Shown here: one piece after another, positions 1 to 46,116 of the stretch
Layout: every line of letters starts with the position of its first letter
Position numbering within the stretch: the stretch's first letter is position 1
From: Acidobacteriota bacterium
GTDB taxonomy: Bacteria > Acidobacteriota > Terriglobia > Acidiferrales > UBA7541
Direction of reading: 5' to 3'
DNA: 46,116 nt
Assembly: GCA_013289585.1 (NCBI GenBank)
Contig: JABCZR010000005.1
Location: 1 to 46,116, forward strand
Made by a program: the position numbers and the translations under genes
The notes under the pieces: model-generated
Seen by the model: only the letters and a program-made list of their open reading frames with translations
Databases searched by the model: none
Told to the model about the DNA's origin: nothing

Positions 1-340
1 CCTTGTGCAATTCCGTGCACAGCCCGCCAAGAGGGCATCCTCCGCGCGCAAGTTGCTCCCGGTTCGCGTGGACGCTACCCACGAAAGCTAACAGCCGCTC
101 CTTCGGAGAACTCAAGCGGTCCCACTCCGCCCGGGCTGCGCGAAATTCCTCCAGGCGCCGCTCCACCACGGCTTCGGCGAGTTCTTCCTTGGTTTTGAAG
201 TAGTAGTAGACATTGCCTACCGGCACGCGAGCCGCCTCGGCGATGTCCGCCAGACTCGTCTCTCGGAAACCGCGTCCATACGCCAGCTTCGTCGCAGTCT
301 CAATCAGCCGCGTTCGCTTGTCCGGTTGGGCCGTTCGCAT
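1..340 (-). CDS. TetR/AcrR-family transcriptional repressor, partial (C-terminus off left edge)
   Basis: The first 113 codons of a gene read leftwards from an ATG at 338-340. The N-terminus shows the TetR helix-turn-helix: ETATKLAYGRGFRETS, then LADIAEAARVPVGNVYYYF and KTKEELAE (about residues 13-53). The remainder (WAELDRLSSPKERLLAF, then LARGGCPLGGLC) resembles the start of the ligand-binding domain of AcrR/QacR-like regulators. Such dimers repress their own promoter until a small ligand binds. A 10-bp-arm palindrome directly upstream (357-378) is the likely autoregulatory site. The regulated target is not obvious in the window. The family is clear; the ligand is unknown. Confidence 0.9.
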   Translation of the reverse strand, partial: MRTAQPDKRTRLIETATKLAYGRGFRETSLADIAEAARVPVGNVYYYFKTKEELAEAVVERRLEEFRAARAEWDRLSSPKERLLAFVGSVHANREQLARGGCPLGGLCTELHK

Positions 341-660
341 ATTCTCCGACTCGGAGGAGTTAGTTATTTAACTAACTCAGACCGTACACCCGGTGCGCCC
401 GTGTTGTCAATCCCCGCGACACACCAATTTTGGGCGCTGGTGGATGGTGGGCCAATCCAAAAGGCGTGGGTTTGAATGGGAGTTACCTAGTTAGTTGGCA
501 AACCGCCTATCAGGTTGCGGTTGAAAGGGATCATGGGCGGTTGACGAGCAACCCTGAATTTACGAACCTGGAGCAGCACATCTGACACTCTTGGCCTAAA
601 TCCAACGCGAAGGCACGCAAGGTATAGCCTGTGCTATTACAGCTTGGGTGGCAACTTGGG
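341..660. other. intergenic stretch between tetR and the S41 peptidase gene
   Basis: No convincing gene on either strand. The left end holds the tetR promoter/operator palindrome, and a related half-site lies near 482-499. The right part (about 540-660) is the 3' flank of the peptidase gene. I see no stem-loop followed by a T-run, so no intrinsic terminator can be named. Confidence 0.5.
357..378. promoter_or_regulatory. palindromic operator upstream of tetR
   Basis: Arms GAGTTAGTTA and TAACTAACTC are perfect reverse complements separated by TT. The site lies 17 bp upstream of the tetR start codon, the usual position for an autoregulatory TetR-family operator. A related sequence (CTAGTTAGTT, around 488-497) lies about 130 bp further upstream. 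Confidence 0.75.
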
Positions 661-1893
661 TCAAAGCGCGCGCACAAGTTCCAATGCTTTCTGCATTTGA
701 GGGTCTTCGCCTGCCAGAAGCTGTTCAGGGGACAATGCAACCGGGATATTCGGCGACACTCCCTTGCCTTCGATCAGCCTTCCTTCCCATGTCAGATAGG
801 CAGCAACTGGAAGCCCCACTATGTAGCCAAAGCCCGCCTTAAACGCACTGCCGCTCAAAAGCCGCCCTGGCGTTTTCGTGCCAACAATAGTTGCAAGCTG
901 ATTCTCCTCCGCGAATGCAGCAACCATTTCACCCGCGCTCGCAGTGTGCTCGTTCACGAGGACTACGACACGACCGTGAAATTTTTGTGGACCGAAGCCT
1001 TCCGTGACCACGAGAATCGATTTGTCAATGAATCCGTACCGCAGAGCCAACCAAAGAAGTGTCGCTTTGTGGGACGGTATCCGACCGAACCGTGGCAACT
1101 CTTCTCTTGAATATCCCTTTTCCTTGCGAGCGCGGGTCAGACTGTATCCCACCTCTTTCTTATTGGGGGTTAAATAACTCATAAGGCGCAATCCACCGAT
1201 ACCTCCGCCAGTGTTGCCACGGAGGTCCACAATCAAGCGTGTGGAATCCCGTAAATGGGCGAAGGCCGTATCGAACATTTTTGCGAGATCAATCCCGACC
1301 GCTCCGGGAAACATAGTCACCTTCAGCCATCCGATCCCTTCGGGCAGTTGTGAACAAACAACAGCTTTGGGCACGATGACGGGATGATTTTTCGATTTAG
1401 GAGACGGTACAATCAAGGTCCCCGTGACGCGCTTGCCGTCTGGTTTTTGGACGACATATTGGGAGTCGTCGCCCACAGGGAAAATCGGTGGTTCGGGCGG
1501 TGCTATTTCACGATTTCGGACTTGCAGGAGAATATCCCCCGGACGAAGTCCCGCCACATGTGCTGGCCCACCTTCGTGAACATCCTGAAACATCCACCGC
1601 TGCGTGCCATCGAAGTTGCAACGCATGAACGTTGCGCTGATTGCGTGGCGCCCAGGGATTTTCGAACTTTTCGAGTGTCGAAATCCCGTGTGACTAGTTT
1701 TCAGTTCGTTGAGCAACTCCTGTATCTGTTTTTCGAACTCATCATCGGTGTTGCTTCGGAGAATCTGATCTTTCCTGCCTTTCGATAGTTCGCCCCAATT
1801 TGCTCCGTTCATGGCGGGATCGAAATGCTTTCGCTCGACCAGCTCGCACACACGGGAATAAATCTTCTCTCGCATTTGTATGTTAAGGCTCAT
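661..1893 (-). CDS. S41-family (C-terminal-processing-like) serine peptidase with PDZ domain
   Basis: Residues about 90-160 form a PDZ-like domain (VAGLRPGDILLQVRNREI). This is followed by an S41 catalytic core: VDLRGNTGGGIGGLRL and LVNEHTASAGEMVAAFAEE, with the likely nucleophile Ser in TASAGE near residue 318. S41 enzymes cleave proteins near C-terminal or partly unfolded ends. The ATG at 1891-1893 overlaps the stop of the CHAT gene (ATGA), so translation is probably coupled; an upstream in-frame start would lie inside the CHAT gene. There is no signal peptide, unlike periplasmic Ctp proteases, so action in the cytoplasm is inferred. Where Ctp enzymes carry the base Lys (after VGxxTxG), this protein has Arg (VGTKTPGR). 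A different base or altered activity is possible. Confidence 0.85.
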   Translation of the reverse strand: MSLNIQMREKIYSRVCELVERKHFDPAMNGANWGELSKGRKDQILRSNTDDEFEKQIQELLNELKTSHTGFRHSKSSKIPGRHAISATFMRCNFDGTQRWMFQDVHEGGPAHVAGLRPGDILLQVRNREIAPPEPPIFPVGDDSQYVVQKPDGKRVTGTLIVPSPKSKNHPVIVPKAVVCSQLPEGIGWLKVTMFPGAVGIDLAKMFDTAFAHLRDSTRLIVDLRGNTGGGIGGLRLMSYLTPNKKEVGYSLTRARKEKGYSREELPRFGRIPSHKATLLWLALRYGFIDKSILVVTEGFGPQKFHGRVVVLVNEHTASAGEMVAAFAEENQLATIVGTKTPGRLLSGSAFKAGFGYIVGLPVAAYLTWEGRLIEGKGVSPNIPVALSPEQLLAGEDPQMQKALELVRAL

Positions 1894-4622
1894 TGGACCC
1901 TCAGTGGAATTGGAGACCCTCCGTCTCCTACTAAAACAAATGCACCCCAATAGTAGGGTGGAACTTGTTTACCGTATTTTAAGAGCAAGTCAAGTTTGGC
2001 CTGCCGCAAAGCCGAGGCCTTGTCCTGGCCCTCCGCGATGTGCGTGTAAAACCGCTCCATAAGTGCAAGCGTGAACGTATCATCGGCACTCCACAGGCTC
2101 GCCACGACTGACTTAGCACCACTCACAAGAAATGCCTCAACCAGATTCGTGACTCCCTCCTCCCCTTGGAGCTTTCCAATCCCCGTGTTGCAGGCAGAGA
2201 GTGTCACGAGGTCGGCATTAAAACGAAGGCGAATGATCTCGCGAACCTGCAATAGCCCGTCATCGTGAGAAGTCGGGTCCACGCCCAGCACAAGCCCTGA
2301 TCGCTCGGGAAATTGAGTGTCTGCGAAACCATGCGCCGCAATGTGAATGATTTTGAAATCCATCAGTGGAGCAGATTTGAATGCGGTCTCGGTCGCGTCA
2401 GCACTTAGCAATAAGACTCCATCCTTGCCAACAATATCGTTCACTTCGATAACTTCTTCGCGGGTCTGCGGCAAATCATACAGGGAACTGCCCAACGTAT
2501 CGGACAACCCACGCAGGAGCCTTTGCTTAACCCCGGTTGGCTTCTCTACCCTCGCCGAGACTTTGCCCTGATTCTGGTAAGGCACATCTCCGACCCCCAA
2601 AAAAGTCCGTCGCGAGGACTGCGTTTCCTTCACGTTCCTAAGCACGGTCAAGACGGTGGACGCAGGCGCATAACTAATGGTCTGCCTTTCCACCAAAAGA
2701 GAGCCTGTTCGGTCGCGTAGAGTGTCGAAGGGCAATAGATTCAGTATTCCGTCGGGAACGACGATGAGCCGTTCGCTAGTTGCCTCTTGAGGAATCGGAC
2801 TCAGAAGGACGTTGTAGAGTTGTTGCGCAAGACCGATATCATCGCGCTTCGCTCGCGTCTCATCCAGGAATTTACGAGTCAACTCTTCAATCTGCTTCCG
2901 GCCGGCCGGCAATGCTTTCACACCCTCACTCTTCTTGGTGATCCAAACACAATACGAGTGCGGATCACTGAGCACGTATTCGACGAGAAACTCGTCGGGA
3001 CGCAGGCTAGATTGGACTGCTTTCAAGGATGCTGGTTTCTGAAACCATCCCGGTTTCGATTCTCTGCGGTCAGTCCGCGTCAACTCTAGCCGACGCTCGT
3101 GCTCAACCAGTTGATCGAGTAAGTCGGTCCGTTCTTTCGCATTCTCTGACCGCATCAATCGAAGTTGTAAATCGGAGAGGCCCTCTTCGAGCGCCCGCGT
3201 TTCCCCAGATTCATTGTTGCTAAAGGAAATTTTGTTTTCCAACAGTGCTGCCGCCGTTCGCCCTCTAACTCGTTCCAGTACGTTGAGTGCCTGCTCGACT
3301 TTTCCCTGCCGCGTCTCCAGTTCGAAGTGGTGCAAGTATGTCTCGCTCATCGCTCCGGCCAGGGAGCTACTCCAGTACGCTTCACGAAGGTTGACCAGCA
3401 TTCCGTCGATCACGTCCTCGGCATTTTCATAGAGGGCCTCTGCTTCGCCTGAGGATCCTCGTTGGGCTTTGAGATCTGCCAAAACGGTCAGATCCCGTGG
3501 AAGATAGTATCTGTCGCCCACTCGTCTGCTGGCATCGACCCCGAGAGTGGCACTTTCCTCCGCGGATTGAAGGTCGCCTGCTTCTCGATAAAGCGCGGCC
3601 AAATCAATCATTGACTGGCCCACGGTACGATAGAACTTGTACTTCTGTGCGAGGTCGCCAGATTGCTTGAGATACTTCATCGCTACCTGGTGATCTCCCG
3701 TTCGAACCGCGAGTTCTCCCAACAGTTGGAGAATCATGGTTTCATGCCCGAGCTTTTGATTTTGTCTGGCTACAGTCAAAGCATGCTCCAACTTGTCTCG
3801 TGCTTCGGAGACTTTGCCCTGGCTTACCAGCGACTCGGACTCGCCTTCATACGCCATGAAGGGAAACCCTGCATCAGGGTTCGCACTGCTCGTCTTTATG
3901 GCGCGTTCGAAGAACGCAAGCGCTTCCCCGTATCGCTTGGCTTCGTTAAAGCCGTTGCCGAGCATTTCGAGGTATCGAACCTGTCCGCCCACATCGCCAC
4001 TCGCCATCGCAGATAAGAGTGCATCTCCAACCATTGTTGCGGCGCGACGGCTGTCACCCTCAAGAAAACCGATGATTCCGAGCTCCCCTTTTGCACGCGA
4101 TTCCCATTGGGTCTCTCCCAACTGGTGGGCAATCGTTTGGGCCTCCGTCCACGCACGTTTTGCGGAAGCCGGATTGATCTCCAAATCGGTGTATCCCTTC
4201 GCTGCAAGGCACCATAGCCGTAGTTTTGCGTCACTCTTGGCAACTGGAATCTCTAGTTGGTGCCCAAGCATGTCGGATACGTCAACCCACGACATCCTCT
4301 CTGACTGGGCACGAATCCTGCCCACGCGCGCGTACGTTTCATTTCTGCTGTCGCGCTTCTCTCTGAAGAGTTCCTCAGCGCGAACATAAAGAGGCTCCGC
4401 CTTTGGCCAATTGAAGAGCCAAGCGAGCCGATTTGCTTCCCCAAGCAGCGCTTCGGGATTATTGGAAGTTTTGGGATCGCTGAGGAGGTCCTGTGCGAGT
4501 GGTCGCAACACCGGTTTTCGCGTCAGGTAAATCCAAACGTACTTATGGGAGATGCCGGCGACCAAGGCGCCAGCCACGATTACCAAAACGAGCACTGCTC
4601 GCAGGCGCCTTGATAGGAGCAT
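1890..4622 (-). CDS. membrane-anchored TPR-CHAT caspase-like protease
   Basis: A 910-aa protein. One N-terminal membrane segment (AVLVLVIVAGALVAGI) is followed by a long run of TPR-like helical repeats (about 60-430, e.g. RYLEMLGNGFNEAKRYGEAL) and a C-terminal CHAT domain (about 580-905). The caspase-type dyad is visible: His in IIHIAAHGFAD near 762 and Cys in LSACNTGIG near 810, followed by FLVSGAKSVVASLW. CHAT proteases cleave protein targets, and the TPRs usually bind the trigger or substrate. The ATG at 4620-4622, with AGGG six bases upstream, is preferred over an upstream TTG at 4640. The start of the S41 peptidase overlaps its stop. The pairing with a second protease behind a toxin-antitoxin-like pair suggests a stress or defence proteolysis module; that function is inferred. 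Confidence 0.88.
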   Translation of the reverse strand: MLLSRRLRAVLVLVIVAGALVAGISHKYVWIYLTRKPVLRPLAQDLLSDPKTSNNPEALLGEANRLAWLFNWPKAEPLYVRAEELFREKRDSRNETYARVGRIRAQSERMSWVDVSDMLGHQLEIPVAKSDAKLRLWCLAAKGYTDLEINPASAKRAWTEAQTIAHQLGETQWESRAKGELGIIGFLEGDSRRAATMVGDALLSAMASGDVGGQVRYLEMLGNGFNEAKRYGEALAFFERAIKTSSANPDAGFPFMAYEGESESLVSQGKVSEARDKLEHALTVARQNQKLGHETMILQLLGELAVRTGDHQVAMKYLKQSGDLAQKYKFYRTVGQSMIDLAALYREAGDLQSAEESATLGVDASRRVGDRYYLPRDLTVLADLKAQRGSSGEAEALYENAEDVIDGMLVNLREAYWSSSLAGAMSETYLHHFELETRQGKVEQALNVLERVRGRTAAALLENKISFSNNESGETRALEEGLSDLQLRLMRSENAKERTDLLDQLVEHERRLELTRTDRRESKPGWFQKPASLKAVQSSLRPDEFLVEYVLSDPHSYCVWITKKSEGVKALPAGRKQIEELTRKFLDETRAKRDDIGLAQQLYNVLLSPIPQEATSERLIVVPDGILNLLPFDTLRDRTGSLLVERQTISYAPASTVLTVLRNVKETQSSRRTFLGVGDVPYQNQGKVSARVEKPTGVKQRLLRGLSDTLGSSLYDLPQTREEVIEVNDIVGKDGVLLLSADATETAFKSAPLMDFKIIHIAAHGFADTQFPERSGLVLGVDPTSHDDGLLQVREIIRLRFNADLVTLSACNTGIGKLQGEEGVTNLVEAFLVSGAKSVVASLWSADDTFTLALMERFYTHIAEGQDKASALRQAKLDLLLKYGKQVPPYYWGAFVLVGDGGSPIPLRVQ

Positions 4623-4699
4623 CCGTGACCCTGGTCCCAATGGCCGCTGCTAATCTACTGTCAGGGATGTTCCCACATTGAATTGAAGGGAGTAAAGAG

Positions 4700-5251
4700 T
4701 TAGCGTCCACGCCCGGGCTTCTCGTGTTGCTTTCCTGAGTGCAAATCCTTGCCAAACACCTTAGCGGCCCAGTCCGGTATCGTCTGCGCGGTTTTAGTCA
4801 ATTTGCCACCGATGAAATGCGCGACTACGCGGAAGCCGCGCCGATGCGCTGTGTTGTCGTACACAAGCAATTCATCAGCAAGTTTGGGAACTTCGGAAAG
4901 ACTCTTCGTTGACTCCCGATAGGAGTCAATCACGCTGGACACAGGCACGGCTTGCCCACCTCGACTCATACGCACCAACACCCGGCCCACATTCAGATTT
5001 GCGTCTTCCGTAGAGATAAAGAGAACTTTCGTCGAATACCCTGCTGCTTTGGCCTGGTCAAGTAGCTGCGTGTCCACACGAATGTCTTCGACGGCAAAAG
5101 AACGTCGCTCATCAAGAAACGGTTGTTGCTGGTGCCTCAAGGCGGGAACAAGGGCTGGGAACGGCTCTTTCAAGTAGGCTTCGTAGAAAGTTGTCTTACC
5201 GGCGCCTACCGGTCCTGCGATTATGAATAATGCTGGTTTTTGCTGGCTCAG
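4700..5251 (-). CDS. zeta-toxin-family P-loop kinase, probable CTG start
   Basis: The N-terminus reads SQQKPALFIIAGPVGAGKTT, with a Walker A motif at residues 13-21. The pattern RMSRGGQAVPVSSVIDSYRES matches the zeta-toxin signature (R...GGH.VP...I..RY..S), although the His of GGH is Gln here. Zeta toxins phosphorylate UDP-N-acetylglucosamine; relatives act on other small molecules. No ATG, GTG or TTG lies before the P-loop in this frame. The best start is CTG at 5249-5251, which overlaps the TGA of the upstream RHH gene and has GAGG about ten bases upstream. An ATT farther up is an alternative. An internal TTG at 5173 would remove the P-loop and is rejected. With the RHH gene it looks like a toxin-antitoxin pair. 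Confidence 0.8.
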   Translation of the reverse strand: MSQQKPALFIIAGPVGAGKTTFYEAYLKEPFPALVPALRHQQQPFLDERRSFAVEDIRVDTQLLDQAKAAGYSTKVLFISTEDANLNVGRVLVRMSRGGQAVPVSSVIDSYRESTKSLSEVPKLADELLVYDNTAHRRGFRVVAHFIGGKLTKTAQTIPDWAAKVFGKDLHSGKQHEKPGRGR

Positions 5252-5865
5252 GTTGTGATTTCCTCGCGTGCAATTTTCCGCGGAGCCTTCCCGCGAGCGG
5301 GCCCAAAGCCTGTTTCTAATTTCTCAACGGGGGTTCGCTCTCCGTCAGGCGTTACCTTCACCGTCGCTTTCAGGTTCCGATCGTACTCGTAATATGACCC
5401 GTTCGGCTCTTCCACCTCGAAGGGAACAGATTGTATTGCCGAAAGCTCCGCAAGCATCTGATGAAGCTCCCGACGTTCGGCCTCCGTCATCGTGTCATAC
5501 GAATGCACGGACGAACCCTGTCCCTTGGCTGGTTTTTTGAGCTTGGATTCTCCGCCCTTTGAGTAGAAAACCAGAAGAGCGCTATTCACAAGCTGATTCA
5601 TCGAACAATTTCGCTTCTTGGCTACGTCATGAATGCGCTTACGAAGGCGATTCAAGATGACGACTTGCGTTTCTCTCCCGGTTTGCTTCTGTCTGGATTG
5701 AAGAGTCACAAGCTCGACAGTATTCAGGTCGACTGACAGAAGCGCATCATTGATCGAAGTAGACAGTTCTCCCATAAATCTCGGTTTGTCCCGCAGGAGT
5801 TTGTCGAGGGAACTCAAGAGCCGGACGTTGTAGACTCCGAAATTAGCGCTTCGCCGCTTGGGCAC
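5248..5865 (-). CDS. ribbon-helix-helix-type protein, probable antitoxin/regulator for the zeta-like toxin
   Basis: A 205-aa protein with a GTG start at 5863-5865, preceded by AGGGA. A central segment (TQVVILNRLRKRIHDVAKKR, then CSMNQLVNSALLVFYSK) has the shape of an RHH/Arc fold: short strand, helix, turn, helix. The N-terminal segment (YNVRLLSSLDKLL...LSTSINDALLS) may be a second, weaker copy. The C-terminal part is charged, ending KAPRKIAREEITT. Its stop overlaps the toxin start, so the two are probably co-translated. RHH antitoxins bind DNA with the N-terminal part and neutralise the toxin with the tail; that arrangement is inferred here. The gene might also regulate the CHAT/S41 genes downstream. 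Confidence 0.65.
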   Translation of the reverse strand: MPKRRSANFGVYNVRLLSSLDKLLRDKPRFMGELSTSINDALLSVDLNTVELVTLQSRQKQTGRETQVVILNRLRKRIHDVAKKRNCSMNQLVNSALLVFYSKGGESKLKKPAKGQGSSVHSYDTMTEAERRELHQMLAELSAIQSVPFEVEEPNGSYYEYDRNLKATVKVTPDGERTPVEKLETGFGPARGKAPRKIAREEITT

Positions 5866-5929
5866 GATTCCCTACTGTCTTTGGGATATGTTGCCGCGAC
5901 TAAATACAGTCACGGCCCGTACATGCAGA

Positions 5930-5958
5930 TATATACACCACCCTCACCTGTTGTTCAA
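5930..5958 (-). promoter_or_regulatory. probable promoter of the RHH/zeta/CHAT/S41 operon
   Basis: On the minus strand, TTGAAC (5958-5953) and TATATA (5935-5930) are separated by exactly 17 bp. The -10 lies about 65 bp upstream of the RHH gene start. The site falls between the trbI stop and the RHH gene, so the cargo operon can be expressed independently of trb. Confidence 0.6.
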
Positions 5959-5964
5959 GCCGCC

Positions 5965-7356
5965 CTACAATTCTGCGGCGATGTAAGGCGTCTCAAAGAG
6001 GATGTCTCGGTTCACACGCACATTGAACCGATAGCCGATCGGAATCTTGATGGTTGGCTGGATGCTCAAATTCTTCCTGGTAACCTCCGTCCCCAGCTCG
6101 CCGAGTTGCTGGCCGACCGCGCTGGACGCCGTTTGACCTGCCGTGGGCGTCGAGAGCAAAGAAGTGTTCTGCCTTTGCGACAGCTCAATCCCCGCTGTGA
6201 ATGCGCTCGTAAGCAGCGCAAAACCAACTAATCGTTTGTAGTGGTTATCAACCGTGTCGTGAAAACCGGCCATGCCTTGAATATCCTGCCCCATCATTCC
6301 ATCGAGATTGATCGAGCTGCCATCGGGATAAATGATCCGCGACCAGATTACCTGCAAGCGGTTTTGTCCGTAGGCGATCTGAGAGTCATAAACTCCAACC
6401 AGGCGCGATCCTTGAGGAATCAGGAGGTATTTTCCCGTCGCCGTGTCGTACACGTTCGAGCGCACCAACGCCTTTACTTCGCCCGGCAGGTCGGAGTTGA
6501 TTCCTTGCTCAAGAATGGCTGGAATGTCCCAACCCATTTTCACTTCGTACTTACCAAGCGCCGGAGTGCGAGTGGATTTTAGATAATTATTGACGGCGCG
6601 CCCCCGAGTCTTTTCGATGAAGCCTTGTTTTCGCTCTTGGTCGTTCTGCAGGTCGTAATCACCGCCAGCTTGCATCCTTGCACTCGCCGGACCTACGCCG
6701 TTAGCGGAACCATCTGCTCCCACCAGTGACTTTCCTGCTCCCAGGAGTGAGGCAAGCGGCCCGAATTGTTGCAGAGCATCGTTAGTCGGACCTGCACTCG
6801 CGGATGACTGCAAGCCGTTGCTCCCACGCACAACCGTAGGAGCGTTCTTTGCTTCCTGCTCTTCGCGGAAAGCTACCAATCGCAGCTTTTCTTCAGCTGA
6901 GATTTCCGTCACACCACCAGTGGACGGATTGCTCTCGGTACTCGGGCCGCGCGAAGCCGAGCGATCCCCCTTCTCATCGGCGTGATACACCAACCCCGGA
7001 GGCTGCAAGCCACCTGGCTCGTGCGCTTGAATGCCCCCGCTCCCTCGTGCGGGATCGAGCCCAGTCCGTCCGGGAAATGCCGGAGCTGGATTCGCGACGG
7101 CGGGCGGCGCAATTTCCTTTACCAGTTGATCCCCGATGCTCCGCGCCGACTCAGGGTGCTTCTCCTCATTCTGCGTTTGCGCAACCCGTTGCTGCTCGCG
7201 GCGCGCATAGAGTCCGTATACGACAAGGACGCCAACCACGACCACGACTCCGAGCACTGCCACGCCCACTTTCTTGCTAATGCGTGCTGTTGGCGGAGGT
7301 TCGGGATGCAGCTCTAACCCAGAAGGCGATTCGATTGGTTGTTTCTCGTCGCTCAT
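5965..7356 (-). CDS. trbI: TrbI/VirB10-like conjugal transfer channel protein
   Basis: A 463-aa protein. A cytoplasmic N-terminus is followed by one membrane helix (about residues 29-50, VGVAVLGVVVVVGVLVVYGL), a proline-rich periplasmic linker and a C-terminal VirB10 domain (PGEVKALVRSNVYDTATGKY, LIPQGSRLVGVYDSQIAYGQ, GMAGFHDTVDNHY, then NVRVNRDILFETPY). VirB10 proteins span the envelope and link the inner-membrane energy status to the outer-membrane pore. It is the last gene of the trb operon, and its ATG overlaps the trbG stop (ATGA). Confidence 0.95.
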   Translation of the reverse strand: MSDEKQPIESPSGLELHPEPPPTARISKKVGVAVLGVVVVVGVLVVYGLYARREQQRVAQTQNEEKHPESARSIGDQLVKEIAPPAVANPAPAFPGRTGLDPARGSGGIQAHEPGGLQPPGLVYHADEKGDRSASRGPSTESNPSTGGVTEISAEEKLRLVAFREEQEAKNAPTVVRGSNGLQSSASAGPTNDALQQFGPLASLLGAGKSLVGADGSANGVGPASARMQAGGDYDLQNDQERKQGFIEKTRGRAVNNYLKSTRTPALGKYEVKMGWDIPAILEQGINSDLPGEVKALVRSNVYDTATGKYLLIPQGSRLVGVYDSQIAYGQNRLQVIWSRIIYPDGSSINLDGMMGQDIQGMAGFHDTVDNHYKRLVGFALLTSAFTAGIELSQRQNTSLLSTPTAGQTASSAVGQQLGELGTEVTRKNLSIQPTIKIPIGYRFNVRVNRDILFETPYIAAEL

Positions 7357-8534
7357 GGCTGCGCTCCGGCTTCCGCAACGCTTGAAGCTGGGCGCGCTTG
7401 GGGTACTTGCCCCGGCGACTTGCCACTGCTCACTTCCGCTTTACGAATCAACTCCACCTTCGTTTGATGTTTTCCCGATCCCAGGAGCAAGGCCGCCCGG
7501 TCAAAGAGACGATCCACGATGTACATGTTGTCTTTGACACGATAGTTCACCATTTCCGAACCGCTCGGCCCCTTCACAACGAGGACTGGCAGCTCGCGGT
7601 GAATCGTCTCAACAGGCATCTGGATGTAGGTCTTCGCACCATCGTCCATAACATGCAAGGGCCGAGTCGATACATCGCCGCCTTTAATTTCATAATTCCA
7701 ATACATATTTTCGAGCGCCGTGTTCGGCAACTCAGCGATACGCTCCGCCTGAGCCTTTTGCCTCTGTTCCGCTTCTCGCTGCTTCGCAAGATATTCCTGC
7801 CACTTTTGTTTGGAATCTTCCGGGTAGGAGAACGCTACGCGAGCAATGTACTCATTCGGTTTTGATTCGAGACGAACGTAATAGGCCCTCCGGTCGGTAG
7901 GAACCACCATCGTTGTGTCGAGCCCGGCGATCCGCGGCTTAATGATAATGAGGGGTGTCGCGTCCGGGCCGCTTCCCGACACGGAAGGCGAAATCTCCCA
8001 ACGAATGCTGTCACCAATGTGAGGCTCACCGACAATCTTCTCTCCGGGTTCCAATTCCAAGATGCAGACGTGCAGCGGTGCGCACACTACAACAGGCAAG
8101 CCTCCGCCATAGGCGTACACCACTCGCCCGTCCTTGCCGCTCGCAGGGGCATTGCGGCTCTCCGTCCATTCGCGGCTCAACACCACCGCCTCCAAGCCTG
8201 TAGCGTTCAGTGCAACGTCGCGCTTCGCCTCGAAGGAGCGAGGCACTTCCGGCGAAAGAGGCGGAGGAGCGACGCCCACGGGCAGCGCCGGAACGGTCGG
8301 CGAGTGCTTTGCCGCGCCGCTCCCTTGCGCATCACCTGATTCAAGCACCCGCACAGCCTCCCCCAGCGGATACTTATCGGGAGAAGGAACGGGTTCTTTC
8401 TTTAACACCAACGGGGGCGGTTGCGCGGGTGTTGCGTTTGGAGTTGGTGAGCTATTCGTTGCCTGCTGTGCTTGTACTACTGGAATTCCCACGAAAGAGA
8501 GCGCAAGCATTGTCATTACACATTTCGTCTTCAT
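7353..8534 (-). CDS. trbG: TrbG/VirB9-like outer-membrane channel protein
   Basis: A 393-aa protein. The start MKTKCVMTMLALSFVGIPVVQAQQ gives a signal peptide with GAGGG six bases upstream; an earlier start inside trbF is less likely. After a low-complexity Pro/Ala region, the VirB9/CagX domain follows: AYGGGLPVVVCAPLHVCILE, LEPGEKI, then NWEYKI-type NYEIKGG and MPVETIHRELPVL near the C-terminus. It forms the outer-membrane ring with TrbI. The family is recognised by its position between trbF and trbI and by these motifs. Confidence 0.92.
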   Translation of the reverse strand: MKTKCVMTMLALSFVGIPVVQAQQATNSSPTPNATPAQPPPLVLKKEPVPSPDKYPLGEAVRVLESGDAQGSGAAKHSPTVPALPVGVAPPPLSPEVPRSFEAKRDVALNATGLEAVVLSREWTESRNAPASGKDGRVVYAYGGGLPVVVCAPLHVCILELEPGEKIVGEPHIGDSIRWEISPSVSGSGPDATPLIIIKPRIAGLDTTMVVPTDRRAYYVRLESKPNEYIARVAFSYPEDSKQKWQEYLAKQREAEQRQKAQAERIAELPNTALENMYWNYEIKGGDVSTRPLHVMDDGAKTYIQMPVETIHRELPVLVVKGPSGSEMVNYRVKDNMYIVDRLFDRAALLLGSGKHQTKVELIRKAEVSSGKSPGQVPQARPASSVAEAGAQP

Positions 8535-8542
8535 GATGTCCC

Positions 8543-9238
8543 TCACAGAACCTTCGACCACGTAATATCCATGACGTAAATTCCGAACGGATTCACTCGC
8601 AGAACTGCCTCATCAGTCGGGGGATTGATCGCTACCGTGAAAATGCCTTTCCACTTGTCGGAGGAGATCGGCTTACCGTCAAGTGTGCGCTGCGTCTCCG
8701 TCCAGTCGACCTCATAGCTGTGCGGTGAGTTGGGAAGGATTGCGTTCACTTCCACTTGCACCGTTTCGCGGGAGCCTCGCTCGAAGGGCTGATTCGTTCG
8801 GAAATAGTCGGTGACGATTGTTTGCGCTGCGCTCTGACTGCCAATCATTGCGTAAACATGATCGATAGAAACACGCTCGGCCAGACCATCGCTGGTCACG
8901 CCGCGCATATCCTGTACCCATTGTGTGATCGCCGCCTGTTTCATACGCTCATCGACCGTGGAAGTCCGATCGACAGCCCCCGCCGCGGCCACTCTGCCGA
9001 GAGAATCAACGGCCACCACATACGGAGTAGCTCGAGGACGTGTCGCTACACCGACAATGACGATGGCCTCAGCAAGAGCTACGAGGAGAGCAAGAACCGC
9101 AGCTCCGCGCCATTGTTGCGCACGCTTGATCAAACCGCCGTAGCGTTCGTCCCACTCTCTCCGCGCGACGAGATAAGGACTCCCGATGGAGTCTTCTTTC
9201 GAACTCAAGTGCTGCGTCAGTGCAAGTTCTTTAGCCAC
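8543..9238 (-). CDS. trbF: TrbF/VirB8-like inner-membrane assembly protein
   Basis: A 231-aa protein with the VirB8 layout: a cytoplasmic N-terminus (SPYLVARREWDERYGGLIKR), a membrane helix at about 43-67 (AVLALLVALAEAIVIVGVA), then a periplasmic domain (YVVAVDSLGRV...WVQDMRGVTSD...VDWTETQRTLDGKPISSDKW). VirB8 proteins are dimeric scaffolds that nucleate the channel. It ends 8 bp before the start of trbG and starts 17 bp after trbL. Confidence 0.93.
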   Translation of the reverse strand: MAKELALTQHLSSKEDSIGSPYLVARREWDERYGGLIKRAQQWRGAAVLALLVALAEAIVIVGVATRPRATPYVVAVDSLGRVAAAGAVDRTSTVDERMKQAAITQWVQDMRGVTSDGLAERVSIDHVYAMIGSQSAAQTIVTDYFRTNQPFERGSRETVQVEVNAILPNSPHSYEVDWTETQRTLDGKPISSDKWKGIFTVAINPPTDEAVLRVNPFGIYVMDITWSKVL

Positions 9239-9255
9239 CGCTCCACCTCTCGTAT

Positions 9256-10665
9256 TTAGCTGTCACCGTGTCCCGTCGAACTCGACGGCGGTGCATGAGA
9301 CGTTCCGTCGTGCGGAATGCGAACGCTGTTCATCACATCACGCGCACGCATTGCCGTGCGTTCAAGTGCGCCGAGGAGGGAGTCGTTCGCGCCGGCTGCC
9401 CGAGAGCGCGGCGGCCCCGGTTGCTGGCCCGACGATTGCGACGTGGGAGGACGCGACGGCGGAGCAGGTTGATTTGTGCTACCTGGCATGCCGCTTTGTG
9501 TTGCAGCCGAAGATCCTCCTCCACTCAGTGAGCTTGGTCCGCTTCCATTCCCGCCTCCACCTGGCCGTGGTGTCGCCCCGCTTGCTCCAGTCGCGCCACC
9601 GCCACCTGGCCCTCGTGATCCTGCGGCCACGGCTTCCTTTACTCTCGCCAAAGCATCTGACCCTCGCGTTGCATATCCCGTAGCAAGTACGCCTGCACCT
9701 ACTGCGGCCACACCCACTCCCATGCCTACGCCTACCAGGTCGCCGCCGCTCATCGAGGCGACGCCGCCCAGCATTGCGGACGAGATTTTGGGAGACATCC
9801 AACAAACACAAAGGAACATGACCGCCGCGGCCGCCAAGTCAAATCCGGTTCGGGCAGGGTCGGGCGACGCAGCGGCATTTTGTGCGACCGCTATCCAGCC
9901 CTGAGAGAGCGTCATCCCGGCTCCCACAAGCAAATAAAGCACAAGGATTTTCATGCCGACCGACACAGCATAGGCGATGTACCTCTCGACATACGCAGCG
10001 GTCCACCGCGACCCTCCGAACCCAAGAAAAATCACACCTGCACCAATCACGAGATAGCTTTCGACCATCGCCACAACGAACTGAATCGCTATAGCGAGAT
10101 AGGCAATAAAAATAAGCACCGCGCAAAAAACGAGTGCCATGCTACTCGAAAAACCAGTTAGAAAATCCGCACCCTTTAGCGATGAAAGAAGGTCAACGGA
10201 CATATTTACCCCAAACCCGACAATTGCACTTGGCCCAAGGGGGCCTACCGCCGAGGCGTTTTGTCCGAGGATGTGAAAGCTGTCCATGATGGCAGGAATC
10301 CACCCGCCTCCGCCCGGAGTTACTCCATAGAGAAGGATGGCGTAGAAAATTCCGATCCACATTATTTTGCGAACGATGGCAGCAGTGAGAGCTTGAAAAT
10401 CGGCTTTCTCGATGGCTAGAAGAGTGAAGCTCCAAGCTACCTCGATGCCCGCAAGTAAAAAGAAGAGCCGCTGTGCGGCGCCGAGGAGCTTGGTTATCCA
10501 ACCGTTTTGGAGACCTTTATATTCGTCCAAGATGCTGGATGGGCCGTTAACGGAATTGGGTCCCTGAGCATGCGCGAGAGCGGCGGTAGTTAACAGAAAA
10601 ACGCCAATGACTGCCACATGGATCAATACCATGCTGAACCGCCGCCCCCCACAGTTGCCCGTCAT
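9256..10665 (-). CDS. trbL: TrbL/VirB6-like polytopic inner-membrane protein
   Basis: A 469-aa protein. The first about 45 residues contain a signal-like hydrophobic stretch. About five to six membrane helices follow (about 60-330), e.g. VFCAVLIFIAYLAIAIQFVV and ILVLYLLVGAGMTL. The last about 140 residues are low-complexity Gly/Pro/Ser, typical of TrbL tails. VirB6-type proteins form the inner-membrane part of the DNA path. GAGG lies 8 bp before the ATG at 10663-10665; MVLIH eleven codons later is an alternative start. Confidence 0.92.
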   Translation of the reverse strand: MTGNCGGRRFSMVLIHVAVIGVFLLTTAALAHAQGPNSVNGPSSILDEYKGLQNGWITKLLGAAQRLFFLLAGIEVAWSFTLLAIEKADFQALTAAIVRKIMWIGIFYAILLYGVTPGGGGWIPAIMDSFHILGQNASAVGPLGPSAIVGFGVNMSVDLLSSLKGADFLTGFSSSMALVFCAVLIFIAYLAIAIQFVVAMVESYLVIGAGVIFLGFGGSRWTAAYVERYIAYAVSVGMKILVLYLLVGAGMTLSQGWIAVAQNAAASPDPARTGFDLAAAAVMFLCVCWMSPKISSAMLGGVASMSGGDLVGVGMGVGVAAVGAGVLATGYATRGSDALARVKEAVAAGSRGPGGGGATGASGATPRPGGGGNGSGPSSLSGGGSSAATQSGMPGSTNQPAPPSRPPTSQSSGQQPGPPRSRAAGANDSLLGALERTAMRARDVMNSVRIPHDGTSHAPPSSSTGHGDS

Positions 10666-10674
10666 GTCCTCACC

Positions 10675-11001
10675 TCAATACTTCTTGTCGTCTGTCTTGA
10701 TTGGTTCGTTCCCGATCATTGTTGAAGATATGGCCGCGCTACACACGCGACCTTCGGTTGTATCGCTCCAATTCGCGGGCTTTGAATCCTTTACTTGTAA
10801 GCATTCCTTTTTGATTTCCTTCGCTAGTTCCTGATGTTTATTGAACCAATCGTAGATGGACTTTGTGGTTGCCTGAGACAACTCACCAGATCCTGCATCT
10901 TCGACCTTTTTCACGATGGTGCTTGGCGGTTCCGCCTTCTTGCAACCCACGAACCCAGGCGCAAAAACCAGAATCGAAATCGCCATCCATGCTCGTTTCA
11001 T
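10675..11001 (-). CDS. small lipoprotein, TrbK-like (entry exclusion candidate)
   Basis: A 108-aa protein with a lipoprotein signal: MKRAWMAISILVFAPGFVGC, where Cys20 is the predicted lipidated residue. The mature part is small and charged (KKAEPPSTIVKKVEDAGSGE). Between trbJ and trbL, IncP-type operons carry trbK, an inner-membrane lipoprotein for entry exclusion. The assignment rests on position and lipobox rather than clear homology. Confidence 0.7.
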   Translation of the reverse strand: MKRAWMAISILVFAPGFVGCKKAEPPSTIVKKVEDAGSGELSQATTKSIYDWFNKHQELAKEIKKECLQVKDSKPANWSDTTEGRVCSAAISSTMIGNEPIKTDDKKY

Positions 11002-11019
11002 GTCGTCTCCCTTGCGGAG

Positions 11020-11730
11020 TCAGTATTTTTTTTGATCGGTGACGAGCGGTTGCGTTCCAAACAGATGCTCCAGAGCCGCGTTATCCGCTTGTTCCTTTTG
11101 AATCTGCTCCGCCTGATATGCTTGTTTACTCTGTAGGTCGGTCAACATCAACTGCCGAAGTGACATCAGTTGTTCTACCTGTTGTTCGGCAATTTGATTT
11201 CCGACCTCAACTGCCTGCATCTGCCCGCCTGCCCCCGTGGACATGGTGCGAAGCTGTGCGAGCACTGCTTGCGCATTGTTTAGTTGCTGACCTTGCAAGC
11301 CCGCCGCCCGCAGCGAGTTCATCGTCGTGTCGAGCGAAGTCTGCGACCACTTCTTGTAGTCGTTGAAATACCCCTGGCTGCGGAAGCTGTAGCCCGGAAA
11401 GGTATTGCGGAATTGTGCGTCGAGATTACCCATCGAATATGCCAAGGCTTGTCCGCCTTGCACGACTTGCGAAAGCTGCGATAAATCCTGCTGGATGGGA
11501 CCAAAGAGCTGCTGTGGTAATACTCGACCTTGTTTCAATTGCTCTGCGTACTGTCTCAGTTCGTTCTCGAGCTGAAGTCCTTGCCGGATGTAGCCCATAA
11601 TCAGTTGGACGTGATTTAGAATCTGCGTCCATTCCGTAGCCACACCCGCCAGTACTCCCGCGTCAGTAGGTGCGGGAACTCCCAGAAACAACATAGACAC
11701 CACGACTGTGAACACCATTACTTTTTTCAT
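11020..11730 (-). CDS. trbJ: TrbJ-like P-type conjugal transfer protein (VirB5 analogue)
   Basis: A 236-aa protein with a signal peptide (MKKVMVFTVVVSMLFLGVPA, then PTDAG). The typical TrbJ pattern follows: WTQILNHVQLIMGYIRQGLQ, ENELRQYAEQLKQG, and a coiled-coil, Gln-rich C-terminal half (QAVEVGNQIAEQQVEQLMSL). It is a periplasmic or pilus-associated subunit. Its ATG overlaps the trbE stop (ATGA). Confidence 0.92.
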   Translation of the reverse strand: MKKVMVFTVVVSMLFLGVPAPTDAGVLAGVATEWTQILNHVQLIMGYIRQGLQLENELRQYAEQLKQGRVLPQQLFGPIQQDLSQLSQVVQGGQALAYSMGNLDAQFRNTFPGYSFRSQGYFNDYKKWSQTSLDTTMNSLRAAGLQGQQLNNAQAVLAQLRTMSTGAGGQMQAVEVGNQIAEQQVEQLMSLRQLMLTDLQSKQAYQAEQIQKEQADNAALEHLFGTQPLVTDQKKY

Positions 11731-14198
11731 GCCGATTCTCTCCTTTCACGAACTCCCTCAACTTCGCGCCACCAGTCCGCCCAATCCGAGCGGCCTCGCT
11801 GACGCAACCACTCCGCTTGCCAGGTGCGGGGATGGGCACGCATAACCTCCTCCGCTTTCTTGCGGTCGTCCGGACTGTTCACGCCGACAAACGCTAGCGC
11901 AACACCACCGAGTCCCAGCGAAATCAAACGACGACCCTCTGGCGAAATCACGTAATACTGGCGCTTCGGAATGGCGCCTTGGACGATTTGAATCTCCCTG
12001 TCGTTGAGGCTAACGGCTTCATACAAACGGCGGGACTGGACGTTCGCCGCTTCTGCGTTAGCGAGCAGGATTTTCGTAGGGCACGCTTCCATGACCACAT
12101 CGCTGATCCCAGAATTGAAAATGTCGGAGAGATTTTGGGTAGCGAGAACGACGACCGCGTTGAGCTTACGGAGAGTCTTCAGCCAGTCGCGCAGGTATTC
12201 GCGGAATAACTCGTCCCGCAAATACACCCACGCCTCATCAAGAACAATAAGGGTGGGACGCCCATCCAACTTCTTTTGAATTCTCCGAAACAGGTACAGC
12301 AGGACTGCGACTGTGGCTTTGCTATTGCCATCCCCGTACTTCATGAGGTTGTCCATTTCGAACACCATCATGCGACCGTCCTTCAATCCGTCCTTCTCCG
12401 CATCGAGGAGACGACCGAGCGGTCCGCTCAGTGTGTAAACTTCAAGCGCCGAGCGAACTTCCTTGTTCTGCACCGTTGCCAGAAAATCGGTAAGTGTCCG
12501 CCGGGGCGACCCTTGCATTAACTTCATGGCGTCGGCGACAGCGTTTCGGTGCTGGGGTTTCATGTCGAGACCACCGAGTTTGCAGAGTTTTTCGACCCAA
12601 CTATCTGCCCAAGCTAGATCGCTGTCGTCAGTCAGGTCCGCCAGCGGATAAAACGACAAGCCGTCGGTCTCCCCGCCGAGATCGTAAAACTCCCCGCCGC
12701 AGGCCCGCGTCAGAACCGCGAGCGAGTAGCCTTTATCGAAGGCGAACACCTGTGCGCGGGGATACCTGAAGAATTGCGCAACAATGAATCCCAGGAATGT
12801 TGATTTCCCCGAGCCAGGCGGACCCACCATGAATGTGTGCCCGATATCTCCACAATGCAGATTGAAGCGAAACGGAGTTGAGCCCGTTGTCGCGGCATAC
12901 AAAAGGGGTGGGCTCTTCGGCGGATAGAACGGGCAGGGATTTTCTTTGTTTCCAGCCCACACCGCGCTTATCGGAAGAAGGTCTGCCAGGTTCAGTGTGT
13001 GCAGGACCACGCGCCTGACATTGCGATAGCCATCCCCAGGAAGGCTTCCTCTCCACGCTTCTACGCTATTCACGTCTTCGATCCGTGCAGAGAAGCCTAA
13101 GTTTTGGACCGTCTTCGCCACCAACGCGACGGCTTCCTCGACGCTGGTTTCATCTTCATTGCTGCAAATCACCGTTGTCGTGTATTGGGCGAACAGCACG
13201 TCCCCTGCGGCGGCAACGCTCATTGCCTCTTCCGCGTCAACGCTCATTTCTTGTGCATGTAGGTTCACGGCCCCGGTCTGCGTTTGCATGATTTGGTCTT
13301 TTAGGCCCCGCATCTTAGAACGCCATTTCTTGCGGACCTTATCGAGAAACGAGCGCGCTTCTTCCGGATCCATGAGAATCGCCCGCGTATTCCACCGGTA
13401 TTCGATGGCCAGCGTATCGAGCGCCGCGAGAATCCCGGGGACGCTTGCTTTGGGGAATCCATCGATTGCAACCACCCGCAAATGTTTGCGCCCAATGCGT
13501 GGGGTTAAACCACCCACGAAATCCTCCGTCGCAAGCACGTCGTTGAGATACACCGGGAATTCAGGTAGCCGGATGGGATGATCTTTCCAGGCCACACAGC
13601 GATGTACGTAGCGCAGCAGCTCGTCGTGAACTACTGGATTGCCAGCGTCATCTTTCGTGCGTACCGCTCTCAATCGCGTCACAGCAAACAACGATTTGAA
13701 AACATCCTCGAAACTCGCAATGCGACTCTTGAAATAGTCCACGATCCGCGCGGCATTCCCACGCTTGTCCTTCATTCCCTCAAACATCCAGCCTTTAATC
13801 TTTTCTTCCCGCGCGATGGGAGGAAGGTAGGTCAGCGACAGATAGTAATCGCTTTCGAAATGCGCGCCCTCGGACATGAACTGCTCGCGACGCTCGTCGT
13901 CGATGATCTTTGTAACCGAGTCCGGGAACTCTTGATATTCGGGATAGCCGGGAGCAGGGGAGCGAACGCTGTCACACTGCACCATCCAGCCTCCGCCGAG
14001 GCGGAGCAGGACTCCCAAGCGCCCGCTCAACGCCGCCATCTCTCCATTCGTCGCGGAACCGAGATCCGGTCCTTGAAATTTCCACGCTGCAAGCAGCCCG
14101 CCGTCCTGCTGCAAGAGAACTCCGTCCTCAATCAAGGAGTCATACAGAAGAAGGTCAGCTAATCCAATCGCGTGACGGCGCTGTTCAACAAGAGGCAT
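11727..14198 (-). CDS. trbE: TrbE/VirB4-like conjugation ATPase
   Basis: An 823-aa protein of usual VirB4 length. The N-terminal half is the CagE/TrbE/VirB domain. The Walker A motif is FMVGPPGSGKSTFLGF near residue 460, and the Walker B is TLIVLDEAWVYLRDEL, followed by LATQNLSDIFNSGI. VirB4 ATPases extract pilin and drive channel assembly at the inner membrane. It follows trbD by 3 bp and is translationally coupled to trbJ. Confidence 0.96.
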   Translation of the reverse strand: MPLVEQRRHAIGLADLLLYDSLIEDGVLLQQDGGLLAAWKFQGPDLGSATNGEMAALSGRLGVLLRLGGGWMVQCDSVRSPAPGYPEYQEFPDSVTKIIDDERREQFMSEGAHFESDYYLSLTYLPPIAREEKIKGWMFEGMKDKRGNAARIVDYFKSRIASFEDVFKSLFAVTRLRAVRTKDDAGNPVVHDELLRYVHRCVAWKDHPIRLPEFPVYLNDVLATEDFVGGLTPRIGRKHLRVVAIDGFPKASVPGILAALDTLAIEYRWNTRAILMDPEEARSFLDKVRKKWRSKMRGLKDQIMQTQTGAVNLHAQEMSVDAEEAMSVAAAGDVLFAQYTTTVICSNEDETSVEEAVALVAKTVQNLGFSARIEDVNSVEAWRGSLPGDGYRNVRRVVLHTLNLADLLPISAVWAGNKENPCPFYPPKSPPLLYAATTGSTPFRFNLHCGDIGHTFMVGPPGSGKSTFLGFIVAQFFRYPRAQVFAFDKGYSLAVLTRACGGEFYDLGGETDGLSFYPLADLTDDSDLAWADSWVEKLCKLGGLDMKPQHRNAVADAMKLMQGSPRRTLTDFLATVQNKEVRSALEVYTLSGPLGRLLDAEKDGLKDGRMMVFEMDNLMKYGDGNSKATVAVLLYLFRRIQKKLDGRPTLIVLDEAWVYLRDELFREYLRDWLKTLRKLNAVVVLATQNLSDIFNSGISDVVMEACPTKILLANAEAANVQSRRLYEAVSLNDREIQIVQGAIPKRQYYVISPEGRRLISLGLGGVALAFVGVNSPDDRKKAEEVMRAHPRTWQAEWLRQRGRSDWADWWREVEGVRERRESA

Positions 14199-14201
14199 GC
14201 T

Positions 14202-14513
14202 TTATCTCCAATTTGCAGGGGTCGTCGTGTAAGGAGCAGACATCCGGCTCTTCGCGGGATAAAAATCCCGATACCTAATGTGCCGGATGTAAACATGACG
14301 CAAGAGAGGGTCTATCTTCGCCATTCGTGCGAGAACCCCCACAGCGATCAGCCACAGAACCAAGCCGCCAAGAATGCTCCACCACTTCATGACAGCAAAA
14401 ACCAACATCGCCGCGAGGATGGCGGAGACCAAAATCAATTCGCGGTCCCCGCCCATCAGCAATTGCGGCCGGTTTGCCGACTCGTGAAACGGTACTTCGC
14501 GCGGTCGGTCCAT
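14202..14513 (-). CDS. trbD: TrbD/VirB3-like inner-membrane protein
   Basis: A 103-aa protein. The opening MDRPREVPFHESANRPQLLM and GGDRELILVSAILAAMLVFA match the VirB3/TrbD pattern. Two adjacent membrane helices follow (about 30-65), and then MAKIDPLLRHVYIRHIRYRD. VirB3 proteins partner with VirB4, and here the gene lies directly before trbE. Confidence 0.92.
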   Translation of the reverse strand: MDRPREVPFHESANRPQLLMGGDRELILVSAILAAMLVFAVMKWWSILGGLVLWLIAVGVLARMAKIDPLLRHVYIRHIRYRDFYPAKSRMSAPYTTTPANWR

Positions 14514-14515
14514 GA

Positions 14516-14860
14516 TTAAACGACCGCCGCGCCTACCGCGAACAAGCCTCCCAGCAAGGCAGCCGCGGAAATGATGAAAGCAATTGCGCAGACGGCATAC
14601 ACGGCACGGCGGGCAAATTCATTCCACTCACCTCCGAACACAAGCGTCACGCCGATTGCCACCAACGCGATAATCGCAATTGCCCCAGCTACAGGACCGC
14701 TCAACGACTGTTGCAACCTTGTTAGCGGTTGCTCCCACGGCAACGCCTGTCCGCCCGCAGCCGCGGAGGCAGGCAGACTGAGAATTGCCGACGCAAGGGT
14801 GAGTAAGCCTGTGCGAGCTACGAGACGCCGCCATTCCACTTTTCTCGCGGATACTTTCAT
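14516..14860 (-). CDS. trbC: TrbC/VirB2-like pilin precursor
   Basis: A 114-aa protein starting MKVSARKVEWRRLVARTG, with AAAGGAAA ahead of the ATG at 14858-14860; an earlier GTG-type start is less convincing. A signal sequence ends near SLPASAAAG. Two long hydrophobic helices follow (GAIAIIALVAIGVTLVFGG, AVYAVCAIAFIISAAALLGG). IncP TrbC is cut at both ends and cyclised by TraF; a TraF homologue lies at 27156-27758. Confidence 0.92.
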   Translation of the reverse strand: MKVSARKVEWRRLVARTGLLTLASAILSLPASAAAGGQALPWEQPLTRLQQSLSGPVAGAIAIIALVAIGVTLVFGGEWNEFARRAVYAVCAIAFIISAAALLGGLFAVGAAVV

Positions 14861-14886
14861 TTTGTATTTTCCTTTCGTTCTGAGAT

Positions 14887-15228
14887 TTACGACCAACCAC
14901 CACTCGCTCCACTAACGGCAAACCACACCACTAGTGCAACGAACCCTGAACACAGGAGCGCCGCCGCACACAACACCACCAACGTCCGCCGGGTTGCGTC
15001 CGACAGATTCAGCAGCGTGGTGACGAGCACACCCGAAAAACCTAAAACCATAACCGCCAGCGCGACGCGCTCAGCTCCAGGGAAAACCATCCCCGACACT
15101 CCCATGCCAGGAAGGAGAGAAAGACCTGCACCCGCAAGAATGGCGGCGATTGTGAGGAACAACCCGCACGCAAAAGCACTTGTGTCGTGCACCGAATCTA
15201 TTCCGCTCTGCTGTTTTCTGTTTTCCAT
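14887..15228 (-). CDS. small polytopic membrane protein of unknown family inside the trb operon
   Basis: A 113-aa protein with four predicted membrane segments: ACGLFLTIAAILAGAGLSLL, GMVFPGAERVALAVMVLGF, VLCAAALLCSGFVALVVWF and a shorter one before it. It has no recognised motif. It lies between trbB and trbC, closely packed (8 bp after trbB), so it is co-expressed with the pore genes. It is not part of the RP4 trb set. Its role is unknown. Confidence 0.8.
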   Translation of the reverse strand: MENRKQQSGIDSVHDTSAFACGLFLTIAAILAGAGLSLLPGMGVSGMVFPGAERVALAVMVLGFSGVLVTTLLNLSDATRRTLVVLCAAALLCSGFVALVVWFAVSGASGGWS

Positions 15229-15236
15229 TGGGCGTC

Positions 15237-16271
15237 CTACACATACTCCAGCTTGTAGTCTCCGTCGCTGTATCCGGTAACTACGGCGACCTCGCGGACC
15301 TTCCGACCAGCGCGAATGCTTGGTTCGCCATCCACGAAGACAACCACATTCACAGCTTCAGCAATCAATTTCTGTTGGGGAGCCGCAGTCGCTTCCGCCA
15401 CCAGGCTTTCCAAGCGAATCAGTGCGCCATGCGCGTCGTTGGCATGCACGCTTGCCGCACCACCCGGATGCCCTGTGTTCCACGCTTTGAGCATGCTCAA
15501 CGCTTCCGCACCTCGGACTTCCCCCACGACAATCCTTGTTGGCTTCAGCCGCATGCAGGCCCTCAGGCAATCGAGCATCGACACACGCCCGACTGCGAGC
15601 AGCGCGACCGCGTTCTTTACGTTGCATTGCAACTCGGGCGTATCTTCGATGATGAGGACACGGTCGTTCGGTGAAATCCACGCCAGTTCATCAAGGACAG
15701 CGTTGATGAACGTCGTCTTGCCCGAACCGGTTGATCCTGCAACAAGAATATTTTTCCGCTGCTCAATCGCGGCGCGAATCACTTCCAAGTGGCGCTTTCC
15801 GCGCACCGACTCAAGAAAGTAATCGCGACGACGCTGGAGGTTCAGCGCATCGCTCTTGTCGGTGAGAATTCCGTCGATCTCGTACTCGTTCAGAGTGAAT
15901 ACGCAATGCGGCCGTTGCCTAATGGCAAATACGGGATGCCGCACCACTGGAGGGACCAAACCCTCGAAGCGGCTTCCATCCGTGGGCAGCTCTGTTTCAA
16001 GAATGGGGTTGTCGTGATTGATGACCGTGTCTCGTATCGCGGCGATCGTGCCGAACGCACTCAAGGCCTGTGCGGGAGGCATTTTGCCAACAACCCGAAA
16101 ATCCTCGTGAGTCCGCTTGACCCACAATTGCCCATCGGGATTCAGCAAGATGTCTTCGGTGCCATGATCTTGAAGGCTGGAGGAGACCAGCGGCCCGAGT
16201 TCCCGTACCAGTTTTTCATTTCGGCGTTCGGCGACTTGTTGAAGTTCTTGCATCTGGCCCCGCCAATTCAT
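15237..16271 (-). CDS. trbB: TrbB/VirB11-like traffic ATPase
   Basis: A 344-aa protein. The N-terminal domain contains HGTEDILLNPDGQLWVKR. The ATPase core has Walker A ILVAGSTGSGKTTFINAVL near residues 172-190, the Asp box LIIEDTPELQC and the Walker B/His-box region MRLKPTRIVVGEVRGAEAL. VirB11 hexamers switch the machine between pilus building and DNA transfer. It is the first gene of the trb operon. The start at 16271 has only a weak ribosome site; MQELQQV six codons later, preceded by GGGG, is an alternative. Confidence 0.96.
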   Translation of the reverse strand: MNWRGQMQELQQVAERRNEKLVRELGPLVSSSLQDHGTEDILLNPDGQLWVKRTHEDFRVVGKMPPAQALSAFGTIAAIRDTVINHDNPILETELPTDGSRFEGLVPPVVRHPVFAIRQRPHCVFTLNEYEIDGILTDKSDALNLQRRRDYFLESVRGKRHLEVIRAAIEQRKNILVAGSTGSGKTTFINAVLDELAWISPNDRVLIIEDTPELQCNVKNAVALLAVGRVSMLDCLRACMRLKPTRIVVGEVRGAEALSMLKAWNTGHPGGAASVHANDAHGALIRLESLVAEATAAPQQKLIAEAVNVVVFVDGEPSIRAGRKVREVAVVTGYSDGDYKLEYV

Positions 16272-16310
16272 TCGATCTTCTAAAATCTAGCGTTCTGTTT
16301 GAACACCTAT

Positions 16311-16333
16311 GCTACTATACATACAGCATCATC
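16311..16333 (-). promoter_or_regulatory. copy 3 (weaker) of the shared transfer-operon motif, between trbB and the primase
   Basis: On the minus strand the 23-bp site reads GATGATGCTGTATGTATAG, then TAGC. It agrees at 18 of 23 positions with the copy at 23707-23729 and points toward trbB, about 40 bp upstream of it. The core is a degraded form of the palindrome GCTATA-N2-TATAGC. Confidence 0.5.
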
Positions 16334-16383
16334 TAACTGCGACAGATAATTACGCCGATTATTTGCGGCTGTCAAGTCAAAAG

Positions 16384-17256
16384 ATGACTACCATCAAAAC
16401 CGCCGGAGCCGTCGAGAAGCAGGCTCGCGCCATGAGCGCAAGCGCTTTCGAGGTTGGACTCTTTGACCCGACTGCTGCGCAAGGAGTGATGCTCTCGCGC
16501 GTCTGGGACCTCGACGCGTTGCTTCGCTCCGTGTCCTGGCTGCGCCTAAAGAATCTTGAAGGCCGAAATATCTATATTCGGCCGAGTGGCGAACACTCTC
16601 TTTCGCTTATCGACGACGCCAATGCGCAGGCGGTAGAATTGATGAAATCAGAAGGCTTTGCTCCTGCGGTGGTTCTTGAAACGTCTCCGAGGAACTTTCA
16701 GGCATGGCTCTGCCACGGCCAGATCCTGCCGAAACATCTTTCTACTCTTGCAGCAAGACTACTGGCATCACGCTTTGGCGGTGACCCTGGTTCGGCGGAT
16801 TGGCGGCACTACGGAAGACTTGCGGGATTTACGAATCGCAAAGACAAATACCGAAGAGCCGATGGAACCTTTCCCTACGTCAGGCTGCACGAGGCCGCGG
16901 GACTGGTTTATCCCAAAGCTGACGAGTTTCTCGCGGAAGTGAAAACTCTATACGAAGTGGAGCAATGCGCGCCTGCACGACCACGGTCGTTGTGGCGCCC
17001 ATGGTTGTGCATGTCGAATCTCAAGACGATCGCGGACTTCCGTGCGAAGCCGGTTTATGCTGGCGACCATACGCGAGTAGACCTAGCCTATGCTGTGTAC
17101 GCTTTGTCCCATGTCGTCCCCGAAAACGAAGTGCGCAACGCGCTCACTTCGAGGGATCTTTCACACAAGGGGAATCGGAAACGACAACAAGAGTATATTG
17201 ATCGCACGATTAAAAAAGCTCGGGAGCGAATTGAATGCAATTCTAAAAACCAATGA
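16384..17256 (+). CDS. RepB-type DNA primase (archaeo-eukaryotic primase superfamily)
   Basis: About 290 aa from the ATG at 16384; an in-frame ATG at 16309 would add 25 residues. Key motifs are IYIRPSGEHSLSLIDDANAQ with the acidic pair DD, and VLETSPRNFQAWLCHGQIL. These match the RepB'-like primases of RSF1010 and related plasmids, which prime the complementary strand of transferred or replicating DNA. HYGRLAGFTNRKDKYR is the typical third block. A C-terminal helical region follows. It diverges from trbB. A Rep initiator gene is not present nearby. Confidence 0.88.
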   Translation: MTTIKTAGAVEKQARAMSASAFEVGLFDPTAAQGVMLSRVWDLDALLRSVSWLRLKNLEGRNIYIRPSGEHSLSLIDDANAQAVELMKSEGFAPAVVLETSPRNFQAWLCHGQILPKHLSTLAARLLASRFGGDPGSADWRHYGRLAGFTNRKDKYRRADGTFPYVRLHEAAGLVYPKADEFLAEVKTLYEVEQCAPARPRSLWRPWLCMSNLKTIADFRAKPVYAGDHTRVDLAYAVYALSHVVPENEVRNALTSRDLSHKGNRKRQQEYIDRTIKKARERIECNSKNQ

Positions 17257-17338
17257 CCTTCTCTCCAAAACTCGAATTGATTACACCGTCTGCAGCATTG
17301 TCCTATACTGTCAGCGTCACAGTCGGGGTTGACCTACC

Positions 17339-18373
17339 TTGACGAAAGAACTCACAAAATGGATCGCTGCGCACCGCAAAGGAAACCCATATTTCTCTGC
17401 GAACTTTTGGATCATTTGGTCTGACCTGGACGAGGACGCATTCACATCCACAGGAAGGTTTTCACAGAATAGCGCTACCCTTGGTCCCCTCGAAAAAGGT
17501 GCGCACGTTTCCATCCACAAGCGATCAGGGCGAGAGATTTCTACCTGGTTTTGGTTCTTACCTATTTCCACGGGCAGCGTAAAGTTCGTCCTCTCAGTAG
17601 GCAAAGCGCGAGAGACAACCAGGCTAACCTATAGGCTCCTTTCTCGCTTTCAAGGCAAAGCACAGTTGTACCCGATTGGCCATGAGTTAATCCGTGCTGC
17701 CGTCAGACTCTCAAACAATTTTCGTTTTGAAGACACGGAAATACTCAGGGGAGTTTCGTATCCGAATCCACCTAACGAGGGAGGAGCGGAAATCGATATA
17801 TCCCCGGGCAACGCAAAGGATTTTTTCGACCGGGTAAATGAAGGGCATCGCCTGTTGAAGCTTGCCAGAATTAGGGCTCCTTATGCCGAAAACTCCTTCT
17901 GCGAATATACCGTGCATCGTATTGGGTGTTTGAGTTTTCACGAGGGCGCTCCCGAAGTTTTCCTCGCGATGCTTACAGAGCACCTAGCACCACGCATCGT
18001 CGAAGCAGCAAAGCCTTACCAAAAAACTACGGGACAATTCGTCACCTACAAGTTTCCAACACCAATATTCTCGTCACCTGACAGTTATGGTTATGTGGTG
18101 GATGCACTAAAGAGACTGCCCCACTCAGCAGTGGCCGTTCTGCACGCTAATCCTTACTTCCACGCATTACTCACGAATTACGAAGACGGTCGTCAGTTCG
18201 ATGTCTATATCACGGACCCATCGACGATTTTTGTCGAAGGTCACGGAGATATTCAACCTGCCTCATTCGTCCGCGTACAAAACAGCATCGCCTTGGTTTT
18301 TCAAGATGCTTCCATCGCGGTCGAGCGCCCACGGAAGGCGAGTCTGAAAGACTTCTTGGGCGAGCATGTCTAA
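17339..18373 (+). CDS. unrecognised 344-aa protein, first gene of a two-gene nuclease module
   Basis: The start is TTG at 17339-17341; no ATG lies earlier in frame. The protein is soluble, with no signal peptide or membrane helix, and has many aromatic residues (STWFWFLPISTGSVKFVLSV). The C-terminal half contains ALKRLPHSAVAVLHANPYFH and FDVYITDPSTIFVEGHGDIQ, possibly an alpha/beta domain. I know no family with this pattern. It overlaps the following PD-(D/E)XK gene by 8 bp, so the two are likely made together. A -10-like TATACT lies at 17303-17308, without a good -35. A sensor or effector partner of the nuclease is a guess from context. Confidence 0.8.
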   Translation: MTKELTKWIAAHRKGNPYFSANFWIIWSDLDEDAFTSTGRFSQNSATLGPLEKGAHVSIHKRSGREISTWFWFLPISTGSVKFVLSVGKARETTRLTYRLLSRFQGKAQLYPIGHELIRAAVRLSNNFRFEDTEILRGVSYPNPPNEGGAEIDISPGNAKDFFDRVNEGHRLLKLARIRAPYAENSFCEYTVHRIGCLSFHEGAPEVFLAMLTEHLAPRIVEAAKPYQKTTGQFVTYKFPTPIFSSPDSYGYVVDALKRLPHSAVAVLHANPYFHALLTNYEDGRQFDVYITDPSTIFVEGHGDIQPASFVRVQNSIALVFQDASIAVERPRKASLKDFLGEHV

Positions 18374-19460
18374 CCCTGGTTCTCAAGACAGGATTCGAGA
18401 ACTCGCAATAAGGCAGTTCCAGGAATATGCTGCCTACGACAGAACGCTCGACGCTCTCGCTGCAATTCGCGTCGTCTTGAACACCCCAGAAATACAAGGG
18501 GAGCTTCTGTCCTACGATTTCCATCCTCGCATCCAAAGGGCTGGCGACTTTCCTACTCCACATCTCACACCGGACGGGCTCATCCTTTTGAAAGGGCAGC
18601 GCAATTTCTTACTTGAGATGAAAACAAGTTGGAATGACTCGGATATTTCACAGGCATGTAAGTATGCTCACAGCCCAGCATGGATCAAAGCCGATGGAAC
18701 ACCTGTCCCTTTCGGGACGCAGCCGTGCCTTTTGCTCGGCTATCAAAAGCAAGTCGGCCAAGGGAATTTGGATAGGCTCTTCAAAGATTTCAAGGCTCAA
18801 ACAAGCGCTGCGCTTGTGGTGTTCCATTACGCTCTGGAAACGGGGACTGAGCATCTTATGTATTTCAGCAGGTTAGCCCATCCTGAGAATGGTCGCTGCC
18901 CGGAATCCGAATTCGGCAAGCTCTTTAATTACGCAGGGTTTCCAGTACGCGCCAGCGATTTCAAATATCTGAGGTCGAAATTCGACAAGGCCAATGACGA
19001 GGTGATAGACAGCTACGCGGCCGTCATTTGGTGGAGCAAGTATGCGGTACATTACCTCACCGAGACACAAAAAACGGAAATGGCAGAAAAAGGCTCTCTT
19101 TCTGAACCTCTAAAAATCGCGCCAGATAGAATCTGCGACGTCCCAAGACCGGAAGGAACTGAAATCGGATTGGATAGCGATGATGTTCGTCGCGCGTTGG
19201 AATTTTTACGCCAAGCGAGACTCGTCACCAAAACCCGTAAAGGCGGTTACGAAATTCCCCTCAAGACCAGTATCCGACTCCCCTTGGATGCTCCTGAAGT
19301 TACGGGAAAGCACCTCAATGAGATCACGGACAAAGTAATACTGAGGTGGGCGACGTACAAGGTTCTCAAGCCGATCAAGGAGAAAAAGCAAACTCCAAGG
19401 AAACACAAAGCGCGGTCCCGACGTGATACCAGAACACTTTCTTTGTTCGACAAGAGTTAA
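18366..19460 (+). CDS. PD-(D/E)XK nuclease-like protein with C-terminal winged-helix-like region
   Basis: A 364-aa protein. The nuclease core is visible: TPDGLILLKGQRN (D70), then FLLEMKTSW (E84, K86), then ISQACKYA, giving a QxxxY box at 96-100. This spacing fits RecB/Cas4-like and restriction-like nucleases. Residues about 255-330 (DDVRRALEFLRQARLVTKTR) look like a winged helix. The tail is very basic (KPIKEKKQTPRKHKARSRRD), which suits DNA binding. It overlaps the upstream unknown gene by 8 bp. Its position beside the primase, with both genes on the opposite strand from flanking transfer genes, suggests an inserted defence or exclusion module. The specific system is not recognised. Confidence 0.8.
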   Translation: MSNPGSQDRIRELAIRQFQEYAAYDRTLDALAAIRVVLNTPEIQGELLSYDFHPRIQRAGDFPTPHLTPDGLILLKGQRNFLLEMKTSWNDSDISQACKYAHSPAWIKADGTPVPFGTQPCLLLGYQKQVGQGNLDRLFKDFKAQTSAALVVFHYALETGTEHLMYFSRLAHPENGRCPESEFGKLFNYAGFPVRASDFKYLRSKFDKANDEVIDSYAAVIWWSKYAVHYLTETQKTEMAEKGSLSEPLKIAPDRICDVPRPEGTEIGLDSDDVRRALEFLRQARLVTKTRKGGYEIPLKTSIRLPLDAPEVTGKHLNEITDKVILRWATYKVLKPIKEKKQTPRKHKARSRRDTRTLSLFDKS

Positions 19461-19489
19461 CCGGCGGTAGAGTCCGTGGGAATGTTTTC

Positions 19490-19789
19490 TCAAGGAGACT
19501 GCGGTCGGACCGCAGGTTGAACCGAACTCTCCCGCGGAGCTTGATTTGGAGCTGGCGTCTGCCGTTTGATTCCCTTGGTGTGGTGGGGTTTCGGCTCTGG
19601 CTGAGATCCTGTATCAGCCCGCACGATAGGAGCCGGGCAAACGCCGAACACAGGGCAAAGCAAGGGTCGCCAGGGCGACCACAAAAGGAACGCGAAGATC
19701 AGCGTGAACACCAAAAGCGTCTTCCGAAATGCCGGTTGCGTGTCGCACTTATGGTCGATATAAAGCAGCAGTGCAAGGAAAGATTTCAT
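19490..19789 (-). CDS. small membrane protein of unknown function, traM-coupled
   Basis: A 99-aa protein starting MKSFLALLLYIDHK; the ATG at 19787-19789 overlaps the stop of traM (ATGA). It has a membrane segment (LLVFTLIFAFLLWSPW), then a Cys-containing stretch (LLCPVFGVCPAPIV) and a Pro/Gln-rich tail. No family is recognised. It is the last gene of the traKLM operon. Near its 3' end, CTGCGGTC and GACCGCAG (19499-19515) form an inverted repeat without a T-run. Confidence 0.7.
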   Translation of the reverse strand: MKSFLALLLYIDHKCDTQPAFRKTLLVFTLIFAFLLWSPWRPLLCPVFGVCPAPIVRADTGSQPEPKPHHTKGIKRQTPAPNQAPRESSVQPAVRPQSP

Positions 19790-20226
19790 TTCAACACCCT
19801 CGCAAGCAGCACCCCTAAGCCAACACCGAGCACCAAAAGGCCGCTCGCAAAAACCACGCCTATTGCAACCCAACGACGGACCGCGGAACGCGTGTATGCG
19901 CGGTTCAACTCTACAATTAATTCTCGCGCGTGCAATCGCCCAGCGTCAATATCCTTCTGAATCTCCTCACGCACGGCGATTCCGGCCTTCCGCGCCTCCC
20001 TTTCAACACTTCCCAACGCTTCGCGTTGTGCTGAGCGAAAGCCCACTTCTATGCCGGCGACCATTTCTTCTGCGTGGGCTTCGATACTCCCAATCACTTG
20101 CTGCAACACCACTTCGTTCATCGTCACCAAGAGCATCGCAGGGTCATCCGGCCTGAGCAGCATCCCGTGACGTGCTGCGACTTCTGCGGTTATCCGTTTT
20201 AGGTCGAGCGCGACTACTGGAGTCAT
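19786..20226 (-). CDS. traM: TraM-like conjugal transfer protein
   Basis: A 146-aa protein. ALDLKRITAEVAARHGMLLR, then PDDPAMLLVTMNEVVLQQVI, match the IncP TraM pattern. A central charged helical region follows, and a C-terminal membrane anchor (WVAIGVVFASGLLVLGVGLG). The start at 20226 has AGAGGGG seven to eight bases upstream. An earlier ATG overlapping the traL stop lacks a ribosome site. In RP4, traM follows traK and traL, as here. Its precise role is unclear. Confidence 0.85.
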   Translation of the reverse strand: MTPVVALDLKRITAEVAARHGMLLRPDDPAMLLVTMNEVVLQQVIGSIEAHAEEMVAGIEVGFRSAQREALGSVEREARKAGIAVREEIQKDIDAGRLHARELIVELNRAYTRSAVRRWVAIGVVFASGLLVLGVGLGVLLARVLK

Positions 20227-20258
20227 TGGACTTCCCCTCTTACTGATGCACACTTTCA

Positions 20259-21011
20259 TTAAACAAATGGAATTGCGTCCAACTGTTCGAAGAGGTCGCG
20301 CTGCACAACCCGCAACCTCTGCTTCGCCATGATCGTAAAACCGCTTCCATTCACTGCTTCGTCGAAAGTCATCTTCTGACAGATCATCTCTTCGACATCC
20401 CGGCCAAAGGTGTCCGCCGTGCGCCGCACGATCGCCACGGAACCATGCACCTTACCGGCGTGCCTCTTATAAACAGCCATCTCCCTGAATGGTGATCCGT
20501 CCTGCAGTACGGCGCCAAAATATTCATTTAACCAGACCACAATATTCTTCTCCCGCATGCTTTCTGCTAACTGTTCGAACCCAACTAGCGTGTCATTCAG
20601 CGCTTGGCCTCCTGTAATGACCGAATGAACGAACACCCGTTTACCTCTCTCCCGCAAATAGTCGAGGGCGTGGTTCTCCAGGACGTAGTGCCAGAGAGGT
20701 ATAAAAGTGGACGCTCCTGTGTCCACAACGAATGTGCCGCTCTCTGTCAGAAACCGTTCCATGAGCAGATCGAATTCACGTTGGTCCACGCTTCCATCTT
20801 TTAAGAGTTTCAGGCAGCTCACTGCCAAACCCCGGTATTCGGACAGCGTCTGATTCACTGGGTCGGCATCAATACCGTGCACATCCTGCCCTCTCGACAG
20901 TAAATATTGCGACAGGATCGCGGATATCAGGCTCTTTCCAACCCCGCCCTTGCCTTGCAGCGAGATGTGAATCGATGTTCCACCGTTTCCACTATCGTTT
21001 GTTTTTGTCAT
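20259..21011 (-). CDS. traL: TraL-like P-loop (ParA/MinD-type) ATPase
   Basis: A 250-aa protein. The deviant Walker A ISLQGKGGVGKSLISAIL (Lys21 and Lys26) and GIDADPVNQTLSEY place it in the ParA/MinD family. VVDTGASTFIPLWHYVLENH and AKQRLRVVQRDLFEQLDAIP match TraL from IncP-type systems. It may position the transfer apparatus or relaxosome in the cell. It overlaps the 3' end of traK by 20 bp. Confidence 0.92.
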   Translation of the reverse strand: MTKTNDSGNGGTSIHISLQGKGGVGKSLISAILSQYLLSRGQDVHGIDADPVNQTLSEYRGLAVSCLKLLKDGSVDQREFDLLMERFLTESGTFVVDTGASTFIPLWHYVLENHALDYLRERGKRVFVHSVITGGQALNDTLVGFEQLAESMREKNIVVWLNEYFGAVLQDGSPFREMAVYKRHAGKVHGSVAIVRRTADTFGRDVEEMICQKMTFDEAVNGSGFTIMAKQRLRVVQRDLFEQLDAIPFV

Positions 21012-21420
21012 TCGAGTCCTCCGTTGCGTGTTCCGACGTTTTCCAACTCTGCGTACCCCGCCAATGAAAACCAGGTCTGTCTTCCTCTAGTCGTCGTAGA
21101 TTCGCTAGCGGGTCCCGCTCTCCAACTGTTTCCGCTTTCCCTTCCCTCAGCCCTTGCGCCTCAGAAGATTTATCTTGTTTTCCCCAGTTGCTGGCAGCGG
21201 TTAGTTTTCTCATTCTTCTGGCGCGCCAGACTGTCTTGTGAAAACTGTGATAGCTCACTTGCAGACCCTCGCTTTCGAGTGCCTCCCAAATTGTTTTAAG
21301 AGTCTGGCCTGAATTCAGTGCCGCTTCTATTCCGGGAAGTAAAGAACGAATAAGCGCGGCTTTTGTCTCAGGGACGGCCTCGGCTAATTTGTCCAGGCAT
21401 TGGCGGTAGTCTTTTTGCAT
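20992..21420 (-). CDS. traK: TraK-like oriT-binding protein
   Basis: About 142 aa. The helical N-terminus (LIRSLLPGIEAALNSGQTLK, then TIWEALESEGLQVSYHSFHK, then TVWRARRMRK) resembles a helix-turn-helix domain. The C-terminus DPLANLRRLEEDRPGFHWRG is the characteristic TraK ending. RP4 TraK wraps the repeat-rich side of oriT; here an array of phased repeats lies just upstream (21491-21630). The ATG at 21418-21420 has GGAAGG seven bases upstream; a GTG two codons earlier is too close to that site. Confidence 0.9.
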   Translation of the reverse strand: MQKDYRQCLDKLAEAVPETKAALIRSLLPGIEAALNSGQTLKTIWEALESEGLQVSYHSFHKTVWRARRMRKLTAASNWGKQDKSSEAQGLREGKAETVGERDPLANLRRLEEDRPGFHWRGTQSWKTSEHATEDSNDKNKR

Positions 21421-21436
21421 TGACACGCCTTCCCAC

Positions 21437-21459
21437 GCTGCTGTACATATAGCACCATG
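21437..21459 (-). promoter_or_regulatory. copy 2 of the shared transfer-operon motif, at the traK promoter
   Basis: The minus strand reads CATGGTGCTATATGTACAG, then CAGC. It is identical at 21 of 23 positions to the copy at 23707-23729. The core GCTATA-TG-TACAGC is a near-palindrome covering the predicted -10 element, so a protein bound here would block traKLM transcription. It lies 17 bp before the traK ATG. Confidence 0.7.
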
Positions 21460-21474
21460 CTTTGCGGATGTAAA
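21446..21474 (-). promoter_or_regulatory. probable traKLM promoter
   Basis: On the minus strand, TTTACA (21474-21469) and TATATG (21451-21446) are separated by 17 bp. The -10 lies inside the palindromic motif at 21437-21459. About 26 bp separate the -10 from the traK start. Confidence 0.6.
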
Positions 21475-21490
21475 GTATGAAAAGGCTTTC

Positions 21491-21630
21491 GGTCGGCGCA
21501 GGTAGACGGAAGTCGGCTTAGTTCGGCAGAAGTAGACCGGAGTTGGCAGCAGTCAACTGGAAGTCGACAGAATTCGGCTGACGAGGCCAGTAGTGGACCG
21601 AAAGTCGGCAAATGTCGGCGGCAATCGACA
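21491..21630. repeat. array of about 14 degenerate 10-11 bp repeats, probable TraK side of oriT
   Basis: Units start almost every 10 bp: GTCGGCGCAG, GTAGACGGAA, GTCGGCTTAG, TTCGGCAGAA, GTAGACCGGA, GTTGGCAGCA, GTCAACTGGA, then about every 10-11 bp AGTCGACAGA, ATTCGGCTGA, and later AAGTCGGCAA, ATGTCGGCGG, CAATCGACAC. The rough consensus is GTCGGCAGAA. The period equals one helical turn, so a protein could line one face and wrap the DNA. It sits between divergent traK and traJ, where IncP elements keep oriT and the TraK-binding zone. Confidence 0.8.
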
Positions 21631-21790
21631 CTCTTCACCAGGAGTAGGAGCAGCGTGCATGGAATGCAGGCGGATTATCGGGGACGGGCACACGTATTGG
21701 AACATAAAGGGTTGGGGCCACTTCGTGGTGTTTGTCTGCGTTAACTACTTATCTTTCAGGCTTTTGGCAGGGGGCCATGTGGAACAAATT

Positions 21791-21812
21791 CTGGCACCAC
21801 TCTGGCACCACT
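21791..21812. repeat. 11-bp tandem repeat in front of traJ
   Basis: Two perfect consecutive copies of CTGGCACCACT. They end about 18 bp before the traJ start and include no obvious promoter element. They may be a binding site for TraJ or another relaxosome protein. Confidence 0.7.
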
Positions 21813-21830
21813 GCGGAAAGGTTAGTTTTC

Positions 21831-22259
21831 ATGGTTAAGAGAGCGATTTCGCGCAACTTTCGATACCCTTCCGCCGAGCTGCGGGAAAAAGTTCGGGTTG
21901 CTGTCAAAGAACGCGGCTTCCGTTCCGAGCAAGCATTCCTCATCGCCGCTTGTGAACACGAACTGCGGCAGGGCGATAGCACGGAAGCAACAACGCAGTT
22001 TGAGGCTCGCGTGGCGGCCACGCTTACGAACCTGGCGAAGCAGGGACAGGGTCTTCACACGCTTGCGCAAGCGCAGGTTGCCCTAACAGACGTTTTGCTG
22101 AAGTACGTCATTACTTGTGTTGTGGAACCCCCCGAAGATGCTCTCCCAGCGGCGCGCGTTCGCGCCAGGCTGCGGTATGAAAAGCTAGTGCGCGCCGCGG
22201 CGAAAGAGATCTCGAACAAGAACAGAGACACTCTCCGGGAGATGTTAGCCGATGAATGA
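21831..22259 (+). CDS. traJ: TraJ-like relaxosome accessory protein
   Basis: A 142-aa protein from the ATG at 21831, preceded by GGAAAGG; a longer in-frame extension upstream would run through the tandem repeats and is rejected. FRYPSAELREKVRVAVKERG and FRSEQAFLIAACEHEL suggest a ribbon-helix-helix-like DNA-binding N-terminus. The C-terminal half is helical (LVRAAAKEISNKNRDTLREM). TraJ binds next to nic and recruits the relaxase. Its stop overlaps the relaxase start. The identification rests on position and general character. Confidence 0.8.
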   Translation: MVKRAISRNFRYPSAELREKVRVAVKERGFRSEQAFLIAACEHELRQGDSTEATTQFEARVAATLTNLAKQGQGLHTLAQAQVALTDVLLKYVITCVVEPPEDALPAARVRARLRYEKLVRAAAKEISNKNRDTLREMLADE

Positions 22260-23685
22260 CGAACCGCCAGTTCGATTGCGACCGAGAAAGTCAAAACACA
22301 GCCCAAATGACAATCCGCGTAAGTACACAGGTGTCCTCCGATCGATGCTTCGTCTCGTGCAGATGTCGAGGGGAGGACAAGTAACACGGAGCCGATATGG
22401 GGAGGATAGGGCAGGTGGGAGCGCCCGGGCGCCCCGCACGTTTAATCAGCGCGTGGCCATCCGGGTCAGCTACTCCGCAAGTAAGAATCCTGGTCAGTGG
22501 AAGGCACACGGAAAGTACGTAGCCCGCGAGAGTGCGACGCAGGGAGGACGGGCGGCCGAGGCAGGGTTTAATGCGACCGAACAGAAGTTAGGCATCGCAA
22601 CCAGGCTCGACAATTGGCAGAGTGCCGGCGACGACCGGCTCTTCAAAATCATCATGTCTCCTGAGTTTGCTGACCGCTTGAACCTTAAGCAATACGCTTG
22701 CGAGTTGATGCGACGGATGGAGCGCGACCTAGGCACACAACTTGAATGGGTTGCTGCCGTCCACCACAACACTGAGCATCCCCACGTTCACATCGCGCTT
22801 CGCGGACTTGACGAGGAAGGAAGGCCGCTTCGCTTGCCGAGGGAATATATTCGTGCGGACCTGCGCGTGCGGGCTGAAGAAATCGCTACCGAAGCGCTGG
22901 GCTATCGTACCCCGGCACAAGCTCAAGAGGCGCAGCGCCGCGAAATAGTTCAAAACCGCTACACCTCTCTCGATCGCGTCCTGCAACGCGCAAATGACGG
23001 CTCCTCGTCCCACTTCGTGGTGACTGCCAATCCCAATGACGAGGCCCTGTCGGAATCCTCTCAGCTTCTCCAGAAACACGTTGCCGCACGCCTTATGCAC
23101 CTTCAAACAATGGGCCTCGCGCAGTTCGTCGCGCCGCACGAGTGGCGCGTGCAGGCAGATTTTGAAAAAGTACTCCGCACGCTACAACAGAGTAGCGACA
23201 GGCAAAAGACGCTCGCGGCGCATGGCGCACTGGTTTCCGACAAGCGCCTACCCCTCCAGGTCACCACGCTCCACCAGCTTCAAAGAGTGGCCGGCCGCGT
23301 ACTTCTCCACACTGAAGATGAACAAACCGGGAAGCGCTACATGCTAGTTGAGGGCACGGACGGGAAAGTGCACTTGATCTATCACACCGAGGCCATCGAG
23401 GAGGCCCGAAAACAAGGGAAACTCGCGGTCGATAATTTTATTCGCATTGAGAAACGATTTGCGAAAAGGAAACCCGTCTTGCATGTGGACGATATGGGAG
23501 ATGCGGTCGCGCTCCTTCAGAATTCTTCGTACTTCCAAAAGGAAGCAGACCTCTTACTTGGAAAGAGCATCCACGATGTCCGGCCAGTATGGGGCGGATG
23601 GCTCGGACAATACCAAGCGAAGCTACAAACCACGTTACACCACGCTGGCACACGTAAGCGGGGAGATCCGGGACTCTGCAGGTAG
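22252..23685 (+). CDS. traI: VirD2/TraI-type relaxase (MOBP-like)
   Basis: A 477-aa protein. The metal-binding His triad is HPHVHIALRG (His176, His178, His180). The probable catalytic Tyr is Tyr89 in AHGKYVARES. LGYRTPAQAQEAQRREIVQN and following match the DUF3363/VirD2-like central region. It cuts oriT and stays covalently on the 5' end during transfer. It is shorter than RP4 TraI (about 730 aa) and lacks a large C-terminal extension. Its ATG overlaps the traJ stop. Confidence 0.92.
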   Translation: MNDEPPVRLRPRKSKHSPNDNPRKYTGVLRSMLRLVQMSRGGQVTRSRYGEDRAGGSARAPRTFNQRVAIRVSYSASKNPGQWKAHGKYVARESATQGGRAAEAGFNATEQKLGIATRLDNWQSAGDDRLFKIIMSPEFADRLNLKQYACELMRRMERDLGTQLEWVAAVHHNTEHPHVHIALRGLDEEGRPLRLPREYIRADLRVRAEEIATEALGYRTPAQAQEAQRREIVQNRYTSLDRVLQRANDGSSSHFVVTANPNDEALSESSQLLQKHVAARLMHLQTMGLAQFVAPHEWRVQADFEKVLRTLQQSSDRQKTLAAHGALVSDKRLPLQVTTLHQLQRVAGRVLLHTEDEQTGKRYMLVEGTDGKVHLIYHTEAIEEARKQGKLAVDNFIRIEKRFAKRKPVLHVDDMGDAVALLQNSSYFQKEADLLLGKSIHDVRPVWGGWLGQYQAKLQTTLHHAGTRKRGDPGLCR

Positions 23686-23689
23686 GATA

Positions 23690-23720
23690 TTGACATTCCA
23701 TCCCTTCATGGTGCTATATG
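23690..23720 (+). promoter_or_regulatory. probable promoter of the kfrB-traG-ssb-traF operon
   Basis: A consensus TTGACA (23690-23695) lies 19 bp ahead of TATATG (23715-23720). The spacing is longer than ideal. The -10 falls inside the palindromic motif at 23707-23729, the same arrangement as at traK. Confidence 0.55.
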
Positions 23721-23729
23721 TATAGCTGC
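23707..23729 (+). promoter_or_regulatory. copy 1 of the shared transfer-operon motif (palindromic operator)
   Basis: The plus strand reads CATGGTGCTATATGTATAG, then CTGC. The core GCTATA-TG-TATAGC is a perfect palindrome with 6-bp arms. Related copies lie at 21437-21459 (21 of 23 identical) and 16311-16333 (18 of 23), each pointing toward the start of a transfer operon. It is probably the target of an element-encoded repressor not identified here. Confidence 0.7.
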
Positions 23730-23786
23730 ATTGAATAGCAGGTCAGTGGATCTCGGTTTTTCTGACCGCTTAAGGGAGGTTTTTCG

Positions 23787-24671
23787 ATGAATAGCAACAA
23801 CGCAGCCATTCGACAGGATCTAATCGAAAATTCAGTGGACCACCAAGTCTCCACTCTCACAAACTCCGCAGCTTCGCCGGGACAACTGGAAACGCTGCTC
23901 AACTCGGGACTCGATCACGATCTTATAGAGTGGCCGCGGCAATACCTGGAAACTTATCTCGATTCCGATGCGACAGGCCGCGTCCCCCTAAATACCGAGC
24001 AGCTCCAGGATGTTCTCGAAGCGGCCTTTGACCGCGACGGAACAGCGGCACGCGATTATCTCGAAGAGTTGAACGGTGAACGTGGACCGATGAACCTAGG
24101 ACACTCCACGCTGCAAATCGTAACCAGACACGTTGAAGGGAAAGACACCGGCTACGAGCTGCTTTTCGACCCGACTGACAGCCAAGACCTGAAACACCTG
24201 ATCGAGCAATTAGACATCCGGGCGTGGGAGAAACAAAACGAGGAGATCACTCCCACTCTCGAAACAAAGCCCGATATAGAACGACGCGAGACTACTGCAT
24301 CTGTCGCGACGCACCAGCCCGGAAGTGGGGCCGTTGAGATTCACGACAAAATTACGGGCGCGGATGTCCGCAAGTTGCTTGGCGGTGGCGAGTTGCCCGC
24401 AGGTCTCCAGTCCGCACTGAAAAAGATGGGCCCGGATGCACTGGTTAATGATGCACAAACCGATAGCGGAATCTACCGTGGTGCGATCATCGGCGAAACT
24501 GATAAAAAGCTGATTCAACAAATCACTTCGCGTACCGTGGTTATCCATCCGAAAGACCTTCTCGACATACTCCCGGCTGTGGGCGAAAACGTGCGCATTG
24601 CCTACAGCAACGACAGGGCCCGCGTCGTCCCAGTCAAGGACAGGAGCAAGACGCAGGAGGTGGGACGGTGA
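23787..24671 (+). CDS. KfrB-domain-containing protein between relaxase and coupling protein
   Basis: A 294-aa acidic protein, start preceded by a strong AGGGAGG. The C-terminus (GIYRGAIIGETDKKLIQQI, RTVVIHPKDLLDILPAVGEN, VRIAYSNDRARVVPV) matches the KfrB-type pattern of a small beta-domain seen in conjugative-element proteins. The N-terminal 150 residues are unrecognised; they include AAFDRDGTAARDYLEELNG. KfrB of IncP plasmids is linked to plasmid maintenance. Here the position suggests relaxosome or coupling. The stop overlaps the traG start. Confidence 0.7.
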   Translation: MNSNNAAIRQDLIENSVDHQVSTLTNSAASPGQLETLLNSGLDHDLIEWPRQYLETYLDSDATGRVPLNTEQLQDVLEAAFDRDGTAARDYLEELNGERGPMNLGHSTLQIVTRHVEGKDTGYELLFDPTDSQDLKHLIEQLDIRAWEKQNEEITPTLETKPDIERRETTASVATHQPGSGAVEIHDKITGADVRKLLGGGELPAGLQSALKKMGPDALVNDAQTDSGIYRGAIIGETDKKLIQQITSRTVVIHPKDLLDILPAVGENVRIAYSNDRARVVPVKDRSKTQEVGR

Positions 24672-26770
24672 ATCAACTAACTGCTTACCGAAAGCCAAGA
24701 GATCCCGGCTACGTCGGTGGGTTCTACTGGCCTCCAACAATCGTCGGTTTTATCGGGCTCTTCTTAACGAATGTAATTGCGACGCAGTTTGTCGCTTGGC
24801 GCTTCGAGAATCAGCCCGCGCTCGGCCCCGCCTTGCTCCGCATCGGCTCATTCTCGTTATACGCACCTTATAAGTGGCTGGTGTGGATTTGGACAGAGGG
24901 AGGCACGGCGGATATTAGAATCAAACTTCCATTGCTCATCGGCGCGGGCATTGTTGTGGGCGGGTCCTTCGCCTCCGGCGCCCTCTTTTTTCTCCTGAAT
25001 CTCGCGCACACAAAGGCGCTCTCGAAAAACACCGAGGACCTTCACGGTTCGGCGCGGTGGGCCACGAAAGCTGATATCGAGGAAACCAATCTCATTCAGG
25101 CAAAGCAGGGCGTGTATGTCGGAGGCTGGCACGAACGGTCCATCAAGCACCTCCACTACTTGCGGCACAACGGCCCGGAACACATCCTCGCGTTTGCCCC
25201 TACACGGAGCGGCAAGGGCGTAGGCATCGTCATTCCTACACTCCTGGCGTGGGCGGAGAGCACCGTGGTCTACGACATTAAGGGGGAGAATTGGGCCAAG
25301 ACGGCGGGTTTCCGCAGCCAGGCCGGGCAAATCTGTTTCAAGTTCTCCCCGGTAGAGCCTGAGAGTTCCTCCCGATTCAATCCACTAGCCGAGATTCGCC
25401 TTTTTACGGACCGCGATGTTTCCGACGCTCAAAACATTGCGAACATGCTCGTCCGCACCGGGGAAGACAGTCCGCAAGAACGCTACTGGCAGGACGCCGC
25501 CGCGTCGATTACCACGGGGATGATCCTCCATGTGTGCTACGCCGCCGCACTCGACGGTGGGCAAGCGTCTCTCAGCCAGCTCGCCGGCGTCTTCACTCGA
25601 CCCGGTTTCAATTTCCGCGAAACCCTGACTGAGCTTCTCACTTACACACACGACAAGGACAACGCACACGGTTGGCGGCTTCCGACGGGTGAAGCGACCC
25701 GCACCCATCCCGTCGTAAAAGAGAAAGTCCAGGAAATGCTCGACAAGGAAGACAAGGATTTTTCCGGCGTCTTGTCTACTGCGAAGACGGCACTGACGCT
25801 TTACAGCGATCCTCTTGTTAGCCGCACCACTTCCGTCAGCGATTTTACGATCCAAGACCTTGTGAACCACGAGCGGCCAGTATCGCTCTACCTTGTTGTG
25901 CCTCCGAGCGACAAGATTCGGCTTCGTCCGCTCATGCGCCTGATCTTTACCATGATCGTCAACCGGCTCACCGAAAAACTCGATTTTCAGGGTTCCGAGC
26001 AACTCCGCAACAAACATCGGTTGCTCTTCCTGATTGACGAATTTCCGTCCCTCAAGCGCATGGAGATTTTCGCGGATGCGCTCTCCTACATGGCTGGGTT
26101 TGGCCTGAAGGCATACCTCATTACGCAGGATATTCGCCAGATCGTTGACGAATACGGACGCAACGAGAGCATCGTCAGTAATTGCCAGGTTCGCGTTGCT
26201 TTTGCGCCCAACCAATACGACACCGCGGAACTCCTCAGCAAGATGACAGGGACACAAACAATTAGGAAAGCCTCTTTCAATTTCTCAGGATCGCGGATGT
26301 CTCCCGTCCTTGACCGCGTCAGCACGCACATGGACGAGATAGAGCGTCCGCTGATGACACCGGACGAGATCATGCGCTTGCGGCCGCCGAAAAAAGAGCG
26401 CGGCGGCAATCAGGAAAAGATCATTGCTCCCGGCGATATGCTCATTTTTGTTTCCGGACACTACCCTATTTACGGCACGCAGATGCTCTATTTCTTTGAC
26501 CCCATCCTGCGCTCCCGCGCTGAAATCCCCCCGCCGACAAAGTTTTATTCCATTCACGACGGAGGGCTTTCGCCCCAGGACCCACTCCCGGACTTCGCAC
26601 CTCGCCCAAAACCAACATCGGGCCCACGCCCAAACCGCCGTCTGCCGGCTTCGTCTGGCGGTGGCCCTGGCGCAGACTCACCAATCGACCAACCGGCACC
26701 ACCTCCGGGCTCCGCTCTCCAGCGATCCCCAGGTTTGTTTGACCGCTTGGATTTGAATTCGGAGCGATGA
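24668..26770 (+). CDS. traG: TraG/VirD4 type IV coupling protein
   Basis: A 700-aa protein with a GTG start at 24668 overlapping the previous stop (GTGA). N-terminal membrane helices (about 20-110: PPTIVGFIGLFLTNVIATQF, LLIGAGIVVGGSFASGALFF) precede the ATPase domain. Walker A is LAFAPTRSGKGVGIVIPTLL near 177-190, and YDIKGENW follows. Walker B is LLFLIDEFPSLKRMEIF near 452. The tail is Pro-rich. It links the relaxosome to the Trb channel and drives DNA export. Confidence 0.96.
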   Translation: MNQLTAYRKPRDPGYVGGFYWPPTIVGFIGLFLTNVIATQFVAWRFENQPALGPALLRIGSFSLYAPYKWLVWIWTEGGTADIRIKLPLLIGAGIVVGGSFASGALFFLLNLAHTKALSKNTEDLHGSARWATKADIEETNLIQAKQGVYVGGWHERSIKHLHYLRHNGPEHILAFAPTRSGKGVGIVIPTLLAWAESTVVYDIKGENWAKTAGFRSQAGQICFKFSPVEPESSSRFNPLAEIRLFTDRDVSDAQNIANMLVRTGEDSPQERYWQDAAASITTGMILHVCYAAALDGGQASLSQLAGVFTRPGFNFRETLTELLTYTHDKDNAHGWRLPTGEATRTHPVVKEKVQEMLDKEDKDFSGVLSTAKTALTLYSDPLVSRTTSVSDFTIQDLVNHERPVSLYLVVPPSDKIRLRPLMRLIFTMIVNRLTEKLDFQGSEQLRNKHRLLFLIDEFPSLKRMEIFADALSYMAGFGLKAYLITQDIRQIVDEYGRNESIVSNCQVRVAFAPNQYDTAELLSKMTGTQTIRKASFNFSGSRMSPVLDRVSTHMDEIERPLMTPDEIMRLRPPKKERGGNQEKIIAPGDMLIFVSGHYPIYGTQMLYFFDPILRSRAEIPPPTKFYSIHDGGLSPQDPLPDFAPRPKPTSGPRPNRRLPASSGGGPGADSPIDQPAPPPGSALQRSPGLFDRLDLNSER

Positions 26771-26773
26771 GCA

Positions 26774-27208
26774 ATGCAGGAAAACCGCTTTCAACTTGCC
26801 GGTTATCTCGCAGCGAAACCGACGCTACGCTACTTGCCCTCCTCCATGCCGGTTGCAAATGCCCGACTTGGACAAACGTATCGTTTCCCGCGCAAAGATA
26901 AGCCTGCTGAGCACACCAATTGGTTCAGCCTCGTCTTCTACGGGGACTTGGCGATCCTTGCGACCGAACTTGAGAAAGGCACAAACCTTTACGTCGATGG
27001 CACCTTCGACCAACGGCCCTTCGTCGGGCAGGACAAATACACGCGCTATGTCTATGAAGTCACAGTGCACAAATTCTTCGTAGTTGGTGGCGCGGGGCAA
27101 GACCTACCGGGTCCGCCTAAACCGCACGCCACATTACCGAATGAGGTCATGACCGATGGCGCTCCGTCTATCGAATCCTCTGAAATTCAAGATACCTGGC
27201 TCCTATGA
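26774..27208 (+). CDS. ssb: single-stranded DNA-binding protein-like (OB fold)
   Basis: A 144-aa protein with the SSB order: MQENRFQLAGYLAAKPTLRY, VANARLGQTYRFPRK, EHTNWFSLVFYGDLAILATE, LEKGTNLYVDGTFDQRPFV and YVYEVTVHKFFVV. The acidic end (SSEIQDTWLL) is not the classical DDDIPF tip. Plasmid SSBs coat incoming single strands and reduce the SOS response. It starts 3 bp after traG and overlaps traF by 53 bp. Confidence 0.85.
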   Translation: MQENRFQLAGYLAAKPTLRYLPSSMPVANARLGQTYRFPRKDKPAEHTNWFSLVFYGDLAILATELEKGTNLYVDGTFDQRPFVGQDKYTRYVYEVTVHKFFVVGGAGQDLPGPPKPHATLPNEVMTDGAPSIESSEIQDTWLL

Positions 27209-27758
27209 ACTACACCATCGACTCCGCCGCGCAGCTCTCTGGGCCTGCCTGCTGGGATCTCCCTTCTTTCTCGGGCTTATTGCGGGCTGGGTATTCGGCA
27301 TCCGCGTTAATCTCACTCCCTCACTACCGCTTGGCTTCTACGTCACCACCCATTCGTCAAACGCAAAACTTGTTGAGTTCTGCCCGCAAGGAAACGCGGC
27401 CTATATCTCGCTCACCCGCCAATATCGCACCGCAGGGGCTTGCCCCGATGGCGGAGCGCCGCTTCTCAAACCAGGCGTCGCATTTCCCGGAGACGAAGTG
27501 AAGGTGAGCGCAAATGGAATTCGAGTCAATGGACAATTGCTTCCCAACAGCGCAGGACGATTCCGCGACCACCTCCAACGCCCGCTCGATCCGTGGCCCT
27601 ATGGCACCTACAAAGTCGAACCAGGAACGGTGTGGGTCATCTCTTCGTTCAATAGCTACAGCTTCGACAGCCGCTACTACGGCGCGATTCCAGATTCCGC
27701 CATTCGGCACCATCTCCGCCCACTGTGGACGTTTGCTACCGAAGTTCCTCAGCAGTAG
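27156..27758 (+). CDS. traF: TraF-like S26 peptidase (pilin maturation)
   Basis: A 200-aa protein with an N-terminal membrane helix (WACLLGSPFFLGLIAGWVF). Catalytic residues visible: Ser56 in NLTPSLPLGFYV, Lys105 in LLKPGVAFPGDEV, and Asp171 in SFDSRYYG, which corresponds to the Asp of RP4 TraF. RP4 TraF cyclises TrbC pilin, present here at 14516-14860. The ATG at 27156 is within the ssb 3' end, a 53-bp overlap. Confidence 0.92.
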   Translation: MALRLSNPLKFKIPGSYELHHRLRRAALWACLLGSPFFLGLIAGWVFGIRVNLTPSLPLGFYVTTHSSNAKLVEFCPQGNAAYISLTRQYRTAGACPDGGAPLLKPGVAFPGDEVKVSANGIRVNGQLLPNSAGRFRDHLQRPLDPWPYGTYKVEPGTVWVISSFNSYSFDSRYYGAIPDSAIRHHLRPLWTFATEVPQQ

Positions 27759-28923
27759 CGTTACGCTTCCCCTCGTTGCCGCCACGACGGGGGCGATCGC
27801 CTGGAGCGGTCACCTCACAGCGATCCCTCTGTCCCTCGTCGCTCCGCTCCTTGTCTACGGCGCGAAATCCAGAACGCATGCCTATGCTTCGATGTTCTGC
27901 TACTACGCAGCGGCGAGTTGGCCTCTCATCCCCGGAGCGCGCGTCTTCTTTGGAGAAGACGGGACGCCGCTCGTTGGCCTGGTCCTCTGTCTAGCCGCGG
28001 CGGCGCTGTTGGGGTTGACCTGGGGGTTGCTCTTCACCCGCACTCGGGGAAAAGCGGCAATCGCTGTGCCCATTTGCATTTTACTGACGGCGATTCCGCC
28101 CCTTGGAATCATCGGATGGGCTTCGCCCCTTCTTTCCGCGGGTGTTCTTTTTCCCGGCTCGAAGTGGCTCGGCCTGGCTTTCATCATCGTCTTTCTCAGT
28201 CTCTTCCGCTTTAAGCCTTTGCAGAGCCTCCTCAGTTTGATGCTCTGTACTCTTGTCTTTCATTTTCAGTACACGCAACCGCAGCCCCCGGCGGGATGGG
28301 AAGCCGTCAACACAAACTATGGAGGCGCGGGGCAAGGCGACCCCGATTTCACGACCGAATACAACACGGACCAATCCATTCAGAGTGCGATCATCCAGTC
28401 ACATGCGGTCGTGCTGCTCTTGCCAGAACACCTGATCACGCACTGGAACGATTCTACGGAAGCGTTTTGGGGAGATACCTTAACTGCGGTCGGAGCGCAG
28501 CACCGCACCGTCCTTCTTGGAGCTGGTATCAACCGACCGGCCACCCCGACAAATCCATTTGCACAGAATCGCTACTTGAATGTCCTGCTTGCCCGCGGGG
28601 AGGAAAACCTCGCGGTCTATGAAGAACGCATTCCGATTCCAATTGCAATGTGGAAACCTCTTGGCGATGACGGAGTTCCACTGAAGCTCTTCGCCCGCGG
28701 AACAATCCGCATCCACAATCAAAACGCCGCCGTACTTATTTGTTACGAACAAGTTCTCGTGTGGCCGTTTCTTTCTTCCGCTCTCGAGCATCCGACTGTT
28801 CTCTTGACCGCTTCGAATGACTATTGGGCTAAGGGCACCCGTATTCCGGCGCTTCAGCAATCAAGCGCCGCGAGCTGGGCGCGACTATTCCATCTTCCCG
28901 TCCTTTCGGCCACGAATTTCTAA
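27733..28923 (+). CDS. traB: TraB-like membrane protein with nitrilase/Lnt-like domain
   Basis: About 396 aa with a TTG start at 27733, chosen because the frame upstream runs through traF; the start is uncertain. Several membrane helices come first (e.g. LVLCLAAAALLGLTWGLLF, LCTLVFHFQYT). Then a carbon-nitrogen-hydrolase-like domain: VVLLLPEHL (Glu), YLNVLLARGEENLAVYEERI, and AAVLICYEQVLVWPF with Cys, ending VLLTASNDYWAKGT. This is the layout of IncP TraB and apolipoprotein N-acyltransferase relatives. Its transfer role is not established. The stop shares a base with the next ATG. Confidence 0.8.
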   Translation: MLPKFLSSSVTLPLVAATTGAIAWSGHLTAIPLSLVAPLLVYGAKSRTHAYASMFCYYAAASWPLIPGARVFFGEDGTPLVGLVLCLAAAALLGLTWGLLFTRTRGKAAIAVPICILLTAIPPLGIIGWASPLLSAGVLFPGSKWLGLAFIIVFLSLFRFKPLQSLLSLMLCTLVFHFQYTQPQPPAGWEAVNTNYGGAGQGDPDFTTEYNTDQSIQSAIIQSHAVVLLLPEHLITHWNDSTEAFWGDTLTAVGAQHRTVLLGAGINRPATPTNPFAQNRYLNVLLARGEENLAVYEERIPIPIAMWKPLGDDGVPLKLFARGTIRIHNQNAAVLICYEQVLVWPFLSSALEHPTVLLTASNDYWAKGTRIPALQQSSAASWARLFHLPVLSATNF

Positions 28924-29531
28924 TGCGCCTTACAAGAATCATTCTCGGAACGATCCTCGCTTTCGCCGGTAGGGCCTCTCTTGCACAAGCACCAGCCGCC
29001 AGCCCCAACACCAAGATTTCCGTAGCCTCGTTTCGTTCGCTCGCGCAATCCTGCGCGACGAACGTCCCCGTCAGCACCCTCGAAGCCATCGCGCGGACCG
29101 AATCGGCGCTTTACCCCTACGCCCTCAGCATCAACCGTCCTCACCAACTTGCCAGGCGCCAGGGATGGAATCGCGGCACCATCACCCTTGAAAGACAGCC
29201 TGCATCGCTTGAGGAGGCGATTGCGTGGACCAAATGGCTTTTCGCGCAGCGTATCACGGTCAGCATCGGTCTGCTCCAGGTGAACAGCGAGCACGCCGCC
29301 CTTTTGCATCTCACACCGGAACAACTGTTTGACCCTTGCACCAATCTCCGTTCCGGCGCTGCTCTTCTTTCTGCTACTTACGCAGCAACAGCTCGCATTC
29401 ACGGTGAGGGCTTCGCCGCCCTCGATTCCGCTCTTTCTTACTACAACACCGGATCTCCGACAGCCGGACTCACCAACGGATACGTGCAGCAGGTCAAAAT
29501 CCACGCAAAGCCTTCAGAACACCAACCATGA
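28923..29531 (+). CDS. VirB1-like lytic transglycosylase
   Basis: A 202-aa protein with a signal peptide (RIILGTILAFAGRASLAQA). The SLT fold follows: VPVSTLEAIARTESALYPYA with catalytic Glu60, then ITVSIGLLQVNSEHA, LFDPCTNLRSGAALLSATY and ALSYYNTGSPTAGLTNGYV. It opens peptidoglycan for the channel. RP4-type trb operons lack this gene among trbB-trbI; here it closes the tra operon. The ATG overlaps the traB stop (TAATG). Confidence 0.93.
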   Translation: MRLTRIILGTILAFAGRASLAQAPAASPNTKISVASFRSLAQSCATNVPVSTLEAIARTESALYPYALSINRPHQLARRQGWNRGTITLERQPASLEEAIAWTKWLFAQRITVSIGLLQVNSEHAALLHLTPEQLFDPCTNLRSGAALLSATYAATARIHGEGFAALDSALSYYNTGSPTAGLTNGYVQQVKIHAKPSEHQP

Positions 29532-29560
29532 TTCACTTTCGCGATTAAAGCAGATCCCCC

Positions 29561-29707
29561 GCAAATTCCCTTCTCCGCAAAAGGCTGCGCCCGGTCCCGC
29601 GCTTGTCCCGTCAAGGGTTTTCGCCCCGCTCCAATAAACGGCTCACCCCGCCGCCCTTGACGGCGCGCGCGCCCGTTCGCAATGAGCCCGCTATGAAGGG
29701 AATTTGC
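29561..29707. repeat. nested inverted repeats upstream of ardC
   Basis: Outer arms GCAAATTCCCTTC (29561-29573) and GAAGGGAATTTGC (29695-29707) are perfect 13-bp complements. Inner arms CCGTCAAGGG (29608-29617) and CCCTTGACGG (29654-29663) are perfect 10-bp complements. The intervening DNA is very G+C rich. As single strand this could fold into one large structure. It resembles in layout the folded single-stranded promoters known from other conjugative plasmids near early genes. Confidence 0.75.
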
Positions 29708-29711
29708 TTCT

Positions 29712-29742
29712 TTTTTTCGAGCAGTAAAACCGCTCGAAAAAA
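29712..29742 (+). promoter_or_regulatory. hairpin in the ardC leader
   Basis: TTTTTTCGAGC (29712-29722) pairs with GCTCGAAAAAA (29732-29742) around a 9-base loop. It ends 18 bases before the ardC start, directly upstream of AAAAGGAG. It could be a terminator for upstream transcription on the minus strand or a leader structure on ardC mRNA; on the plus strand no T-run follows. Confidence 0.6.
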
Positions 29743-29760
29743 GGAAAAGGAGAAACAACA

Positions 29761-30576
29761 ATGACGAATAACCAAAACCATGAAACTTGGGCAGAACTGC
29801 TGCACAGCGCCGTCCGCACGCCGGGAAAACTTCTCGCAGCTTACACCGCTTTCCACAACTACTCGTTTGGGAATGCCTTGCTTGCCCTCACCCAGTGCCA
29901 CCGCCGTAACTTGGAGCCGGGACCGCTCAATACCTATCGAGGCTGGTTGGAATTCAAACGCCAAGTCCGTAAAGGCGAAAAGGGCATCACCCTTTGCATG
30001 CCGATGCAGTACAAGAAGCGCGCTCGGAAAGATGAGCCGGAAGGCGTGGAAAGCGAAGAAGTGACGCGGTCCACGTTCGGCTTTCGCGCCTATTGGTTTG
30101 TCTTGGCGCAAACGGACGGAGAGGCAATGGACACGATACCCATTCCCGGCTTTGACTTGGACACCGCCCTCCGTACGCTGAACATCACGCGCGCGGAATT
30201 TGACGAAATGAACGGCAACATCCAGGGCTTTGCCACAGGCCGAGAAATCGCGATCAGCCCAATTGCAGCAATTCCGCACAAGACGACGTTTCATGAAATC
30301 GCCCACTGTGTTCTGCAACACACCACAAACAAAAAACTCGTGGACTCCGAAGCCACGCCGATGAATCTCCGCGAAGTGGAAGCGGAAGCAGTTGCACTCA
30401 TCTGCTGCGAAACGCTCAGCCTCGACGGAGTGGAATACGCTCGCGGCTATATCCAGCATTGGCTTAGAGGCCAAAGGGAAATCCCGAATCACAATGCGGC
30501 CCGCATCTTCACTGCCGCAAGCATGATTTTGAAAGCAGGCAATCCACTGGAAATGGGCTGTACGCTCACCGCTTAG
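29761..30576 (+). CDS. ardC: ArdC-like antirestriction protein
   Basis: A 271-aa protein. The N-terminal ssDNA-binding domain contains HNYSFGNALLALTQC, PGPLNTYRGWLEFKRQVRKG and EKGITLCMPM. The C-terminal zincin-like domain has KTTFHEIAHCVLQHTT (HExxH near 179-183) and a later Glu in REVEAEAVALICCE. ArdC proteins protect transferred DNA from restriction during establishment. It has its own ribosome site (AAGGAG) and lies alone between the tra operon and the defence operon. Confidence 0.93.
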   Translation: MTNNQNHETWAELLHSAVRTPGKLLAAYTAFHNYSFGNALLALTQCHRRNLEPGPLNTYRGWLEFKRQVRKGEKGITLCMPMQYKKRARKDEPEGVESEEVTRSTFGFRAYWFVLAQTDGEAMDTIPIPGFDLDTALRTLNITRAEFDEMNGNIQGFATGREIAISPIAAIPHKTTFHEIAHCVLQHTTNKKLVDSEATPMNLREVEAEAVALICCETLSLDGVEYARGYIQHWLRGQREIPNHNAARIFTAASMILKAGNPLEMGCTLTA

Positions 30577-30807
30577 CGCAGTTCTTGACTTCCGGTTCGT
30601 CGAAGAATCCCTGACAGAAAGGCAAGTCTGACTGCCGCTCGTGCCCCCGAAAATTGTCGTCCAAACCGGATCATGGGCCGCATTTGTACCCTTGCGAATT
30701 GCTAGTTGGTCGCCGGCCCAAGTGCCGGAACGGCGTAAGCTTTCTTAACCCGACATCATAATGTGTCGCCTGTGCGTACGTGCCCCTGCAGTTCAACCAA
30801 GTAGGGC
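30577..30807. other. intergenic stretch between ardC and the defence operon
   Basis: No coding sequence is convincing on either strand. The right end leads into the promoter at 30808-30836. I see no intrinsic terminator with a T-run after ardC. Confidence 0.5.
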
Positions 30808-30836
30808 TTGACAACGAAAGCGTTAGCAGCTCTACT
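30808..30836 (+). promoter_or_regulatory. promoter of the Druantia-like operon
   Basis: A perfect -35 TTGACA (30808-30813), a 17-bp spacer and TCTACT (30831-30836, four of six consensus bases). The start codon at 30857 is about 20 bp downstream, so the leader is short. GGGAG lies just ahead of the ATG. Confidence 0.75.
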
Positions 30837-30856
30837 GAGAGCCGCATGGGAGTCAT

Positions 30857-32353
30857 ATGCCAGCAGCAGCTTCTTACCAGTATCGAATAGTTGCCGACCA
30901 GAATTTCATAGTTGCAACTCGTGACGCGGGATACCGGAATCTCGCGACGGCACTTGCGGAACTAATTGACAATGCTATACAGGCTGGTGCGACCTGCGTT
31001 CGAATCTTCGCTGATTGCGGCACACCTTCACTTTCTCAAATTGCCGTTCTAGATGACGGCAGCGGTATGTCCGCCCCGGCCCTGCGGATGGCGCTTCAGT
31101 TCGGAGGAACCACCAGATTCAACGACAGATCGGGCCAAGGCAGGTTCGGCATGGGCTTGCCAAATAGCTCGTTGAGTCAGGCCAGACGAGTCGATGTGTA
31201 CTCTTGGCTCAGCCCGGAAGCCGCAAGCTATTCATACCTCGATTTGGACGCGGTGGCGAACGGAAAGCTCCGATATATCCCAAGACCTCAAGCCGTTCGC
31301 GTCCCAAGCTGGGCAGTTGAGTATGCTGGCCCCTCAGGAACATTGGTGATATGGCGAAACTGCGACCGCGTGCCGACCGTTGAGAAGACAGCGCTCATTC
31401 AGCATCTTCACGTGAACTTCGCGCGCATGTACCGCTACCACTTGTGGGACGGCTTTAGACTCCTCGTCAACGACCAACAGGTTTTCGCTATTGACCCCAT
31501 GCTATGCGACCGACGCGCTGCGCTCAGGGGGGCGACGGAATTTCAAACACCTCTCTTTTACACGATGAAAGTGCCGCGCGAACCACAAAGAACTGCCCAG
31601 GTGAGAGTTCGATTCGCCGAGTTTCCAATTGCCAAATGGCACGGTTTATCTTCAGCGGACAAACGCTCACGCGGTATTACTCGACGTGCTGGAGTCTCCA
31701 TTGTTCGAGGAAATCGTGAGGTTGCCTATGGATGGTACTTCATGGGTGCAAAGCGCAAAGAGAATTATGACGACTGGTGGCGCTGCGAGATTACCTTTGA
31801 CCCTGAACTCGATGAATATTTTGGAGTCACAAACACCAAGCAGCAAATTTCACCAGTTCCCGAGCTTGAGGATACGCTGTCGAAGGATCTGGAGCCGATG
31901 GCTCGCCTACTGAATTCACGTGTGAGGGCGACCTTCAACACCCTTCGAAAAGACAGCCCTGCGGCACGGCTCGCTGTAGTCCGTGACCGCCTCTTGCCAC
32001 CAGCCACCTCACTCGTTTCCAGTTCGTGCGTCAGTGTGGATGCACGAAGAAAAGTTCACAGTAGTGGATTTCAGTACAAGATCGAAGAAGCTGCATCTTC
32101 CGACGATTCCTTTTATTCGATCCGTCTGTCTGGGGCGAAGCTCATCGTCGTTCTTAACACCAACCATCCGTTTCACAGGCACTTTTTCCAGAACAAATAT
32201 AAGGATGGAAGTAACGAACGCTATCGTCTGGAGTGCCTGCTTTTTGCTTTAGCGCGCGCTGAGGCAGAAATCAAGAACGAACGGGAACTCGATTTTTGTC
32301 GCCGTAGGCGCATTCGGTGGAGCAATGTCCTCGCAACCTTTCTCGGAAATTAG
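30857..32353 (+). CDS. GHKL-family ATPase (HSP90/MORC-like), first gene of the defence operon
   Basis: A 498-aa protein. ATP-binding motifs are clear: LATALAELIDNAIQAGA (Glu35, Asn39), VLDDGSGMSAPALRMALQFG (Asp66-Gly70) and GQGRFGMGLPNSSLSQA (95-105). The middle shows DEYFGVTNTKQQISP and the C-terminal part is charged and helical (ECLLFALARAEAEIKNEREL). GHKL ATPases in MORC, MutL and gyrase use ATP-driven dimer closure on DNA. It overlaps the DUF4338 gene by 29 bp. A GHKL gene is not one of the canonical Druantia components, so its role here, possibly sensing or clamping DNA, is inferred. Confidence 0.9.
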   Translation: MPAAASYQYRIVADQNFIVATRDAGYRNLATALAELIDNAIQAGATCVRIFADCGTPSLSQIAVLDDGSGMSAPALRMALQFGGTTRFNDRSGQGRFGMGLPNSSLSQARRVDVYSWLSPEAASYSYLDLDAVANGKLRYIPRPQAVRVPSWAVEYAGPSGTLVIWRNCDRVPTVEKTALIQHLHVNFARMYRYHLWDGFRLLVNDQQVFAIDPMLCDRRAALRGATEFQTPLFYTMKVPREPQRTAQVRVRFAEFPIAKWHGLSSADKRSRGITRRAGVSIVRGNREVAYGWYFMGAKRKENYDDWWRCEITFDPELDEYFGVTNTKQQISPVPELEDTLSKDLEPMARLLNSRVRATFNTLRKDSPAARLAVVRDRLLPPATSLVSSSCVSVDARRKVHSSGFQYKIEEAASSDDSFYSIRLSGAKLIVVLNTNHPFHRHFFQNKYKDGSNERYRLECLLFALARAEAEIKNERELDFCRRRRIRWSNVLATFLGN

Positions 32354-34439
32354 AAGTCTGGAGACTCGCGAACAAGTCAACGTCGAACCTCAAATAGGCC
32401 GGCGTGCGCGGAAGATCGTTCGAAGCTTCGCGCGAAGACTAATCCAAGCTCAGGACGATCACGAAGCATTACTACTTCGAGAGAACTTTCTAAAGAAGGC
32501 TGATGCTTTGGGCCGAGACGCGCAGGCACTCCGCGTTTCTCTAGGAGTTCTTTTCGACCTGACGCTTCAGGGATGGGTTCTAACTCTCACGCGCTCTGCA
32601 ATCCGCGCCAAACCACCTGAACCCGACCACAGTTCTCCAGAAAATGAAAAACGCCGATTGCGCCACGGACATCTGCATGAGCGCAACAATCAGTTGCGTC
32701 AACCCTCGACTCGCGATTTCATTCGTAAAATGGAGCGGCAACACCCGGGACCCCGTGGATGGGTATCCATCTTTTCTCTCATGCGCGACGGACGGGAACT
32801 CGCCGAAAAGTTACGTGGAGCCGCAGCGCTTCGGGACGAATCCGAACGAAGCACTCACCTGAAGACTTGTATTTCACCTTACCTTCAAGTTGTCGACAGC
32901 ACTGCCTATTGTGAACTGACGGGTTTAAGACTGGGCGATATTTGGCGATATTTTCGGCATACTTGGACGACACCCTACAACAGCACCCCTGGTCGAAAGA
33001 TCTGGATAATTGTCCGCGACCGTGCTGCACGCAACCACCCCGTTATTGGGATCGCAGCGATTGGAAGTGCCGTAGTTCAACTCTCGGCTAGAGACCGTTG
33101 GATAGGTTGGACATCCGAAAAATTTCTCGAGCAACTGAGCCTCAGGCCCGCTGTCAAATGGGCACGCTGGGTGAAAATATCTCTCAAGGCCCTAGCCAAC
33201 AACATCTACAAGAAAGACTTTCTCAAGGAACGTATCGTTGCCACCAAAGATCTGAAATTCCCAAGCGAGGAGACTATCAGCAAACTTCTCCATGAATCGG
33301 CTAAGGCTCGCCGCCGCCACCAAAAATATCCTAAACGTGATGAGCACAAAGGCCGAGGTCGGTCCCCTAAGGCCATCTGGAGGAAACAGACGGCTCTTGA
33401 TCTCTTTAGAGCAAAGCGCGCTGAATCGCTGGCCGAATTATTGACAGCAAAAATGGGACTTCGACGAGCAGGCTTCATGAGGGCCAATGGACCCGATCTC
33501 AAGAAAGCGCTGGGGAGTGGTCAGGGTAGACGCGCGCTCGAAATCATCCTGAGGCAGATTAAGGCGGCACACGTTGGCATCGACATGCTGGACATCACCG
33601 TGTGTGGCGCCGTTCCTCCGTATAACTCCATTCTTGGCGGAAAACTCGTGTCACTACTTCTTACAAGCCCCGAAATCGTCAAGGCGTACACGCGGAAGTA
33701 CTCAAGAACTCCGAGCATCATTGCATCCTCTATGGCTGGACGTCCTATTCGGCGTGCTCCGAAGTTAGTGCTCTTGGGGACAACTAGCCTTTATAAGGTG
33801 AATCCTAGTCAATACAACCGTCTTCGAATTGACGGAGCAGACGTCGGGGGCAGGCGAGGCGAAGGCATTCGTTTCGAATGTTTAGGAGAAAGCGAGGGGT
33901 TTGGCTCGTACCACCTTTCTCAGGAGACTGCTCGCGAGGTTGAAGCATTGTTGGCACAGAGTCACCCAGGAACGAGAGTTAACAGTATTTTCGGTGAGGG
34001 AGTCAATCCCCGACTGCGCAAGCTGCGGGCGGGCGTTGATTTGCTTGGGCTCGATTCAAATAAGCTCCTGAATCATCGGAGTTCACGGGTAGTTTACGGA
34101 GTGCCACTTGCGTCGAATTTTCGTGATGTGCTCCTTGGACTGAACGTCAGGCCGCGCTATGTTTTCCCGCAAACTCATCCCCCCAAAGTGACTGAAAGGA
34201 TTGTGGACTTTTGGATTCGCAGATGGCTAGTCCGGCGCATTTTGAACGAAAGCGTGTTGGAATCTACGGCTTCGCATTCTCTTTTTCACCCGATTTCCCA
34301 TGGCGCACGCGTATTTGTACCCGTAACGGGTGAAGAAACTTCACGCGCCATTGACCAAGACGGCACACTGCATCAGTCGGAAGACTCGTCGCTTCCGACC
34401 TCTGCGCCTACCATGATAACTGTCTCGTGTAGTCCATAG
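32325..34439 (+). CDS. DUF4338 protein, DruA-like
   Basis: A 704-aa protein. Around residue 200-260: YCELTGLRLGDIWRYFRHTW, GRKIWIIVRDRAARNHPVIG. Around 420-500: CGAVPPYNSILGGKLVSLLL, TSPEIVKAY, and LVLLGTTSLYKVNPSQYNRL. These are the recurring blocks of DUF4338, the family of DruA in type I Druantia. At 704 aa it is clearly longer than the about 400 aa of E. coli DruA; the extra part lies in the N-terminal 180 residues, the middle (KARRRHQKYPKRDEHKGRG) and the C-terminal 150. DruA's biochemical role is not established. The start overlaps the GHKL gene, with GGTGGAG immediately before the ATG. Confidence 0.85.
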   Translation: MSSQPFSEIRSLETREQVNVEPQIGRRARKIVRSFARRLIQAQDDHEALLLRENFLKKADALGRDAQALRVSLGVLFDLTLQGWVLTLTRSAIRAKPPEPDHSSPENEKRRLRHGHLHERNNQLRQPSTRDFIRKMERQHPGPRGWVSIFSLMRDGRELAEKLRGAAALRDESERSTHLKTCISPYLQVVDSTAYCELTGLRLGDIWRYFRHTWTTPYNSTPGRKIWIIVRDRAARNHPVIGIAAIGSAVVQLSARDRWIGWTSEKFLEQLSLRPAVKWARWVKISLKALANNIYKKDFLKERIVATKDLKFPSEETISKLLHESAKARRRHQKYPKRDEHKGRGRSPKAIWRKQTALDLFRAKRAESLAELLTAKMGLRRAGFMRANGPDLKKALGSGQGRRALEIILRQIKAAHVGIDMLDITVCGAVPPYNSILGGKLVSLLLTSPEIVKAYTRKYSRTPSIIASSMAGRPIRRAPKLVLLGTTSLYKVNPSQYNRLRIDGADVGGRRGEGIRFECLGESEGFGSYHLSQETAREVEALLAQSHPGTRVNSIFGEGVNPRLRKLRAGVDLLGLDSNKLLNHRSSRVVYGVPLASNFRDVLLGLNVRPRYVFPQTHPPKVTERIVDFWIRRWLVRRILNESVLESTASHSLFHPISHGARVFVPVTGEETSRAIDQDGTLHQSEDSSLPTSAPTMITVSCSP

Positions 34440-34510
34440 GGCTAGACTGGGGGTAACCTCGTGGTTCCTGTCCGGATCCTCTTCCCCCTCAGAGGAGCAG
34501 CGACGGAGCG

Positions 34511-37408
34511 ATGCCTTCGAACCTTGCGTTGTGGCAAGAACGTCTGGAGAAACATTTCTCCAGCGTTCGTGACGAACGTTCCATGCTGCACGGTGAACAT
34601 CCAGTCTTTGCGTTGGAACACGGCCTCGCAGAAGATGAGATCTCTGAACTGATCGCTCAGATCAGCAACCCTTCTGCTCCGCCACCACCGTCAGACCGAC
34701 ACTGGCTCGTCTGGACCGTCTATGCGACGGAACTAGGATACGAATATGCAGGCGACGAGTACTGGCTTACCTTCGAAGAGAAGACTCCGGGATGGCCTGA
34801 GCGAGCAGATCGTAGTTGGCTGCGGGACTGCTTCTGGAAATTCTGCAAAACCTATCACGGGGCGAAACCGGCCGGCGCCTGGGCCAGACACTTCTCGATC
34901 ATTTGCTGGCCCATTAGTCATGCAATTTTACCCAAAGATCTCCAGCGCCAACTCGCTGAGATTCTCTATCAGATCCGCTATTTATTTCGGAAGGAATTAT
35001 TCGACTCTCCGCAATTGCTGGGTAACGAAATCGCGGCACGAAGTTGGATGGCCAGCCCGCGATTCCAAATCCTAGCCGACGAACCAGTCCTTCTCGGCCA
35101 AATTGCGGCTGCATTGCTAATAGGCGAAAGCGATCAGGCGAAGAGTTTGATCCTTCCTGACACCTTACTCCGCATTGCTAGGAATTTGGATAAGGAACGA
35201 CGTTCGCGAGAGTGGCTAAAAGATGCGCGAGCAGCCGCGAAAGCAAAACTCAGTGGCCTTGCCCGAGCGTTTGTAGTCCCTCCCGAAGCCAGAGAACTAC
35301 CTCCACGCCAGGAACTGCAAACCCTGGGGATTGAGCCGCGTGTGTACCTACGCCCGATTTCTCATTCGTGGGAAGTAGTCCTTGAAATCCCCGATCTTGC
35401 GCCGCTCCTCTCCAAATTTCCCGATCTCCACGAAGTTCTCGGTGGCACCTGTGTTGTGACTGGCTCCAGTGGCCGCCCGCTGGCACGTGGACGATTGTTG
35501 CACTATGGTCCTCAGAACGTTGTTCTCAAACGTTGGCCCGATCCGACAGAAATATTGTTGCAGTTCGAAAGACGAACACCCCAATTGGAAAATCTTCTCA
35601 GTGCTGAATGTATGTTGCGGCCAGGACCTAACTGGCTTTTCAAGATATCAACGGAGGGAATCGCACGGGAAATTCGGGGACAAGTCATTCGACCCGGAAA
35701 CAAATACATCCTTCTGAACACTGGACACATTCCTCTGCACCAAGACACGCAACCTGCCTCAGTGCAATGCGATAATGTATATGCCGCTCGGCTTGATATT
35801 CCCGACGTGCTGTCCGACGAAGGGCTACAGCATTTCGTCGGTCTTGGCCTAAAACCCGCTAGACATATCGACGTACGCCCTGCTGGTTTGCCACCCGTAA
35901 ATTGGGATGGCGAGGGGCATGCAGAATGGTTGTCGAGCGATCTTCCTTGCATCTGCGTCTCAAGCGACCATCCGATCAAAGCCCTCACGTTTAATCTAGA
36001 GAGTTCTTTTGGAAGTAAACTGGATATTGTACCGAGTGAAGCTGGCGAGCGCGTCTTCGTCGCGTTGAATGAGCTTCCTCCCGGCGATCACATTCTGCAT
36101 GTCCTAGCGCAGTCGTCTTCTGACGAGATTCTGATTGGACGACTAGATTTGACAATCCGCCCTCCACGTCCTTGGCAGCCCGCTCTAACCGAACAGAACG
36201 CACTTTTTGTGATTGTCGCTCCGCCAAATCCTTCACTGGAACAATTGTGGGAAGGCAAGGTTGTCCTTGAGCTTCAGGGGCCAGCATCCCGACAGGCTAG
36301 CTGCGGGCTGTCGTTTTCATCTGAGGGATTACGACACACCCCGTCGCTCCGCAAGCAGCTTCCGCCCTTCTCGCTTCCACTCGTTACGGAGGGGTGGAAC
36401 TCTTATTTTGAGACTAACGTCCGTTCGGATTCAGTCATTCAGCAATTCTACGATTCTGCGAGTTCGTGCGAACTTCAATTCACAGCAGAAGAACTCGGTC
36501 AATTCACTCTAACGTGTCGCCGCGAGTTTTCTCCCTTGCGCTGGATTGTGAGATGGGAAAATCACGCCTATGTGCTACGACTGCGAGATGACACGGGCGA
36601 TTCAGCTACTCTGGTGGTCCTTCGTTATGAGTTTGAGGGACCCGACACGCCAATTCCCCTGAGTCTGGTTGAAAAAGACCACCAGTTCAGGGTCCCTGAG
36701 TCGGGCGGACTGTTTTTAGCACGGTCCACAACTTCCAGGAGGAATATAATCCTGCCTCCGCTCGTGCGCTCGTTGGAGGACCTACGAGTAGAACCAGTCC
36801 TACGCGGATGCGGTGGGGATGCTCAAAGTGTTGGCAGCCTAATCATTCTGTACGACATCTGGTCGGAAGCTCGAATTACAGGGGATCCGCTGTCTGCAGC
36901 AAGGCAAAATGATGTTCTCACAGCTCTTATGAAGGCGATCATCGAGCAATTCTGTGGGAGCGACTGGCTTTCTCAGGAACTCGCATTCCACGAAGCCAAA
37001 AACGACTTGCGCCCGCTGAAATCCGCCATTTCACGAAAGATAGCCCTCGCTGGTTTTGGGGCGGCCCTAATGGCCAAGTCCGTTGAGCTAAACCAACAGA
37101 GGTGTTCGCAGAGAGTCTCTACATTTTCCCAAATTGCACAGAATTACCTACAATTGCCCGGATTCGCCAGTTTTCCTGCTAGCTCCAAAGATCTTTACCT
37201 TTGGATAGCCGAGTTTGTATTGCGGCTGATGACGGCACCCCAAACCTTAGTTCATTGGGCGGGAAGCGACTTCCATCTCGGGATCGAATACGTACTCCAA
37301 TGCCCTCCCTTCGCTAGGGGTGGCCGCTTTCTCACCCTCGCCCTTTCCTTCATGAATGTATCCCAGCGCCGTGGCCTCATTCGTCCTCCCGGATGGGACT
37401 GGCAATGA
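34511..37408 (+). CDS. unrecognised 965-aa protein of the Druantia-like operon
   Basis: A large soluble protein with no membrane helix. The N-terminus MPSNLALWQERLEKHFSSVR, then HPVFALEHGLAEDEISELIA, is distinctive. An alpha-helical part (about 1-260: LPKDLQRQLAEILYQIRYLF, LLRIARNLDKERRSREWLKD) is followed by a beta-rich middle (about 280-780) with many Pro-Gly turns (SHPIKALTF, FVALNELPPGDHIL, HAYVLRLRDDTGDSATLVVL), possibly tandem immunoglobulin-like domains. A helical C-terminus (ALMKAIIEQFCGSDWLSQEL) closes it. In position it could replace DruB/DruC or DruH of other types, but I cannot show homology. The stop overlaps the next ATG. Confidence 0.85.
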   Translation: MPSNLALWQERLEKHFSSVRDERSMLHGEHPVFALEHGLAEDEISELIAQISNPSAPPPPSDRHWLVWTVYATELGYEYAGDEYWLTFEEKTPGWPERADRSWLRDCFWKFCKTYHGAKPAGAWARHFSIICWPISHAILPKDLQRQLAEILYQIRYLFRKELFDSPQLLGNEIAARSWMASPRFQILADEPVLLGQIAAALLIGESDQAKSLILPDTLLRIARNLDKERRSREWLKDARAAAKAKLSGLARAFVVPPEARELPPRQELQTLGIEPRVYLRPISHSWEVVLEIPDLAPLLSKFPDLHEVLGGTCVVTGSSGRPLARGRLLHYGPQNVVLKRWPDPTEILLQFERRTPQLENLLSAECMLRPGPNWLFKISTEGIAREIRGQVIRPGNKYILLNTGHIPLHQDTQPASVQCDNVYAARLDIPDVLSDEGLQHFVGLGLKPARHIDVRPAGLPPVNWDGEGHAEWLSSDLPCICVSSDHPIKALTFNLESSFGSKLDIVPSEAGERVFVALNELPPGDHILHVLAQSSSDEILIGRLDLTIRPPRPWQPALTEQNALFVIVAPPNPSLEQLWEGKVVLELQGPASRQASCGLSFSSEGLRHTPSLRKQLPPFSLPLVTEGWNSYFETNVRSDSVIQQFYDSASSCELQFTAEELGQFTLTCRREFSPLRWIVRWENHAYVLRLRDDTGDSATLVVLRYEFEGPDTPIPLSLVEKDHQFRVPESGGLFLARSTTSRRNIILPPLVRSLEDLRVEPVLRGCGGDAQSVGSLIILYDIWSEARITGDPLSAARQNDVLTALMKAIIEQFCGSDWLSQELAFHEAKNDLRPLKSAISRKIALAGFGAALMAKSVELNQQRCSQRVSTFSQIAQNYLQLPGFASFPASSKDLYLWIAEFVLRLMTAPQTLVHWAGSDFHLGIEYVLQCPPFARGGRFLTLALSFMNVSQRRGLIRPPGWDWQ

Positions 37409-38490
37409 GACGTATCAACATATCCGAACTTCACGAGCTTGGCGTTAGAAGCCTCGGGCTTGATGCCTCTAGCCTTGACCTTACAAGCGTGGAAGGCATT
37501 GCTGGCGCACTTCGTAGAGCAGCAGGATTTTCCTGTCCGTGCTCGGAGGAAGAACTCATTGCCTATGTCTTCCAGTCGATCCGCGATCTTGTCTCCAACA
37601 CGGAGGAACTACACGATCTTATCGACGCAACCCTTCAAGCCTTGCTCGGCTACGGAGATCTCGTGGAATGTCGAATGCTTGCAGGGGACGCGGCAAACAA
37701 TTCCAACACGCTACTTTATCTAACCCCACCCAGCTTTGTGGCACGCAGGGACGGCAGCGTCTTTTTGCTGGGCATTGCTCCCGACGATTTGTCTCCTCTA
37801 CCAGCGCAGTATTTATCACGAGTCGAGCGTGACGGCCACGTGAGACGCATACAGCCCCTAACTGAAGAGAACCTCGCTTTGTGCCTTGTTCAATTCGGCT
37901 TCTGGGAACTACCTCTTGACCAGTGGCTTCGCACGCCATTGGCCGAGCCCGCCCGACAATACTTGACGAGATTTGATGAGCGGCTTGGTTCCTCCCCTCC
38001 CGCTGGCTCCATTCCTGGCCTTCGAATGCTCGATCCGTCGAAATCGGTACGGTTTTATCCGGGGCGCTGGACGCAGCTACGAAATCAGACGGGGAAGTTT
38101 GTGGGACGACGCCCACAAGCGTACGGAGCCGATCTCTGGTGCTACGCGGAAATAGAAAATGGCCACATTCAAAAAATGCTGGACTTCCCCCAGTTTGAGA
38201 AGAGATGGAGGCCTTGTGATGAGGCCTGGAGACTGCAATCCGCAATAGACGCCTGCAATTCCAAGCCTCAGCATTATCGCGTGCGGCCTGGACCTACGAG
38301 AGAAACATCGGTGCTCGACCTTTTCTCTCCCGTACCACTGTGGGCTCAGCGACGCTGGGACCTCACAGGCCACCCCACTCCTCGGAGTGGGAGCTTGTTC
38401 TCCTATGTGCTTCCCGCAAGTGCCTTGGACGAGGAACTTCGGTTTTTGAAGAGCATGCTCTGGCTGATTGATTCGAGAGAGGTAGGGTAG
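37405..38490 (+). CDS. unrecognised 361-aa protein of the Druantia-like operon
   Basis: The start MRRINISELHELG at 37405 overlaps the previous stop (ATGA). An in-frame ATG four codons earlier (37393) is possible. The N-terminal 100 residues are helical (AAGFSCPCSEEELIAYVFQS, LHDLIDATLQALLGYGDL) and resemble a small winged-helix domain followed by LYLTPPSFVARRDGSVFLLG. The rest has many aromatic residues (RFYPGRWTQLRN, LWCYAEIENG). No known catalytic motif is visible. It sits between the large unknown protein and the helicase, suggesting a bridging or regulatory subunit. Confidence 0.82.
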   Translation: MRRINISELHELGVRSLGLDASSLDLTSVEGIAGALRRAAGFSCPCSEEELIAYVFQSIRDLVSNTEELHDLIDATLQALLGYGDLVECRMLAGDAANNSNTLLYLTPPSFVARRDGSVFLLGIAPDDLSPLPAQYLSRVERDGHVRRIQPLTEENLALCLVQFGFWELPLDQWLRTPLAEPARQYLTRFDERLGSSPPAGSIPGLRMLDPSKSVRFYPGRWTQLRNQTGKFVGRRPQAYGADLWCYAEIENGHIQKMLDFPQFEKRWRPCDEAWRLQSAIDACNSKPQHYRVRPGPTRETSVLDLFSPVPLWAQRRWDLTGHPTPRSGSLFSYVLPASALDEELRFLKSMLWLIDSREVG

Positions 38491-38494
38491 TACG

Positions 38495-41400
38495 TTGGCT
38501 GAGACAATCGTTCAAACAATTCAGCAACTCCACCTGTCGCTCCGAGATTACATCGAGGCCGCCTATCACATCAGCAACCCAATTCTCGTAGCCCAAAGAA
38601 AATCTCTCTTGAATCAACTCGGGGTGATTCACCAACGTCCATACCTCGAAAGCACACGTCGCTATCAGACTCAGGAAAAGTTTGCCGACATCCACGGTCT
38701 CGACCCGGCCGTCCTTGAAATATTTGACACCATTTCCTCTGCCTCGAATGGTCTTCCGCTCATCATTCACGATCCGCCGTTCGCGCACCAAGCAGAAGCC
38801 GTGCGCCAAGCCCTCGTCGAACATAAGAGCTTGATGGTGACCACCGGCACTGGATCAGGCAAGACAGAGAGTTTTCTGCTACCTATTCTCGGCAAGATCG
38901 CGATTGAGGCGACAAAGCGGCCAAGTGTTTTTCAATCTTTCCCTGCCGTCCGGGCGATGATTCTGTATCCGATGAACGCCCTCGTGAACGATCAGCTGGG
39001 ACGACTACGATTGCTCTTTGGTGATCCTCGACTGACGCGCAAGTTTACGGAATGGGCCGCCAGGCCTGCGCGATTTGCAAGGTACACCAGCCGGACGCTC
39101 TATCCCGGTGTGCGCAATGCAAAAAAAGACCAGGAGCGCCTCGCCCCGCTCTCGAATTACTACGTGCGGAACCTTAGCAGGGCACTTGATCCTGCCGACC
39201 CCCAACACACGGTCGCACAAAGGTTAGTGAGAGCCCTCCAAGACAGAGGCAAATGGCCGGCAAAGCCCGATCTGATCAAGTGGTTTGGTCAGAAAAAGTC
39301 GCGATGGCAGGACTCCAAATCTCGAGCTTTTTTGCGCTGTGTCACGCTACCCGGTGACCCGGAGCTTCTTACGCGACATGAGGTCCAGGAAGCACCACCC
39401 GATATCCTGGTGACAAACTATTCCATGCTTGAGTACATGTTGATGCGCCCGTTGGAACGACCGATATTTGATCGAACAAAGCAATGGCTTGAATCAAATC
39501 CCGACGAAACCTTCCTTCTTGTCCTCGACGAGGCACATCTTTACAACGGGGCCGCGGGCGCTGAGGTCGCCCTCCTCATCAGACGTCTGCGGAAGCGACT
39601 TGGGATTGACGCCGAGCGCTTGCAAGTCATCTGCACGAGTGCAAGCTTCGGAAATCCGCTCTATGCATCTCAGTTTGGAGCCCAACTGACGGGAAAGAAT
39701 CCGCGCGATTTTGCCACGATCGCTGGAAATCTCTCATTGCGAACGCCATCCCAAGCTGGGACGTTACCGGATGCTGAGGCTCTTGCAGCAATAGATTTGA
39801 CGCAATTCAACGAATCCGATGCGGCTGCTCGTATCGTTGAGGTGCGTACTTTTCTCGAATACCGGGGCGTGCAAAACCGCAATGATCTGGAGCTCGCCCT
39901 ATATGATGCGCTTTCTTCCTTCCAACCGATGAACCGGCTAGTCAATCTCACAATGAATGAAGCACGTCCTATCGAGGCGCTTGGCGAAGACATATTTCCT
40001 GGGATTGAACCCAATTTGGGAGCCAGGGCAGTAACCGCGCTTACCACGCTTGGGAGTCTGGCGCGGAAAGCCAAGAACGAACCTGGTCTTCTTCCATGTC
40101 GGGTGCACGCCTTCTATCGTGGCTTGCCCGGGCTTTGGGCTTGTCTCGATTCCAACTGTTCTCAATTGCCTCCGCCACAGCGAGGCGGCCCCACGGGCAA
40201 ACTCTTTGGCCAGCCCCAAGAGACTTGTCAGTGCGGTGCGCGTGTACTTGAGCTTTATACCTGCCGGAACTGTGGCACGGCATACGCGCGCGCCTATACC
40301 GACAACCTCGTGGAACCCAATTTTCTATGGAGTGAAGCTGGATCTGAGTTCCGGTCGTTCAAAGGCGAGATTACTGAGTTGGAGCCCTTGGACCTCCTAT
40401 TGGAGGAACCAGTATCAGTGGATGTGGAACCCGCGGACTATGACCTGGTCACTGGTAGATTGAATCCGCAAAAATCAGGCGAACGCATTCGGCGCGTATT
40501 CCTCCGCAAAGAAAGGACACTCACACCTGCCAATGGCGAAGACGGCGAGGCGGCACGCGATGCAAAAGCTGGAGAGTTCCGTCCCTGCGGTGTATGCGGA
40601 CAAACAGCAGCATACGGAAGAACCTACGTGCAAGATCACCAGACGAAAGGTGACCAACCATTTCAAGCCCTCATTGCCAAACAGATCCAAGTCCAACCTC
40701 CCAGTAATGCCCAGGCAACACGGCTTGCACCGCTCCGCGGCCGAAAGGTGCTGATTTTCTCTGATTCGCGCCAAACTGCAGCCCGACTTGCACCAAATCT
40801 TCAAAAATACTCAACTCTTGATGCACTGCGTCCATTGATCTTGGTTGGCTATCGGTATCTGCAACAGATTCAGATCTTGAAAGAGGCTCTTTCCCTTGAG
40901 GATTTGTACTTTGCAGTTCTTCTTTCCGCAAAGTTGTTAAATGTACGTCTTAGACCAGAACTTAGAACTGGTGAGCACTTCAACGAAGAATCAGTTGTAG
41001 AGCAGGCCATCCAGAGTGGCGGCATTTCAGATCCAACGCAACTATTGATTCTCTGGGGCAATTTACGCTCGGCTCCCATGCCCGAATCCCTCCTGGCTGC
41101 AACGATGGACGCCTTCCAGGATCGTTACTACGGTCTTGAGGCGCTGGCGCTCGCTTCAGTTACAGAAAGAGCGTCGCATTCGCGGAATATCGTTACCCTG
41201 CCGGACATACCCGGCGTCGCCACAACAGATGCCGCAAAGCTTGCTGTGGTCAGGACTTGGTTCCGCGGTTGGCAGCGTTTAGGTTTTTGGTTGGGGAAAA
41301 TGCCCGCGGGTTGGTGGCAACTAAACGTGCGAGCGCATGCCACTGGGAATTTTACTCTCCTCAACAATTTCTTAAGGGACAAGGCTTCCAAATCGATTTT

Positions 41401-44041
41401 CCAGAAAGCATGGCTTCCGCAGCTCCTAGTCTGGTTCGCGGAGCCCGTTCCGGGAGATCAGTATCGGTTGAAGGGAAGCGAACTATCATTGCTCATCAGC
41501 ACTGAATGGTCTTACTGCAAGGTATGCCGAACCCCACAACGTCCCATCCCCGGATTATCGGTGTGCGTAAATTGTGGAAAGGGCAAGGCAGAACCAATTG
41601 ATCCCGACACGGACCCCGTGTTCGCAGCTCGAAAAGGCTACTATCGTGCGAGTTCGGTCGACGCCTTGCGAACTCCCCCTACGTCTCCAATGTCTCTCAT
41701 CGCCGCCGAACACACAGCGCAGCTAAACACAGCACAGGCGGCTGAGGTTTTTTCCAAGGCTGAAGAACATGAACTGCTCTTTCAAGATGTCGATCTCGGT
41801 CCCGATGAGTCGCGAAGGGAACGGCCGGCAATCGACGTCTTGTCGTGCACGACAACCATGGAGGTCGGAATCGACATTGGAACGTTGTCTGGCGTGTCTC
41901 TCCGAAACATGCCCCCTGCTAGGGCCAACTATCAGCAGCGTGCCGGTCGAGCAGGTCGTCGCGGCAGTGCCGTAGCGACGGTCACGGCATTCGGCAGCGC
42001 GGACAGTCACGACGAGCATTACTTTACACATCCAGACCAGATGATTCGCGGCCTCGTGGACGATCCAAAACTGACGCTCGACAACTACGAAATTGCTAGG
42101 CGACATGTAACTGCCTACCTTCTGCAGCAGTACCATTCCGATCGCTTACCTGACATCGATCCACAGGATCAGCCACACCTCTTTGCTGTCCTGGGCACCG
42201 TCGCGGGTTTCAAGAACCCAACCTCAATACTTAACCGCAGCGATTTTGTGCAATGGCTCACTCACAATCAGGACAAACTTAGCACGGATGTTGCAGACTG
42301 GTTGCCCTCTGAATTGTCACCGGATGATCGCAAACGCCTTCTCGCTTCTCTCATTGTAGAAACCATCACTCCGATTGACGCAGCTATTGAATTCGACGCA
42401 AGCCAAGTCAATCCTATCCCCTCAACGGACACACAACCTCAACTTTCCCCAGAAGTAGATGACGCCGACATTGAAGTTCAACCAGAGGAAGGCCAAGAAC
42501 TACCAGGTGGCGATCCGTCCGCAGAAAACCTGTTGGACCGATTGCTATACCAAGGTGTATTGCCTCGGTACGCATTTCCTACCGATGTCGCGACTTTTTA
42601 CGTTTTCGACGTTGACCGATCCACGCGCTACCGGCCAGCGTTTCACTTCACTCCCTCTCAGGGTCTCTCGGTTGCACTGAGCCAATATGCTCCAGGTAAG
42701 GAAGTGTGGATCGGCGGGAAACGTTACACCTCTGGGGCGATTTACTCCCCCATTGGTCAAGAACGGTTTCGAGCATGGCAGAACAAGCGCTTATACTACG
42801 AATGCAATATTTGTCACTACGCTTGCACTGTTCCTCTTGAGCAAGGCGTCCGAGGCGAGTTCCGAGATTGTCGCGCATGCGGCGGAGTAGGTACATTCGG
42901 CGCAGCAAGATACTGGCTGCGTCCTCCCGGATTTGCGCATCCGGTCGATGTCGATGAGCAAACCTCTCTAGACGATCTGCCGCCCAAGAGTCATGCCACC
43001 CGTGCCAAGCTTGTTGCACCTAGTCCCGCTGCCGAGGAACGATGGACTCGCGTTAACGAGCGACTCCGATTGGCCCATCTTAAGGACCGCCTGCTCGTAA
43101 CGAATCGCGGTCCCCGACAAGAGGGCTATAGCTACTGCACGAAATGCGGTCGTGTTGAACCGACGATATCCGCTATCAGCACCGTCTTTGCTGCCCACCG
43201 TAAACCGTTCCCGGGTGAGCGGGAGGCGCATTGTCCAGGTGGCGGCGCCGCGCGCAACCTCGTCCTCGGTACTGATTTCATCACAGACGTTCTCCTAATT
43301 CTGGTGACCGTTGAACGGCCATTGACGCTGAAACCAGGCCTACTGGCTACCGACGTGGTCCTACGAACTCTGAGCGAGGCATTAGCTAAGGCTGCATGCT
43401 CGTCATTGGAACTCAAGCCCAGCGAAGTCCAGGCAGAATACAGGCCTGCCCTAACTGAATTTGGTCAGACCGGCACGCAATCTGAAATCTACCTGTACGA
43501 TACTCTTCCCGGCGGAGCTGGATTTGTTGCGCAGGCTGGGCGCCTCGGCCTGCCCCTTTTCGAGCAAGCACTCAAGCTTCTCGAAGATTGTGACTGCGAT
43601 CGTTCCTGTTATCGCTGTCTCCGCAGTTACAAGAACAAGTTTGAGCACGACCTGCTCGATCGTGGTCTCGGTTCGAGCCTCTTGCGTCATCTTCTGACCG
43701 GTGCTCCCGCTGTTCTCGACCAGGCTAGGACCAACAAATCCACCGACCTGCTTTTTGAGGATCTCGAACGGCAACAGGTCAACTCGATTACGGTTGACCG
43801 AAACGCTTCGCTAAACGTACCCGGATTAGGCGAAATCGTGGTTCCGATTCTCGTACGGCAAGCGAGCGGCGGATTACGTGCAATAGGCATTCACGGCCCG
43901 TTAACGCCTGATGTTCCTGTCGACGGCGTACTCAACGACCTGAAGGAATATTCGGCTATTCCGGTGAAACTCGTTGATGAGATTGAAGTGCGTAGAAACT
44001 TGCCAAGAGCTACGAGCGATTTGCTACGCGAACTGGTCTAG
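38495..44041 (+). CDS. large DEAH-box helicase with DUF1998 domain, DruE-like
   Basis: An 1848-aa protein with a TTG start at 38495, four bases after the previous stop. Motifs: AHQAEAVRQAL, Walker A TTGTGSGKTESFLLP (118-124), PMNALVNDQLGRLR, DEAH in VLDEAHLYNGAAGAEV near 345, and motif VI YQQRAGRAGRRGSAV near 1147. Several Zn-ribbon-like Cys sets occur: CQCGARVLELYTCRNCGTAY, CRTPQRPIPGLSVCVNCG and ECNICHYACT with DCRACGG. The C-terminus has the DUF1998 block LYDTLPGGAGFVAQAG and CDCDRSCYRCLRSYKNKFEH near 1670-1720. DruE of Druantia has this layout and size (about 1800-2100 aa); MrfA-like repair helicases are shorter. It is probably the DNA-translocating core of the system. Confidence 0.93.
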   Translation: MAETIVQTIQQLHLSLRDYIEAAYHISNPILVAQRKSLLNQLGVIHQRPYLESTRRYQTQEKFADIHGLDPAVLEIFDTISSASNGLPLIIHDPPFAHQAEAVRQALVEHKSLMVTTGTGSGKTESFLLPILGKIAIEATKRPSVFQSFPAVRAMILYPMNALVNDQLGRLRLLFGDPRLTRKFTEWAARPARFARYTSRTLYPGVRNAKKDQERLAPLSNYYVRNLSRALDPADPQHTVAQRLVRALQDRGKWPAKPDLIKWFGQKKSRWQDSKSRAFLRCVTLPGDPELLTRHEVQEAPPDILVTNYSMLEYMLMRPLERPIFDRTKQWLESNPDETFLLVLDEAHLYNGAAGAEVALLIRRLRKRLGIDAERLQVICTSASFGNPLYASQFGAQLTGKNPRDFATIAGNLSLRTPSQAGTLPDAEALAAIDLTQFNESDAAARIVEVRTFLEYRGVQNRNDLELALYDALSSFQPMNRLVNLTMNEARPIEALGEDIFPGIEPNLGARAVTALTTLGSLARKAKNEPGLLPCRVHAFYRGLPGLWACLDSNCSQLPPPQRGGPTGKLFGQPQETCQCGARVLELYTCRNCGTAYARAYTDNLVEPNFLWSEAGSEFRSFKGEITELEPLDLLLEEPVSVDVEPADYDLVTGRLNPQKSGERIRRVFLRKERTLTPANGEDGEAARDAKAGEFRPCGVCGQTAAYGRTYVQDHQTKGDQPFQALIAKQIQVQPPSNAQATRLAPLRGRKVLIFSDSRQTAARLAPNLQKYSTLDALRPLILVGYRYLQQIQILKEALSLEDLYFAVLLSAKLLNVRLRPELRTGEHFNEESVVEQAIQSGGISDPTQLLILWGNLRSAPMPESLLAATMDAFQDRYYGLEALALASVTERASHSRNIVTLPDIPGVATTDAAKLAVVRTWFRGWQRLGFWLGKMPAGWWQLNVRAHATGNFTLLNNFLRDKASKSIFQKAWLPQLLVWFAEPVPGDQYRLKGSELSLLISTEWSYCKVCRTPQRPIPGLSVCVNCGKGKAEPIDPDTDPVFAARKGYYRASSVDALRTPPTSPMSLIAAEHTAQLNTAQAAEVFSKAEEHELLFQDVDLGPDESRRERPAIDVLSCTTTMEVGIDIGTLSGVSLRNMPPARANYQQRAGRAGRRGSAVATVTAFGSADSHDEHYFTHPDQMIRGLVDDPKLTLDNYEIARRHVTAYLLQQYHSDRLPDIDPQDQPHLFAVLGTVAGFKNPTSILNRSDFVQWLTHNQDKLSTDVADWLPSELSPDDRKRLLASLIVETITPIDAAIEFDASQVNPIPSTDTQPQLSPEVDDADIEVQPEEGQELPGGDPSAENLLDRLLYQGVLPRYAFPTDVATFYVFDVDRSTRYRPAFHFTPSQGLSVALSQYAPGKEVWIGGKRYTSGAIYSPIGQERFRAWQNKRLYYECNICHYACTVPLEQGVRGEFRDCRACGGVGTFGAARYWLRPPGFAHPVDVDEQTSLDDLPPKSHATRAKLVAPSPAAEERWTRVNERLRLAHLKDRLLVTNRGPRQEGYSYCTKCGRVEPTISAISTVFAAHRKPFPGEREAHCPGGGAARNLVLGTDFITDVLLILVTVERPLTLKPGLLATDVVLRTLSEALAKAACSSLELKPSEVQAEYRPALTEFGQTGTQSEIYLYDTLPGGAGFVAQAGRLGLPLFEQALKLLEDCDCDRSCYRCLRSYKNKFEHDLLDRGLGSSLLRHLLTGAPAVLDQARTNKSTDLLFEDLERQQVNSITVDRNASLNVPGLGEIVVPILVRQASGGLRAIGIHGPLTPDVPVDGVLNDLKEYSAIPVKLVDEIEVRRNLPRATSDLLRELV

Positions 44042-44048
44042 ATCCACC

Positions 44049-45311
44049 ATGGAAGAGCAAATCACCCCAATAGTCTGGGCAGAGGAACCAAACACTTGGC
44101 CAGCAGCGCCAGAATGGATGAGTTTCTACCGACTTCTCGAGACCGAAGCTTGCCCTAGGCGCGTTGCACTCAAGTCCGCAATGTACCCGCACCTTTGGAA
44201 TCGCCCTGGTTACCCACCCAAGCTCCGACTACCCGCACTATTTGGCCGAGTGGTGCATTTAGCTCTTCGGACACTCGGAGCAAAGTTCGCACAAGCCGGG
44301 TGCTCGTCAGCATCAGAGATTGGCGCTGTTACTTTGCTGAAAAACTTGGGCGGTCTCAGCCAGGTAGTCAATAAATGCGTAGATAGTGTATTCGCCGAAC
44401 AAGCAGAGAACCCTCGCGGCGGTGCCTCCAGAAAGGCACTCTTCGAGAATTTGAAGGCACGACTACCTCAACTCCGCGAACAGGTCCAGATCAAGTTGAG
44501 ATACCTGCAATTCGGAAAAGTCGCTCCAGTGGCGGTGAGCCACAGAAAGCAAGGAGCACCTCCATCCCAAACACTCGACGGGTCACATTCTGAGGTTGAA
44601 TTGCGCGCACCTTCGCTACGGTGGATTGGCGTCGCGGACTATGTAGCGCTATTCGGGAACTATTGTGAAATCGTAGACTTTAAGAGCGGAAATCCCGAGC
44701 AAGAACATAAGCTGCAAATCCTAATATACGCACTTCTTTGGGCTCGCGACCAGAACCTAAATCCCGACGCTCGAATCGCAAATAAGCTCACGCTTTCATA
44801 CGAGACGGGCACGATTGACGTCCCGGCCCCTTCACAAACTGAACTCCGCGAACTAGAAGAGAAGATTCAGACCCGCACAGAACTCGCTCGCAACGCACTT
44901 GGCACGCTTCTCCCTGACGCTAGACCTTCTCTAGACAATTGTCGTTTTTGCGACGTGCGTCACCTCTGCAGCGCATATTGGAAGCCGCAAACTCAACAAC
45001 AATTTGCCCAGCACGAGTTACCCTCAAGCGACTACGTCGATCTCGAAATGAGGATCGTCTCGCAGCAAGCAATGAAAAGTTGGAAAGGTATAGTAACGTC
45101 CTCTCAGATCTTACAACCTGGAACGCACATACTTCTCCGAACCTCCGTGTTCGACAACTCGCTTGATGAAGTGCTGCCCTCAGCAATGGGCCATCAAGTG
45201 CGAATCCTAGACGGACGTCTAAGTAATCCATCCGCAGACGACTTCCCAGCGATAATTACGCTTTCCGAACGGAGCGAAGGATTCCTGCTTAAGTCGAGAC
45301 GCTCGGAATGA
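44049..45311 (+). CDS. Cas4/RecB-like PD-(D/E)XK nuclease with Fe-S cysteine set
   Basis: A 420-aa protein from the ATG at 44049. Nuclease residues: His70 (FGRVVHLAL), Asp197 (GVADYV), Asp210 and Lys212 (EIVDFKSG), and Gln223...Tyr227 (KLQILIYALLW). Cysteines C35 (TEACPRRVAL) and C298, C301, C307 (NCRFCDVRHLC) match the arrangement that holds a 4Fe-4S cluster in Cas4 and AddB nucleases. The last 90 residues may be a small beta domain (GIVTSSQILQPGTHILLRTS). It follows the DruE-like helicase by 7 bp. A nuclease beside the helicase offers a direct effector for the system; this is inferred. Confidence 0.9.
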   Translation: MEEQITPIVWAEEPNTWPAAPEWMSFYRLLETEACPRRVALKSAMYPHLWNRPGYPPKLRLPALFGRVVHLALRTLGAKFAQAGCSSASEIGAVTLLKNLGGLSQVVNKCVDSVFAEQAENPRGGASRKALFENLKARLPQLREQVQIKLRYLQFGKVAPVAVSHRKQGAPPSQTLDGSHSEVELRAPSLRWIGVADYVALFGNYCEIVDFKSGNPEQEHKLQILIYALLWARDQNLNPDARIANKLTLSYETGTIDVPAPSQTELRELEEKIQTRTELARNALGTLLPDARPSLDNCRFCDVRHLCSAYWKPQTQQQFAQHELPSSDYVDLEMRIVSQQAMKSWKGIVTSSQILQPGTHILLRTSVFDNSLDEVLPSAMGHQVRILDGRLSNPSADDFPAIITLSERSEGFLLKSRRSE

Positions 45312-45662
45312 TAATCGCGATCTCGACATGCAGCGATCCAATTTGGGTTCCTGTTGGACACTTTTTAGAACCTTGGTCTCCTTGGCTTTCGACGGTGACA
45401 GTTAGGTTCGACAGACCATAGTTCCCACTGTTGGGAGGCCCTGATCACACCTCGAGGACTGCCCAGGGGAAGCACTACGATTTATTGCGCGACAGTTAAA
45501 AGGATCGACAAAAATGGGTCCATAACTGAGTCCATTGGCGGGGTCGATTCGCACAGCCTGGATTCAATTGCTCAACGACGACCCAGAAGGGAATCCAACG
45601 CCGGTTTGATTCGCCTACGCCGTTCAATCTTGTATAGCAGCCGTTGTTGCTAAACTGTCTTT
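45312..45662. other. intergenic stretch between the nuclease and the CDF gene
   Basis: No convincing gene. The first 16 bases form part of a 7-bp stem (GTCGAGA at 45293-45299 with TCTCGAC at 45321-45327) without a T-run. A weak promoter candidate (TTCGCC and TATAGC with 17-bp spacing, ending near 45639) precedes the CDF gene. No att site or terminator can be named. Confidence 0.45.
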
Positions 45663-46116
45663 ATGGCCACAATCGACACTCTGGAACGCCCAACCGCAGT
45701 ACTTCGCGGACGAAGGCTCGAGTATTTCACCGTAGTGTGGAACACGCTTGAGGGTTTGGTTGCGGTCGTGGCGGGGATTGTTGCGGGTAGCATTTCGCTG
45801 GTGGGTTTTGGAATCGATAGCTTCATCGAAGTAACGTCCGGTTCGGTCTTGATCTGGAGGATGTCCGTTGATTCGGATGTGCACCGCCGAGAGACGAATG
45901 AGAAGTTGGCGCTGCGAATCGTTGGTGCGTGTTTTCTTCTGCTCGCTGCTTACATCTCCTACGATTCGATTTCGGACTTGTGGTCGAAGCGAGCGCCGGA
46001 ACACAGCGTTGCCGGAATCATACTGGCTTGCGCTTCTCTTGTTGTCATGCCGGTTCTATCGCGTGCCAAGCGCAAGGTGGGTCGTGCTTTGGGCAGCGCC
46101 GCCATGCACGCAGATG
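45663..46116 (+). CDS. cation diffusion facilitator-family membrane protein, partial (C-terminus off right edge)
   Basis: The start of a gene at the ATG 45663. The first 151 codons give MATIDTLERPTAVLRGRRLE, then membrane helices: GLVAVVAGIVAGSISLVGFG, LRIVGACFLLLAAYISYDSI and AGIILACASLVVMPVLSRAK. The segment SLVGFGIDSFIEV carries the Asp that in CDF proteins helps bind the metal. Such proteins export divalent cations by exchange with protons. The metal is not predictable from this part. Confidence 0.85.
   Translation, partial: MATIDTLERPTAVLRGRRLEYFTVVWNTLEGLVAVVAGIVAGSISLVGFGIDSFIEVTSGSVLIWRMSVDSDVHRRETNEKLALRIVGACFLLLAAYISYDSISDLWSKRAPEHSVAGIILACASLVVMPVLSRAKRKVGRALGSAAMHAD

What the first reader, a model, noticed from the sequence alone, without database searches (positions are those of the whole stretch)
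30857..34439. GHKL ATPase translationally overlapped with a long DruA-like protein
The GHKL gene overlaps the DUF4338 gene by 29 bp, which suggests a stoichiometric pair. The DUF4338 protein is 704 aa instead of about 400. GHKL ATPases act as ATP-gated clamps in MORC, MutL and gyrase. A clamp partner for DruA would give a mechanism for recognising invading DNA.
Basis: partly seen in the sequence, partly recalled or inferred. Interest (0 to 1): 0.65.

Follow-up and report, generated by a model that had tools for sequence, protein, structure and literature searches.

The report
MORC-like ATPase paired with long DruA
A bacterial anti-virus locus carries a two-gene cassette, an ATP-driven protein built like the DNA-handling MORC proteins of animals and plants plus a long DruA protein, that stays together in very different bacteria and is combined with different DNA-processing machines; how it works has not been tested.

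Summary
A GHKL ATPase gene (30857-32353) overlaps a 704-aa DruA gene (32325-34439) by 29 nt. The overlap alone says little: two other junctions of the operon overlap too, and long DruA already has a PADLOC profile.

The pairing is the finding. In 81 of 90 long-DruA loci examined, GHKL lies directly upstream, in 8 named phyla; 0 of 21 short-DruA loci have it in the DNA held. GHKL and DruA distances agree (rho 0.95), hardly changed by accounting for DruE. Closely related pairs sit beside different helicase backbones. GHKL-DruA is thus an exchangeable cassette inside a Druantia type I-like system (uncharacterised 965-aa protein, DruD, DruE, Cas4-like nuclease) beside conjugation genes.

Models: the ATPase is MORC/SMCHD1-like with conserved ATP motifs; DruA has a GNAT-like core and a helical insert that short DruA lacks. 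Against: 8 of 90 loci have no GHKL (five with SspFGH/DndFGH-like neighbours), gene linkage alone could mirror distances, and the MORC signature motif is not met. No paper joining Druantia with GHKL or MORC was found in the library searched.

The parts
30857..32353 (+). MORC-like GHKL-S5 ATPase (498 aa), first gene of the cassette
   Evidence: Pfam HATPase_c_3 E 1.2e-19; AF2 model pLDDT 87.7; VIA Z 23.6 to SMCHD1, 19.8-23.0 to MORC2-4; E35, N39, D66, G1/G2 glycines and K328 conserved in 98-100 of 100 homologues
32325..32353 (+). 29-nt overlap of GHKL stop region and DruA start
   Evidence: junctions overlap in 44 of 79 loci by a heuristic start choice
32325..34439 (+). long DruA (704 aa), second gene of the cassette
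   Evidence: PADLOC PDLC00001 E 1.9e-178, residues 18-676; AF2 model pLDDT 88.9, pTM 0.88
32871..33110 (+). DruA GNAT-like core, N-terminal half (residues 183-262)
   Evidence: VIA match to 1y9k_D Z 8.7, rmsd 3.1, 140 aa, model range 181-595
33114..33572 (+). helical insert of long DruA (residues 264-416), absent from short DruA
   Evidence: hhalign long against short DruA, Prob 100, E 6.5e-44; net charge +24 here, positive in 42 of 48 homologues
33573..34136 (+). DruA GNAT-like core, C-terminal half (residues 417-604)
   Evidence: net charge positive in 48 of 48 homologues
34275..34328 (+). DruA C-terminal tail with HGARV-type motif (residues 651-668), candidate GHKL docking element (lead only)
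   Evidence: motif in 74 of 74 DruAs with main-clade GHKL, 1 of 7 with minor-clade GHKL, 1 of 8 without GHKL (89 of the 90 loci; L034 had no gene model); pattern widened after seeing the data
34511..37408 (+). 965-aa protein of unknown family (P965), in the place of DruB and DruC
   Evidence: no hit in Pfam, PADLOC or NCBIfam at E 0.1; 22-member alignment A4; no convincing hhalign match to DruB or DruC
37393..38490 (+). DruD (365 aa)
   Evidence: PADLOC DruD1 E 2.3e-119
38495..44041 (+). DruE, YprA-family helicase (1848 aa) with Walker A, DEAH and QRAGRAGR motifs
   Evidence: PADLOC DruE1 1929 bits, residues 2-1845; motifs
43974..45311 (+). Cas4/DruK-like PD-(D/E)XK nuclease (up to 445 aa; start uncertain)
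   Evidence: PDDEXK_1 E 5.5e-15; DruK E 5.4e-12 and Cas4 E 3.8e-11; DYV...EIVDFKSG, QILIY and CxxC...C motifs

Best explanation
The window holds a Druantia type I-like anti-phage locus in which the usual short DruA is replaced by an exchangeable two-gene cassette: a MORC-like GHKL-S5 ATPase and a long DruA with a GNAT-like core and a helical insert. Most likely the two proteins work as one ATP-controlled unit. ATP binding dimerises and closes the GHKL ATPase, as in MORC and MutL; DruA is its dedicated partner that engages nucleic acid and/or couples it to the DruE helicase; DruE with the Cas4-like nuclease then acts on the invading DNA. Shown here: gene pairing, exchange as a unit, agreeing distances, folds (predicted) and conserved ATPase residues. 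Inferred: physical complex, ATP-gated closure on DNA, DruA-DNA contact, hand-over to DruE, and anti-phage activity.
For: GHKL directly upstream of long DruA in 81 of 90 loci, in 8 named phyla, plus one adjacent inverted copy in Poribacteria. The pair keeps its order whether the P965-DruD-DruE genes (or the part in view) are on the same strand (10 loci) or the other (41 loci), and also occurs with DruB/C-type (3), SNF2/NERD (8) and SspFGH/DndFGH-like (3 of 8) neighbours. Distances over 45 loci: GHKL-DruA rho 0.948, partial given DruE 0.939, GHKL-DruE given DruA 0.043. Over 30 loci with all five genes, full-partial GHKL-DruA is 0.917 and links across the two modules are -0.23 to 0.24; P965, DruD and DruE form the other module. 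Cassette exchange: L030 (DruB-like, DruD-like, DruE) and L025 (P965, DruD) share 88.9% GHKL and 80.6% DruA identity; L027 and L026 share 75.6% and 65.1% but only 33.7% in DruE. Short DruA replaces the cassette on the same backbone in L110 and L134, and 0 of 21 short-DruA loci have GHKL in the DNA held. Structure: GHKL Z 23.6 to SMCHD1 and 19.8-23.0 to MORC2-4 against 17-19 for TopoVIB and Hsp90. ATP residues conserved. Precedent: in VcSduA a GHKL domain is fused to a PD-(D/E)XK nuclease and the authors hypothesise that it controls it (PMC12137116, passages).
Against: No complex was predicted or measured. Adjacent genes are transferred together, so agreeing distances and tight spacing can arise without contact. 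Eight long-DruA loci have no GHKL, five of them with SspFGH-like neighbours, so GHKL is not needed for every long DruA. In nine loci with 5 kb or more on both sides the pair has no recognised Druantia backbone in view. The 80 genome loci are the best of 227 by similarity to the query, so distant relatives are under-sampled. The charge of the insert varies from -6 to +24 and the GNAT half is positive too. The GNAT match is at Z 8.7, near the level the tool calls middling, and Foldseek alone gave no hit at E 0.001 or better.
Confidence: 0.5

Rival explanations
1. The pair is only a genetic cassette: the two genes are co-transcribed and co-transferred but act at different steps without binding each other.
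For: Overlapping or abutting genes are transferred together, which alone yields agreeing distances; other junctions of the same operon also overlap; raw correlations of the pairs P965-DruD (0.882) and DruD-DruE (0.905) are nearly as high as GHKL-DruA (0.923).
Against: The pair stays intact while the rest of the locus is inverted or exchanged; in L060 the two genes remain neighbours in opposite orientation; in the 30-locus set, links from GHKL or DruA to the other genes nearly vanish once the rest is accounted for.
Confidence: 0.22
2. GHKL-DruA is a separate defence or mobile-element system that merely lies beside Druantia helicase operons.
For: Opposite-strand layout in 41 loci and no recognised backbone in nine loci with 5 kb or more on both sides; the two modules evolve separately.
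Against: 62 of 90 loci carry at least part of a DruE-type backbone nearby; short DruA stands in the same position in L110 and L134, and first in the canonical order in L108, so DruA belongs to Druantia.
Confidence: 0.18
3. The GHKL protein is a sensor kinase-like or chaperone-like regulator of the locus rather than a DNA-acting ATPase.
For: GHKL folds include histidine kinases and Hsp90; Hsp90 structures reach Z 17-18.5.
Against: SMCHD1 and most MORC structures score higher (Z 22-24, rmsd 3.5-4.4 over about 300 residues; one MORC2 entry 19.8), and the profile search puts MORC2/3/4 in the top nine of 32 hits; no kinase dimerisation domain was reported by Pfam.
Confidence: 0.08

Closest known systems
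Druantia type I (DruA-B-C-D-E)
   Same: DruA domain, DruD and DruE of the type I profiles; compare L108, short DruA, DruB, DruC, a 374-aa protein and DruE
   Different: DruB and DruC are replaced by one 965-aa protein not shown to be related; DruA is long; a GHKL ATPase precedes it; a Cas4/DruK-like nuclease follows DruE
Prokaryotic MORC and paraMORC ATPases of restriction systems (Iyer et al. 2008, PMC2292703; parts 1-2 of 4 read)
   Same: GHKL plus S5 module, helicase and nuclease neighbours, lateral spread
   Different: MORC signature motif not met; the neighbourhoods described in the parts read do not mention DUF4338/DruA
VcSduA, Shedu nuclease with GHKL domain (PMC12137116, passages read)
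   Same: GHKL ATPase joined to a PD-(D/E)XK nuclease in phage defence
   Different: One fused protein; no DruA or YprA-family helicase in the passages read
DndF/SspF with fused DUF4338 (PMC10853773, one passage read)
   Same: DruA-type domain, called GNAT there; long DruA stands beside or fused to SspF-like genes in L005, L006, L007, L085, L088
   Different: No GHKL in those five loci; FtsK/HerA-type motor as the large ATPase of that operon
Helicase-GHKL-PLD triads beside phosphorothioate genes on plasmids (L008, L009, L116; L118 partly)
   Same: Related GHKL ATPase next to a helicase and a PLD protein
   Different: No DruA annotated there; GHKL rows fall outside the DruA-adjacent branches, except the long-branched L120

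Membership tests
Druantia type I | DruA present | tested here: met
   PDLC00001 E 1.9e-178, PF14236 118.3 bits against cut-off 27
Druantia type I | DruD and DruE of type I | tested here: met
   DruD1 E 2.3e-119, DruE1 1929 bits
Druantia type I | DruB and DruC present | tested here: not met
   965-aa protein has no PADLOC hit at E 0.1; hhalign to small DruB/DruC sets Prob 16 and 0.8, to the PADLOC-confirmed L108 proteins alone Prob 0.3 and 0.1. Filed as type I-like only.
Druantia type I | anti-phage activity | not testable with these tools
   needs a bench test
MORC family (as defined by Iyer 2008) | N-terminal GHKL plus S5 domain | tested here: met
   AF2 model and VIA Z 19.8-23.6 to MORC2/3/4 and SMCHD1 over residues 1-366
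MORC family (as defined by Iyer 2008) | conserved ATP-binding motifs | tested here: met
   N-box, G1, G2 and S5 lysine in 98-100 of 100 homologues
MORC family (as defined by Iyer 2008) | GhXhhpXXRhl motif in S5 | tested here: not met
   2 of 78 DruA-adjacent GHKLs; 63 of 78 match if position 10 is left free, Glu there in 62. Built like a MORC, not filed as one.
paraMORC1-5 | family-specific C-terminal features | tested here: inconclusive
   no reference sequences compared; C-terminal domain 405-498 modelled but not matched to a named family
MzaB of MZA | NCBIfam equivalog cut-off | tested here: not met
   77.5 bits against 850
MutL | NCBIfam equivalog cut-off | tested here: not met
   best MutL model 32.8 bits against 693
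GNAT superfamily (DruA core) | GNAT fold | tested here: met
   top VIA matches are acetyltransferases: 1y9k Z 8.7 rmsd 3.1 140 aa, 9y12 Z 8.2 rmsd 3.1 138 aa, 9ynv Z 7.8 rmsd 3.5 148 aa; modest Z. Agrees with PMC10853773
GNAT superfamily (DruA core) | acyl-CoA binding and transfer | not testable with these tools
   loop after the fourth strand has invariant G439-K440 but no standard pyrophosphate-loop motif by eye; motif recalled, not from a call

The most novel reading that the evidence does not exclude
GHKL-DruA is a portable, MORC-type recognition and licensing module of bacterial immunity: an ATP-gated ring of MORC-like ATPase with a GNAT-fold partner that entraps invading DNA and can be plugged into different effectors (Druantia helicase-nuclease, SNF2/NERD helicases, SspFGH/DndFGH-type translocases), and perhaps acts alone with two ATPases. 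It would be a living prokaryotic counterpart of the MORC silencing of foreign DNA in eukaryotes.
Probability: 0.2. Interest if true: 0.85.

Novelty: new variant of a known kind. Interest (0 to 1): 0.6.

Why it matters
What DruA does in Druantia was not explained in any passage read here, and what MORC-type ATPases do for prokaryotic immunity was predicted from gene neighbourhoods in 2008 (PMC2292703). A dedicated, separately evolving MORC-like/DruA cassette gives both questions a concrete two-protein test object. A natural comparison exists: the same P965-DruD-DruE backbone occurs with short DruA alone and with GHKL plus long DruA. If the pair forms an ATP-gated complex on DNA, it would link Druantia, SspFGH-type restriction and the eukaryotic MORC silencing machinery.

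Tried and rejected
Gene overlap as proof of stoichiometry: rejected, two other junctions of the operon overlap. Long DruA as a novelty: rejected, PADLOC models it. P965 as a DruB-DruC fusion: not supported by hhalign (Prob 16 and 0.8 against sets of 3 and 4 sequences, most placed there by gene order; Prob 0.3 and 0.1 against the two PADLOC-confirmed L108 proteins alone). GHKL as MzaB or MutL: far under the curated cut-offs. GHKL as MORC in the strict sense: signature motif fails. Long DruA as a consequence of GHKL: rejected, haloarchaeal, Hymenobacter and other long DruAs have no GHKL. DruA tail motif as docking site: kept as a lead only; the first pattern gave 57 of 74, was widened after looking to 74 of 74, and is confounded with DruA clade. 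A C-terminal GHKL motif (LNxxHPF) was found in only 25 of 78 and dropped. Whole-genome sampling in the window's phylum gave few hits (DruD 3 of 396 genomes; DruA family 6 of 396, only the window's own one full-length; both counts include the window's genome). Profile search of DruA against solved structures gave nothing (best E 0.074) and Foldseek no match at E 0.001 or better; the GNAT result rests on VIA-align and agrees with a printed statement. Rows dropped: from the short-DruA control L127 and L128 (fragment or weak match); L112, L113, L114 and L137 show no DruA in the DNA held; of the 11 plasmid records with more than a short match only six were opened. Inter-protein residue coupling was not attempted: too few sequences.
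Full report
CHECK OF THE OBSERVATION. Both ORFs exist at the stated coordinates. The GHKL gene (30857-32353, 498 aa) matches HATPase_c_3 (E 1.2e-19) and the 704-aa gene (32325-34439) matches DruA, DUF4338 (E 4.8e-34). They overlap by 29 nt, and a ggag stretch precedes the DruA ATG. The overlap is ordinary for this operon: P965/DruD overlap by 16 nt and DruE/nuclease by up to 68 nt. The length of DruA is also not new: a PADLOC DruA profile of 675 positions matches residues 18-676 (E 1.9e-178), while the 407-position profile covers only part of it.

THE LOCUS. Downstream on the same strand lie a 965-aa protein without any profile hit at E 0.1 (P965), DruD (DruD1, E 2.3e-119), DruE (DruE1, 1929 bits) and a Cas4/DruK-like PD-(D/E)XK nuclease whose motifs look intact; DruE has Walker A, DEAH and QRAGRAGR motifs. 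The locus is therefore Druantia type I-like. DruB and DruC as modelled by PADLOC are missing, and P965 could not be shown to be their fusion. Conjugation genes (TrbI, CagX, TrbL, VirB4-like ATPase, relaxase, coupling protein) lie between 6 and 27 kb of the window, so the locus sits beside, and probably within, a conjugative element.

HOW CONSERVED IS THE PAIR. A scan of one genome for each of 84,980 species with a long-DruA alignment found 227 relatives and returned the best 80; 18 loci came from viral contigs, three of them with long DruA; six came from plasmids. I mapped GHKL, DruA, P965, DruD, DruE and the nuclease with iterated profiles. Of 90 long-DruA loci (window, L002-L007, L010-L092), 79 have GHKL directly upstream on the same strand and two more have a partial GHKL at the contig edge (L034, L070), giving 81 of 90. 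Within the 80 genome loci that is 74 of 80. L060 has GHKL adjacent but inverted. L005, L006, L007, L080, L081, L082, L085 and L088 have none, and a sensitive search of these loci found no fragment. Some loci are near-duplicates: L044/L045 at 99.8-100%, and L083/L084 look alike. One further pair, outside this count, came up in a viral scan with GHKL (L131, with P965, DruD and DruE; of the five loci found there, three have DruA, and two of these three are the contigs of L090 and L091). Pairs occur in Actinomycetota, Acidobacteriota, Pseudomonadota, Myxococcota, Bacteroidota, Verrucomicrobiota, Gemmatimonadota and Thermodesulfobacteriota, by record title. By a heuristic start choice 44 of 79 junctions overlap, 16 lie 0-20 nt apart and 19 further.

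CONTRAST WITH SHORT DruA. Of 21 short-DruA loci (L093-L110 and L134-L136 from the window's phylum), none has a GHKL of this family in the DNA held. Flanks are short in some, and none of the 15 viral ones shows a DruE. The telling cases are L110 (Nitrosococcus plasmid) and L134 (same phylum as the window): short DruA followed by P965, DruD and DruE, without GHKL. Short DruA and the GHKL-long DruA cassette thus occupy the same place on the same backbone, in these two loci.

THE PAIR IS A UNIT OF INHERITANCE. Over 45 loci with GHKL, DruA and DruE, pairwise distances give rho 0.948 for GHKL-DruA, 0.827 for GHKL-DruE and 0.855 for DruA-DruE. Partial correlation for GHKL-DruA given DruE is 0.939; for GHKL-DruE given DruA it is 0.043. 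With 22 loci left after removing close relatives the values are 0.865 and -0.064. Over 30 loci with five genes (25 of them opposite-strand), GHKL-DruA has full-partial 0.917; P965, DruD and DruE hold together at 0.43-0.52; links between the two modules lie between -0.23 and 0.24. In 14 dereplicated loci the cross-links are noisier (-0.42 to 0.54). Raw correlations of P965-DruD (0.882) and DruD-DruE (0.905) are almost as high as GHKL-DruA (0.923), so linkage alone could give this level. The stronger evidence is exchange. L030 (Myxococcus; DruB-like E 5.5e-11, a 624-aa protein with only a weak DruC match, DruD-like E 1.1e-11, DruE) and L025 (Allochromatium; P965 and DruD before the contig ends) share 88.9% GHKL and 80.6% DruA identity. 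L027 (DruB-like E 5.6e-17) and L026 (P965 type) share 75.6% and 65.1% but only 33.7% in DruE and 22.8% in DruD.

SETTINGS. By neighbouring genes in view: P965-DruD-DruE type on the same strand 10 loci, on the opposite strand 41 (several show only part of the set), DruB/C-type 3, SNF2/NERD with DruE 8, SspFGH/DndFGH-like 8 (three with GHKL: L024, L033, L042), none recognised 20. Of these 20, nine have a same-strand pair and at least 5 kb on both sides of DruA (L003, L010, L012, L014, L019, L039, L083, L090, L092); at most about 10 kb were held on a side for contig loci, so a backbone further away could be missed. The SspFGH/DndFGH label rests on PADLOC hits in L085 (SspH, E 2e-68), L033 (SspG E 5.7e-16, SspF E 2.6e-6) and L024 (DndH E 2.2e-33, SspF E 5.1e-8); L042 has only a weak SspF match (E 4e-4), and L005-L007 and L088 follow by cluster membership. 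L006 and L024 also hold a DruE. The DruB/C label is partial: L027 and L030 match DruB over about 105 residues, L018 matches DruG/DruC weakly. Twelve loci have a second GHKL upstream in the tree set, thirteen with L090 in the unfiltered map; the three labels fit the GHKL tree in 5 changes, against 21 in shuffles.

THE ATPase. N-box Glu35 (98 of 100), Asn39 (99), Asp66 (100), the G1 and G2 glycines (99-100) and Lys328 (100) are conserved in 100 homologues. The family profile finds MORC2, MORC3 and MORC4 as the nine best of 32 solved sequences, ahead of MutL and topoisomerase VI. The AF2 model (pLDDT 87.7) aligns over residues 1-366 with SMCHD1 (Z 23.6, rmsd 4.4, 317 aa) and MORC2-4 (Z 19.8-23.0), above topoisomerase VI (17.7-19.3) and Hsp90 relatives (16.9-18.5). 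The MORC signature of Iyer 2008 is met by only 2 of 78; position 10 is Glu in 62. It is best called a MORC-like or paraMORC-like ATPase. Residues 84-95, where the ATP lid is expected, are low in confidence.

DruA. The AF2 model has pLDDT 88.9 and pTM 0.88. The best VIA matches are GNAT acetyltransferases (1y9k Z 8.7, rmsd 3.1, 140 aa; 9y12 Z 8.2), spanning about 181-595 with a gap for the insert. Z values are modest and Foldseek alone was not significant, but a published analysis also calls DUF4338 a GNAT domain (PMC10853773, one passage). Against short DruA (six sequences) the long form adds an N-terminal stretch and a helical insert at about 264-416. The insert carries net charge +24 in the window and is positive in 42 of 48 homologues (range -6 to +24); the C-terminal GNAT half is positive in 48 of 48, so the insert is not the only basic part. 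The C-terminal tail has a conserved HGARV-like motif in 74 of 74 DruAs whose GHKL is of the main clade, 1 of 7 with the minor clade and 1 of 8 without GHKL. The pattern was widened after inspection and follows the phylogeny, so it is only a lead.

MECHANISM. Shown: a conserved, exchangeable two-gene cassette with a MORC-like ATPase whose ATP motifs are kept and a DruA of predicted GNAT-like fold. Inferred: GHKL dimerises on ATP and closes on DNA, as established for MutL and MORC proteins (general knowledge; an abstract start in the listing, PMC8277788, states that C. elegans MORC-1 topologically entraps DNA); DruA binds the ATPase and nucleic acid; the closed unit licenses DruE and the Cas4-like nuclease. 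Druantia type I DruE carries a nuclease domain predicted to be inactive (PMC12458937, passage), which would give the Cas4-like protein a role; this was not tested here. In Druantia III another partner, DruH, is the likely sensor and DruE the effector (PMC13192584, passages). By analogy GHKL-DruA could be the sensor arm here.

LITERATURE. In the library of open PMC papers no paper holds both Druantia and GHKL or Druantia and MORC; the YprA study (abstract, outline, one section and passages read) has no GHKL or MORC in its main text. The PADLOC paper (passages read) describes Druantia type IV but no GHKL variant in those passages. A paraMORC study of two-component-like proteins (PMC8011034, passages) does not concern Druantia in the passages seen. 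Supplements and papers outside the library were not seen, so the association may be recorded there.

VERDICT. The pairing is confirmed and is more widely conserved than the single window could show. The clamp and recognition idea is plausible but untested. Interest 0.6; a new variant of a known kind.

Noticed in passing
window 5965-14198 (-) and 22252-26770 (+): Conjugation genes: TrbI, CagX, TrbL, a VirB4-like ATPase, a relaxase and a T4SS coupling protein; the defence locus probably travels on a conjugative element.
   Followed up: partly
window 29761-30576 (+): ArdC-like anti-restriction protein (ArdcN E 2e-9) with a weak IrrE-type peptidase match, next gene upstream of GHKL: anti-restriction beside defence.
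   Followed up: no
window 1890-4640 (-): 916-aa TPR-CHAT protein (caspase-like domain, E 2.2e-68) next to an S41 peptidase at 661-1950.
   Followed up: no
window 34511-37408; L016, L020, L021, L028, L037, L089: P965 family: mostly about 960-1050 aa when complete, no hit in Pfam, PADLOC or NCBIfam for the window's member, and shared (hhalign Prob 100) between the P965-DruD-DruE and SNF2/NERD backbones.
   Followed up: partly
L008, L009, L116, L118: Related GHKL ATPases in helicase-GHKL-PLD triads on plasmids, beside PAPS reductase, DndB or cysteine desulfurase genes in L008, L009 and L116.
   Followed up: partly
L005, L006, L007, L085, L088: Long DruA beside or fused to SspF-like proteins with SspG- and SspH-like genes and no GHKL (PADLOC run on the L085 SspH-like protein only).
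   Followed up: partly
L014, L017, L019, L086, L089, L010, L012, L022, L083, L090, L091, L002, L003: Tandem GHKL genes before DruA, in five of them with a small protein of 195-235 aa between the two; possible heterodimer.
   Followed up: partly
L048, L051, L052, L055, L057, L062, L065: In Streptomyces and Kitasatospora a protein family whose L052 member matches the PADLOC candidate PDC-M02B sits at the place held by the Cas4-like nuclease elsewhere.
   Followed up: no
L042 4120-11824: Two long DruA genes, divergent: one beside a weakly SspF-like gene, one paired with GHKL.
   Followed up: no
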